Assembly (NCBI GenBank): GCA_026874595.1
Contig: CM049307.1
Span: forward strand, 60,974,370 to 61,038,369
Source of the DNA: Sipunculus nudus
Lineage: Eukaryota > Annelida > Sipuncula > Golfingiida > Sipunculidae
Reading direction: 5' to 3'
DNA: 64,000 nucleotides
Part shown: in pieces, positions 1-64,000 of the stretch
Layout of the letters: every line of letters begins with the position of its first letter
Position numbering within the stretch: position 1 is the stretch's first letter
Notes under the pieces: model-generated
What the model saw: the letters and a program-made list of their open reading frames with translations, nothing else
What the model was told of the DNA's origin: nothing
Databases searched by the model: none
Program-made: the position numbers and the translations under genes

Positions 1-92
1 CTGCTGGATTTTGAGATGAAATTAGTAAAAGCAATATCTAAATACAGACTCGAAAGCAGTAAGAAATAAGAACTGCTGATATTTACAGTTAC

Positions 93-280
93 GAGTAAAA
101 ACTATCCAATCAGCGTAGCTCAACCAGAAGGCGTTATTTTTCTGGTTCAGATTTTCCCTCATCTCGACCTTTTCGTTGCCGATATAGATGTATTTGTATC
201 TTTCATTGGTGAAAGGTTCCCAGGTCACGTGGCCCTCCGTTTCCACGCCAGGTGCAGGGAGGGGCTCAGGTGTGGGGTTC
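93..280 (-). CDS. Esterase 1 exon 10
   Basis: Encodes NPTPEPLPAPGVE and the C-terminal catalytic-domain motif [13 protein letters not shown]. Acceptor TTTTTTGTAG. The donor at 92-91 (ACTC then GTAACT) leaves phase 1, the same as in the paralog. Without splicing, translation would add 24 unrelated residues and stop at 22-24. Confidence 0.8.
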
Positions 281-2903
281 CTACAAAAAAAAATAAAGCG
301 TCTCAAATTTGACGACTTAGCAGTTTTAGTGTAGTAGTTTTGGCATATATACTGGAGCTGAATGTCACGTGGTTTGATCCTCGTTGCAACAAATCTGAAA
401 TTTAAAGCTGGTCAAAAGACGTGTTTTGATGCCCACATTATATTTGACCCGCAACACCTTCTCACCAAACTAGCCACACCTATCTATGAAAACTGACACT
501 TTGTGTTCTGAAATCCTGCGAATCCTACGATCGGTCCTCCGAACATAACCCCTGCCGCCCGAGCTTTTCGGAATAAACGACCCTTTGCTGTAGTTATTAT
601 TACTTTAGCTTGCACTTACCCATATTTGGCAAAATTCGAGAAGAGGGTGATAGAATAGTTGCTGAAGCGTTTGTCTGTGTCAGTCCAAGGAAAGACGGTC
701 ATGAAGTCCAGCTTTGAATCCCGCAACACCTCTGGGTGATCTGGAGCCTGACACCAGCCCCAGTGGAATGGCAGATCTCCGATACCGTGTATCACGCCTG
801 AATAACATCTTCGAGTTAATGAAAACGCTTATAATAACATATTTTTTAACATGCATCAAAATGTCATTCATCTATAACTTTGCGAACCAGATTCTCCATG
901 GGTCAAAAAAGTATTTACCGAAGGATCGAAGACGCTCATTTAGAAGTTTAATTAATTTAACATTTATTAATGTTAAGTTAAAATATTTTCATTATAAGTA
1001 ATCTTGTAGTTTTCATACATGTTGCCTCTGAAAAAAATCTGTATTAGAAAATTTCTTTCAGTGTCAGTAATAATGTTTTCTGTACGTGTTCTGAGAGAAC
1101 ACAGATATATATAAAAATAGTAAGTTTCTCTTCTTTTGAATTTTAAGTTAAAGTATAATTTTGAATTTTTTAGTAATATTGAAATTTTATTGTTTATTTG
1201 TTTTATTTGAATTATTCGTATAAACATCAAATAAAACTTTGTTTCTATCACTGTCAATAATAATTTTAACTCTATTAATTAAAATAAAAATTTTTTTACC
1301 TCTCTACAGGTAAACAAGACAGCTATGATGATTAGGAAAGCTTACCGAACCATTCGGGTAAAATTTGATAGTGCGGACAGCCAAGGTAGGCGAACAGGTA
1401 TTCGTAGGTCTCATTATACTGCGCATGACTCTTCAAACTGTAGTCCAAACTGACACCATAAGCAATGTCTGTAACTGCCTACAATATTCATGAAACTGGA
1501 AACGTAAACAGATAAAAGCATACTGGACCTGTGGACCCATTTTAGGTTTTGTCATTGGCCCTCCTGGGTTGGACCCCTCCTTTTCCTGAATCGTGGATCC
1601 GTATAATGAAGATATAAAATTATAATATATTCATTTTTTGAACTTATAAACATGAAATTTCTGCGTGTGGAGCCTTTCTCTAGCACCTGATGGTATATGC
1701 TTGCTAAAAAGGATAACATAGTCAAAATTCTATGCAGCGGTTAAAACGAAGGAGATTTGGAACGATTCGAACGCGAGGAGTACATATTTGCACATGATAT
1801 CTATTTTTTTTTCAATTTGACCTTGACATAGTTTTTCAAGTCGTGACATAGTTTTCAAAGTCGTGATCGTTCGGCGATTTCCGACCTCCATTCACCTGTC
1901 GTAGTTGATCCCTGTTGTGTTCCGGTTCCTCGTCGTACGGCCAGTCTGTGAAAAAGTACTGCATGGCACGGCTCATGTACTCCTGGGTACCCTGCGGGTC
2001 ACGTGCCAACACCCAGCTGATCATACGGTTCCGGATAATATGATAATGTTCACTCCGATTCCACCCTCTCTCCATGGCCTCAGGTGCGACTGAAAGATAA
2101 AGCTAGGTGTGTTGGACGAGGTACGTACTTAAAGCTACCTGTTCACCTAACTTTTGAAAAATATTTTTTTTTGTGATTTCTGGCTTTCTCTGCGTATATA
2201 TTAATGATCTAAGGGTAATTCTGGTTATAAAATTTTTTTAACGCCTCCGTGAATGTATGAATTTGTTTAAACCTGTTTATCAACAACTTGTGTTTAAACA
2301 AAGCAATGTTGACAAATGCCAAAAGCATGTAACCTAAGTTGATAGGCTGCATATATGCGCAGGTATAAAGAACAAATCACCATGGCTTTGTTGAATTTAA
2401 TAAACACATTGATATAAAACAAAAAAAAAACAGCCTGTGTGCGGTGATATCCACGTTTTCTGGCCTATTTTATAAAAGCTCCAAGGGATTACCTTTAGTT
2501 TATAAAGGTCAGATAGGTGATTGGGCCAATTTAAATTCCAGGGAAAATGAACATGCTCTTTTCAGCAGGTTTAAACTGAATTTTCGGCTTGGTACTCGTT
2601 TTTCCCCGTTAGATTTAACATATTTTATTGTATGTGCGATTGAAAAACAGTGGTACTGCTATGTAAATGCCTCTTGCAGTAATAGTGTACAGTACATTTA
2701 CACAATACAATATTAACTCAAAGAATGAGAATGAACAAAACTTTGTTGGTCACATTCTTTAAATAACCAATTAGATAATTATAATATTGAAACTGCACGA
2801 TCAAGTTTTTTTTTAATTAAAACGTATTATTAAGAAAATAATGATGTCATGTGCTGTGTCCATAATGAAAGATTTTCATTCATAAATATATAGTAAATAT
2901 ATA

Positions 2904-2967
<64 letters not shown>

Positions 2968-4487
2968 GAATTATTTATTATTTAGAGATATTCCGGTTAA
3001 GAAAAGTGAAAGAGCATACAAAGCTTACACGGCAAGAGGTACGTAGTCCCGTCCTCTGACGTGTGGCCGGCCATGACTTTGACGTTTTTGTTGAACCTCC
3101 CCTGGTCTCTGAGTTTGTAAGGATCGTCAGGGAGGATCCCTTCTGGTCCATCAACCACAGGTGCAAATCCCAGACTGATGTAACCGGACTGCAGAGAAAT
3201 AAGTAGACTACATTCTATTGGATTCTTACACGCCAGTGATTTTTTTGTTTTGTTTTTAAATCTTGATTTATTTTTTAGGCATGAAAAACACTGTATAACA
3301 ACTGATATATTCAAAACGAATCTTATGGGTATCATACTGACACAAATTACACACGAGAACTGTATAGAGGAATACTTCTATCACACTATATATGCAGTAT
3401 CTGTTTATATAATATATATAATATATAATATATAGACTTTATATAATAGATAGAGCTTTTTTTTTCTGGGGTGCTCAATCATGCTGCAAAAGTTGGAAAA
3501 TATGGGTATGGATACCTATAATTTCAAGTTTGCAAGGAGATTTTTCATGGACCTTATAGGATGTCAAGTTGAAAGATTCTAGGTCTAGTCATTAAGATTT
3601 GTGCCCTGTTAACAGATGACAGCTACTTTTAAGGTCTCAAAATTTTTTTTAAAAATCGTAAAAAAGAAAAAAAATACAGGTGGCGTAAACAGTCTGCACA
3701 AACTGATGAACCATTCCATGATCAATATCCATGCAAAGAATCATGGTCATCAATGCATTAGTTGTTAAGATACTTGAGCTTTTGTATCGAATTTTCCATT
3801 ATTCTGGGGGGTACCTCAGAGCCCAATAGCTGGAAGAATATGGGTAACAGAGACCTAGTTTTAGGTTTCCAAGGAAATCTTTCATGGACCTCTCCGGATA
3901 GTTAGAAGATTTCAGATTCAGAGGTTACGATTTGTGCCTGGTTGGTTAAAACATATTTACCTGATATTGACCTGATAGACATTTAGAAAAATATAGTTAA
4001 TATAGATAATAGTTACATTACATTTCATGAAATTTTCAACATAAAAAACGTCTTGATGATTTCTGATATGTGAAGACATGATCAAGTATACATTGATTGA
4101 CTATTAAAATGAAATCTGATGACCCATGTAATAAGATAGACATTAATTTATCTGTTTGTCGTCTTCATGGATTTGACATGAAAGAAGTTATTATATCAGG
4201 GATTATATTTTGTAATTGCTCCTGAAGTAGTTGTCGTGCGATTCCTTAGTATGAACACATTAACTCACAGACGGACAGCACGACAGACGGACGGACGCCG
4301 GACAAAGGGTGATCGCTATAGCTCGCACGACTTTCAGTCAGCTTAGCGAAAAAATCGTGATTCGTGAAATGGATCAGTACGGTCAGCAGGTGGCGTGCGC
4401 GCTATGTCTATGTATAGCTCAACTAATCGCGCCCGCTGCAAGCTCGTTTCTACAGAATTTCCCCAGGTTCAGGAGTTATCAAACGTT

Positions 4488-4582
<95 letters not shown>

Positions 4583-7500
4583 TACCGGGTGACAGCTTTT
4601 AGAATGTGGCCATTCCACAGGTTGGCGGAGACATTTAATCGTGTATCGAATCGCTGTCATACTAATAGGCGACTTTATATGGATAGTGTATCAGGAAACA
4701 GACTTTGTCAGAGCCCCGAAAGAAGAGCCTGTTTGGGTTAATTTAAATTAAATATTATGTATTTATATCGTACACGCCTTTATTGTTTTTATTGTAATGT
4801 TGTTAATAACAAAAGTTGTGCTTGCTTTATTCTTTTTTAAGTTTTCACATTTTTTAGTACGGTATAAATAAACGTGTACGACACACTTCTTTTTTAATTT
4901 ACTGTCTTATTATGCAGAATTAGGCGGTAAACTAAATCAGTAATTCAAAATTATAATTAATAGCTACCTAAGTTAGCAACGTATGGCCAGACGAGCTGTT
5001 GTAAGACCCTTATAGTCAAACCTAACTTAGGGGACCACCTCGGAAATGGAACCACTTTATCTCAGTCCCGCTTGGTGATCGTAAATCGGAGGTTTTACTG
5101 TATATATAACATGTAAATATACTTACGATTAGTGTTGGGACGATATGGGTTTTTGATATCATGATAATTATTCAAATTTTATCGCGATATACCGTGATAT
5201 CGCGATATTTTTAATTATATATAATGGCATTAATAAGCCATTAATAATGATATTTATAACAACCACCTTTAAAGTCTTGACTTTATACAAGGGGTTAAGT
5301 ATTAATATCATTTACACCTATTGTGCCAGTACCACAGAAAGACTCATTAAGTGATGTAAGTTGCATGAAGGTCCTGCAGGTGTGCAAGCTTGAGGCGCGG
5401 GAAGTCCTGCTCCCATCGTCAAATCATGCTTGTCAGAACTTTCCATCAGTTTCCTGTAGCTACATAAAAGCCGGAGAATCCCGGCTAATTTTCGGAGAGC
5501 GTGTGATACCAATCATGGCTAAATATACCATCCAAATTTTATATGGCAAAATATGCAACCCGTATGGAATGTTCGATTCAGTTGTGACACTTTTATGTTG
5601 AAATTTTCGTTCCATGCAATAAAAGCATAAATATGTGTATTTATTGCTCTTTAATTATAATGTTATTATCTCCTGGAATTCTCAAGTTTTTGTCCTCTCT
5701 GATTCATCCTGCTACTTCCGGACATTTCCGACTAATCCCGAAGTTTGTAAGCACACGGTTCCACCCACACGCGGACATTTCAGACGAATCCCGAAGTCTG
5801 TAAGCACACGGTTCCACCCACACGCGTGTATTCAAATACATGTGGTTTATAAAAATAAATGTGATTCTTTGAAATAAATTTATTTTGAACCTCAAGGGCT
5901 TGCTTGTGAACCAAAATCGTGAACAAAAAATGATATCGTGGTATCGCGATAATAGGAAAGTTGACGGTATGATAACCGTAGCTGTCAGATATCGTGATAA
6001 TACCGTATACCGGTAACCGTCCCAACCCTACTTACGATATTGTCTACATAAGCGTTCCGGATCTGGTCAAACGTTTTTCCTCTCAGACAGGTGATCATTT
6101 CTTGTGAGGGGCTGACGGGACAGCTCAGCTGGCGGGCTACCTGTCTGGTGTACTCTTCCGGCGGTACACCTGGCGGGTTGTAGGCCCACGGCGACATGTC
6201 AGTCCCGCTGATCATGAGCGCCTGGTGGAACAAACCTGAGCAGACGACAAAACGGAAGTTTTGCTACAATAGGGTGATACCCACAATTCCGTACTTTAAA
6301 TAAGCACCATTTTAACATGTCAATGTTTTTATCATTCAGTTTCCTTGAAAATTACACACTTTCCGCAATAGAAAAAGAAAAATAATATTTCAAAATATTT
6401 TCATCCATGCGAGTTTCGAGTCAGTTGCAAAAACGATTTTGAATTAAAGGTAACCCATCTATATGGCACTGGAATTACACATCTTCCTATATAAAACAAA
6501 AAAAAAAAAAAAGAATTTTCAAGTTCCAGCATATAATATTGTAATCTGTACCAATATCGTACATGTATTCTTTAACGATATATCTTTCAATATGACCAAA
6601 ATATTTAGATTCATGTTAAAAATTTATTGTCAGGATTTGTAAATGCTACTTTATGAAAAAAGGATAATTGTTCTGTCATAAAGATCTGTCCGTAAAGGCT
6701 TCGTTAAATCATAATACAGCTGCTGGTAAGTGGGATATTATCCTCAGGAGTTTTAATTTATGTGGTCGATGCACTCTAAATATCTAAATATCTCTAAATA
6801 TCTGTAAAACTAACATTTTGCCCTAAGGGTACATTCGTTAGAAAACAACACCCTGAACAGAAAAAAAATCTTCCCAAAAAGGCTCTGATAGCCTGAACTG
6901 ATCCAATATTTTCAAGTATTTGAAGACATTTTTTTTTACTTCAAGTTATTTTAAGATGACTATACGTGATCCAGCGCTCAAATTAAAACCAAGCGTGAAC
7001 TAAAAAAGCACCCAGAGAGCTAAAACCCCCGCCAATGCAGCTCATTACCCCCATATGGCATTGTCAGAAATGCAGCATTTTTCCTTTTAAAAAATTCCTC
7101 GACCCAGATGATGATCTGCATCACCCCCACAATTTAATCATTCCTTGTTCCTTTTATCATTGCCGAGCTATCCTGAAAATTTCTTCAAAATCCGGGGGTA
7201 TATGCTGATCAAGTCCAGGAGGATAATAGGTGCAGATAATTTAGTGGTTTATGCAGAGTCTTTATACCTTCAGACTTCGGGGACAAAATATGGAAACCGG
7301 CACTGCTGGCGCCTGCGCTCTGACCGAAGATTGTGACCTTGTTAGGGTTCCCTCCAAAAAACTTGATGTTATCTCTTACGAAAATCAGGGACTCTCGCTG
7401 GTCCCAAAGTCCCCAGTTACCCCTGGCAACGTCGTCTCCTGTGCTAGCAAAACCTGCAAATATTTACGGTTTATTTATTTATGTGCACCTTACAAAAACA

Positions 7501-10500
7501 AAATCCTCATCCTCCCAAAAGTCTAATTCCATTACAGGTATATAAATGACTGAATACTATGTGTATTATTTCACTCTATTACTAGTATTATTTCGTTTTA
7601 CTGGAATGCAAAAGCTTCGAAGCAAAAACATCGCGGAACACGGTTTATTCCCCTTTTACAAGTAACTATTGTTCTGTATGTGAGTAAACACAGTCCATTT
7701 TTACCATAACAAGACTGCGTGACCAGAGGTCCGGCTTTGCGCATGCACGATAACTCTCCAACATTAAAAAAACATGACAGGAGAAATGCAGAAGAAATTA
7801 ACGCCGGTTGGATTGTTGCGGTACAGGGAGCAGGTGGCGAGTGAGTTATGATTATGTTTTGCACCACTGGTCTCGCCAGGTGCAAGATTATTTCCACTTG
7901 TCTACAGGAGTAAGGAGATGGTTCCTGAGCAAAATATTAGCATAATATTGCAAAAAGAAAACACTATACTTCATGTATATTTATCACACCTGGTGTGTGA
8001 ACAGGTCCCATTACAACTACAAATTTACGCACACACACGTATAGATTCTGCTTCTCGCACACTAATTTCTTCGCCTGGTCTACATGGCGCATGGTCCAGT
8101 AAATCGACAAAGTATTAAATTTAATGGGGAATGTTTACATTTTGTAAACAGCAGAAAAAGACACAGCCTACCTATTGCACCAACCCGGTAATTGGCCACG
8201 ACAACTATAACTCCTCTGACGGCGTAGAAGTGACCAGGATACATAACATTGGAACCGCTGGCGTAAGCCCCGCCGTAATAATACACCATCACCGCGTATG
8301 TCTCGTTACCAACAGGCTTGAGAAGAAAAACCATATCGTAACTACATAAACAGAGAAAACGTTGACAGCACGTCTTTACAATCCCTTGATTTGTGTTTTA
8401 TTCAGTAATAAGCCTATTATCAAATGTTCACGTTTATTATAGTACCATATAACCCCATCATGTTTCAGTGCCAGTGCCTGTTCCTTGCCTCGAGAAAAGA
8501 TTTACAAACAGACAGAAAAAAAGATCATGCACCCATATACAGGTCAGGAATAATAAATAAATGTAACTGACGTTATGTTTCAACTCGAAGCTTTTAATTA
8601 AAGCCTAAATAAAATACTAGTAGTTTACATGAAACAGACGGAAGGACATATAAATGTGCAAAAACATAATATCTTTGTTAAAAACGCGGTTATGTTTCAT
8701 GAACTAATTTTGTTTTACATTTCCTGTTTACCATGTTCGTGAGATTCGGACTGGAAATCTATTTACCATTATTTATTTTGGAGGATTCAAAGGTTAGGGT
8801 GCTAATTTTACGGTCATATTATAATTACTTCTCAATGTACATGTATATTGATTTATTATAATTAACCATGTGACATTCAAAAATTAAAAAAAAAAATCGG
8901 ATTCCTTCCTTATTTTTTACGTGTGGTATTCAGACATATTCAGTGTATAGATGTTCATGTTTACATGTAGTGTATAAACGTTCAGACTTACGTGTTCTTT
9001 ATATATGTTCAGACTAAAGTGTACTCTATAGATGTTCAGACTTACTTGTGGTGTATAGATGTTTAGACTTACGTGTGGCGTATAGATGTTTAGACTTACG
9101 TGTGGCGTATAGATGTTTAGACTTACGTGTGGTGAATAGATTTTAAGACTTACGTGTTGTGTACAGATGTGAAGACTGACATGAAGTGTATAGATGTTAA
9201 TTAAGACTTACGTGTGGTGTATTAATGTTAAGACTTACGTGTGGTGTATAGATGTTTAGATGCAGACAGTCTTCCTTGATGTCATTCCAGTCGGGATGGG
9301 TATCCACTCCGCCGCCACATGACGATCGGAATTCAGTGCAGTTCAAGATGCCATTCCAATTCTCTACTGTTTCTGGTTTCTGAATTGATATAGTTATATA
9401 ACAAATATGATATGATTCCGTATAGAGCAGAAAGTTTAGTGTCAACTAGTGTGTTAATCCAGGCTCAAGTGCACTTTTACATTTTACCCATATAAATACT
9501 TGTAAATATTGTTTATGCTATGGATTCAATATTGTTGAGGATGAAGCTCACTTTATGCAAGAGTGTAAATTATATCACGATTTGAGGTTAAAATATATTA
9601 GACAAGACTTGCATTATCCAAGTGAACAAAATTTTATAAAATTATTTAATTTAGATAATCCATTTGAAATATCAAAAGTTGCTGCATATGTGTTTAATTC
9701 GTTTTTGAGGAGACGGAAAATGATAGATGGTTGAATTATGTATTTTAAACAGTACTCACTGTTGACAGCACAATAGATTCATTGTGTACTTAGGTGTGCA
9801 ATAATGTTACATGTGTTTATGGCACGATTGATTAGTCATTTTAAGACTGTTACTTAACATTATATTGTTGTAATTTTTGAACTGACTGTTTATTGAAATG
9901 TAATTATGTTTATCCTCACAGATGATGGCAAAACAGATTTATATGTATGTAGGTATGCAGTTCTGTTACTTGTGTTAATGGCAGTGTTTACTAGAAAATA
10001 TAAGACTGCTACCTTCCATTGGATTGATGTACTTTTTAAAATTGAATATTTATTGAAATGTTTGGAACTTTGGGCCTGAGGCCTTTTTCCTGAATAAAGT
10101 TCTGTTCTGTTCTGTTCATATAAATACTATAACAGGTTCACAATTAGCCATCGTGCGCGGGTGACTCATAGATTTGGGGAGCACTGCCCACAGACCACAC
10201 ATGATGAGTGTGGCGTCTCTGAAATGATATTTCTGTGATTACGACAGCAGTTCTGACAGAAGATCAATCACACCACGTAGGCACGGAAGATTCACAGATT
10301 GTCGTATAAATAACATGTGCCCCAGGTATGATAAATAAGATGAAAAAAATGCATAATAAATATGATGAACTAAGTGCGTTTACAAGAAACGAAATGTGTG
10401 AAAAGGGCCAGCAGTTTTTCAGGGACATAATTAATATGCCAGCTATAGTTCGGGCAAATAATGGAAGTGAAATAACAGGGTTCGTAATACTTTCAAATGT

Positions 10501-11387
10501 TGACTTTTCCAACGGAAAGGCAAAAAAACTTGGTTTTGACTTCCGCAGGAAAATTTGCCTTTCCGCTATAGATGCATCCTATCATCATAATTATGAAAAT
10601 ATCAATCAATTCCGTTTAGATTTTTTTTGGGAGAACGGTTAACCTGCGTCCAAATGGCAACACCCGACAATCTCTTTGTTATGAATGCTGTGACTGAGTA
10701 CCCAGTAACGTATTTCCCTACAAAGTAAGAATGGGGGTGGGGTTAAGACTGACTCCCGGCTCTATTATGCGTCTGCTGCTCTGCATATCACGGAGCTTTA
10801 TGATTTCATCAGCAATGAGAAGCCATAATAGCGCGGGGGACCAGTCTAGCTGGGGGTTTCCAAGTTACCATTATGTGAGGGGAATTTTCGTTTTTACGTG
10901 TTTTATTATGCGTGACGCGGGGAATATTTGGAAGTTCACCATTCCCATAGATTGGTACAAAATGAAAATTAAATGCCTTTCCGGTCACGTGTTTGCATGT
11001 CTGAGACAGGCGTTATTACGACCCCTGCATAAGTAAAGCTAAATAATGGCACATTTTTTTTATGTCACTTGGCATTTGAAATAAACCGAAAATTGCGATC
11101 CTTTCTAGATCTAATAAACACAAAACCATAAAATACGCACATGCTTAAACAAAATGAAGGGCTTAATCTGTTACGAGAGTTAATTGGGAAGTCTTACTCA
11201 CGGCAAAGCGGAGGTCGCCGACTGGTGGTTTGGCAAAGGGAACTCCCTTGAATGATGCGACCTGCTGGCCATCATTTAGAGTGACAACACTGCCCCGGAC
11301 AGAACCATGTCTCGTGTTAACGACCACGCCTGTTGCTGGGAGGAGCAGCCCAGCACAGAGACCGAGCAGTAAACACCAAGACGCCAT
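93..11387 (-). CDS. Secreted type-B carboxylesterase (cholinesterase-like), gene 1, exons 1-10, 3' end outside window
   Basis: Alpha/beta-hydrolase of the carboxylesterase type-B family, predicted to hydrolyse esters outside the cell; substrate unknown. Exons in order: 11202-11387, 9239-9379, 8172-8316, 7268-7453, 6036-6235, 3029-3188, 1896-2089, 1346-1478, 620-797, 93-280. All junctions are GT-AG and the phases join without a frameshift. Residues 1-20 are a signal peptide ([20 protein letters not shown]). The oxyanion-hole motif YGGAY is at 123-127, the nucleophile Ser203 is in GQSAG, the acid is in SEDGTTY (331-332), and the catalytic His452 is in VIHG. The family more often has GESAG. The start ATG follows AAG and precedes GCG. 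Exon 10 could read through to a TAA at 22-24 (593 aa in all), but similarity to the paralog stops at WIVF. I therefore prefer the donor at 92-91, with further exons left of the window. A cholinesterase function is not shown. Confidence 0.9.
620..797 (-). CDS. Esterase 1 exon 9 (catalytic His)
   Basis: 178 nt, phase 1 to 2. Encodes GVIHGIGDLPFHWGWCQ with the triad His452, then [15 protein letters not shown]. Longer open frames on both strands over this interval are shadows. Confidence 0.9.
1346..1478 (-). CDS. Esterase 1 exon 8
   Basis: 133 nt, phase 0 to 1. Encodes AVTDIAYGVSLDYSLKSHA and [11 protein letters not shown]. Matches esterase 2 exon 8 along its whole length. The longest open frames over this stretch read other frames. 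Confidence 0.88.
1896..2089 (-). CDS. Esterase 1 exon 7
   Basis: 194 nt, phase 1 to 0. Encodes [15 protein letters not shown] and the acidic stretch [13 protein letters not shown]. Acceptor TTTCAG, donor GTGAAT. Confidence 0.9.
2904..2966. repeat. (TA)n microsatellite in esterase 1 intron 6
   Basis: About 30 uninterrupted TA units beginning 60 bases downstream of the exon 6 donor. Confidence 0.95.
3029..3188 (-). CDS. Esterase 1 exon 6 (catalytic acid)
   Basis: 160 nt. Encodes [14 protein letters not shown], then LPDDP and [10 protein letters not shown], which aligns with the family DEG motif and supplies the acidic triad residue. Ends CCG T before GTAAG (phase 1). Confidence 0.92.
3440..4340. 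repeat. Dispersed repeat with CAGACGGACGGACG end, esterase 1 intron 5
   Basis: Two related sub-units (around 3470 and 3810) share TGGAAGAATATGGGTA-like and TTTCATGGACCT blocks. The region ends in CGACAGACGGACGGACGCCGG (from 4271), an end also seen in the tandem families near 20.8, 45.7 and 58.1 kb. No coding potential is seen. Confidence 0.5.
4491..4580. repeat. (CA)n-(TA)n compound microsatellite
   Basis: About 20 CA units run straight into about 25 TA units. Open frames across it read alternating TH and YI only and are artefacts. Confidence 0.95.
5130..6030. mobile_element. Non-autonomous hAT-like DNA transposon on the exon 5 donor
   Basis: Ends are inverted repeats: TAGTGTTGGGACG at the left, and the complement of CGTCCCAACCCTA at the right. 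It is flanked by the 8-bp duplication CTTACGAT (5122-5129 and 6031-6038), the length hAT elements make. Both subterminal regions hold many copies of the palindrome TATCGCGATA. A direct repeat of about 52 bp is found at 5718-5825. No transposase is visible, so the element is non-autonomous. The duplicated target is the esterase 1 exon 5 splice donor. Confidence 0.85.
6036..6235 (-). CDS. Esterase 1 exon 5
   Basis: Encodes [12 protein letters not shown], which continues the strand after the Ser elbow; phase 1 to 0, 200 nt. The last three bases and the donor lie inside the target-site duplication of the hAT-like element at 5130-6030. Confidence 0.92.
7268..7453 (-). CDS. Esterase 1 exon 4 (catalytic Ser)
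   Basis: Phase 1 to phase 1, 186 nt. Contains [13 protein letters not shown] and the nucleophile elbow [10 protein letters not shown] (Ser203). Acceptor TTTGCAG, donor GTATAA. Confidence 0.93.
8172..8316 (-). CDS. Esterase 1 exon 3 (oxyanion hole)
   Basis: Residues 110-157 plus one base. Starts PVGNETY (a possible N-glycosylation site), carries YGGAY, and ends NYRVGAIG with the Gly codon split. Acceptor CAAG, donor GTAGGC. Confidence 0.9.
8937..9262 (-). repeat. 27-bp minisatellite built from the exon 2 splice donor
   Basis: About 12-13 units of roughly 27 bp (core on the plus strand ttacgtgtggtgtatagatg then tttagac). On the coding strand each unit is the last bases of exon 2 plus its GTAAGT donor and adjoining intron. 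The most exon-like units abut the exon; those further out are more diverged. The unit is 9 codons long, so the frame is kept between neighbouring units. Confidence 0.85.
9239..9379 (-). CDS. Esterase 1 exon 2
   Basis: 47 codons, phase 0 to 0, containing the motif EDCLHLNIYTPH (family EDCLxLNxxxP). The acceptor is TTCAG before AAACCAG. The donor GTAAGT is the first of a tandem series: the exon end and donor are repeated downstream in the minisatellite at 8937-9262. Confidence 0.92.
9471..10119 (+). mobile_element. 3' end of a LINE (non-LTR retrotransposon), antisense in esterase 1 intron 1
   Basis: The frame ending with the stop at 9732-9734 reads the zinc-binding tail typical of LINE ORF2: CKYC, then VEDEAHFMQEC and KLYHDLRLKYIR. 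A 3' UTR of about 380 bases follows, ending in AATAAAG and a TTCTG tandem tail (10095-10119). It is 5'-truncated, as LINE insertions usually are. Confidence 0.75.
11202..11387 (-). CDS. Esterase 1 exon 1 (start, signal peptide)
   Basis: Encodes residues 1-62, from the ATG to ...PPVGDLRFA, and ends in phase 0 at donor GTGAGT. It contains the signal peptide and the family motif FKGVPFAKPPVGDLRF. Confidence 0.92.
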
Positions 11388-11450
11388 CTTAACTGTGAGC
11401 CCAATATGAAAGGTCCGTTGCCAAACAAAACCGAGTGTATTTATCTTTCG
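11388..11450 (-). promoter_or_regulatory. Esterase 1 proximal promoter and 5' UTR
   Basis: A TATA-like GATAAATAC (complement of 11437-11445) lies about 50 bases before the ATG. The stretch just before the ATG (GGGCTCACAGTTAAG) resembles that of esterase 2, so the duplication included the promoter-proximal leader. The start site is inferred. Confidence 0.4.
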
Positions 11451-13650
11451 TTCGTTTCATCTATATGACCAATATCTCGTTATCTCTGTGATATGACGGT
11501 TTGTTACACATTAAGACTAATTGACTTCAACGCAAATACTGGTTGCTTGAGAAATATGTCCTGACAACATGGCATACGGATGTGTTTTCTTTTTGATAGT
11601 TCATATGTCATTTCTTATTCAAGAGAGCACGTTATTATCAAACAGGCATATATCCAGCCCTCGGTGAGGTAAATTTACCTTCTCACTTTAAAGGGACCTA
11701 GTCACTTATCTAACGAATAATGACTAAAAGATAATATCTTAAACATATTATAGAACTGTGCCATGCAGGAAACGCTATTTCCACCGCACATAGGGTGATT
11801 GTTTTGTTTAAATTCATGTGTTTATAACATGGTCCCTCAAAAATAATCCAATCACATTCAACAAGGACATTTGGCGGCAAATCAGAGTTTGGCAAAGGGC
11901 GTTTTACAACAAGTAAACTTTCAGGTTAAGTAAACCTATTCTACGTGCGTTTGTTGTATGAATGGAGGATTTCATCCAGATCCCAGACTTTGCCCTAATT
12001 TGATAGGATGGTACACATGTGACGTCATGGCCTGAATTTTATCAACAACTCAGATCTTGTAATGCATTTTGTTTTTATTCCCTCCTGAAAATTTTAGACT
12101 GACAGTGACAGAAATACTGCGGTTTTACTGAGATCTAGAATTTTTAGTCACAGGGGATCTCCCAGAGTGTGACGTCACTGCCGAGTTGAGAGTGCTCATA
12201 GATGTGCCAATAGTTTTTTAACATATCACACAACCTCATGTTTTTTTTGTGTGGAATAGACAGAAAAAAATGTTTTTCCACAAGGAACTGGGCTCATTTT
12301 ATGTAAAATCTATATAAATATTTTTTTTTCACAGGCAATTATGTTATATGATAATATGATGAGATTTGGAGTACGTTTGCTTGACCTTCAACTTCCGCAC
12401 ATATGCAACCAACGACCTTATGTTGCATGGATAGTCTGTTTGTCAGCACAGGCTCATGTATACCGTGTTCACAATCAGCTTATAGAAAAACTCATACATC
12501 CGTCACAGCGGCGTTATATGAACTTTTTTTAAACAAGAATTACCTGGAGTTCATTAATATGCGCGCAGAGTAAGCCAGGAATCACATAAATTCCTCAGAA
12601 AAGGTAGGGAAATATGTGTTTAAGGGGCCCAATCACATATAAAGCATGTTGAATTAACACGAAAAATGGCTACTTCGCTTTAAAATGAATTGGTACCTGC
12701 AAAACTATTGCCCTGAAACCGTTTACTTACTCCTGTAAACAAGTGTTAAAAACAGTAGACCGGGCGCGATAACAGGTGTTAACATAAACACCGCGCGTGC
12801 ATCGCCGGGCTACAACACGTGTCAATCTGGAGATGCCCTGTCTGACTTTGCCAAATAAAATGTAATACATGTTCCTGCTTGCTGAAACAACGCATGTTGC
12901 GGCTCATAATCAGACGGGGTTGTTTTATTAAAAACAAAAACAAAGTGGACTGTATGGACCTAACTAGATGCTAAACCGCCGTATGCGAGGTAATGAGACT
13001 GTGTACTGGGATGTTTTTGCGGGTAAACTTTTGTATAAAGCAAAACTGAACTGATAGTGTAGAGTATGGGCATAATAATGCTCCTGATTATGTCCCTTTG
13101 AATAATTATTTATTCTTGCCTCGTGACTAACAAATCTTATTATGCGAAATTCCGTTTACAGATACCAGACAGAGCATGGAGTTCTTTTATTTTAGGTTGG
13201 GGAGATATATACTCCGGAACTGTAGGAGCCCGGTCCGAATTCCGCCAGGGCCTCAAAGGTGAAAAAGGAATTCTCAAAAGAACCTTATAATCTATTGTCC
13301 TGTCGTTAAGACTTAATCATTAATCAATATTATAACATGTTTACCTCCATGACATTTATGAAGTCTAGGTGGTCATGCAGCCATGTATTATTACGCAGTA
13401 GTTACCGTTGGTTATACAAATCGGTTCATTCTGAATCTTCTCCGCTTTAACCTCTTCTTCCTTTTGGCAGGGTTATCCTGGTTTCGCGACCAGGCACGGG
13501 CACAAGGCCGAGAATTGCAACAATTCTTGAACGTGTTGTCCAAATCGAGATGCAAGAGTGGAAACAGGCAATCAACATCACGTGACCAGTGGATTGTCGT
13601 TAACTGTTCTGACGGCTGCGTCCTTCTAAATAGTGGCGTTTAATTTCCAT
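11451..13650. other. Intergenic DNA upstream of esterase 1, no gene seen
   Basis: AT-rich sequence with short open frames only. None shows recognisable motifs or an exon-like pattern. The open frame at 13383-13643 lies behind a possible acceptor (TTTTGGCAG) but has no recognised product. Confidence 0.5.
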
Positions 13651-13654
13651 AGAA

Positions 13655-13959
13655 ACGTGGTATATATATGTATATATATATAAATGTATATATATATATT
13701 TTTATATATCAAAGAGTGTTTTATTATATATATATATATACATGTATATATATATATGTATATACATTATATATATATATATATGTGTATATATATATAT
13801 ATATTTGTATATATCAAAGTGTGTTTTATTTTATATATATATATACATGTATATATATATATGTATATACATTTTATATATATATGTATATATATATAAA
13901 TATTTGTATATATCAAAGTGTTTTACTATATATATACATGTATATATATATGCATATAC

Positions 13960-14007
<48 letters not shown>
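13655..14007. repeat. AT satellite, about 110-bp higher-order unit
   Basis: Three units of TA-rich DNA, each with a conserved non-TA core TATATATCAAAGTGTGTTTT (first copy AGAGTG) near 13705, 13810 and 13908, followed by ACATGTATATATA and GTATATACAT blocks and a terminal (TA)n. Confidence 0.85.
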
Positions 14008-14012
<5 letters not shown>

Positions 14013-14950
14013 GCCAATAGACGGTGACGATTAACTTTACCATACTCACAGAAGCTATTCATACACACGTATATTATGTATAACGTGAAAGTAAGCAGTA
14101 ACATTTGAAAATTGGGAAAAACACACATAGTAAATAAATACCTACCTCACACCCTACTTAAGCAACATAATAATTAGAAAAATATGAGAAATCAGTCTAC
14201 ATTTTACAAAATATCAGACCCACTTATGGAGTAAAGGCCATTGGTCACATGCAAAACACCCTCAAATGACAACTGCATGCTGATTGGATGATGTCATGTA
14301 AACATTTTAAAAACAAAACACAGATGGCTACTCATGCACGGAAAAATCATATCTGTCAGATTATTGTAAAGAAACTAAAATATTGTGAAACTGGGGATTT
14401 ATTGTAAAATTCTAAATTGCCATATAAGGTTGTCACTTCCAAATGTAGTTGTCTAGCAAAATGTTGAAAAATATAAACTTTATAAAGTACCGACAAATAC
14501 AGTTGGACAGCAGGTGGTGAAACGGACTATAGTATGGCCTATAACATTGCGCCGAAGACCTCATAGCGTAATATAACATGAATATGTATTTAACTTATTA
14601 AATTATTTTCATAAATGCGCAGTCCTTTAAACCATGAGTGAAAAATATATGTTGAGTCATAACAAATGACCTGAAGCTATAAATTTAAGCGTTTTTTTTT
14701 TTTTCTGGAACAATTTCTGTCGCAGATGTGCTTTAATGTTTTGCGATACCATATAAATGCTTTATATAATATATTTTACTTATATTATATATAATATATA
14801 ATAATTTATAATAATTTATAATTAATATTATACTATTTCTCATATTTTTATCGTCGAAAAATTTTGGGAAGCGCCCACACTGCGCGTGTTCTAAATCAGC
14901 CCCTTTTAGCAGTCGACAGTGCTGATGATGAAAAAAATTTGCTACACTTG

Positions 14951-15193
14951 CTAATACGGTCTAAATGGCCGAAACTGCAAGTATAAAATGGCTTTCCGTC
15001 TCAAAGCTTTGTCGTCCACAGATCGGGTTCGTCTCTCGATTGGCATAGCTGGGTCTCCGCTGATGGGACCGGTGAAGGGAATGTGGGTTGCTTCTGCCTT
15101 TGTGGCTGTGGGTGCTGTAGCTTTCCTATAGGGTCGTCGGTGCGGATTGAACGATTGCGGTCTCTCGCGGCTTTTTGCTTGGCTTAGTGGCAT
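14951..15193 (-). CDS. Possible small basic ORF, 80 aa, unidentified
   Basis: The first ATG at 15193-15191 opens an 80-residue frame rich in Arg, Pro and Ala (starts MPLSQAKSRERPQSF, ends YLQFRPFRPY). No known family is recognised. A TATAAG sits at 15225-15220, about 27 bases before the ATG, which would leave almost no 5' leader. It may instead be part of an exon: a fair acceptor (TTTATACTTGCAG) lies inside the frame. Reported because of its composition and the TATA motif, not because a function is known. Confidence 0.25.
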   Translation of the reverse strand: MPLSQAKSRERPQSFNPHRRPYRKATAPTATKAEATHIPFTGPISGDPAMPIERRTRSVDDKALRRKAILYLQFRPFRPY

Positions 15194-15219
15194 CACGTCT
15201 GTTGGCTCTGAGAGCAATG

Positions 15220-15237
15220 CTTATAGACACATCCGAT
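15220..15237 (-). promoter_or_regulatory. TATA-containing 18-mer, left copy
   Basis: Reads ATCGGATGTGTCTATAAG on the minus strand, identical to 17582-17599 on the plus strand. Upstream, both copies have TGTTT...TTGCCTTAC. It may be a duplicated core promoter pointing left. Confidence 0.4.
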
Positions 15238-15309
15238 GTTTGCAAACAAAGCCCCCCAACTGGCGCATGCGCACTGGGCCGTAAGGCAAGAAACACAGCC
15301 CAGCTTGAC

Positions 15310-17500
15310 TGCCAGCCATATAATCAGCACAGTTTACCTATATAATATAGCATCAATGTATGTTTGATCAGTATCAAAATAAAAGACACTGCCATGTCCC
15401 ACAGTAACTTTATTATCCCAATAAATTAGTCTACACTTAACCCAGTGAAATAAAAGGGACTAGCCAAGGCTATTTACTGCAACAGATCAATTTGGTCAGT
15501 TCTGTCAGAGATGACACTTGTGAATATAAGATCGTATAGTGCAGAAATGATAAAGTAGTTTAAATCTCTAAGAAGACTTGTCTTCCAGATAGCTTATAAA
15601 ACTTGAAAATATGTTAAATTTTAATGAAAAAAATCCATGGTTTATAACAGTAGCCTATAACTAGCATGAAAATACAATTAATGGTGCAGTTTCCCTCAGT
15701 AAAAAACTAATAAAGAATACTCTATTGTTAGTTCAGTCTCTTCTCTAAAACATAATAGTGCCACGTAGATTTAAATTTATATAAGTATATCAAAATCTTG
15801 CTAATCTGCAAAAATTTGGTGCTCATCATAGGCCTATACTGTATGTATATATGAGTGTCAGTAATGATGTAACAAGTGATGTCTCATACTGTACAAAAAA
15901 AAAACTGCAATCAAACTTGAATGATTCTATAAAGGATATCATGTTTTTTTTTGTGACCAACTGACTCTGAGGAAAATATATTGTCAACTTACAAAAAATG
16001 TGTTCCCTTCTTAACTGCTTCATATTTTGTATGGCTTATAACAAGGTAGAGTCTAAACTTCCCCCCCCCCCATCCCCCGGACCAATAAAAATATAGAAAT
16101 ATCATCAAATCCCTGCCCATAAATCACTATTCACATCTTAATGCCAATTCTTATTTCAAACAGGGCAATAATAATCCTCCCACCAGAAACTTCCATTTAT
16201 TTTATATAATTAATATAGTATTACTCAAAATAAATAATTGATTTCTTCCAACACCTTGCTTTGGTTTCCACTAGTGTATGAAAAAATAAATACCACTATA
16301 CAGTACTTCATATGAACCATGAATGAAAAAGGAACCTTGCAAATTTTTTATATGTTCTAATTATTACTGTTATTATAATAATTATTGCCAAAAGAGTAAC
16401 TGTTAAACAATGTAAAGAATGGTTTCCTTTGAAGTATTATTGTAATCAGTTAAATAATTATTGAGGCGATGTAATCGATATATGCAACGGTATGTGTTCG
16501 TTTACAAGAGAAAGCAATTGTGTTGTGTAAGTTTTAATGTTAAATTGTGGTTAAAAATTTGTGGCGTTTGATTAGAATATAAATTTAAATAAAGTAAAAT
16601 TGATTATAACTGTAAGAAACATTGAAATATATAGATTTGCTAGGGGTTGTCCTTTCCAGTAGTTTTGATATTAATGATATTCATATTATTATTAAAGTTA
16701 TTATTATGATTTATTATTGATGATAATAAAATAAATAATAATAATAAAAATATAATAATACTATTATTATTATTATTATTATTATTATTATCATTATTAT
16801 TATTATTATTATTATTACAAAAATAAGAAACTATATGATAAAAACATTCATTGAATATTAAGTGAAGGGTTATATCTGTTACAGATTATGAGTCTCAAAT
16901 TAACTTAGGAAAATGAGTAATTAATTTTGTCATCAGATAAAGCTTCCATGGACATTCTCAACTTGGATCAGCTGATAGACAGGTCTAAAGACAAATTTAT
17001 TCATATGTATTGATTTTATATTTAGAAGAAAAAAGAACAACTCTAAAATGTGATTTGTTATTGGAAATGATCCACCAAAGTGAAGGCTGTACTCCCTTTT
17101 TGGCATTTATGACATTTACTCCCGCCAACAGGGAGGTCCAGGTCTGGACAAGGAAGTCTGACATTTCTTCTGCTGATTAAGTGAATAAAATTATCCATGT
17201 ACGTCACATGAATCGAACTGCACTTGTGGTTGGAAAGCATGTTACAAATATATAGAATGAAGCGTGAAAACCTAAATGTTAAAACCTCTTGATTAGCCAT
17301 GACTAAATGCAAGGATGCTGAACACCAGGTGGGATTGTCAGCTGCAAGTTTAAATGTTCTGTGGAAGGCCTCCTGGAGTTAAAATGACTATTTAATTGTA
17401 GGGACACTAGAATGACATGTTTATGGTGTTGGATATAGAATATGACATTAAACAGTGAGAAAAAGGAAGGATAACTCAGACTGGTATTGTAGGGTAAATA
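15310..17500. other. AT-rich intergenic DNA, no gene seen
   Basis: Contains an (ATT)n run at about 16730-16815 and a short C10 tract at 16061-16070. No exon-like frames are recognised on either strand. Confidence 0.5.
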
Positions 17501-17581
17501 GCTTGTCCAGTGCCTGCCGCAGCCCATGTTTTGCCTTACAGAGCACCACGTGGTCAGTGACCTAGTTTCTGTGACGTCACG

Positions 17582-17599
17582 ATCGGATGTGTCTATAAG
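17582..17599 (+). promoter_or_regulatory. TATA-containing 18-mer, right copy
   Basis: Plus-strand copy of the 18-mer ending TATAAG. It is preceded by CACGTG (17549-17554) and a CRE-like TGACGTCA (17573-17580), a promoter-like cluster. The plus-strand transcript, if any, has no recognised product. Confidence 0.4.
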
Positions 17600-17739
17600 G
17601 AGCGCGCAGGGCTGAGGTCTTGACCACAGCAACCTGTAGCTGCTCGGCGAGCGAAACTTCTTCAGTCAGTCAGAAGTCGACGGGAGGAAGTGCAGCGTGT
17701 TATTTTTAAACTATCCGACAAATGCCCCATCTGTTTCAT

Positions 17740-18900
17740 AAATTTCGCCGAGTCGACACACTGTCGGGCTCACAAGAGTACGATCTGCAGATTAGGGTTT
17801 GTGGGCTTAGAAACCTATATGGCCTACAGGCCACAATGCAACGGCGCTGTTAAATACACGTAGGTATAAATGTAGTGAAGAGGGTAATGTAGTCCGTTCA
17901 AGTACATATTTTGATTATGAAGTCTGTCAGTTTAGACAAGTAGTCCAGGCCGTCCCACAGTGCCTTACTGGAAGAGGTTCGCTTTGAGTTGAAACGACCC
18001 CTGGCGGAAGGGTGCACAGTACACGATGGCACTATTTAATACTTTGAGGAGTGGTGTCATCACTGTGATAGTCGCTCGAATCCTTATTTGTGGTTGTGTT
18101 TTTATCAAGAAATGGAGGAGGCTGTGCATAATATGAGTATATAGTCGTGCCTTACGTAGTTTAAGTGTCATATAATAAATAAAATATCAAAATAATTTAT
18201 TGAAAGGTTAAAGTAGGATTTCACTGTAGATTTAGCTTTGGGTGCGCACGCCAATTATATTTACTTAGTTCAAGAGTCTAGGATAAAACAGGCATCCCAT
18301 AAGATCAGACAGTGTGGAGCACTGGCCCGCGAATACACCTGTCAAAAGTAAGTCATATATCACAAATAACTCATCTGGTAAATTTTTTAACATGTTGAAA
18401 AATGCGGAATTTCTCTTCCTGACCTTTACCCGGACGGTCTTCTTTTCTTTACAATATGTGTAAGATACTTGTCCGTCAGCAGCCATATAGACATAACGGA
18501 TGAAAAAATAAGCAGCAAATCCTGAAACCACCAAAAACCTCTGATAAAGATAGTTTCCTGGGCCTGTTCAGCCCAGTTAAGAGATAGTATTCTTTCATAA
18601 CGGAGAGTTAAAAAATGTTTAGCCGTATGATCATGCACGATATGCTGATCAACCTGTTCATGGGCGCAATTTCATTCGCAATTAATGTGTGTGTGTGTGG
18701 GGGGGGGGTTGTTATTTTGGTAAGGGACGGAATAATAATATTATCTAAGCATGCGCATGTTTAATATAAAAAAGTTGTTGCCTTGAAATATGAAAAATTT
18801 TGATTTTAAAGTTTGACAATTGAGACAAGTGGCTCCGGCCGTCCCACAGAGCCTATAAGAGGTTCGTGTCTGGAAGAAACAATATCTGGCTGAAGGGTGT
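17740..18900. repeat. Dispersed duplicated segment downstream of the lectin gene
   Basis: Blocks here recur at 32240-32585: a GGCTCACAAGAGTAC-like block, TAGGTATAAATG and AATGTAGTC near 17760-17900, then TTTTGATTTTAAAGTTTG near 18800. The phrase CCGTCCCACAG occurs at 17950 and 18839. Open frames on the minus strand at 18265-18638 have no recognisable domain. Confidence 0.5.
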
Positions 18901-19541
18901 GAATGTGGCAGGAGGTCATATGATCGGTCGTGTTTGCGTGTGCGTGTTTGTCTGGATGATATCCCCGAAAATTTCAATGAATTTCGACATAATTTCTTGG
19001 AACGATGGGCCATGGGACAACGAAAAAAAAAACACAATACTTTATGTGTGCACCACTGACTCAGAGCTAGCATATTTACAGGCTATTTCATGAAAGTCAT
19101 ATCAGTTAATGTCAGGTTGGAGACATATCACTTATATGTACAGACAGTATGATATGATACTCGTTATAATGCCAGGCTTAATAATAATAATAATGATAAT
19201 AATAATAATAATCATCATAATCATATTCCCTTTTTTCGATACAGGTTTAAAATGCAACCGCCATTTTAGATTCAGTGTAGTGTTTTTGTTAGGCCACGTG
19301 ACATTAGGCATTTTTGTACGCAGGTACAGGGTTTCACAGGCTCACACACACACTCACCGATTCACGTGCCCTTTTCCGGCCTACACTTTTCATCGAACAC
19401 CAGGAAATCCTGATATGAACTACCCGATGTAGGATATCTTTTTTATTGTTTTTACAAGATTCGGACACCCATGGACTGCCAACAAAAACAAAGCAAACAT
19501 ATGTCGTAAAAGATTGGAAAAAAGGAGAGAAGCAGATTATA

Positions 19542-19547
19542 TTTATT
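19542..19547 (-). terminator. Candidate poly(A) signal of the lectin gene
   Basis: AATAAA on the minus strand about 295 bases after the lectin stop codon. Only a short-motif match. Confidence 0.35.
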
Positions 19548-19840
19548 TGTCAAGAATATTTAAAGAGCCATCGTTTTAAGGAACATTTGTTACTTAAAAC
19601 TCATCATTTACTGACATATGCTGTGTATGGCGTCATTCACACCATTTCGTTTAAATTTTAAAATTTACGTTTTACTGGACATGATATACCTTACGATCAT
19701 TTGGACTATAGGGTTTTACCATCGAGTTCATTAAAAAACTGCATTGTTTATGATAAAAATAAAACGAAACTATCCGATCATACTTTCACAATCTTCAACA
19801 ACAGGTGTCTGCAGTGTATTTTGCGTGATTCTGAGTATAT

Positions 19841-20076
19841 TCAGCACACACTAGCTTTTTCGCAGATAGCAAACATGGGATTTGTGTCAGGAATGTCGTT
19901 CCATATACCGGAACTTCCAAATAAGGAGAGCTCATGTTCTTTGCCCCTGTGGTTGTCCGGCTGCCCTGGAGGCCAGTTGTTGTACCTCATGGCGGACCCG
20001 GTTGCCTTCCACACCCAGCTACCCTCACTGCCTCTGTCCGACCCCGACGTCCAGTAACCAAACCACCCGGGTTTCC
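19841..20076 (-). CDS. Lectin exon 3 (C-terminal half of CTLD, stop)
   Basis: 236 nt, phase 1 to stop TGA. Encodes GYWTSGSDRGSEGSWVWKA, PPGQPDN, WNDIPD and AICEKASVC. Acceptor CATCTAG. The extra C-terminal Cys327 is free to make an interchain bond. Confidence 0.9.
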
Positions 20077-20906
20077 CTAGATGAGTCGAATACAGAAACA
20101 GCATGTTAAGTTATTATTACAAACTGCCTTCACAAGAGGAAATTAATAATAACAAGAATAAGCTTGCAAAAACAAATAAATGTCTCCCTTACCTATGGGC
20201 CTCTCATCTCAAAATTTAAGTGCAAAAAATACGGTATACTTAAAAAAATAATTTATGTTCCGGCTGATTTCACTTTGCGGATGAAGGTCACGGTCACCAG
20301 GTTTATTTTCCAGAAACATTTCACTTATCATATTTCATGAAAATATATTGTGTGGTTCAAAAGAGATAGTATAAATCAAATATTTCTATTTCTGATGGTT
20401 TTATGTTAAAGATGAAGGTCAAGGTTACCGGTTTTAGAAAAAATATATCGAGATTTTGGTAACAACATTTCACAAGTCGAAATTTATGAAAATATACTGA
20501 GTGGTTCAAAAGTTATAGCGTTCACGAATTATTTCTATTCGGGCTGATTTGACCTTGAAAATCCAGGTCAAGGTGATCAGTTTTCGAACTCGTCAGAGAA
20601 CTTGGTTGAAACATTAAGTTTTTTTTTTTCAAATTTGAGGTAGAAATTTGCGATACTTAAAAGTTCTGAGGTTCACAAAAAATCTATTTCAGCCTATTTA
20701 ACCTTGATGATAAAGGTCAAGGTCATGGTTTTCGAACTCTTCCGAGAAATTGATAAATAGAAACATTTTAAATTTCATATAGTTATTTCATATAAAAGTT
20801 AGTTGTTCAAATGTTATCGTGTTCAGATGAAACGACAGACGACGACCACGGACAATGACAGGCAAAGCACTATACGTCTCCCCCCAGGCATGGATATATA
20901 TATATA

Positions 20907-20948
<42 letters not shown>

Positions 20949-23303
20949 ATATGTTTGTGTGTATGTGTACAATATATCTTTTATGAGGCTTATTGAAATA
21001 AAATCATGATTGTAAAGCTGAAGAATTTCTCATTCAATTAAATCACTAAAGGGTAATCTATACAGTGCGGGAGGGGAAGGGGGGAGGGGGGGGGGCGGTA
21101 ACCTAAAATTAGATTCAGACTAATTAGGGAGAAAGTTGAATCGATTTCAGTTTACTGGGGACGGGGAGGGGGGGGGGGGTGATAATTTGAAATAACCTGA
21201 AGTCTTAACATGAGGAGCACTTATTTACCTTTAAGTAAGGGATGGTCTTTGTTTTTCATTATGATCCGCCTCAGGAACGCGTTCTCCTCTGCTGTTTCAA
21301 CGCTGACCAGGTCCGCCCCTCGTCCTTGACAGTAACTTCTTGCCTCGTTCCATGTGCGCAGAACCAGGTCAAAGGTGTAGCAGGAACCGCAGTTTCCTGG
21401 CTGGTTTTGGTAGAAGAAGCTGCCAGCCTCACAGGCAGAATCTGCAGTAAAAACACTCTCAAAACTGAGGACATGTTTCATGTTTCTATTTAAAACACCA
21501 TTCTGTCCCATTTTTCGAAACATGTTTCCAGCATGTTTCATGACTCACTGATGTTTCAACTGCGAAAACATGTTTTTAGTCATCTTGAAACATGTTTATA
21601 TATAAAACATGTTTCACACACAGAAAAAATTTCATGGACAGTAAGATAAAACATGACTTTGTGTTACATGTTTTTATATGAAATATGTCGCATATATGAC
21701 ATGTCTTAAGACATGTCTCAGTTTTCATAAAACATGTAACTATTTAAAACGTTTGTTTAGCCTAAAACATGTAGTTGTCCCATTTTTCGAAACATGTTTT
21801 AAACTTAGAGTTAAACATGCCTCAGTGTTACATGTCTTTATATGAAATATGCCACATATGAGACATGTTTTAAGACATGGTTCACTACATAAAACATGTA
21901 ACTATTCAAAACGTCTGTTCAGCCTAAAACGTGTAGTTGTCCCATTTTTCGAAACATGTGTTTTCCAAAGAAACTTTGGGTTCAGCCCTAAGGGTCAACC
22001 AAATAGACTTATGCGACATTGTTTCATAAGCAACCGAACAAGTGTCACTTAAGAATAACCATTATACATAATGAACACATAATGTCATCTTTATTTCTTT
22101 ATATTAATAGCTTGCTTTTACATGGCTTTATGGAAGTGTCTTATGAACCATCTATTAAAGCTTGTGATCAAACCCATGACCCTCCGATTGCCGGTCGTCT
22201 GCTCTACCACTGAGCTAACAGGGATCCCAACTTCCTCTGTGTACCAGCACACTGACATTGAAACCAGCGAAGAGACGTCACGACTGTGAATGGTATTATA
22301 CATACTGCATGTGTCGACACAGGGACTTTGCACGCAGCAATATTAGCTCAGTGGTAGAGTAGACGACCGCAAAACAGAGGGTCATGTGTTCGATTACAAT
22401 ACGGGGAGATCCGACTTTTTCCGTGTATTCTTGTCCTAAATCTCTATGAATTGGATAAGCATGGCCATTCAAACATCTCTAAATAAAAAAAAAATGTCCT
22501 AGGTTTGTAGTTTTTGTTTTTAGTGTGTGAAACAAAAAAAAAAAATTTCCTTAAACAACAAAATATCGCCCAATGCCAACTGATAGAAAAATGTTTGCCT
22601 ACACTGTCAATTGCATTTGGGTTTAAGCAGTGGTTTTTCAGTACCAAGCTTGATTGTGATCCACAACCAAGAAGAGAAATTTGCCAAACTTTCGACCTCA
22701 TTTGCATGGCAATGTGACTGTACCATGAATATTACCTGCATTCTTTGACCTAAAATGCTTTCACTCACCTGATTTATTGAGGAACAGACCGAGGCTCTCG
22801 ATTTCCTGTAAAAGTCGTCGGTTGTCGTCCCTGGCCTCGCTGATTGTTTTTAACAGATTAGTTTGAAGGTTTATCAGATGCTCCTGCATTATTTCCATCG
22901 ACTTTCCCAGTGATCTTCCAAGCTCATGTGTCGTTCTATTGACTGCTTCAGTGATGCGGTCAGCCACCGTATCCCCATCCTCTTCATCAGCTTTCCTGAG
23001 TGCAGACTCATTCTGGTGACATACCTCCGTCATCCGTTGGTACAGTCCCGCTGTGAATGTCTCCATCTCCTGTCGGATCACCATTTTCACTTTCTCCTGT
23101 ACATTTCGTCCATCTGTCTGGATTTGAGAAACGCCATGTGCATTGAATGCCTGATTCAGAGTTTGCACGAGGAATGTCATATTAATCGGTTGTGCGCCAG
23201 GTCTGATTTTAGGAGTGGATGTGACAGCAGCGCCCTCTGTTGTCATTCCCATAATCTGCAATCCGAGAGCCAACGCTCCAATAAACCCCGCAGTAACCAT
23301 CAT
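19841..23303 (-). CDS. Secreted C-type lectin with helical stalk, QPD-type CTLD
   Basis: Three exons (22769-23303, 21229-21441, 19841-20076) give 327 aa; both introns are phase 1 and GT-AG. A hydrophobic N terminus (MMVTAGFIGALALGLQIMGM) is a signal peptide, or less likely a type II anchor. Residues about 40-175 are a charged, Cys-poor helical stalk with heptad-like spacing, probably for oligomerisation. The CTLD spans about 182-321: WNEARSYC, then WVW (270-272), QPD (288-290) and WND (308-310), then ICE. QPD plus WND predicts Ca2+ site 2 with galactose-type preference. The usual inner disulfide pair is absent: no Cys lies between QPD and WND, and D313 replaces the Cys after WND. Cys216 and Cys321 remain. 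The frame is open upstream of the first ATG, but the next in-frame upstream triplet is TAA and codon 1 of the longest open frame is TTG, so I start at the ATG at 23303. Confidence 0.9.
20255..20885. repeat. Tandem AAGGTCA-rich repeat in lectin intron 2
   Basis: About four diverged units of roughly 130-150 bp, each with GATGAAGGTCAAGGTCA-like blocks and TTTCATGAAAATATA. The region ends in ACGACAGACGACGACCACGG. A (TA)n tract follows at 20893-20952, then G-rich tracts at 21068-21180. Confidence 0.6.
21229..21441 (-). CDS. Lectin exon 2 (N-terminal half of CTLD)
   Basis: 213 nt, phase 1 to 1. Starts DSACEAGSFFYQ, contains CGSCYTF, WNEARSYCQGRGADLVSV and EENAFLRRII. Acceptor TTACTGCAG, donor GTAAAT. 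Confidence 0.9.
21500..21965. repeat. About 168-bp tandem repeat rich in ACATGT palindromes, lectin intron 1
   Basis: Between two and three units. The block CCCATTTTTCGAAACATGT recurs near 21508, 21779 and 21941, and GTTACATG...TTTATATGAAATATG near 21663 and 21830. Within 470 bases AAACATG or ACATGT occurs more than 20 times. It lies 60 bases upstream of the exon 2 acceptor. Confidence 0.75.
22155..22230 (-). mobile_element. tRNA-derived SINE head
   Basis: On the minus strand TTAGCTCAGTGGTAGAGCAG is an A box and GGTCATGGGTTTGATCAC a B box. Acceptor-stem pairing is absent, so it is a SINE and not a tRNA gene. Confidence 0.65.
22338..22445 (+). mobile_element. tRNA-derived SINE head, inverted relative to the previous one
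   Basis: TTAGCTCAGTGGTAGAGTAG and GGTCATGTGTTCGATTAC are A and B boxes. With the copy at 22155-22230 it forms a head-to-head pair about 110 bases apart. Confidence 0.65.
22769..23303 (-). CDS. Lectin exon 1 (signal peptide, stalk)
   Basis: Residues 1-178 plus one base. The stalk carries N-glycosylation sequons (NMT, NES, NRT) and the segment EARDDNRRLLQEIESLG just before the donor GTGAGT. Confidence 0.88.
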
Positions 23304-23386
23304 TCTGACAACAGTAAGAGTTTCTTCAGTAAGTACGAAATTTATCGCCTGCAAACTTCTGACTGACGATGGGCTTTACGCCATGC

Positions 23387-23394
23387 TTTATATA
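23387..23394 (-). promoter_or_regulatory. TATA box of the lectin gene
   Basis: TATATAAA on the minus strand, 84 bases before the ATG. This predicts a start site near 23360 and a leader of about 57 bases. Confidence 0.6.
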
Positions 23395-23439
23395 AGCATA
23401 CGATTGTTTAGCAATCAAGCATCAATCACGTGAACGCAG

Positions 23440-23950
23440 ATTTTTTACTAAGATTACACCACTAGCACTAGCATGTGACGAAATGTTTGAACGTAACAAG
23501 ATCTATCTTTGAGGTTACAAAGAAATGACTCGCATGACAGTCTCGGCACCAGTTAATTCAGCACAGATTCATTTTACTTAGATTACGACCGACATGTGGC
23601 AATATTTTGATAATGGAGGGATAGTTCATCTGTTTTACAGTAACTCTATATTTTTATAAGGTTCGCCACATTGACTCACATGACAGTCTCGTGATCAGGA
23701 TATATAAATATTCTATCTGTGTAATACTAGGAATAAAGGTAATACAGTAATATACTACAAGTCCCGGATATATGAGATACGCCTCTAAGGCTCGAACAGC
23801 GATATGTGCGGGGGGTCGGGGTAGAATACTAAACTGCAAATATATGAATATATTGCAAGCTATATTTCTTTGAACAATTTAAACAAATATATATTTATAT
23901 ATGTATGTTTGTATTATATACACATAAATATTTATATATTTACATGTATT

Positions 23951-23998
<48 letters not shown>

Positions 23999-26900
23999 CA
24001 TTGCATTCACCGTAAAGTTTGGTATTTGTGTGTGATATTTTTCATTTGAAAGAATTATATATTTGAAAATTTAAATATTGATTAAACAGGGTTACCCTTT
24101 TTGTTTAAGAAAAGTAGGGTGTTACAGGTGCCCTTTTAATTGTGTGCAGCGGTCTTGCATGTGTTTCTTTTATTGTTGCGCAGGGATGCTCTATGCGTTG
24201 TTGACATTTGGTTCGTGTGCCACGCGTAGATCGTGTTGTAGCGGCCTCGCCTGGCCGGATGTTGCAGGCTCGGTTTAATCCGCATTGGTTGAACCCTTGC
24301 GTGTAGATACACAGCGTTCTTTGTTCTAGTATGTTCTTTGAGCGTGTTTATTATGTTGGGTTCTTTTGATTGTTCGAGAAATGGAAAGTTCTCGGCTTGA
24401 GGGAAAAGTTATAAATAGGGGGCTTTGTTTTAGAGCCGAGAGAGAGGTGAGAGAATATTCGTGCGGACACAGAAGCGTGTAAGTCAGTTCGTGGGACCTT
24501 TTCCGATAAGTGCGGCAATTATAGATTTTCTTCATATTTATGACGGATTATATGTAGTCTTCAGTTTGCCTTTCGGATCACTGCCAGGATTTCAGTTTTG
24601 GATATCAGTAGATTGAATTTGTAATTACATTGGACTTTTATTCTCCGAGAAGATTGGTGTGAACTCTTCATCCGGCTTATACATTTTAAATCACATCGCT
24701 TTGAGGTGGTATCCAGCTACTGTGTACTTTGTTTATTTTACTGTGTGGTTGTATTGATTTGCTGTTATACTGCTGTTATACTGTGTAATTGTATTGATTA
24801 AGTGTATTGTAATGTTAGGGTTGTTTTAAGAATAAATTATGGTTATTTGATGACAAAAAAAAACACTTCTTTGTTCATTCCCCTAGGCGTTTCATGCTGC
24901 CTGGTGTTACAGAATCTGATTTTCCCCAATTGCAAAATTTGTGTACATCACGCATACGTGATCTGTTTATATTAGGTTCCGTAACAAAAGACATTTGTGT
25001 ATTGTATTGGACTCCTGACTGATAAAAAAGAGACACAACTTCCACACTTTGTTACTGTAATTATGTTATTAATTGATAGGGGAACTGGCTAGGAAAGACC
25101 ACCAAGATTTATAGCTGGGTAGTATTAACAAATGAAATATAGGCATGAAATAAATAATAGTTATAATCTGAAGCGCTCTGCGGGCTGATTGGTGTTCACC
25201 GTTTTGTAATAGGTTTTCAATATAAATTTCATCTTATTAGAGGTCAACATGATAATACGTTCTTACTTTTCTAAACAGGTAAACGCACATTATAACAGGC
25301 CTGTAGCACATTGTTGTGTTCTCTGAACTTTATATATCTTAACATTAATTACAATACAATCATAAATTATTGTTAACTTTTAAGGTTCCATTCTTCCTGT
25401 TCACATGTTTGTTAGTCAGTTTTTTTAAGCAGGAACTGCATAAACTAGACGAAGCATTCTCCGAGAAGACTTGCAAAGGTTACCATGCAAGAAGAAACAT
25501 TTAAAAAGAAATTGTTATTATTTATTCAGGTATTAATATTAAATAAGAAGCAAGCATGAATAAAGTGAGGTAATTGATATAGTATGCGAATTTAAATTAA
25601 TTTATATGGTTGTTAAAATTAGCATGTGAATAAATACACGAGAAAACATGCTGATTTTGCCTGTTTTCATGTTTCATCAATTATTAGCCCTTAATTCATC
25701 AAACTGTAACTTTTCCAAGAGGTAACTCAGCAAAATGAAATATGTTGTATAATGTAACTGTAATAGTTATGGACTTGGAAAATATCATATACCATGGCCA
25801 GTTAACATGTTACGAGGGCCAGCAGTTAGCTGGTTGTACAAGAAACATATTTGTTTTTTTTTTCACAGTCAAAATTTTACAGAGAGAACTAGAGGTTCAA
25901 TGCTGTTCTAAAAATGTCTAATGACATTAGGATTTTATGTTTACATTGCCGAGGTAAAAGAATAAGAATTAAAAATAACTAGACAATGTTGTCCATATTC
26001 CTCGGTTGTCACATATGCGTACAATCAGTGAATATGGAATCTGAAGTTCGAAGAATTTAATGTAGACTATTTTTTTCATTGACAGCGAGACAACCCTATC
26101 GGAGAGGGATCAGTTTAAAGGAATACACAGAAACTGAGAATCCCCAAGCAGATACTGATCTCGGATATATGATGTATCTTATACATGTATTTCAACTATA
26201 GAAATCTGCATTCAAAGGATTCTCAGATATGGCTCCTAGAAAGATCAGGTCCCCTGATTAGTGAAGAAAGAGTGAAACAAAAAAATTTTTTGTTATGATA
26301 AAAATATTATCAGTTCAGGATTCCCATATGACACAACTATCATATTAACGGGAAGTGGATATGTCATGTTGTAAAATGCATTTTACGTTTTATTTCTTCA
26401 ACGTTTTTCATACCGTCTCAGGGGGAAAACCCCCTCCCACACCCTTCATTACAGGCAATCGTGCTTGATGCACTCTCAAAAGCCCCCCCCCCCCCCCCAA
26501 CACACACACTTTCAAAATCGCTTCAAGGCCTATAGTGTGTATATTAACAACGAAACTCACACCATCATGAACGGAATCTTATGACATGTTCATGCATAAG
26601 TGACCGTACACTCCATGATGAGGCTCCAGGATCCGGAGAAGAAACTGGTTCAACACCAGAACTAAGGGATTCTACCTTGGCCCATCCCCGAAAAGACCTG
26701 AAAATTTCATGAGATTCCGTTCATGATTGCCTGAGTTATGTTGTGAATAAACACACACACACGAACGGGAATACACGCATACCCACCCGACTAAGGCAAA
26801 TGTGTACATGTGTTCAACAAGTGTTAATGTGGGTATACGACTAAGCGCTGTCATGCGCTTTAACAAGGAGGAATAAAGGTTATGAAATAGGAAATGCCCA

Positions 26901-27800
26901 CAGACACACACGTATGTCATGTGTGTATGTGTTTATATAATACGATTTGTCTTATTTAATGGAACACAGACGTTCAGATTTCTAACATCTCTTGATTCGC
27001 TGATTTGTATTGAAGAGGCTTGTTTAAACAAGAAACTTTACCTGCCTGTTACCTATAGTTGTGTATAGATTATATCTGTAACAACTGATATGTTGATTTA
27101 CGGCAATTGAGAAATTACAATGTTATTATCCTTGTTGGTTAACCATAACGTGTATTCATTAGTTTCTACAAATGCCTTTTGTAAAGACCAGTTAATCGAA
27201 AGTGTTTGCAGTTTTGGCTGACTTCTAGCATCAATGTTTTTTCCCTCTTTCGTCTGTAAAGCAGCATTCACCGTTTTATTTTATAACTACATGCCTCCGC
27301 CATGCTTGTATCCACTCAGCTCAGAACCACACGTTTCAAAAATGCTCTGCAAACACACTGGACACCATCAATCCGAACTGCTGAGCGTTCGACTGTGACC
27401 TGCACAAATGACCGGACCGCAGTGCGCAGCGCATGAGGCTAGACCGTCTGTGCATTCACTTATTTTTTTTCCATATTCTAAGGTTAATAGTGCATAAGTA
27501 ACTGATTTATGAATATTAATTGATGACGCTGAATCCCGATAATTAAGATGCCATATCAACACCAAAATCTAATCGATTCTTTTATGGCAAATTCCCGAAA
27601 TAGCCAGAAAATTGAGATTCCTTTCATGATTCCGTGATTTATATAGTGAACAAACACACAAACAAACACTGACACAAACGCACACACAAACACACACTCG
27701 CACAAACAAATAAATACACACGAACGGGAATGATCGCATTTTCTCCTTGCGGAGACAACAATCGAATGCCACGTCATGTGACCAAAAGACACCAAAACAA
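23440..27800. other. Intergenic DNA between lectin promoter and esterase 2 3' end
   Basis: Holds a (TA)n at 23955-23997, a solo LTR (24120-24986) and a dispersed repeat in two diverged copies (26660-26930 and 27560-27780) containing ACACACACGAACGGGAAT. The stretch 25000-26600 shows no supported gene. Confidence 0.55.
24120..24986 (+). mobile_element. Solo LTR, copy 1
   Basis: Starts TGTTACAGGTGC and ends TAGGTTCCGTAACA, with short inverted ends TGTTAC/GTAACA as in LTRs. A TATA box TATAAATAG (near 24410) and an AATAAA (near 24832) lie in U3-R-U5 order. It has no coding region. A second copy lies inverted at 28361-29160. No clear target duplication. Confidence 0.65.
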
Positions 27801-27825
27801 CGAAATGTGTCTTTAAATATTTATA

Positions 27826-27836
27826 TTTAATTTAAT
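27826..27836 (-). terminator. Candidate poly(A) signal of esterase 2
   Basis: Two overlapping ATTAAA motifs on the minus strand, about 180 bases after the stop codon. ATTAAA is the commonest variant of AATAAA. Confidence 0.4.
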
Positions 27837-28012
27837 AAAAAATATTTTTCATATACCAGAACATCAGATTGCATACATTGATTTTCTTCATCCACTGGAT
27901 GAATCCACTGGTGTGAATTTCTCAGTTTTATCAGGGCTGTCCATTTTACAAATATACATGACAGTATGATTAATATTTGCAAGGCACAAGATCCTTCTTG
28001 TAATTAATCCTC

Positions 28013-28082
28013 TCACAAACGGTCTGGTCCCCAGGAACACGCTTGGTCAATCGGGTGGTTACCATATGGTATCTTCAGCTTG
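28013..28082 (-). CDS. Esterase 2 exon 12 (predicted last exon)
   Basis: Acceptor TATTTCACAG; enters in phase 2 as required by exon 11. Encodes [19 protein letters not shown], then DRL and TGA (28015-28013). Two overlapping ATTAAA motifs follow about 180 bases on. Confidence 0.58.
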
Positions 28083-28135
28083 CTGTGAAATAGATATATA
28101 ATAATTATCATGTTCTTATAACTGATGATTCACTG

Positions 28136-28200
<65 letters not shown>

Positions 28201-31200
28201 CAAAATCAATTTGCTTTATTCCAATGAATATTTTATCTATTTCACCTGAATTTAGTTCAAATGTGTATTTTTTATCAATCTAGTATACTATAGTTTATAA
28301 TAACAGCTACCAGGAAAAAACTATTGTAATATAAGTTAAGACAGAAATTAAGTAGACCATTGTTACTGAACCTAGTATAAACAAATCACGTATGCGTGAT
28401 GAACACAAATTATGAAATGGAGATAAAAACAAATCAGATTCTGTAACACTAGGCAGCGTGAAATGTCTAGGGGAATGAATAAAGAAGTCAGTGTTTTTTT
28501 GTTAACAAATAACTATAATTTATTCTTTAAACAACCCTAACATTACAATACACTAAATCAATACAATTAAACAGTAAAACAGCGGTATAACAACAAGTCA
28601 ATACAATCATATAGAAAAACAATGCGCACAGTACCTGGATACCAACACCGTCACCACGATAATTCCTTTAAATGTAAACTCTCGGAGAATGACAGTCCAG
28701 TGGAGAGTTTTTGCAACAACCCAGAAAATAAACTGAAGTCTAAATGCATAAAATTCAGGAGAAAGTCTTGGAAAATCTATAATTGCCGCATTCGTCGGAT
28801 AAGGTCCTGACACACGCTTCTGCGTCCGCTGGAATCTGCTCTGCTGTTCTCTCTGCCCCCTGCTTAAACACAGCCCCTTGTATACTCTTCATCCAAGCCG
28901 AGAATTTTTCCACTTCTCGAACAGTCCATAAGATCTTGCACAACACACGTTTCAGGAATTCTCTGAAAAAACAGCGCTGTGTGTATCTCCACACACCAGG
29001 CTCATCACGTGACCTACGACCAGGCGTGAAAACCCAAGGCTTACATGACAACGAGAGTTCAACCAGTACTGATTAAACATAGAGTGTAATACGCGGCCAG
29101 ACACGAGTGCCACAACAGGAGTTACGCCCGTGTCACATAATAAAAAGAGCACCTGTAACAATCATGTCCTCTTTGAATGTGCCCGTATTATTCGTAATTT
29201 TATATCTTAATTGAAATAATGCTCTTCTTCCATATACAATTCTGATAAGTATATTGATAAGCCTTCGGCCGAGATCGTCAAGCATGCAATCTCTTTTTCG
29301 ACGTCTGGCATTTTCAAGCAGTTAATTACTTTGAATTTCTTGATTCAACTTTTTAAATTTTACTGTGAAATCGATAGAAAGGTTCTATTTAAAAAAACAT
29401 TTAGTATATGCTGCGTTCCATATAACAGATTATGATGTTATTACGCAAAAACATGCATTTATAAAATTAGCGGTATACCATAACTTCGATATGCTACAAG
29501 TAACATCCAGGTTTTATTGTATACGCAAAATGGTAGCAAAATTCGAGAAACTTGAAAAATTAAACCTGTGTGAAATTTACCTAGATTCGCTAGCCCGTTT
29601 GATCATTTTCTCCGTAATCTCCACGGCATAATTTCTTCCCAGGTCCACTTCTTCAGGATTTTTACTCACCGCCGCTGTTGGAACTGAAATGGTATTGCAT
29701 GATTATTTAAAACTGTCACGTGTTTGACCAGTCGGCAATCTAATAGGTTAGCAACCGACATCACAGTTCAGTTTTTAGGTCTTCAGTTTTTATCCACGGT
29801 CCGCCTGTGCGGTTACAGAAAAAATATATTTTTTTCAATGAAGCCTTTGTTTTTATAAAAGAACTTATACCTATTCAGCTGAAACAGCAAGAATCCATAA
29901 ACTTAAGTTTGACATCGAAATACGAATCCATGCTGTACTGTAATAAATTACAAGATATTTATTCTTATTACCTGGTATAACAAAGGTGTCACCGGGAAAA
30001 TATGGATAAACTTCTCTCAAAGCAGCTTTTATAATATATATAATTTATTGTTTTTCAAAATTAGTCTACACAAAAAAAATGTATTGAAGCTGTATATCAT
30101 ATATTACATTATTTTATCAATAAAACAATAAGTGCAGAATTTAATGGTAATCCCTAGTCTTCAATGTGGCTATTATCCAGTATTTTAGAGATCAGTAAAT
30201 TCTCCGCTGCATTACTACCAAGTTGCTTGGGATTTTTTTTTCCCAGGGCATTGAAGCTAATGGCCTACTCTTCCCGATACAGCAGTCGGTCATTTATTAA
30301 TTATATATATATACACTATATCACGCTGGTTCCCGGGCTGTCTCTGTGAACAATACGCAGCAATACGAGGTTTTTAAATGGAGCGCCATCACTAGGCAGA
30401 AATATGAACAAACATTAAATTTCCGACGTCTGTCCGCTTAAGAGAGTCGTAATATGATACGTAATGGATACGCAAGCGGGTCGAGAAAGTTTGTCCGTTG
30501 TCCAGGATAATGAGTTGTCGGCTTTACTGAGTTTACGTTAAACATAATATATAGGGCAGTTTGTATGGACTGGGATTTAGTGTCTGCATCAGTGAGTTGT
30601 CCGCGTTACCGCATGAGTTGTCACTGTATTCCGAGTATATTTGTCCGAGCTTTTGTCCCCATTGGTGCCATCAAGAAGTCTCTGATCAAAGAGCCAGCTA
30701 CTCCTGCAGGAACCAGCCTCCGGAACTAGGTCCTATGGAGACCACCCCTTTGCAGTCGCTGCACCAAAGTAATGTTGCCTATGGTCCTAAAAATGTTCAA
30801 CTCATATGACGCTTTCAAGAAGAAACTAAAGACAATTTTTTTTAGCTTTGCATATAATTGGACAATCTCTCTAGTCAGTTTCACTACTTACAGACTTTTA
30901 ATTATCTTAGTCAATGCTCATGCTTTCTGTATGTTACGGGGTAACATAAAAGCGGGCCGAACTGGCTTGCTAGTGTAGCTTGCTTTGCTAGCGAAGCGGT
31001 TGGTACGCCTGACTTGTGTGCCATCGACATGGGTTCGAAACAGGGATGAGCAATTTGTCTTCGTAATAAACTGGGGGCTCGTCCAACGTGACGGTAATAC
31101 TTTGTGGCCCAGGCTTTGTGGCCTAATTTTTTTGTGGATAATTAGTCTTGTTTTGATAACAGAACGCTCTTAAGAGGGAATGTGTTATGGGGTGACATTT

Positions 31201-34200
31201 TCTCCTGAAAAAATGAGCCCCCATTTCGTTACGAAGATAAATTTTTTCAGGGGAAAACATTGGGCCGATCCGGGATTCGAACCCATGTCGGTGCCGCACA
31301 TGTCCGGCGTTCCAACCGCTTCGCTAGCAAAGCAAGCTTCACTAGGGAGCCAGTTCGGTCCGCTTTAATGTCATCTTGTAACATGTACTTTTATTTTTTT
31401 ATTTATCTCTTATTTTAAATTTTAACTTGTATATACATGTTTTTGTAAGGCGCCCCATAGCAACACTGTGTGTTGGAAGGTGGCGCGGTATTAAGTGAAT
31501 AAATTATTTTTATTATTATTAAATTATTATTATTCATTGTTTCACTGTATACACATTACACACACACGCACACACATACACACACATAAGCTCCGTACCC
31601 TCTCTCTCAAAAACGATCCAGTCGGCGTAGCTGATCCAGAAAGCGTTGTTTTTCTGATTCAGGTTTTCCCTGACCTCCACTTTGTCGTTCCCGATATACA
31701 GGTATTTGTACCTGTCTTTGGTGAAGGGCTCCCACGTGACCGGACCTTGTGTCCCCGGCCCCGGCGCTGGAACGGCCCCTGGTGTAGGGTTACTGAAACG
31801 ATATGGGTGTTGATCAACTAAACGGTAACAATTGGAGGAAATGTCCATGTTTGTCAGCTTGTGATCATATATTTACATTCAATATGAATACAGCTTCTGC
31901 TCGTTAATGAAACCCGTTAGTTATTCTTTTTTTCAGATACTGCACACATATAGGCCTACCATAATTCGTTATTTTTCGTATTCTCAGTGTCGCACACAAA
32001 CCATCATTCGTTAGTTTTCCTTATTTTTTCAGATGCCGCAAGCATACCATCGTTCTCATTAAATCACCCTTTTCTTTGGAAACAAATACTGACAGTTAAA
32101 AACACCAAGTAAGGCATGGAGCCGACTTGTTCCTTTCCAATGCATGTGCTGGACAACTTTATAGGATATAAATTATATTACGTATCAAGCAATCATTTGT
32201 GGATCCCACAGTGGTCGGTAGCACGATAAACCGTGTATGTTAGAGAGCCTCGCACCCTGCGCAGACTCGGACTCACAGGAGTACTAGTTTGCTGTTTATG
32301 GATTGTTGGTGTTGCCCCCTCAATGCACCGGGGCTTCTAAATACAGTAGGTATAAATGGAAGGAAGAGGACAATGTAGTCAAATCAAGTGTGTTGGATAA
32401 GAATGGTTTTTAAAGCAATTTACATAAACATGGGTGTTTTTGTGGTAAGGACTTTACGGAATAAGTATTATTTTGTAAGCATGTGTATGTGAAATGTAAA
32501 CAGAAGGTGTTTCCTTGAAAAGTAACAAATTTTGATCTTGAAGTTTGCATACGACCTCTGGTGGAAGGATGGAGAGCCTCGTTCTTTGGACTTACCCATA
32601 CTTGGCAAAGTTCGAAAACAATTTGATAGTATAGTTGCTGTACTCTTTGTCAGTGTCAGTCCATGGAAAGATTGTCATAGCATCAATTTGCATGTCATCC
32701 ACGACTTCTGGGTGGTCTTCAACTTGGCACCATCCCCAGAAAAACGGAAGATCTCCTAAGCCGTGAATCACACCTGAAGATAAAAAAATCCCTGTTGGTA
32801 CACATATACGCTTCAACAGTTTTCTATCAATTATTTAAACAGTTCCCAACCCTTTTCTAAGCACCAAACTAGTAAAAATTCTTGCCATGAACTTGTTTTT
32901 ATGAAAACAAATATAAGGCCGGCATCTTCCTTTGCAACTTCATTGTATCAATTTATTGGTAGACCCGCACAACTTTTTGTCATCTTGTGATTAACTTTTA
33001 ATAAGGAATTTATAGACTGGTATCTGTCTAATCACAAGGCTGCATTTCTAATATTCAAGCGTTTTTTATTCACTGTCAACAGGGCCGTTTACACCATTTA
33101 TGAAGCCAAAGATTCCTATGTACGGAATGCGGCATGCGGAATGCGTGGTAAGAGAACTATATATACCAAAACGGTATTCTGCATAGTTTCTGTGTGTCGC
33201 TCCGGGATACAATATATATGCGAAACAGGCAAAAATCTCTACATTTGGCCCGACCCGTTCAAAAGGAATCTCATCTTATTTAGTCAGTCAATACTGTTTT
33301 CTTTTCAACATGCAGGACGGGTCCTTATATCACAGACCCCACTCTTCAGTATAAATAATATTGTGTAATCAATGATCGGGACAAGATTGTGCTAACTGGA
33401 AGAAAATTAAAGAGGACATTTGAAGACCAACACTCTCATATTAATGTTCTGGTAGAAACACATTTATGATTAACAACTTTAGTCAAAAGAGGTTTTGTTA
33501 GGTTGTCAGAATTTTTTTTAAGAAACCAGAGCGGGTGGGTTTTTTTTTACCTTTTCATTATCCTGAACAGGTAACAAAAGGGTGATTTATAAGATTTGCT
33601 TTCTGAAAAGGTAAACGCAAACCAAAACATAACAAAAATTTATTATTCTGTTTTCTTGAAAGAATATTCGAGCCGCTGGAGCTCGAAATGGGTAAATTTC
33701 TATCGTATATCAAAATAAAATTATTTGACGGGGGAGTGGTGTGTGTTAAAATTGACGCCATCGGTGTAAGAGAATCCAGCTTTTTTCCTCATTAAGTTGT
33801 TTGATAGTGGCCAACTTACAAAATGGATAAAAGGGTATACATGAGTTAATATCCAACACCTATTGATCCAGAATTTGAAGTATTTTGCAGAGGGACCCAC
33901 TGGACAAAAAACTGACATGCATGTCAGGATTATAACCCATTTCTAATTCACGATAAATCATTCAAAGATTATTTTAGGCCTTGATTAAGTACACAAAGCA
34001 ACATATATCTCCATGTCAAGTAACTGTTTGGTGACTTCAAATGAATGGTATTTTAAAGCAGATTTTTCACGGGGAACGCGAACGATTCGGGAAGTAAAGA
34101 ATATTGAAAAAATAGCAAAGTCCAACATTCGTATTTTAAGCTCCATAAGTGCGCTAAATATGCGCAGGGGTTCGGATGTGTCATTTATTCGCGGGAGTCA

Positions 34201-37200
34201 CTTTTATTTCGGCGGGAATTTAAAAAAAAACAAGTTTGAAATTTCTTACGAACGTTTCCAGCATCCCAGGTCGAGATTTGCTCTCGAAAATGTCTAAAAA
34301 CCTTCGTCATATACGTACGACCTATTCATGACGTGTGCGATGTTCGCAAAACTTGGTGACTTTGGAAACATATTCAGATAATTTGGAGAATGTCTCGCGC
34401 ATTGAATCAGATAGCAGCGATGTTCGTCCGACCATTTCTCGACGAATTTACGACCTGTACTTCTTCAGAAGATGTGACTTCGCCAGAGAAGCAAACTCGA
34501 GCATTTCACGTCGGTCGCAAGATAACCGCGCGACATATGCACGGCGTTCATTATTCGCTTCATCTTCAGTATCAAACGCTTCCTCTTCATACATACGTGG
34601 CCAGTCAGGACAGGTTTGTAAGCTTCTTGTCATCACTGACCTCTGAGCAAGAACTTAACCGATGCTCGCAATGCAGTTCAATGCATTTCAAGGCAATTTC
34701 TTACTCCCTAAGTGTCGGTCGGATCGGCGATCGCACGATAATCTGACTATGGCCGCTGAAGAGAAACAGTTCGATTCATTTCTAATGCTGCAGGCAGATT
34801 TTAGGTCCCAAACTATAACCAGGTTCTCTGATGTTTTTAAGGGCTTAAGATGCCTACCTAACGTAAGACACACAAAATAAAGATAGATCCAGATAGTCAA
34901 CCAATTATAGAAACTTGTCGCAAATTACATTTTGCTCTCCATTGAGAAGTCAAGGCAGAACTCAAGGGGATGGAGGAAGCTGGAGTCATAACTAGAGTAA
35001 CGGAGCTGACTGACTTGGCCAGTGCACTTTAAGTCGTGAGAAAGAAAAAGGGAGGTCTGAGACCATAATAATGGCCGATGCATTTTCCAGAAATTATAAT
35101 GAACAAGAAACACCCATCAGTAGCACAGAAGGTAATGTGCGGGTGTTTGTTGATCAAGTGATTGCTACTGTGCCAATAGTAGACAAAAACCTACAGTTTA
35201 TACGCGAGGCGACATCCAGAGATGCTGAGATGAGGCAACTAGCTGATATCATTATGTACGGCTGGTCTGAGGCAAAAAACCTTTATCAAGGCAGTACTGC
35301 AGATTGCTGGAGCTATGGAGATGAATTAACAGTGCTTAAAGGACTCCTCTGAAAAGGGACTAGATTAATCATACCTTCGTATATGCACGCCAGTAAACTG
35401 CAGAAGATACATATGAGACATTTGGGCCAGTAAAAAAGTCACCAGGGTGCCTCCAAAGTGCGGTGACCTCTGACCTCATTAAATATGAATGAATTTTGCT
35501 GAAAATCAAACTTAGGCGAGATATTTTATTGATCAACATTTGTGACGAGTTTTATCAAAATCTTCCATATTCTTCCATATTCTAATCCGGACATTCCACC
35601 CTGTATTGCTTAATATCGCTTATATTATCAGTTGTATGCTTAAACCTGAAAGGGGAAGATGTAATAATCACATATCATGTCACGGCACCCTTATAAAGAA
35701 AGTAACGTGTATAAGTAAGCCGTTTGGGCACCAGGGGGTAGAACATACATTTCCTGTATCTGGTCGGATTGAAGCACATGTGGCTAGATGTGCTGCTGTG
35801 GTTTCATCGACTGTCATTCCACAACACAAATACTATTGGTCAATTGGCATCAAGATTATGTAAATAACGTTCGAGGATCAAGATTGCGAATACCGCCCTG
35901 AGCAAGTGAAATGGTCAGTGTTTAATAAGGACCAGGAAACATGTTGCCAATCTACATCATTGCAGGTGCAGCATTGTTCCGTTTATCGAATACTGAAGTA
36001 AATTTCTGTATTTTAAAATATTCTATACTTTTTTCTGCTTCAAAGGTTGACTGGGTATATATGCTGTACTGCTATCTACCGTAAATTATTTTTGATTTAA
36101 TACAACAAATTAGCTCAATTATTTGAAAAAGGATATCTTTTTAAATATTGTATAATCTTGCAACCAAGGTTGTCAATTCTAGAATGTTCCATCTGTTTAT
36201 AATCAAATTACGCTGTCATATTCGGATAATTCGACGGAAGAATAACCTGGAAGCTCGATATAAAAGTTGGCTGGATATTTTTAGAAATCACTAAAACAGT
36301 AAATACAGAGGAGACAAACTTACCGAACCATTCTGGCAATATAAGATAGTGCGGACAGCCAAGGTAGGCGAACAGGTACTCGTAGGTCTCGTTGTATTCA
36401 GCATGGGATTTCAGTGTCTGGTCCAAACCAACACCAAAGCCGAAGTCTGTCACCGCCTGCAAAAACAGTAATTAATGGATACCTTCTGTGAATGCGTCCT
36501 TCATGAGGACCACATTCTTTTCTGTCTCCGTGGTGTTTTGCTTTGATTATGTTAAGAGTGCTTAACGAATATTCAAATATCTGAACTATACAATGTGGAC
36601 ATAAACTGATATATTGAAACACCCGTACAATATTAATTTACACTTATTGTCCCTGTGTATTGAAATTATGAGGATTTATTCATATTTTCTGGGGGACTAA
36701 CCAACCCTTAATATTTTTGTTTCCGTTATCTCTTTATATTATTTAGCGCTGATGGGATTACGTCACCACACTGGACACCATGAAGGCGTTATAACAACGA
36801 AGAAGAAAAGGAACCTTGAAAGAAGGAAAACAGTTCCCTCTCAAACCGTTCTCCTGGACTGTTGTGGCGGGACAGAAACTAATTATTTGCAGAAACGCAG
36901 GTTTTGGCACAAAGATTCCATTGACTGAGGGGAAATACTTTTGGAAGAATGGAGAAAGTGTCAGAATGGCCAAAGATGACCTTGACCTCTTCGTTCTTTT
37001 TCTTATATTAACTTTTGGTAGTTTCTTTTCAGAACGATAAGCGCACACCTGTCAACTACAATTCAGTGTAAGAAACAGATGGACAGATGATTAGGAATCT
37101 CCGTTCCGACAGGCAACAAACATACATACCTGTCTGAATGCTGAATTGAAGATTCCGCCAAGCAAAATCCATCCGGAACTGATTAATATAAGTGCCGAAT

Positions 37201-40200
37201 AGACGATTTCGGCAAGCAACAATCATGTGGAACGGACTTGTATGCCTGCCACATCGAAGATAATGGCATGCAACAAATTAAATATACAGGGGTATAACAT
37301 GTAGACACATTTTTCTGCGCGCCCTCTCACACATGGTTAAGAATGTTGGTTTAATGAAGGACACACATACCTCTCTTAGTTTCCTCCTGTTGTTATTGGG
37401 CTCCTCGTCGTACGGCCAGTCCGTGAAATAGTACTGCAAGGCCCTGCTCATGTATTCCTTCCTGGCTTCCGGTTCCTTCGCAATTACCCAGCCTATCATG
37501 CGGTTCTTGATGAAATAATAATGCTCACTGCGGTTCCACCCTCTGTCAAAAGCCTCAGGCACGACTGTAAGAGAGCAGAAGTGATCCATGATTTATCACT
37601 GCTGATTGTCAGATTCATAAATATATAAATGAAATGGTAGGTAGCAACATACTTCTTGTGCATGATAAAATATCCAAGATGTTTGAACCTAAGAAATACC
37701 AGGCTAATCCATAAAGAATAATGCCTTACACATCTGGTCTTTTGTACGGATTAGATAATGAGAAACAAATTATATATGTCACCAGGCACCCCTAATTGGT
37801 AAAGCTATGCTAAGCTTTCATGCTGAGCCTTTACATGTCTTACCTTAGGGAAGATCAAAATCTTGTTTCTTTACTGACAGGCTCATACATGTATAATACG
37901 TATTTAATTAATGAATTGAATGCAGATGTTTTTACTTTTTGAATGTGTTTGCATCGTCCCATTGGTTAAAGCCTGTTGGAAAAGATCAAACATTTTTATT
38001 TGCAAGATTCTCATCAAAGTGTGTCACGTAGCAGAGGAGATTTCATTTCTAGGTGCAATGTGTTTATGTGTATGTGTGTGCGAACATGTGTGCCTTACAC
38101 GGAAGAAGGTACGTGGTCCCGTCTTCTGACGTGTGACCTCCCATTACCCTGACATTCTTGTTGAAATTTCCACGTTCTCTCAGCCTGTAGGGATCATCAG
38201 GCAGGAAGTGGCCCTCTCCGTCCACGACAGGTGCGAATCCAAGACTGACGTCACCAGACTGCAAATTTTTACTTTCTTACACACCATAGCCAAGCTTGAG
38301 TGAGTATTGTTATAGAGTGCATATAATGATGGACCTTACTGTCCCGCCATTAAAGCCTGTCTTTTTGGCGTAGCGGTTGGAACGCTGGACTTGTGTGCCC
38401 CCGACATGGGTTCTGATCAGCGATCGACCCAACGTTATTTCCTATGGTTGAAAATAACCTTATATTTAAGTCTGTCCACCTAGAAATGAGGGCTCGTCCG
38501 GGATTGCTTTTTTGCGGCCCCGGGGGAAAGGTGGTCTCGTAACAATTACCGCCTCCTAGTTCACCAAAAGTGTGACTTCTTAGAAAACTAGATATTTCTT
38601 TGCACCGCAGGTGCCATAGTATCCCAAGACAGTTAACCCCCCCCCCCCCCCCCCCCCTAAGAATAGGCCCTCCATCTTCAGCAGCATATACTGACACTTG
38701 GCAAACAAATATGGTTTCTTCCATCTATCAACTTGAAAAACAATAATTTTCACCATATGGGGGCCAATACGGCGAATCACGGTGATCAATGGACATGCAT
38801 AGTTTCAGCCCAATCTGTCCATTAGTATTAGACTTATTATGTTCACAGTACTGTCAAGTGGCAATGATGGGGTATTAAAAGGCGCGAAAACAAGAAAAGG
38901 ACAGAAGGTGGCGCCAACTGTCTCCCGCAGAAGACCAAGCTATCAAAGATCTTCGGTCAATTTGATTTTGGACCAATCCATGCATCCGTTATTGAGATAA
39001 ATATGATTTTGTGTGATTTTCATCATATATGGCAATATTTCAGGTCAAAGCTACTCTCATGGGAAAGGTCATGACTCCAATTTAAATATACATAATTCAA
39101 TAACCCATATCTATGTATATGCATAATATGATAGAAATCTGTCCATTAGTTTTTGACTTATAATGCTCACAGTACCGTTTAGTGGCAATGGTGGGGGTAT
39201 TATACGGCACGAAAACAAGAAAAGGATAACAGGTGGCGCCACCAGTCTCCGGTACATGACAACACTACCCAAGATCTTTGGTCAAGTCGATTTTTGGATC
39301 AATCCATACAAGGTTTCTTGAGAAAAGTAAAAAAGTAAAAGCTTTTAATAGATGTGCTCAGTAATGTCACTGTGCATCATAGTATTAAGTTTAACTGAAA
39401 TGTCTTCATTAGCAAATGGAGAAATAAGCTTAATAAAAATGTTTAACCTGATTTGTTCATGAACAACGTAGGCCTGTGAGCTTGACCTTGAACATTTTCA
39501 TACCTAAAATTATAGGGGGGAGGGGGGATTAATAACCATCTATACAATAAATATGTGTAATATGAAAGCAATCGGGTCAGTGGTTGCCGAGTTATAGACT
39601 AAACAATAAACTCTAACCCGGGTTGTCTACGGACGACGCCGAGGCCGACGCCGAGGGTACGAAATGGACTCTCTTGAACTTCGTTCCGGCGAGCTAAAAA
39701 GATCTTGGAGTGACGTTATTTTACCGGGAATTTCTGAGTTCACGCAGACCCTATGCGTGAAAATTGCCTTCAGATATACCCTTCTAAGAAAAAAAGGATT
39801 CGTGATGGGTTTTTTTTCCAAGAACCCTTGATTGTTCTATCTAGAACCATGGTTCCTGCTAGAACCATTTTCTCAGTGAAACGGTTCCATCCAACATTTA
39901 AACAGGGGCGGATCCAGGATTTAGGAAAAGGGGGGGGGGGGGTCCAACCCAGGAGGACTTATGAAAATCCTAAAAAAAAGGTCATCACGTCTGGAAAAGG
40001 GGGGTCCAGGCCCCAAAATTACGTCTAAAACCCCTTAAAAAAGGTTGCTTCGGGTGAAAAAGGGGGGGTCCGGACCCCCTGGACCCCCCCCCCCTGGATC
40101 CGCTTCTGTTTAAAGGTTTATGCCACATCATTTCTTATAATAGGGTTCCAGATGGAACCTTTGTTGTGACCGGATGTCTCGCTATGGGCACATGGAATCA

Positions 40201-41471
40201 ATACAGTTACGGTACAAAATCATAGGATTGATTTCCACGCATATATTTGCATGTCTGCATATATGTATGACAACACAGATTAAAGTGTATCTTACTGAAC
40301 ACAGCGTCCCCATGTAACTTGTTATGCATATTGTCCTGCCTAAGTGTCAATGGATACTAAATAACCGCCTCATGTATAAGTTTTGTAGAACCCTAAATGC
40401 TACACAAACTTGCATGTCATTTTATGGAGAAATATTATGATAAATCATCAACATATTGCTATATAGTCCACCAGTAACGGCAAGCACGAATTAGGATTTT
40501 GGAATACAACTAATAACATATAAACGGAAGAAACTTACGAGTTGCTGGATACGTGCACCCCGAATTTCCTCAAAGGATTTACCCCGTAGACAGTTGATCA
40601 TTGATTGAGAGTGATTTAGTGGGCAATCTAGTTGGCTGGCAATCTGCTGGGTGTAGTTTTCCGGGGGCAGAGTTCTTCGGTTGTAAGCCCAGGGTGCCAT
40701 GTCAGTTCCGCTGATCATGAGAGCCTGGTGGAACAGACCTGCACAGACAAATGACAACAAAAGTTAAGGCCAGACAAAAAAATTGTTTTGTGGACTTGTC
40801 TCTACTATTTTTCACGGTTACTTTTCTATGCGTGTGAATTAAGGTGCACCATTTTTCCGCTGTTACGGTTGCTAATATATTCACTTCTCTCTTTCCATCC
40901 ACCACGTGAATTAATAATGTAAAATAGTTTCATTCATTAAAAAAAATATAAATGAAAATTGAAAATGGATTCAATTTTGTGTTGTTCAAGCGCGTCATTT
41001 CATTAACTGTGGATTTTCTAGGCCGGTAATATAAAAATCAATTTTTATGGAAGCCTACACTGATTTTTTTTAATATATTATTTTTTATTTAGATACCCTA
41101 AAAGTTCTTTCTTTTAGATTTAGATTATGCAGAAGTAAAAGAGTACCTGACATATTGTAAAAAGCTTACGACTTAGGTATCTTCGTTTGCAGTAACATAG
41201 CAATTTGTCAAGGGTTCATAAATGAAATGAGATTTCAGTTTCACCTTCGCGAAAAGCGTAGTAAGGGTAATTTAAGATATTTTCATAACAGAGGAAGAAA
41301 ATAGAGCAAAATAGAAACTTGTCTTATTAAAAATGAATAAAAAATATTATCTTGTGCAAAAATAAATGTTGTGGGAGTACTTTTCTCAAGAAAATGCCAC
41401 AATTTCTACTGCCGTTGATTCTCTGCGGCCTTCCGTGCGGCACTGATGTTACAACAGTCACCACCAGTTCC

Positions 41472-41507
<36 letters not shown>

Positions 41508-44500
41508 CCTGCCGTGCTCTCATGTCTACTTTTGCCACATGACCTTGTCTTTGACCTTACGGAAATGAAAATGTTGTCCAAACATTGAATATCTCAAATA
41601 AATTATTGTAAATATTGGTTCTTTTAGCAAATTTATTACAAAAATTAATAGATATAGCCATAATGTTATATTGTTGCAATATATATTGTAGCCACATATT
41701 TTTATCAACTGTTAAGCATTATTTACGAACTAAGATGTTTTGGAATTGATTTATAAACAACAAAACTTATTTAAGTATTCTGATATTCAGGTAACAGGTA
41801 AGGATTATTGGTGACCAGAGTTCGTGTCTTGGCAATATGGCAGGGCCAGTAATCGTCTTCTAGCTCTTATCATTTTGATAAAATGCAGTTTCATCATATC
41901 TTACATGACCAGGACGCTCCCTCATGGCACCTGTGCATGGCAACTGTTAAAAAAGGATAGGTAAACATGCATAGCTTAAGCTGCATCTTAGTGTACTCTC
42001 TTACTTGCCTAATGAAACTAGCAATTTCACGTCTTCTTTAATACAGAAAGTATGTTTTTATTAATAAAAGTCGAAATATACAAGTAAAGAATAAATCTAG
42101 GATATGAACAATTCATCTGTTGCATCGTAGAAAGGATCTTTCTTTTCAATGAGCATGCGCATCAAGCGTCATGGTCGTCTGCTGAGTTCTGGGCGAATAA
42201 ACAATCATCGCTTGTTTTTGTCAAGTGATCCCAATAATAGACCGGAGACTCCCACAGTAACCTCATCGCTTATGATACTGCGCAAAAAATATGACATTGC
42301 TTTGTCAATGATTCAGACCTGATCTTATTGTCAGTCTTCGCCGATAGGTGTGGCGTTGACTGGAATAAACAGATCTGAGCTTAGTTTCAGTCTTCGCCGA
42401 TACTGACTGACTCAAAGTGAAGTCGGCGCTCGAGCCAGTCACACAGGTCTTCGGAAAATCTGGCCCGCACTGGCTCACTTAGCAACGACAAAGTTTGACA
42501 GACTGAGTCGGTTGAGGTTGATTCAAAATATTTAAGGCGAAAATAGAAAATACTGACAGAATTGAAGATCGTAGTGAGAGAGGTGGAGGAAGCCGGAGAA
42601 CCCGGAGAGAACCACCGACCTTGGAGGGGAACTACGATCCAGTCTTCGCCGATAGGTGTCGTTAGTTAACTGGAATTGAAAGACCTGAACTTAGTGTCAG
42701 TCTTTGTCAAAAGGTGTTGCTAGTTAACTAGACAAGGTGTTATGCAGAAGACGTGCACAATTTTATTTATTGTAACTCCTTACCTTCAGACGCCGGTGAA
42801 ACGAGATGGAGGCCAGCGCTGCTAGCGCCTGCACTCTGACCGAAGATGGTCACCTGATTTGGGTCTCCGCCAAAAAATTTGATGTTATCTCTAACGAAAA
42901 TCAGGGACTCTCGCTGGTCCCAAAGTCCCCAATTGCCCCTGGCGGCGTCGTCTCCTGTGCTGGCCCAACCTGTCAAAGATTCAAAATAATAAAATAATAC
43001 AACCAATTAGTAACTTAATATAGTTGTTTTAGCATGTGACTATTGACTTTGACCTTCAACAGTAGGGTTTAGTGGTTATAAAAAATAAACTGTTCTCAGA
43101 GATTTTGGTTTTAGATAATGAAATACTCAATTATTTGAAGATATGGTTGTGATTTCATACTAATTAATTTGGCCAATGCCCTTTTCCTTAATTCCAGCTT
43201 TCATTTTGGAACTGATCTGTCAAGTTAAGAAAATATTTTTTAAAAATTTAAGCATTATTGTGGAAAAGACTATCAGCTGTGTTGTGCTGAGTGAGAACTA
43301 CTTATTAAAAGTCACTTAATTTTGAACCTAAATTGCTTGTATCCGAATGATAAGGAAACGCAGACCCGTTTATCCTTTATCACTAGCTGCGCTAACTATT
43401 AAAACACTTACCAATAGCAGCCACCCTGTAGTTTGCGACCACCATGACCACGCCCTGGGCCGCGTGGAAGTGGCCCGGATACATAACGTTAGAACCGCTG
43501 GAGTACGCCCCGCCGTAAAAGTACACCATCACGGGGTAACTCTCATTGCCGACAGGCTGAAGATATAAATGCAAGGATCGTGTACTTGGTGGATACGTAG
43601 TTAAATCGGAGTACATGCATTTTGATATATTTTTTTTAAATATTTAGCCTGTTTCAGGATCAAAGTGGTTTTCCACGTCATTATAATGGAGTTTAGTCTA
43701 TCTGAGTTAGTGTTTAAAATATACAGCAGATGGCAGCAACTACCACAGAAACGCATTCAGTCAGGCCCTTCGATGAAAGCTAGAGCCAAAGGTTCCGTTT
43801 TACCAATCATTATTTGGATTAGAGATTGTAAAAAAATACAGTCTTATAATCTTCATTCTTAACCTCGTTGGGTTTTTTTTGCGCTTCAAAACACTTCTCC
43901 AATTACGCTGATCAGTATTTTCTATCTTGTTTTTAACCTCGTTAATTTTTCTGCGAAAATATATGATACATTATCATTAAAGATAACTATAGTGACTATA
44001 TTCACACAAGAACGTGATCCTCTGGAATATTATACGCAAGTACAGATACATACATGTGGTGTAAAGATGTTGACGTGTAAGCAGTCCTCTTGGATGTTGT
44101 CCCACTCGGGATGGGTAGTTACACCGCCCCCACATGACGCCCGGAGTTCAGTACAGTTCAAGATGCCACTCCAGTTACCAACCGTTTGAGTTCTCTGCAT
44201 GCAAGAAACCACAAAGTAAAATTGTTGTGGATAATTTTAGAATTAGAGGCGTGCGGCGGGTGGGTGGCCGCCACTTTGTCAACATTGCATTGACAACCCT
44301 CTGTATATAGGTTTGTGAAGAGAACATTAGATCGTTCATATGACGTCATCCTAAGGTATAAATGAGGCCCATACATAAGGGGCAAGGTTGATATATAGAG
44401 ATTTAATTAAACTGATATGTTGTTTAAAATAATTATGTTGTAATGTATTACCGGTATCATATTTATATAGAAGTACAAAAATGGTAAAGAGAACGCTGAG

Positions 44501-47500
44501 AGTCTACCTCACAAATCGTTGGACGAACACAGTAGGAATTTCATTCAAATAAGGTGGGGAATATATGCAAATTAACCTATGCCCCACAAGAGCAGCTCAT
44601 TTTCGAGGATATGCACTCATTATCTTAAAAAGATCCTTCGAAGCTTCCCGTCATAAATCGCAATGTTTCCAACCATACACATTCCTATTAGCTCATGCAA
44701 TCGGATGATACTGAGAATAAGGAATGTCTCATTTTATTCACAGTAAGTGCCCATTATTTCGGTCATACTAATGGCTTACAGCATCTATATGGTGTCTTTA
44801 TGGTACACAAGAAATTTTTGAACAAATGTATATTTTTACAGTTCTGTCCAACCAATCAATGAGGTAGACTCTCGCCGAACTGCGTTGTTTAGACAAGCGG
44901 TACTTTTTTTTTTACCTAATTGTAAGAGATAGTTTGATATGTTATGATGCTTGCAGATAGCGTTGCACGTTACCACATAGCAGTACCTGCAGACGTCGAT
45001 TTTTACGATTGATTGTGCTTTAAGAGAGCACTGTCTCAGCAACACCCTTAGTTAACTAGAATATGGGTAGTCGACAAGCGACTACGTGTATCCGCCGGAA
45101 TCAGAGTGGGACGGGTGAAGTGAGGCATGGATTGAGTAGCATGGGGAAATAGAGTGAGGTGTGTTGCATATAAGCATGGATGTCTGCAGCCGAAATGTGT
45201 ATGTAGGTGGCGCCACCTACCACAAAATCCAGAAAGCTATCCAAATTGTATACATATGCAAAAGTTTAGGTAGATAAGTCAAACCACTACTTGTATATGA
45301 GTGATTTTATCCCATAAAAGACAAACAGAAGGACGCTGTGCAAAAATGGTTGCAGGTGGCGCCTCCTGTTTTGTGTATGATAAAGTGCTATGTGTGATCT
45401 ATACACATGCCAAATTTCAAAAGGATATGTCAAACCAGTCTTGAGATATAAGCCTGTATGTCTGCAGCCTGAATGTGAATGTAGGTGGCGCCACCTGTCA
45501 TAAAATCAATAAAGCTATCCAGGATGTATACACATGCCAAATTTCAGATGGATAAGTACAACCAATGCAGAGATATGAGTGATTTTATCCCAAGGCAGTT
45601 GAACAGATGGACGCTGTGCAAAAATGGTTGCAGGTGGCGCATTTTTAGTGTATGTTATAAAGCTATCCAAGGGCTACATTTGTGCAAAATTTTTAGCCTG
45701 ATCGGTCAAACAGTTCCCGAGATATGTGGGTTTATGTGTGGAAACAGACGCACAACTGGACGCCGGGCAGAGACGAAAGGTCAGAGGTCAACCAAAAATA
45801 AGGGCGCAGCAGTTAACATGTGACCCGATCATAATTCTGAATTCAAAAAAAAAATTCTGCCCAATGTTTACGGTGGAGTTCGCCGGAAACCTATGCGGTG
45901 GCGGCGGCGGCGGCGGCGGCGGCGTGCAACTGGAAACATATAATCCGCAAAACTCCGTTTAGATAACTTGACTGTATCATCTATTTTGCGCTGTGAGTCA
46001 GACTATCGGAGAACTGGAGCTATAAATAAAACTATCTATTATTTTTATTATTATTATTATTATTATACCATTCCTACATATTCCATATATCTGCTAAAAA
46101 TTTTCAAACAAACATCGCCGTCATTTTACATCTACACTTTAAAAAACCCTTGTGTTGACCAAACACAAGTTTGTGTTCACTGCAACATAATACTTGAGTA
46201 ATATATAAAAGACACAAGCTTGTGTTCTGTTTACACAAGTACCTGTGTCAAGTCAAATGTCAACACAGGTCTTGTGTTGAAATCACATTTTAACTTGTGT
46301 TGTTAGAACACAAGTTTTGTGTCAAGTATGAACACACAAGTGTTGTGTTCCTTACCCAACTGACTTGTGCAGATTTTACAATCTACTGGTGTTATTCTTT
46401 CACACATTACTTATGTTGCAGGAACAAAATATTGTCTTCCTCATCCATTCCACTTGTGTTGATTTATCAATCTACTTGTGTTATTCTTTCACACATTACT
46501 TGTGTTGCAGGAACAAAATATTGTCTTTCTCATCCATTCCACTTGTGTTGATTTATCAATCTACTTGTGTTATTCTTTCACACATTACTTGTGTTGCAGG
46601 AACAAAATATTGTCTTTCTCATCCATTCCACTTGTGTTGATTTATCAATCTACTTGTGTTATTCATTCACTTATTACTTGTGTTGCAGGAACACAAAATT
46701 GTCTTCCTCATCCATTCCACTTGTGTTGATTTATCAATCTACTTGTGTTATTCATTCACTTATTACTTGTGTTGCAGGAACACAAAATTGTCTTCCTCAT
46801 CCATTCCACGTGTGTTGACATAACAATTTACAATTCACACATTATATGGGTTGCATTAACAAAACGTAGGTGTTGTTAACCCTTTCCGTTTTTGTCGATA
46901 TAATAATCTCCTTATAGGAATCTTAAAGGTTCACAAGTAACATTGAAAAAAGGGGTTCATAAAAAAAAACACTAGATCTTATTATTTTATTGTTAAGCTG
47001 GCACATTCAGCCACCCACAACTATAAAAAAATTACTAGCGATTTGATTCCCAGTGCAGAGCAAATGTATGATATTGAGATATCAGCAATATTAATGTGAT
47101 ATATTTATAGCCGTTGCTTGTGACGGTAGTGCCATGATGTGTCAGGAAAGTTATCTTGGCTTATAAACTCATCTGTCTACGGTAAAAATTTTACTATATA
47201 TACGCAGTGCTCCTTGAACCTTCCGTACTGTAAACTGATAAACTCGGGCAGGTTTCAGGCCAAAAAAAGGTATGGTTCTCAGGCACTTTTTTTTCAGAAA
47301 TCAGTGCGGGAGATTTTTTTTTTTTTTTTTACTTTTTTTGTATGTTTTGAATATAATGTCATATGATCAGGGAAAAGCGAAGGATGATAATAACATATTT
47401 GTTTTTACTAAACAGGTAAAACATAGCAAAGGAAATCTCATCAAAATTGTATTATTTTATCTTCTTGAAAGATGAAAATCAAAATAATTTTTTTATGCTG

Positions 47501-49196
47501 GGGGGGGGGGGGGGCTTAAAATTGACGCGGACGCTGCCTGAGAACCATAACACTTTTTTTGGCCTTAAGATAATCTTTTAACATCAAGCACTGACAATTA
47601 ATCAATGATTGTATCTTATCACGGTCTGAATTATTGGGGTGCACTCTCTCTAGGACAAATTACAAGTGGAAAGACCAAGCAAACATCGCCACACCATGGT
47701 AATATACAGGTCAAGGTTTTGGATGTGCAATACAGTTAAACACACATGAATGGCCAGATAGCGGCTAGAATACGGGGAAATATTATAATATATTGTATAT
47801 GTGAGATCAAATTTCAGGTTTTAACTGCCTAACCCTTATTGTGATAAATTCAATACTGGAAATAATTGTTTTTTTTTTGTAAACCGAAATACATATGTGA
47901 TGAAACGGATGCATCTACGAGACCTTAGTAATAATAAACTAGTAAAATAACTTAATTCTATTTTAAAGAGTACAAGGCTTATTATATGTCAAAATATTTA
48001 AACAATTAGAGCGCAACTTTTGATTTCTTCTTCATATCTGCGCGACATTTTGTGAACATTACAAGCATATATGCGTACATACGGCACCAAAAAAAAAATG
48101 GTGATATATTGACAGGAAAAGTACACAATCTTATACAGAATCTAAAGAAAAACCTGCCAAAGTGCTTACATCAGCGTTTTGTTGAAAACTTGACCTTGCA
48201 TAGTTAAGTCATTAATTGAGATCATGAGTTCAGAAACCGTAAGATATCTCGGTATACACATTTTTAACTCAGAATGCTTTAGTTGATAAAATAATCTTTA
48301 CGGATTTGAAAATATCTTAAAAATTTTGAGATTTTTCTTTTGAAAAACGCGTTTGAAACATGGAACCTACATTATACTTACAAATAAAAATGAAATACCT
48401 AAAGAAGCCGCTTGATCCTTCTAGTTAAGGAAGTCTGAAACCCCCGCACTGCATGGGGGCTCCATCAGCAAACGAAATAGGTTAAGGCAAAATAATGTTT
48501 ATCTTTATTAGAACCAGAGATAAGAAAACACTGTATGGAGACAGAGATGACATCGTGTAAAAGCTATAATCTGTAACTGTTGCCGCATCAAGTCCTACAC
48601 ATTTATTGATGTAAGTGGCTTAGGCTTAAAATTCTCATGTTCGGAATACGGGCATGCGGAATGCATGTTGATAGATTTCATATGTGCCAACAAAGTAACA
48701 AGCATATTTTCTTTGTGTAGCGATTCATTTTGCCAGATGCGCAACCGCTTTAGGAAACTCACCTTATTTATTTAGCCAATACTTATATTTATCCGCATTC
48801 CGCATGCTGGATCCGTATTCGGTAAATAAGGATAAATTAGATAAATGATAATTTAATTGCCTTCAAAATTACCGGATCACTGACACACTTCCGTCAAAGA
48901 GTCATGGGAATAGATTTTCCATCATTTTTATTATATTTCAGGTAAAGTTCGCATTCCATATCGGTTATGAATGAGTATATATATACAATATGATGGCGAT
49001 CTATACTTACAGCAAATCGCAGGTTTCCGACCGGCGGTTGTGCATACGGAACACCCTTAAACGACCGGACTTGCTGCCCCGTGCTCAGATTGATCACTTT
49101 GCCCCTGACAGCTCCATGCTTCGTGTTGACGATCACGGCTGTTGCTGGAAGTAGCAGTCCAGCACAGAGGCTGAGCAGAAGACACCAAGACGCCAT
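28013..49196 (-). CDS. Secreted type-B carboxylesterase (cholinesterase-like), gene 2, complete
   Basis: Paralog of the gene at 93-11387; about 629 aa. Exons: 49011-49196, 44054-44194, 43412-43556, 42784-42969, 40539-40738, 38099-38258, 37371-37564, 36324-36456, 32596-32773, 31599-31792, 29581-29683, 28013-28082. All are GT-AG and phase-consistent. Signal peptide 1-20; YGGAY 123-127; Ser203 in GQSAG; acid in SEDGTTY (331-332); His452 in VIHGLGD. The catalytic domain ends at DWIVF in exon 10. Exons 11 and 12 add a hydrophilic tail of about 57 residues with one Cys near the end ([10 protein letters not shown]), reminiscent in layout of the short Cys-bearing tails of cholinesterases, though similarity is not shown. 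If exon 10 were not spliced it would end at 31534-31536 after a CA-repeat-derived tail. Substrate unknown. Confidence 0.9.
28139..28198. repeat. (TA)n microsatellite in esterase 2 last intron
   Basis: About 30 TA units lie only 56 bases upstream of the exon 12 acceptor. Confidence 0.95.
28361..29160 (-). mobile_element. Solo LTR, copy 2, in esterase 2 last intron
   Basis: Same family as 24120-24986, reversed. Ends match (TGTTACAGGTGC... and ...TTCAGTAACA). Flanks ATGAT and ATGGT are a near-perfect 5-bp duplication. It is in sense orientation to esterase 2 and carries AATAAA at 28519-28524 (minus). Confidence 0.65.
29581..29683 (-). CDS. Esterase 2 exon 11 (predicted, short)
   Basis: 103 nt between acceptor ACCATTTCAG and donor GTAAAT. 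It enters in phase 1, as exon 10 leaves, and exits in phase 2. Encodes [15 protein letters not shown], then [16 protein letters not shown]: charged and amphipathic. Assignment rests on signals and phase, with no homolog to hand. Confidence 0.62.
30936..31381. mobile_element. Foldback element with tRNA-like ends, esterase 2 intron 10
   Basis: The arms 30936-31040 and 31275-31381 are inverted repeats (AAAGCGGRCCGAACTGGC, GCTTGCTTTGCTAGCGAAGC). Each carries an A-box-like AGCGGTTGGWACGC and a B box (ACATGGGTTCGAA). It lies between two esterase 2 exons. A related single head lies at 38352-38420 (GTAGCGGTTGGAACGC, ACATGGGTTC). Confidence 0.6.
31599..31792 (-). CDS. Esterase 2 exon 10
   Basis: 194 nt to the donor [22 protein letters not shown], then [16 protein letters not shown]. 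Beyond the donor the frame runs into a CA microsatellite (31558-31588) that would encode Val/Cys repeats, which argues that it is intron. Confidence 0.82.
32596..32773 (-). CDS. Esterase 2 exon 9 (catalytic His)
   Basis: 178 nt: [17 protein letters not shown] with His452, then [16 protein letters not shown]. Acceptor ATCTTCAG, donor GTAAGT, phase 2 out. Confidence 0.93.
34824..35433 (+). pseudogene. Ty3/Gypsy pol remnant A, internally deleted, antisense in esterase 2 intron 8
   Basis: 34824-35062 reads the N-terminal edge of a Gypsy reverse transcriptase: [40 protein letters not shown] and [11 protein letters not shown], with two in-frame stops. At 35071 it passes directly to the RNase H end (MADAFSRNY) and then the region before integrase ([21 protein letters not shown]). 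The whole RT core and most of RNase H are missing. Inactive. Confidence 0.7.
36324..36456 (-). CDS. Esterase 2 exon 8
   Basis: 133 nt: [19 protein letters not shown], then [18 protein letters not shown]. Acceptor TTTGCAG, donor GTAAGT. Confidence 0.92.
37371..37564 (-). CDS. Esterase 2 exon 7
   Basis: 194 nt: [20 protein letters not shown] and [17 protein letters not shown]. Acceptor TTACAG, donor GTATGT. Confidence 0.92.
38099..38258 (-). CDS. Esterase 2 exon 6 (catalytic acid)
   Basis: 160 nt: [37 protein letters not shown]. Acceptor TTTGCAG; ends CCG T before GTAAGG. Confidence 0.93.
38585..39660. repeat. GGTGGCGCCAAC-containing repeat, copy in esterase 2 intron 5
   Basis: Begins TTTGCACCGCAGGTGCCATAGTATCCC, followed by a C-homopolymer of about 20. 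It includes two ~300-bp sub-units with AAAGGTCATGACYCC and GTGGCGCCAMC blocks. Same family as 56424-58153. Ends near GACGACGCCGAGGCCGACG. Confidence 0.55.
39903..40108. mobile_element. 206-bp MITE with CAG/CTG ends
   Basis: Left CAGGGGCGGATCCAGG and right complement CAGAAGCGGATCCAGG form inverted ends, flanked by TTTAAA on both sides (39897-39902, 40109-40114). The interior is G-rich and partly palindromic. Confidence 0.7.
40539..40738 (-). CDS. Esterase 2 exon 5
   Basis: 200 nt: [19 protein letters not shown]. Donor CTC then GTAAGTTTC, the position hit by a transposon in esterase 1. Confidence 0.93.
41475..41506. repeat. (GA)n microsatellite
   Basis: About 16 GA units in esterase 2 intron 4. 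Confidence 0.95.
42318..42720. repeat. TCTTCGCCGATAGGTGT direct repeats, esterase 2 intron 4
   Basis: The phrase CAGTCTTCGCCGATA occurs at 42335, 42388 and 42641, with a diverged fourth copy near 42700 (CAGTCTTTGTCAAAAGGTGT), each followed by GTTAACTGGAAT-like or ACTGACTGAC sequence. Confidence 0.55.
42784..42969 (-). CDS. Esterase 2 exon 4 (catalytic Ser)
   Basis: 186 nt: [19 protein letters not shown] and [15 protein letters not shown]. Acceptor TTGACAG, donor GTAAGG. Confidence 0.94.
43412..43556 (-). CDS. Esterase 2 exon 3 (oxyanion hole)
   Basis: 145 nt: [20 protein letters not shown], then [13 protein letters not shown]. Acceptor CTTCAG, donor GTAAGT. Confidence 0.92.
44054..44194 (-). 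CDS. Esterase 2 exon 2
   Basis: 47 codons: [14 protein letters not shown]... to [12 protein letters not shown]. Donor GTATGT. Unlike in esterase 1, no donor-derived minisatellite follows it. Confidence 0.92.
45100..45790. repeat. Tandem repeat with GGTGGCGCCACC palindrome, esterase 2 intron 1
   Basis: About two units of roughly 300 bp. Each has TGTCTGCAGCC, GTAGGTGGCGCCACCT, CTATCCAA...GTATACA and GGACGCTGTGCAAAAATGG. Ends in a GGACGCCGGGCAGAGACG tail; a (GGC)n tract follows at 45898-45922. Confidence 0.7.
46378..46812. repeat. 89-bp tandem repeat, about five copies
   Basis: The unit contains TTGATTTATCAATCTACTTGTG, TCACACATTACTTGTGTTGC and CTTTCTCATCCATTCCAC. Successive copies are 89 bases apart and nearly identical in the middle. 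Overlapping open frames in three phases are artefacts of this repeat. Confidence 0.9.
47258..47564. mobile_element. MITE with GGCCAAAAAAAGG ends
   Basis: Left GGCCAAAAAAAGGTATGGTTC and the complement of the right end (GGCCAAAAAAAGTGTTATGG) form inverted repeats continuing through CTCAGGCA. A reversed truncated copy lies at 51650-51850 (GCCTGAGAACCAAACC). Confidence 0.65.
48640..48830. mobile_element. Short MITE with GCGGAATGC inverted ends
   Basis: Left GGAATACGGGCATGCGGAAT; right complement ACCGAATACGGATCCAGCAT, then GCGGAATGCGG. A further single end occurs near 33122. Confidence 0.5.
49011..49196 (-). CDS. Esterase 2 exon 1 (start, signal peptide)
   Basis: Residues 1-62, [13 protein letters not shown]... 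to ...PPVGNLRFA; donor GTAAGT, phase 0. The start ATG lies in AAGATGGCG. Confidence 0.93.
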
Positions 49197-49245
49197 CTTT
49201 ACTGTGGAGCCCCGTCCTCTGTACTAAATATCACGTGCCCTCTGT
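49197..49245 (-). promoter_or_regulatory. Esterase 2 proximal promoter and 5' UTR
   Basis: The leader GGGGCTCCACAGTAAAG resembles that of esterase 1. A CACGTG E-box lies at 49232-49237, next to an AT-rich GATATTTAG. No clean TATA box. Confidence 0.35.
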
Positions 49246-52200
49246 TCACCTCGTTGGTGTTATGATGAATGTAAGGTTTTTGTTAATTATTGTAGGCTTA
49301 TCATAAAGATGACGATTTGGTATAGATATTGTACTAACGTTATCGCTAATGAGTGATTTATTCGATGCTTTACGGTGATGTATCACATGGGCTATCATTT
49401 TTAACGTGTTTATGAAAGGTTGCAAGCCGGATAGACCTACTTATAGTCGTGCTGTCAAAAATATATGTATCAACCATAGGTGTGTGTAAAGCATTGCTTT
49501 TGCTCCTGAACTAAGAAATGATAAGGAAAGTCTTCTATCTTATATGCACCTAGATACGGACTTTGGGGGGGGGGTGTTAACCCTCTTTATAATTAATAAT
49601 AATCTGAACTATAACACTGACAGGTCAGGAACGGCCCCGCAAAAGGCCCGAAGCCTTCGATTGTTGACCGAGTGATGCTTAAAAATTATACTCAGGATCT
49701 GATTTTATGTCGACTCTTGGGCAGATGTTACTGATCCCTAGCGGAATTTGAGCAATAAACAAAGATTTTGGATCACTGACAGTTGTGTAAGTAAATGCAG
49801 TCATCGAAAAGTGAGGCATCCCGCCCAACAGGGGCATATTGCTCTATACGCATCAACAGTTAGCTTGGTCAGTGTGCAAATCTGTATGTTGATCCTGTGA
49901 ACCTGACCTTTGAACTTCTTTCCCTATTGAAAGGTGAGCCATAAGTGAACGGTAGAAAGTTTGGGATGAAAACTTTGGCTTAAATGTGTCCACATGGTGT
50001 TAAAAGAGCAGAGTCCTGTGACCTTTGAATTTGTCACCTTAATATTTATAGGATTCTGTCCCTGTTGAAAGATAAGCCATCCGTAAACGATGGAAGATTT
50101 TGAATTAAAACGGTGGCTAAAACTGTGTCAACAAGCTCTGTAAACAAGTGGGTTCTGTGACCTTTGACCTCAATATAAATATGCTTCTGTTCCTTTTGAT
50201 AGAGAAGCTATGCCTGAGAGATGGAAGTTTTGGAAAGAAAATGTTGGCTTTAAATGTGCGCACAACCGTTGTAATGATGTAGGTGCTGTGACTTTGACCT
50301 TTTAGCTTGTGACTTGAAAATCAGTGGGATTCTTCCCCAACTGGTAGATGAGCAATAAGTGAAAGATAGAGGGGTTTTGTCAAATATTTGGCTCTGCATA
50401 TGACTGCAAGTTTCTTTAAAAAACAAAAATCAAAAATCAAAAAGGTTCTTACTTTAGTAGTGGGCATATATATATATGCCTAGTTTGAAACAAATCAGTC
50501 AATTCAAACTGGAGTGATCACCCGGAAAACAATTTATGGATGGACAGGGTGTTACTATAGCTCACCCGCTTAACCATGCATTGACCTAAAATAGGGCAAT
50601 ATACGCTTACTACCGAATAAATACGGGGGATATAAATTTTGACCCGTTCCCCCCCCCCCCCAAACTCCCCTTGAACCATTAAAGGACAAATTATTAAATT
50701 TTTTAATGACCACAACTAGTGTCGCTGCACTGTAACTTTACACCTTCAGCAATTGAGGAAACAGTTGTATCACGTAAACTATCCAAGGATGCATGTGCAT
50801 AAGTTCCTGTTTAATTTACAATCCCGCCTTATAGATATTACACTGAAAACAGATCCACCGGTTAATCAATAGGTAAAATATATTTCACGGACAAATAACT
50901 TCTGTTGGTTATATTTGGAATGGATGTTGTTGATGCACACTCACTATTTGCTCCGTTCACTTTATGTTTGTAATTCATACTTCTCATGCGTTAAAGCTCT
51001 ATTTCAGCGTAAAAGCGTACTGTGTGAATGGATGTGTGCAGGAGGTATATCCTTGACATTCATAGATATTCCTGCTTGTGGAGAAACCAATTCTCTGCAA
51101 AACACAAGGATAGTTGCTGAATCTGGCGAAAAATTAAAAAACTAATTATGGTTCTTTTTCATTCTCTACACAGGTTTATCTATGAACATCAAAGGATAAA
51201 TGTAACCTCCTGCTTAAACTCATTCACACTTCACGCTTTTACGCCGAAATCGAGATACCGCGCCAGGAAATTATAAATTTATATAATTAAGCCAATGGAG
51301 CAAATAAAGAGCATGCAATGACAACATTTATGCAAAAATAAAACGGTTATAAAGAATAGTATTGTCATTATCGTTTGAAATTTCATAAAATCCGGGGAAC
51401 TACATTGCGGCGCGATATTGGTGACGTGGCTGTGAAAATGTATACAAACGATACAACGCACCACTCGGTTTAAGCACGTGTTTTGTTAATGTGCGTGATT
51501 CTGTTGTGACGTCCGGGTCCATACATGGTCCGTCATGCTTGTATACAGTACGTGGTTTTCCCAGCAACCTAGGTCAATGTCAGTTAAGGCCGCTTAAGTA
51601 CCGTGCCGGGTGAACAAGCAGGGTCCTTTCATCTTCCTGAATAAATCTTGACCCCAAGAAGATAAACAATACAAAATTTGAAGTGCTTTTATCTGTTTAC
51701 GAAAAAAATTTTTATTTTCATGCTTTTCCCTGATCATATGACATTTTTATCACGACATTAAAAAAAAGGTAAAAAATAAAATACCGCCCGCCCGCACTGA
51801 TTTCTGAAAAAAAGTGCCTGAGAACCAAACCTTATTTTTTTGGGCCTTACATTCTTATTTTACAACCCAGAATATAGGCTAGCTCCATGTTTCCAACAAC
51901 GCGGAAGAAAATAAATAAAGGTCAGATCCTAGATCATTGCCTTAATTCGTGAATAAAGCTAACTGATAAATTTATGTCATAGCCCACCAAGCAGTTAATC
52001 GAAGTTTCCATGAAGAATAATAAAAAAATATTTCAGATGAACACGCACATTTAGGCAAGCAGTATACAAGGGCTACGCGCACGCCGCCTAGTGTAAATAT
52101 GCCGTACCGCGTTTAGGATGAATCATGTAGCGTCAATAGCATTTTTTCTGAAACTGTTGATATAAAACATCCTAAAACTATTTGTGAACACAATTAATGT

Positions 52201-52600
52201 GCCATGCAGTTATCTGCCGTGTTTTTCTATGATTAGCGTGCGAGGGAGTTATCTCTCTATTTCGAGCAACAAGTTTCCATGACGTTAATGAATTCAACGT
52301 CAAAAAAGGAAGGCGGACAGGAAGAGCCAAGTTTCACCATCCTGCTGAACCTGGAGACTTTTCCAGTGACGTCAGAAATTATTGTGGCCTCTCTCAGAAT
52401 TATACGGCTATAATCGATTGAGTCATTTTCAGTCTTGAGTCATTTTTATCAGGCGGAGCTGTGTGCTCACATATGTCCGGGTCTACATTTAGTATCAAGA
52501 CCATGCCATGTCAAAAGACTAAAGCATTAGACGTCAAACATCCCGTCAGCTGTCGTAAGTATCAGTGCTGTATGACTGACTGAATATACTATAATCGCCT
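49246..52600. other. Intergenic DNA upstream of esterase 2
   Basis: No supported gene. Holds a GTGACC tandem repeat (49895-50420), a C-homopolymer (50651-50661) and the truncated MITE near 51.7 kb. Confidence 0.5.
49895..50420. repeat. Tandem repeat with TGACCTTTGACCT motif, copy 1
   Basis: About four diverged units of 140-165 bp: CTGTGACCTTTGA..., then TTGAAAGRTRAGCCATA, GATGGAAG, TTGGCTTAAATGTG. A perfect DR1 motif (TGACCTTTGACCT) is at 50158-50170. Confidence 0.7.
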
Positions 52601-52633
52601 CACAACTTGACGGCTTGAGCGATAATAAGTAAT

Positions 52634-54440
52634 ATGGCGGGGCAAGACTCTCTGTTTGGTGACTGGGTAGAAATCGCTATACCAGTCCCTGACACAGTTA
52701 AGGAGGCATTACAGAAGGAAGGCTTTGATAACATAGGGACCCTCCTATGTATGATATTGGATGATATCACGGCCCTTGACTTTGGAAAAACAGGGCCATG
52801 TCAGATGCCTGCAGGGCGCTATCACTTACTTGCAGGCCGCTCACCAAGAACTGAAGCCTATGAATATGAAACCTGTAAACCATGAACCATCTCTAATAGG
52901 GACCAATGCCAGTGTGGATGGTACAACACCAGGTAACAGTTCACTAGATGCAGTTCTTGGAAGTATCAGCAGCCAAGTGATGATGCAAGCCCCAGTCTCA
53001 ACAGCACTCGACCCCCCAGATATACCTGTCTAAAGGACCAGTAAGCACTATCTAACAATCATTGACTTTGTTAATGTTCATGGTCAGAGGATCCAGAAGT
53101 ACATCTGGGGAAATGTTAACTTAAGACTGAAATCAGTAAAACCTAAGCCGGATGCAATATCCCCGTCGATGTGGATAGGCGCAAACTCAGGAATTTGTGA
53201 CCAGATGTTGCAGGATGGTTCGCTTGATGGTGTATCGGTGCAAGATTATTTGTTATATACAGCAAAAATTGGTGATTTGGCCACTAGGTATAACTGGGCC
53301 TATTGTACGATGATGATTACCGCAAGCTGCAGGCGGCTTATGGTTTTAGATGGGGCTCTGATATACCCCATCTTTCTACAATTAACCTTAGGGAACATCA
53401 GGGTCAACGACAAACTTTATGCAAGGTGGCTTGGGATTACCAGGTTAAAACAAGTGGTGGTGCTAAGCTCATCTGTCGACAGTTTAACAGAGGCAACTGC
53501 ACTTACGGTGACAAATGCAATTACTTGCACACATGCATAACCTGAGGAATATGTTATGAATATGTTTTAGTTAACTGTTTGTTTTAATTTCAGGGTAATT
53601 TTGTGCATATGCCAGATGTTTCATATGTAATCTCAGATAACATTTCAAGGCTACATAAGATATCACATTTTAGGAACCTGTTTAAGGCGTTGTCTCATTG
53701 GAGTCACGGATGTTTACCATATCTGGACTTTGTTAATCATATCAACATATCATCATGCATTGGTTTGCTTTCACAGGTGCTGCGGTGGCCCCCGAAGCAG
53801 ACCTGACCAAGGAGCTTGCCACTTTTCGTACGGCAACCTTCTCAAGCAACACTGTCAAAACATATAAAACACATCATAGATCATATGTGGATTTCTGCAA
53901 AAAACTGGAGGTCCAACCAGTGCCAGCATAAGATTGGACAATTGCATTGTATGCAACATATTTAGCAAGGATATGCCTCTGTGCAATACTTAAATATTGT
54001 TCGTTTGTTACTGTTGAATGTGGCTATGATAACCCCATCAAGGATAGCTGGGTTATTAAGTCTACCTTATTGGGATTTCTAGGTGTCTTGGAAAGGCGAT
54101 CAGTAGGAAAAAATTCCAGTTGATCCACTTCTTCTGATGCAGATGAAACAGAAACTAGATTTTGCAGTTCCACAGGACATATGTTTTTGGGCCATTTGCC
54201 TTGTTTTATTTTTTTATATGTTCAGGAAAAGCAATGTATTGCCAAATACGGCGAAGGAGTTTGATAACACAAAACAATTTGTTATGCGTAGCTTCAGGTA
54301 GAACCATGGTTCTTTGAACTTTGAAAGGTCATACCTTGTAAGATTACCTGTGATACCTGGACATCCTTTGTGCCCAGTTGAGGTCTTGTTTCACTATTTT
54401 TGGTTTGTCCAGCTGAGCCTCTGCTAATGCACCTTATAAA
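52634..54440 (+). pseudogene. DIRS-like (tyrosine recombinase) element remnant
   Basis: The ATG at 52634 opens MAGQDSLFGDWVEIAI, a start resembling DIRS gag proteins; the frame shifts near 52800 and breaks further on. Around 53460-53545 it reads a CCCH zinc finger (C-x7-C-x5-C-x3-H: CRQFNRGNCTYGDKC, NYLH). From 53780 a frame reads the N-terminal SAM-like domain of a tyrosine recombinase (ELATFRTATFSSNTVKTYKT, HRSYVDFCKKLEVQPVPA, YDNPIKDSWVIKSTLLGFL). Stops lie inside it and the catalytic Arg/His/Tyr part is not preserved. No reverse transcriptase lies between gag and recombinase, so it is an internally deleted DIRS/Ngaro-type copy or, less likely, a Crypton relative. Inactive. Confidence 0.6.
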
Positions 54441-54608
54441 CTATGCTTTCCTTAACTAATTTTATTATTTTATGAAATTCCATTTGACATACACTGGGCG
54501 GTATAGCACATTTGTGTCACACGCCCCCCCCCCCCTTTAACAAAAATTTCTGAAAGATATTTTCCGGTACCCAACAAAAAAACAAATGTGTACTGCTACA
54601 ATATCAAA

Positions 54609-54679
54609 CAGTGGCGTATCCAGGATTTGAAAATAGAGGGGGCGCAGGAAAGGGGGCTGTTCTGCGTCTTTTAGACATG

Positions 54680-54736
<57 letters not shown>

Positions 54737-54950
54737 CATTTTTTTCTAAATTATATTGATATTCCACAAAGCCCTACAAGTAGGAAGCAAGCATATTTAA
54801 ACTTGTTTGAACACACTGCGTGACTGTTAAATTTTCTCCTACTAAACATGTCAAATATTGTTAGTTTGTGCATAATTATTATGATTATTATATGTAATTT
54901 CGTAAGGTTTCTAGTTCAAGTTGTTTATTATGTTAACCGTGGGACCCTCA

Positions 54951-55014
<64 letters not shown>

Positions 55015-56236
55015 ATGCATTATTTGAGCAATAGAAAAGTACATGCATCAAAAAGTGTAGTGTTGTAACTTATTTGTAACTTTTAAGTAGAAGATGATGT
55101 GAAAAAACTGAAATGGATTAACTATTTTATGTCACTGCATCTGTCAAAGGATACTACATCCATTTTTCATGTAGAGCTTCTGATAATGAATTCCATAATA
55201 TAGGTTTTCGTAGAAAAATTATTTTTGCAGAAATTAAGTTCGAACTATATCCAGTTGGAGTGAAAAAGAAATAAAGATAGTCTGACCTGAGGTATTTAAA
55301 GTACATAAACACAAGAAATGACAAAAGTAAAAAAAAAATACTCATTGACAGTTATTTGCATACCATTTTCAGGTTTATATTATTATTCAAAATGCAGCTT
55401 TCTGACATAAATCCTGGCCATCTAGCTCCAGAGACAGTAGCTTGGTATTTAGAGGTGATTTTTAATTACCCCAGAATCAAGAAACCGGAAGCTTTCATAT
55501 AGTCTTTTGGTGTATTCCAGGGTAAATTTTAAAAATGAGGCATAGCAAGCGTCTAGTGAAAGTACAAATAGCTTGCATGGATTGTTTAACATTTTTTGGC
55601 CATCCACGATCATGTAACAGAACAGTAAAATGGGGGGGGGGGAGACTGGGGGTGGGGGGGGGGGGGGGGGGGTGGGAGACTTCACTTCTGCACACAAACA
55701 AAATAGAAAAGAGAGATGGTAAAAAAATGAGAGAAATGTGTAAGTATATAATCCCTCTACTGTTTAGATTTATTTTAGAAATTTTCTAAAACTCTTTACT
55801 TTTACATTACGAACAATATCTTGCTAAGCTTTTGTTCTTTCTTCACAAAATTTCAACAAATACAACAAAACTAAACTAGTTTCTCTTTAGGTCAATAGGA
55901 ACCTTAAGAACTGATAATAAATATAAATTACTATATAAGATATATATATATATGTATATATCTATATTTACATTACAGACAAGATCTTTCTTGTTTTTCT
56001 TCTTTCTTTTCTGTATGGAAATAACATTACCATAACCGCGCATAGAGAAACATGAAAATATTTTTTCTACATAAAACGCCATATTTTATATTTATGTGTG
56101 TGCATACTCAAGTGAAATAACATAAAATAAATTTGAGTTAACAAACATAACACTTGCTAGAAGTTGACTGGTACAAGTGTTAGCAGAATTTTAGGGGGGC
56201 GCGTGCCCCTTTGCGCCCCCTATGAATACGCCCCTG
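54609..56236. mobile_element. 1.6-kb non-autonomous DNA element with CAG/CTG ends
   Basis: Left CAGTGGCGTATCCAGGAT; right complement CAGGGGCGTATTCATAGG. Flanks share TCAAA (54604-54608, 56237-56241). Subterminal GGGGGGCGC runs are present on both sides. Inside are two (TA)n tracts (54679-54731, 54953-55006) and a G tract (55633-55671). No transposase is visible. End sequence resembles the 206-bp MITE at 39903. Confidence 0.65.
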
Positions 56237-56423
56237 TCAAATGCATCATCATGTAAATTACAAGCTTTCATTTACTGCACTGATGACCTTGTATTTACAG
56301 TATTTCATTGCAAACATGTGTGTACACATTCAATGGTTCTACTACTCGTCACTGCTCAACACATGCAGAACAATACACCCTCATCATATTTGAACATCAT
56401 GAAACATATATACAACTCGACAT

Positions 56424-58153
56424 TTCTTGGCACCGCAGGTGCCAGAGTATCCCGAGACATAGTATGCCCCCCCCCCCTCTTTAAGAATAGGCCCCCATTT
56501 TTAGCAGCATATACTGACCCTTGGTACATCAATAAAAGCAGGAATTATCATCCAGAAACTAATTTTTTGACAGATGGCTCCTGTGGCCTTGACCTTTGAC
56601 CTGTGACCCCAAAATTGATATTGATCATCCACTTTTATATATAAATCAATAGAGGTCTAGATTAATATATGGATTTCAGGTTTGAAATCCATATATTAAT
56701 CCAAGCTTGAATTATCATCTCGGGAACTAATTTTTTTGACAGATGGCTCTTGTGACCTTCACCTTTGACCTTGTGACCTCGCAATTGACAGGCGTCTTCC
56801 TCTATTGGCAAGGGAACTGTATGTGCAAGATGAAATGTCTGATATGAAATGTTTGGCTGAAAATGCATCCACAATCTTTTTAAAAATGTGTCCTGTGACC
56901 TTGACCTTTGACCTCATGACCCCAAAATCAATTCGGGTCTTGCTTTTCCAATGGGACATATACAAGTCGAGTTTGAAATCTATACATCAATAAAAGCAGG
57001 AATTATCATCCAGAAACTAATTTTTGGACAGAAGGCTCCTGTGACCTTCACCTTTGACCCTGTGACCTCAAAAATGATAGAGCTCTTCCTCTCTTGACAG
57101 GTGAACTATATGTGCAAGATGAAATGTCTGAGATGAAATGTTTGGCTGAAAATGCATCCACAATCTTTTTAAAGATGTGTCCTGTGACCTTGACCTTATG
57201 ACCCCAAAATCAATTCGGGTCTTGCTTTTCCAATGGGACATATACAAGTCAAGTTTGAAATCCATACATCAATAAAAGCAGGAATTATCATCCAGAAACT
57301 AATTTTTGGACAGATAGCTCCTGTGACCTTCACCTTTGACCTTGTGACCTCAAAATTGATATGGATCATCCACTATTGGCAAGTGAGCCATATATTCAAG
57401 ATGGAAGACCTGGGATGAAAGTTTGGCTTAAAATGCATCCACAGTACTTTTTAAGATGTCCAGTGACCCTGACCTTTGACCTCATGACCCTAGATCCTAT
57501 AGGGTTCTTACTTTAGTGGTGGGCCATACATAAGTCCCGTTTGAAATCCATATGGCTATCAACACTGGGGATATCATAAGAGGTTTGTGATTTTCACCAA
57601 ATATGGACACATTAAAGGTCAAGGCCATTCTCATGGTAAAGGTCATGACCCAAATGTAAATGGACCTCATCCCGTAACCCATCTCTCTACATGTGCATAA
57701 TATGAAAGAAATCTGTCCATTAGTTTTTGACTTATAAAGCTTACAGTACTGTCAAGTGGCAATTATGGGGGTATTAAAAAGCGTAAAAACAAGAAAAGGA
57801 TAATAGGTGGCGCCACCAGTTTCCGGTGTATCACAAGGCTATCCAAGATCTTAAGTCACCTTGATTTTTGGACCAGTCCATGTAAGCTTACTTGAGATAT
57901 TTAAGCATTTGTGTTATTTTCAGCAAAAATGGACCTATTCAAGGTCAAGGTCACTCTCCTAGCATAGGTCATGACCCCATTTTAAATAAGCTTCGTCCCC
58001 TTACCTATATCTATACAAATGTAAAGTTTGAAAAAGATCAGTGAAATATTTTTTTAGTTATCCCGCTCACAAGGTTTTTCTGTTGCGGCGGCGGCGGCGG
58101 CGGCAACGGGACCGCCGTGAAACCATAGTATCCCGACTTTGTCTGGGGATACA
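56424..58153. repeat. Large GTGACC / GGTGGCGCCACC repeat, full-length-like copy
   Basis: Begins TTTCTTGGCACCGCAGGTGCC and ends with the palindrome-like AGTATCCCGACTTTGTCTGG near 58129. Four to five ~170-bp units carry CTGTGACCTTSACCTTTGACC (perfect DR1 motifs at 56590-56602, 56902-56914, 57470-57482). A GTGGCGCCACC unit (57809-57819) and a (CGG)n tract (58086-58102) follow. Confidence 0.7.
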
Positions 58154-58680
58154 ATAATGCAACCTCATTTTAAAGCACATATGTTTTAAATCTACAATGC
58201 AACCATCATATCATTTCCAGTGTAACATTATTGTATGTGCATTCACATTGTTATGGAGTAGGAAAGGGCTTATTTGTAACTTGACATATATTTAAAGGAA
58301 TAATTCAATATTTTATTATTTAAAATCTAAATTTACTTCAGAAACAAATGAAGATCAATTTTGGTTTTTGCCAGTTCACTTCAGTGTTCTGATATTCAGA
58401 CAGAGCCAAAGAATTATAAATGGTGATCAGACGACCAAGTATCTAACAGTAATTCAGTATGTTTGTAAAGCCTTAATGTACTCTCACAAATTAGCTCTAA
58501 ATTGCTTTCTATGATGAGGCAAGCATATTGTGTTTATACGAGTCTGAAAATAGGACTTCCAGGTCATCTATAACTTGATGTATGTCGGGATTTTCCGGAG
58601 AACTTTCATCAAAACGAATCCGGTAAAACTTTTAAAGCACACTTTCAACTCTGACGTAATTGTGACTACTTTGGGTCATC
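58154..58680. other. AT-rich stretch, nothing recognised
   Basis: No exon-like frames or repeats are seen, apart from short open frames with no motif. Confidence 0.4.
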
Positions 58681-59069
58681 CAACAAGGTTTAGCTTTTAT
58701 GACGAAATGCAGAAATATGGATATATATGTCTCCTATATCACATGACAGCTTTGTAACAAAACCATCTGTAGTGCGTGCTTTGAGGAGAGACTGGGCGGT
58801 TCTCTCAGCAGAGAGACTGTCCCAAAACTCTTGTATCGTGTAAGCCTCCACACCTAGACTGCGCGGTTCTGTGAGAGACGGCACAGACTGAGGGAGACTA
58901 CTTCTCTGCTGTAACAACATGTCCACTGACCTAGAATAAAGTCAAGTGTCTACCAACCTAGTCTTGAGTCTCTCTCACCACCTTGTGTTACCCATTGTAA
59001 CAATATCATGAGTACTATCTACAGGGTGTAACATGTTTAACCTCTGTCTGCACTATTTGTTTAAGATCT

Positions 59070-60598
59070 ACTTACACAACACGACTTAAGAAGTCAGCGG
59101 CATTGTTTTTACTACCCTGAATTGATTTCCACATTGTATCAATTCCTGCAATATCTAACCGACCTAATAAATGGTCATCTCTTTTTCTTGGTTTTGCGTC
59201 TTATATCTGCCCCATCACTAGATCGCTGACGTGCCACTCAGGATCTATATCTTCACAAACCCCCTCAATATTTCGAATAATCAAATCGAACATGGGATCA
59301 TCCAGACAAGCGGTCTCTGTTCTGCCTACATAGAATGGTGTGTCTATATGTATTATAGCCAGATCATGTACACTCTCATGTCGATTAAAACCAATGACAC
59401 GTATCTCCTTATCTAACACCTGGTCTTTACCTACCAGACTAATCCTAACAATAACACTATCCCAACCGGTGTCTCCCATCACCCTTAGGCCTTACATCAC
59501 TATAGCCGACTCTACCCTGGGCTACTGGTACCGGACCTTCAGACTCAACCTCCGCAGTCTCATCAAAATTTGTCTCTCTTTCTACGCTAATACATGCAAC
59601 ACCCGAGTGAATCACAGTCTGACTAGCTCTCTAGCTTACTTTATCTTCATCACTCTCATTATCCTGTGTCAAATTCTTGCAATCTCGTGAAAGATGACCA
59701 AAAACCACAATTATGGCACCCCTTACAATTCGGTGCTATATGACCATTTCTCTAACATTTAAATCAATTTCTACACTTCCGCGCTATATAACCAATTTCC
59801 CCACATTTGAAACAACAGATCTATTTATCCTTCGATTTACTGTCAGATATTTCTTGACTTACAATTCTAAATGCATTACAATGTAACGGCCTATTTGACA
59901 CTGTCTGACCACTCGGTGGGTAACGGTTTACATTCAACTTACCAGGTTGTTGTCTACATGCAAGTTGTCTGTGTTCCTGGCAACTAAGAAATGTTCTGCC
60001 AAATCAGCCAAGTCTGACAAAGTAGCTGGGGCTTCCTGACGCAGGTGTACAGCTAAATCAACAGGACAAGAGTTTATGAACTGCACTTTTACTATCAAAT
60101 CACAGAGTTCCTCAAATGTACTCTTAGTATGAGATAACTCTATTCATCTATCTAAATAACCCTGCAGTCTAACGGTAAGTTGACCCGGACTCTCTGAGTC
60201 CTCTGGCTTACACTCTCTTAACCTAACCCAGAAACCATCTTCCGTATAGCCATATCTAGTTGACAAGGCTGTTTTTACAACATCGTAATCTAAACATTGA
60301 CTATTAGATAAACGCCAATAACAGTCTTAAAGCCTTAAAGTTGTCAGAAGCGCCGATGGACGAGTTGACCAGGAATCTCTTTCCACTTCGCTTGTTCGGC
60401 AAATCTTTCGAACCTCATCAAGTAGCTGTCTAGGAAATCTCTCTCGGTGATTCTGGGTAATTCGGGGCAGCGAACATCTGCTGTCATCACAGGAGTCTGG
60501 GGCTGAACTGTCCTCTCTTGCAGCTGGAGTCCTCTTTCCACCATGAGGAGTTCATGCTGCCTTTCTTTCTTTCCTGTCTTCTCTAACTGCCTGTTCAA
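59070..60598 (-). pseudogene. Ty3/Gypsy gag-pro remnant B, internally deleted
   Basis: Minus strand, 5' to 3': gag-like frame 60598-60344 (PELPRITERDFLDSYLMRFE); zinc knuckles near 59830-59690 (CFKCGEIGYIARKC, then one broken by a stop, then CHNCG); protease-like frame 59482-59201 (DTGWDSVIV, YVGRTETACLDDPMFDLII); then an RNase H end near 59200-59075 (GSKNNAADFLSRVV). The reverse transcriptase is missing and several stops break the frame. An aspartic protease DTG is still readable. The frame at 58926-58690 may be the spacer before integrase. Confidence 0.65.
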
Positions 60599-61649
60599 TT
60601 TCTATTTCCCTCTGTCTCTGTCTCTCTCTCTCTCTGTCTTCTCTAGCTGCTTGTTCACTCTCTCTGTCTTTCTTTTTCTCTCTCTCTTTGCCTTTCCTCC
60701 CATTTGGTGGCCTGCTGTTCCCTCACAAACACTTGCAAGGCTGGACCTTCGTATCCCAACTCTTGGCCAACCTTAATCAACTGCTGGACTGTGGTTGCCA
60801 TGTTGTTACAGCACAGTCGATCTCAGTACCGTTTGATCAATTGAAAACGACCTCAGCCCCCTTGACAAATTGCTATAGTAATATACCGACTATTAGCAGT
60901 AGTACCTTCGGTTTTTAGGTATCTTGCCGAATATCGCCGAATCCACAATTCGATCTGTTGAATTTCCCCTTAATTTCTTTCGCTCTCTGTCACCGGTTGA
61001 GCCCCTACTTATATTTGTCACACAACATGCAGCGGACATATATTCCGAAAAGTCTGAAAAGTCCAAAATATCACTCCTCTGAATTGAAAAACATAACTTT
61101 ATTCCGGTAACATCCAACAATTGACCTATCCACCACGGCCCAAATGCTCCGCCCTATTAACCTAATTAATATAATGAGCCCCCAAAACGCTCCATCACAG
61201 AAGGTCGTCCATGCCCATGGTATAGCGAGAGTTGCTTACAACATAATAATGACGTCACAAAGGTCGATGACGTAAGAAGTCGCATTGACTGACGTCATCA
61301 ACTGGCATATAGCTGTCCTGCATTGTTGAATATATCGCAGTCATTGTGAACTGTGTTGCAGTATTTGTGGAATATTTGTCTCATACGAATCACATGCCAG
61401 GTTAGACATTGTTATTTACTCGGTAGTTAGAGGAATGGCTCCTGCAACCTATAGCCTAGAACTTTTTATACCGTCTCCTTTGTATAAAATAAATATCCCG
61501 GAAAACATGTCGATATGGGTAATGGTACAGACTACACGTGTTCTGTTTGACAGACCTCTGTCAAATTCCGAAATTTTGTTTTGTCGGATGAATGACGCTT
61601 TACAATGATTACAGTCACCTGATTGCTTGCTCGTCAGTCCAATGCGTAT

Positions 61650-61745
61650 AATTACTGTGGTTGCCTTTTTATTCGCGAGGGTTTTAATTTGGCGATATTC
61701 GCGAATGAGAAATACTCGCGAATATGAAACCCTCGGGAATTAGAT
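61650..61745. repeat. CGCGAAT-rich MITE-like repeat, one of three copies
   Basis: ATTCGCGAGGGTTTTAATTTGG and CTCGCGAATATGAAACC. Related copies are at 62420-62515 and 63100-63180 (GTGGTTGTCTTCTTATTTGCGG, CCGCGAAATTGAAACC). Ends are partly inverted. Confidence 0.5.
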
Positions 61746-61848
61746 GCCCCATCAACTAAGATAGCCTCTAAAAACAACCTTATCAGCAACCTTATCTGTG
61801 CCGGTTTTCGAAACTGGCCAATGCATTTGCCGTACTGATAGGCTGTAA

Positions 61849-62299
61849 GGCCGTATCCGCTCTTAGTTCGCATCTAAACCGGATTATTCTAAACCGGTTT
61901 ACTTTAGTCTCAAAGTATTCCGCTTTCCGTCCGAACTGTATTTCGCTTTACAAAAGCCTAACCGGTTTATACTACACAGCTTGAGTTGTTCTGTCCGCAC
62001 TTGGTTCGTCATCCGATTCAGGCCTGCAAATGAGCACTACCTCGTGCAACGCATGCTGGGGCAACATCACGGGTAGCGGTCAAGGCCGTTCGCTGAAACT
62101 GGACTCATTCGGACTAGAAGCGGGTGTGCCTGTACGCACTAGAAACCGGTTTACTATAACCTGGACTTAAGTAAACCGGACTACTGTAGACCGCCTTTCA
62201 AGCGGACTACAGTAAACCGAACTGATGCGGATTAGTGGCTTAGTGCGGACAGAGTAAACCGATTCACGATCCGAATTATTTGCTAGTGCGGACACGGCC
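61849..62299. mobile_element. 451-bp MITE with GGCCGTRTCCGC ends and internal TAAACCGG motifs
   Basis: Left GGCCGTATCCGCTCTTAG; right complement GGCCGTGTCCGCACTAGC. The interior has at least eight copies of TAAACCG or AACCGGTTTA. No clear target duplication was identified, so the superfamily is left open. Confidence 0.6.
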
Positions 62300-62529
62300 A
62301 TATCGAGTGTGATACAAGTCATAATTTAATGACTGAACCAGTATACAGTTAGGTTTTGTAGGATTTTTTTTCTAAATTTTACGTCAATACACATCCTGTT
62401 GTACTTAGATTTTACAGGTCCTGCTGCATTCGCGAAAATGAAAAAACCTCGTGAAACGTTCAAAATTAAGAAATCGCGAAATTTCAGCCTCGCGAATATG
62501 AAGCCAATTAACCACATCGAATGAATATG

Positions 62530-64000
62530 CAATTAAGGTGACATAGAGGTCATGGATAGGTCAATTAGCCACCGCCGTCGTTGAATGGCTCCAATCTCAC
62601 AATTTGTCTTCAACAAAGTACAGGTCACGTTATCTTCTAACGCACTGCTCGACTGGTACTATATGTACTGTCTCCAGGACTAATAATGTCCTCGCGGTGT
62701 TTTACAACTACATCCCGCTCGTCGTACACCTAATATGTCGTTGATATAACGACCCGTCACCAGTTGAGGCTAGCATCCAAATTCATTCACTGACTAACCG
62801 GCCTTAATTGACACCACCTATTTATATCTAGGTAGCCAAAACTTCGAGAAGTCTCTAGAGAGATCAGGTCTTCTTTACTCGTCAAGACTGGCACCTACAG
62901 GATTTTCTGGAATTTACCTATTAGAAATTACACATAGCCTGAATTCTCCAGAACCTTCTGTCATCCAATTAAAACAAATCCGGTACAGTAAGTCCATTTT
63001 TTTACATAAAAACAAAATACTGTTAAATAAACCATCAGCCTCCTCTGCACTGATGTAAACAATCCGGATGACAACAACAACATACAACTTTACCAAATAC
63101 TGTGGTTGTCTTCTTATTTGCGGTGGTTTCAAATTCGCGATATTCATGGTCGCTCTCTGACCGCGAAATTGAAACCACGCAGTTTTGAATGTATATATGC
63201 CAGGCCATGATCGTTAATTTCAGAAGGTGCCATTATAATTATAGTTTGCGACAGTTGAGATTAATCTTCAGCTACGTGGTGATGTCCAACGAGCCTCGTG
63301 CATATAATTTAAGTGATTCAGGAAGAATTAAAAACAGGGCCCATTTAAAATAATATCGGTTTGCTTAGATGTAAACCGTGACCCTTTACAGGGATGTGCT
63401 GACCCGGTGGGCGCGCCTGGCAGTATTTCCTTCCGCCCGGCACAGGACTGAAGTCTGGAAAGTGTCAATGCCCCCCGGGCAGTAACATTTTAAAATTACG
63501 TGTATGTGCGCCAAGCCAGGTGACATCTACTGCCGCTTAAAATGAATATTGAGTAGTAGGTACTCTTTCATATTGTGCCGTATTAAACAATTGTTAATAA
63601 ATAAAATATGACACTAAAGTAGTCAACGTAGCCGCTAAGGTAGTGCCACCTTGTAACTGTATAATGGACTAATTCTGACACTACCGAGATCATGACGCGC
63701 CAAACGATGTTTGATTGGATAGTGATGACGTGAATTTTGAATATATTTGAAAGGTCACAGTTCATTATGGGGCCAAAGTGCCATAGAACAGCGGAATGTG
63801 AGTTGTTTTGAATGAGTCTGGGCTGAACTAATTACAGCCAGCGGGGTCAAAGTTTTCCGCACGTGTCGGCTCACCCGTCCGTGACCGTTCGAACATGCGA
63901 TATCCGGAAAGAGAAATAATAGACCTGGATAACCATGAAATCAGCGGTTTATGAAATAATTTTGTCATTACAGTTCATAGTTTCATATTTGATAATAAAA
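62530..64000. other. Right edge of window, no supported gene
   Basis: Apart from the CGCGAA repeat at 63100-63180, no coding exon or repeat is recognised. Short open frames here carry no motif. Confidence 0.4.

Follow-up and report, generated by a model that had tools for sequence, protein, structure and literature searches.

A recent, probably silent hAT insertion at the exon 5 splice donor of a cholinesterase-like gene in Sipunculus nudus

The window analyzed here, a stretch of 64,000 nucleotides of Sipunculus nudus DNA, contains two tandem paralogs of a cholinesterase-like gene, E1 and E2, both encoded on the minus strand. Intron 5 of E1 contains a short transposable element whose exon-proximal end lies within the splice donor. 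The features are as follows, with a caret marking an exon-intron or target-element junction and TSD denoting a target site duplication.

73-11387, minus strand: gene E1, cholinesterase-like, ten exons, frame open throughout
11387-11202, 9379-9239, 8316-8172, 7453-7268, 6235-6036, minus strand: E1 exons 1-5
3188-3029, 2089-1896, 1478-1346, 797-620, 280-73, minus strand: E1 exons 6-10, the end of the last exon being provisional
6036-6235, minus strand: E1 exon 5, 200 nt, with a boundary common to E2-E4
3189-6035, minus strand: E1 intron 5, now 2847 nt, or 1938 nt without the element and one TSD
3029-3188, minus strand: E1 exon 6, acceptor CTCTGCAG^TCC
5130-6030, no strand assigned: non-autonomous hAT element, 901 bp, ends TAGTGTTGGGACG and CGTCCCAACCCTA, no coding capacity
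5122-5129, no strand assigned: TSD, distal copy CTTACGAT
6031-6038, no strand assigned: TSD, exon-side copy CTTACGAT
6029-6035, minus strand: exon-side donor GTAAGTA, +1 to +5 from the target and +6 and +7 (TA) from the element end
5120-5126, minus strand: distal decoy donor GTAAGTA, with its original downstream context
37371-49196, minus strand: tandem paralog E2, exon 5 ending CAACTC^GTAAGTTTC at the homologous codon, element absent

The E1 protein covers positions 4-515 of the 515 in the Pfam COesterase domain (PF00135, E 4e-128, 567 residues submitted), and the presence of the full domain places it in the carboxylesterase/cholinesterase family. Exon 5, which ends at 6036, joins the start of exon 6 at 3188 in phase 0, and an alignment of the E1 protein with butyrylcholinesterase 6emi has no gap at this join. 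Given the open frame and the full COesterase domain, the possibility that E1 is broken, with its donor of no consequence, was rejected. The catalytic glutamate of cholinesterases, found in KDEGT of 6emi, corresponds to an aspartate (SEDGT) in E1, where it falls in the exon at 3029-3188, and also in E2 and E3. In the rest of E1 intron 5, a second repeated sequence occurs at window positions 3487-3605 and 3824-3938 (∼72% alike), and its similarity to a cluster in L048 (893-1906) is 71-80%.

The 901-bp element has a terminal inverted repeat in which 12 of 13 end bases are inverted-complementary, and its longest stop-free stretch is 107 codons. An initial annotation of this DNA had described an 8-bp duplication flanking the element and an original donor displaced by 909 bases. 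Both copies of the duplication were found, they are identical, and the element plus one TSD amounts to 909 bp; the interval given for the feature, however, ended at 6040, two bases beyond the right TSD. Read on the minus strand, which is the coding one, both copies are ATC^GTAAG, the end of exon 5 followed by the intron 5 donor. The exon-side junction on this strand is ACAATATC^GTAAG^TAGGG, or GACAATATC^GTAAG^TAGGG with longer upstream context, and the far copy reads ATC^GTAAGTATATTT. Within the element there is a 53-bp direct tandem duplication (window 5719-5824, copies 94% identical), which is probably old in the family because 901 bp is also the full length of most parsed copies.

A genome search with the element, in which the best of 727 first-look candidates were scored, yielded at least 40 long matches of 95-100% identity, the window copy included, and one further short partial match. 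All 40 copies were fetched and 39 were parsed for both ends, L015 being the unparsed one. A perfect 8-bp TSD flanks 36 of the 39, again counting that of the window; the mismatched TSDs are those of L012 (one mismatch) and of L021 and L039 (five each). When the 36 perfect TSDs and the single-mismatch TSD were profiled together, leaving out the two with five mismatches, T was found at position 2 in 25/37, A at position 7 in 23/37, and both in 16/37. Excluding the window copy, the preference is T2 in 24/36 (p 1e-5), A7 in 22/36 (p 2e-4), and both in 15/36. The family thus has an nTnnnnAn target preference, the same pattern as that reported for Hermes (PMC2803484).

Transposase-bearing relatives of the element are present in the same genome. 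A search with the hAT domain PF05699 gave at least 150 scored matches, and among the best 20, which were cut as loci, 11 contain an end like that of the 901-bp element. Two of these PF05699 loci were fetched wider, and both have 8-bp TSDs and an open frame of 681 aa: L081, an element of 3159 bp with TSD CATTTAAG, and L082, an element of 3191 bp with TSD CAGGTGAA. Both ends of the window element are common to L081 and L082 (79 bp at 86% and 121 bp at 85%). The L081 frame contains the hAT dimerisation region (PF05699, 3.2e-22) and a zf-BED domain (2.4e-9), both of which are absent from the window copy, and it aligns with the Hermes transposase 4d1q over 139-657 (E 4e-24). The window copy belongs to a different element from Hermes and is a non-coding derivative. 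The 8-bp TSDs, the short terminal inverted repeats, the ends in common with a transposase-bearing hAT, and the transposase of the partner L081 together identify the 901-bp element, at the level of sequence, as a hAT, in agreement with the hAT-like origin first proposed for it. It was probably mobilised in trans by these related 3.2-kb elements.

Two other copies, L002 and L003, have identical sequences, from which the window copy departs at one site in 901 bp, a private change. The nearest of the other 36 copies differs from it at 18 sites. By any clock, this insertion, which is known from one assembly, is young.

The age of the intron can be judged from the paralogs. E2, E3, and E4 lie on the contig and strand of E1, and in each of them intron 5 occupies the identical codon in phase 0 with the donor GTAAGT; exon 5 ends GCCATC^GTAAGTGTG in both E3 (L045) and E4 (L059). 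A BLAST search of the element against the E2-E4 stretches gave no match. From the exon 5 end through all of intron 5, the 8-mer ATCGTAAG occurs twice in E1, once each in E3 and E4, and not in E2, which carries CTCGTAAG once in its place. The initial annotation had suggested looking in an ortholog for these 8 bp repeated without the element; the check was run on E2-E4, which are paralogs and not empty alleles, and no such repeat appeared. The intron is shared by three paralogs that lack the element, and intron 5 predates the insertion. The same intron in all three element-free paralogs examined also rules out creation of the intron by the element in the manner of introners.

With a phase-0 boundary at 6036 that is common to the paralogs, the insertion does lie at the exon 5/intron 5 junction, as originally described, and both donors are intact after it, each reading ATC^GTAAGTA. 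Since the target is duplicated, an insertion before ATC and an insertion after GTAAG are one event, which from the viewpoint of the exon puts the element within the intron, between +5 and +6 of the donor. The exon side reads GTAAG^TAGGG, so that the terminal T of the element indeed completes the donor as +6. Both ends of the element family start with TA, which places T at +6 and A at +7 whichever orientation is taken. For pairing with the 5' end of U1, the duplex energies are -7.3 kcal/mol for the exon-side donor and -7.6 kcal/mol for the distal donor, compared with -4.4 to -11.4 kcal/mol for the eight other donors of E1. The exon-side donor is weakened little by the insertion, because the terminal TA provides +6 and +7. 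The copying of the donor by the staggered cut had been taken as the sole reason why the insertion was tolerated. That conclusion is not warranted, since a blunt insertion between +5 and +6 would leave an identical exon-side donor; the TA start of both family ends matters as much as the copying.

We consider it likely that a recent hAT insertion between +5 and +6 left the exon-side donor in use and involved no donor targeting, the choice of donor being read from the bases at the two sites. A non-autonomous hAT element, probably supplied with transposase by the related 3.2-kb elements, inserted recently into the 8-bp ATCGTAAG that spans the exon 5 end and the intron 5 donor, and its terminal TA remade +6 and +7. 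The spliceosome most likely still uses the exon-side donor, in which case the transcript would be unaltered and the element would leave with intron 5. The distal donor, a near-equal local match, probably goes unused or serves as a minor route without a useful product, and the insertion would be close to neutral. The marginally better U1 pairing at the distal donor speaks against exon-side use. It could be argued that both donors are used, and that a distal-spliced share of transcripts keeps the element, meets a stop, and is degraded, resulting in less esterase. The likeness of the two ATC^GTAAGTA sites, their near-equal U1 pairing, and the presence of an in-frame stop are in keeping with this; the displaced donor is, as described earlier, a possible decoy. 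Splicing from the distal donor would lengthen the exon by 909 nt to 1109 nt, which by sequence would put the whole element into the mRNA, as previously stated; reading from exon 5 into the element, however, there are 16 codons and then an in-frame stop, and because of this stop the protein would be truncated and the transcript is probably a dead end. Splicing by the long-exon route would face competition from the upstream donor, which is intact and sits where the exon naturally ends. A short new exon is also poorly supported, as a simple pyrimidine rule picks out one acceptor-like TAG in the element and GTRAG is absent from its coding orientation, both being features of the sequence and not measures of usage. 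We regard use of both donors as unlikely. That the 8-bp repeat is explained by local duplication or by a join in the assembly, and not by transposition, is extremely improbable: no support for it was found, other perfect 8-bp repeats flank the same element at 35 other sites, and the 8-mer is single in E3 and E4.

A further alternative is that, over and above any base preference, functional donors are recognised by the family, with open chromatin as one conceivable cue, and that the window is one of many such landings. Exact matches to both family ends (TAGKGTTGGGACGRTW) were sought in the 1.43-Gb genome, which gave 661 family ends, compared with 6 for the same pattern read backwards. GTRAG lies immediately outside 9 of the 661 ends, that of the window included, and the permuted motif TGRAG lies outside 5; the two counts do not differ significantly (p 0.42). 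The background expectation at 661 ends is 0.95 for GTRAG and 1.07 for TGRAG, so that the observed counts have p 8e-7 (≥9 GTRAG) and 0.005 (≥5 TGRAG). This background was taken from the sequence of the region excluding L044, which is rich in donor arrays, and the excess over it is conservative because the window and L059, which also contain arrays, were retained. The expectation from the TSD profile is 8.3 for GTRAG (p 0.45) and 2.6 for TGRAG (p 0.12), where the profile treats the positions of 36 TSDs without the window copy as independent and, having been derived from near-full-length copies, is applied to all 661 ends. The excess of donor-like bases over background, which favors recognition of donors, is accounted for by target preference without donor targeting, since 8.3 GTRAG ends are expected from the preference by itself and 9 were seen. 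Active donor targeting was therefore rejected, the 5 ends at the permuted TGRAG also counting against it, and the landing would be explicable by the target preference of the family alone. By eye, in open frames within 300-400 bp, no convincing exon was found on the donor strand at the other eight GTRAG sites (L062 and L083-L089), where the longest open stretch is 61 codons of low-complexity sequence in L088; a recognised exon abuts one of the nine ends, that of the window. If there are 60,000-120,000 GTRAG donors genome-wide, 0.13-0.26 real donors are expected among nine, so one is unsurprising, especially for a finding selected because it looked odd. We judge recognition of functional donors by the family to be very unlikely.

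Donor-like bases adjoining a related element were also examined at L062 (TSD CTTACTGG) and L082, and no upstream exon was recognised by eye at either. At L088 (G000:C13:53335806-53336136), inspection by eye shows an acceptor-like site on the opposite strand, which reads CCCTTTCAG^TGATGAAAAATATCGC and is coding-like. The end of a related element is situated ∼35 bp beyond this site, on its outer side, and close to a possible branch point.

A bolder reading, which we hold to be rather doubtful, is that this hAT lineage is pre-adapted to harmless landing on 5' splice sites. It follows from the resemblance of the target half-site beside the element, approximately RTRAG, to the donor core GTRAG, and from the TA at both ends, by which insertion between +5 and +6 keeps GTRAGTA in either orientation. 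If true, donors would be a recurrent, near-neutral landing niche, and introns would lengthen with a spare donor left each time. The reading fits the counts but rests on one recognised donor.

Known systems offer several points of comparison. Maize Ds and Ds1 insertions, also of the hAT type, reportedly interrupt exons, behave as introns, and are processed by splicing, as is said of Adh1-Fm335 and in accounts attributed to Wessler (1991) and Giroux (1994). The present element is similar in being a non-autonomous hAT with an 8-bp TSD, ends of C/TAGGG, and probable removal by splicing, but it was added to an intron already present, next to the donor, and can do without a new splice site. Ac/Ds ends are C/TAGGGATGAAA (PMC3260210). 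Introners (PMC9860276) are DNA-transposon-like, have TSDs, draw splice sites from the element or the TSD, and create introns. Here too a DNA transposon with a TSD contributes splice-site bases from element and target, whereas the E1 intron is common to the paralogs and is older than the element, and among the nine GTRAG-abutting ends one such landing, not an intron family, was recognised. In AUX/IAA16 of Bassia scoparia (PMC12277486), an LTR-type TRIM element inserted at an exon start with a 5-bp TSD. Both are recent insertions near a splice junction with a TSD; unlike the hAT with its 8-bp TSD, the TRIM altered splicing and protein. No animal example in which a hAT struck a donor and restored it through its own duplication was found in the open-access literature subset searched. 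The locus adds a case to a type already described, a hAT element that lies, probably silently, at a splice site. It provides a readable case in which a DNA transposon struck the exact edge of an exon, probably silently, and left a second full donor 909 bp downstream, as well as a countable link between the target preference of a transposase and the splice donor motif, in which preference alone explains the 9/661 ends.

At the start of intron 2 in E1, E3, and E4 there is a tandem array. The repeated unit, which measures 27 bp in E1, includes the exon 2 end and its donor. The arrays are located as follows.

Window 8942-9260: intron-2 donor array of E1
L044 7326-8821: intron-2 donor array of E3
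L059 7920-9123: intron-2 donor array of E4

The array contains 8 GTRAG motifs in E1, 37 in E3, and 24 in E4, with 0 in E2. The spacings are mainly 27, 35, and 54, of which 27 is frame-preserving, and in E4 the frame stays open through eight more units until a stop is reached. The array appears to be a minisatellite of competing splice donors, and is possibly more interesting than the hAT landing.
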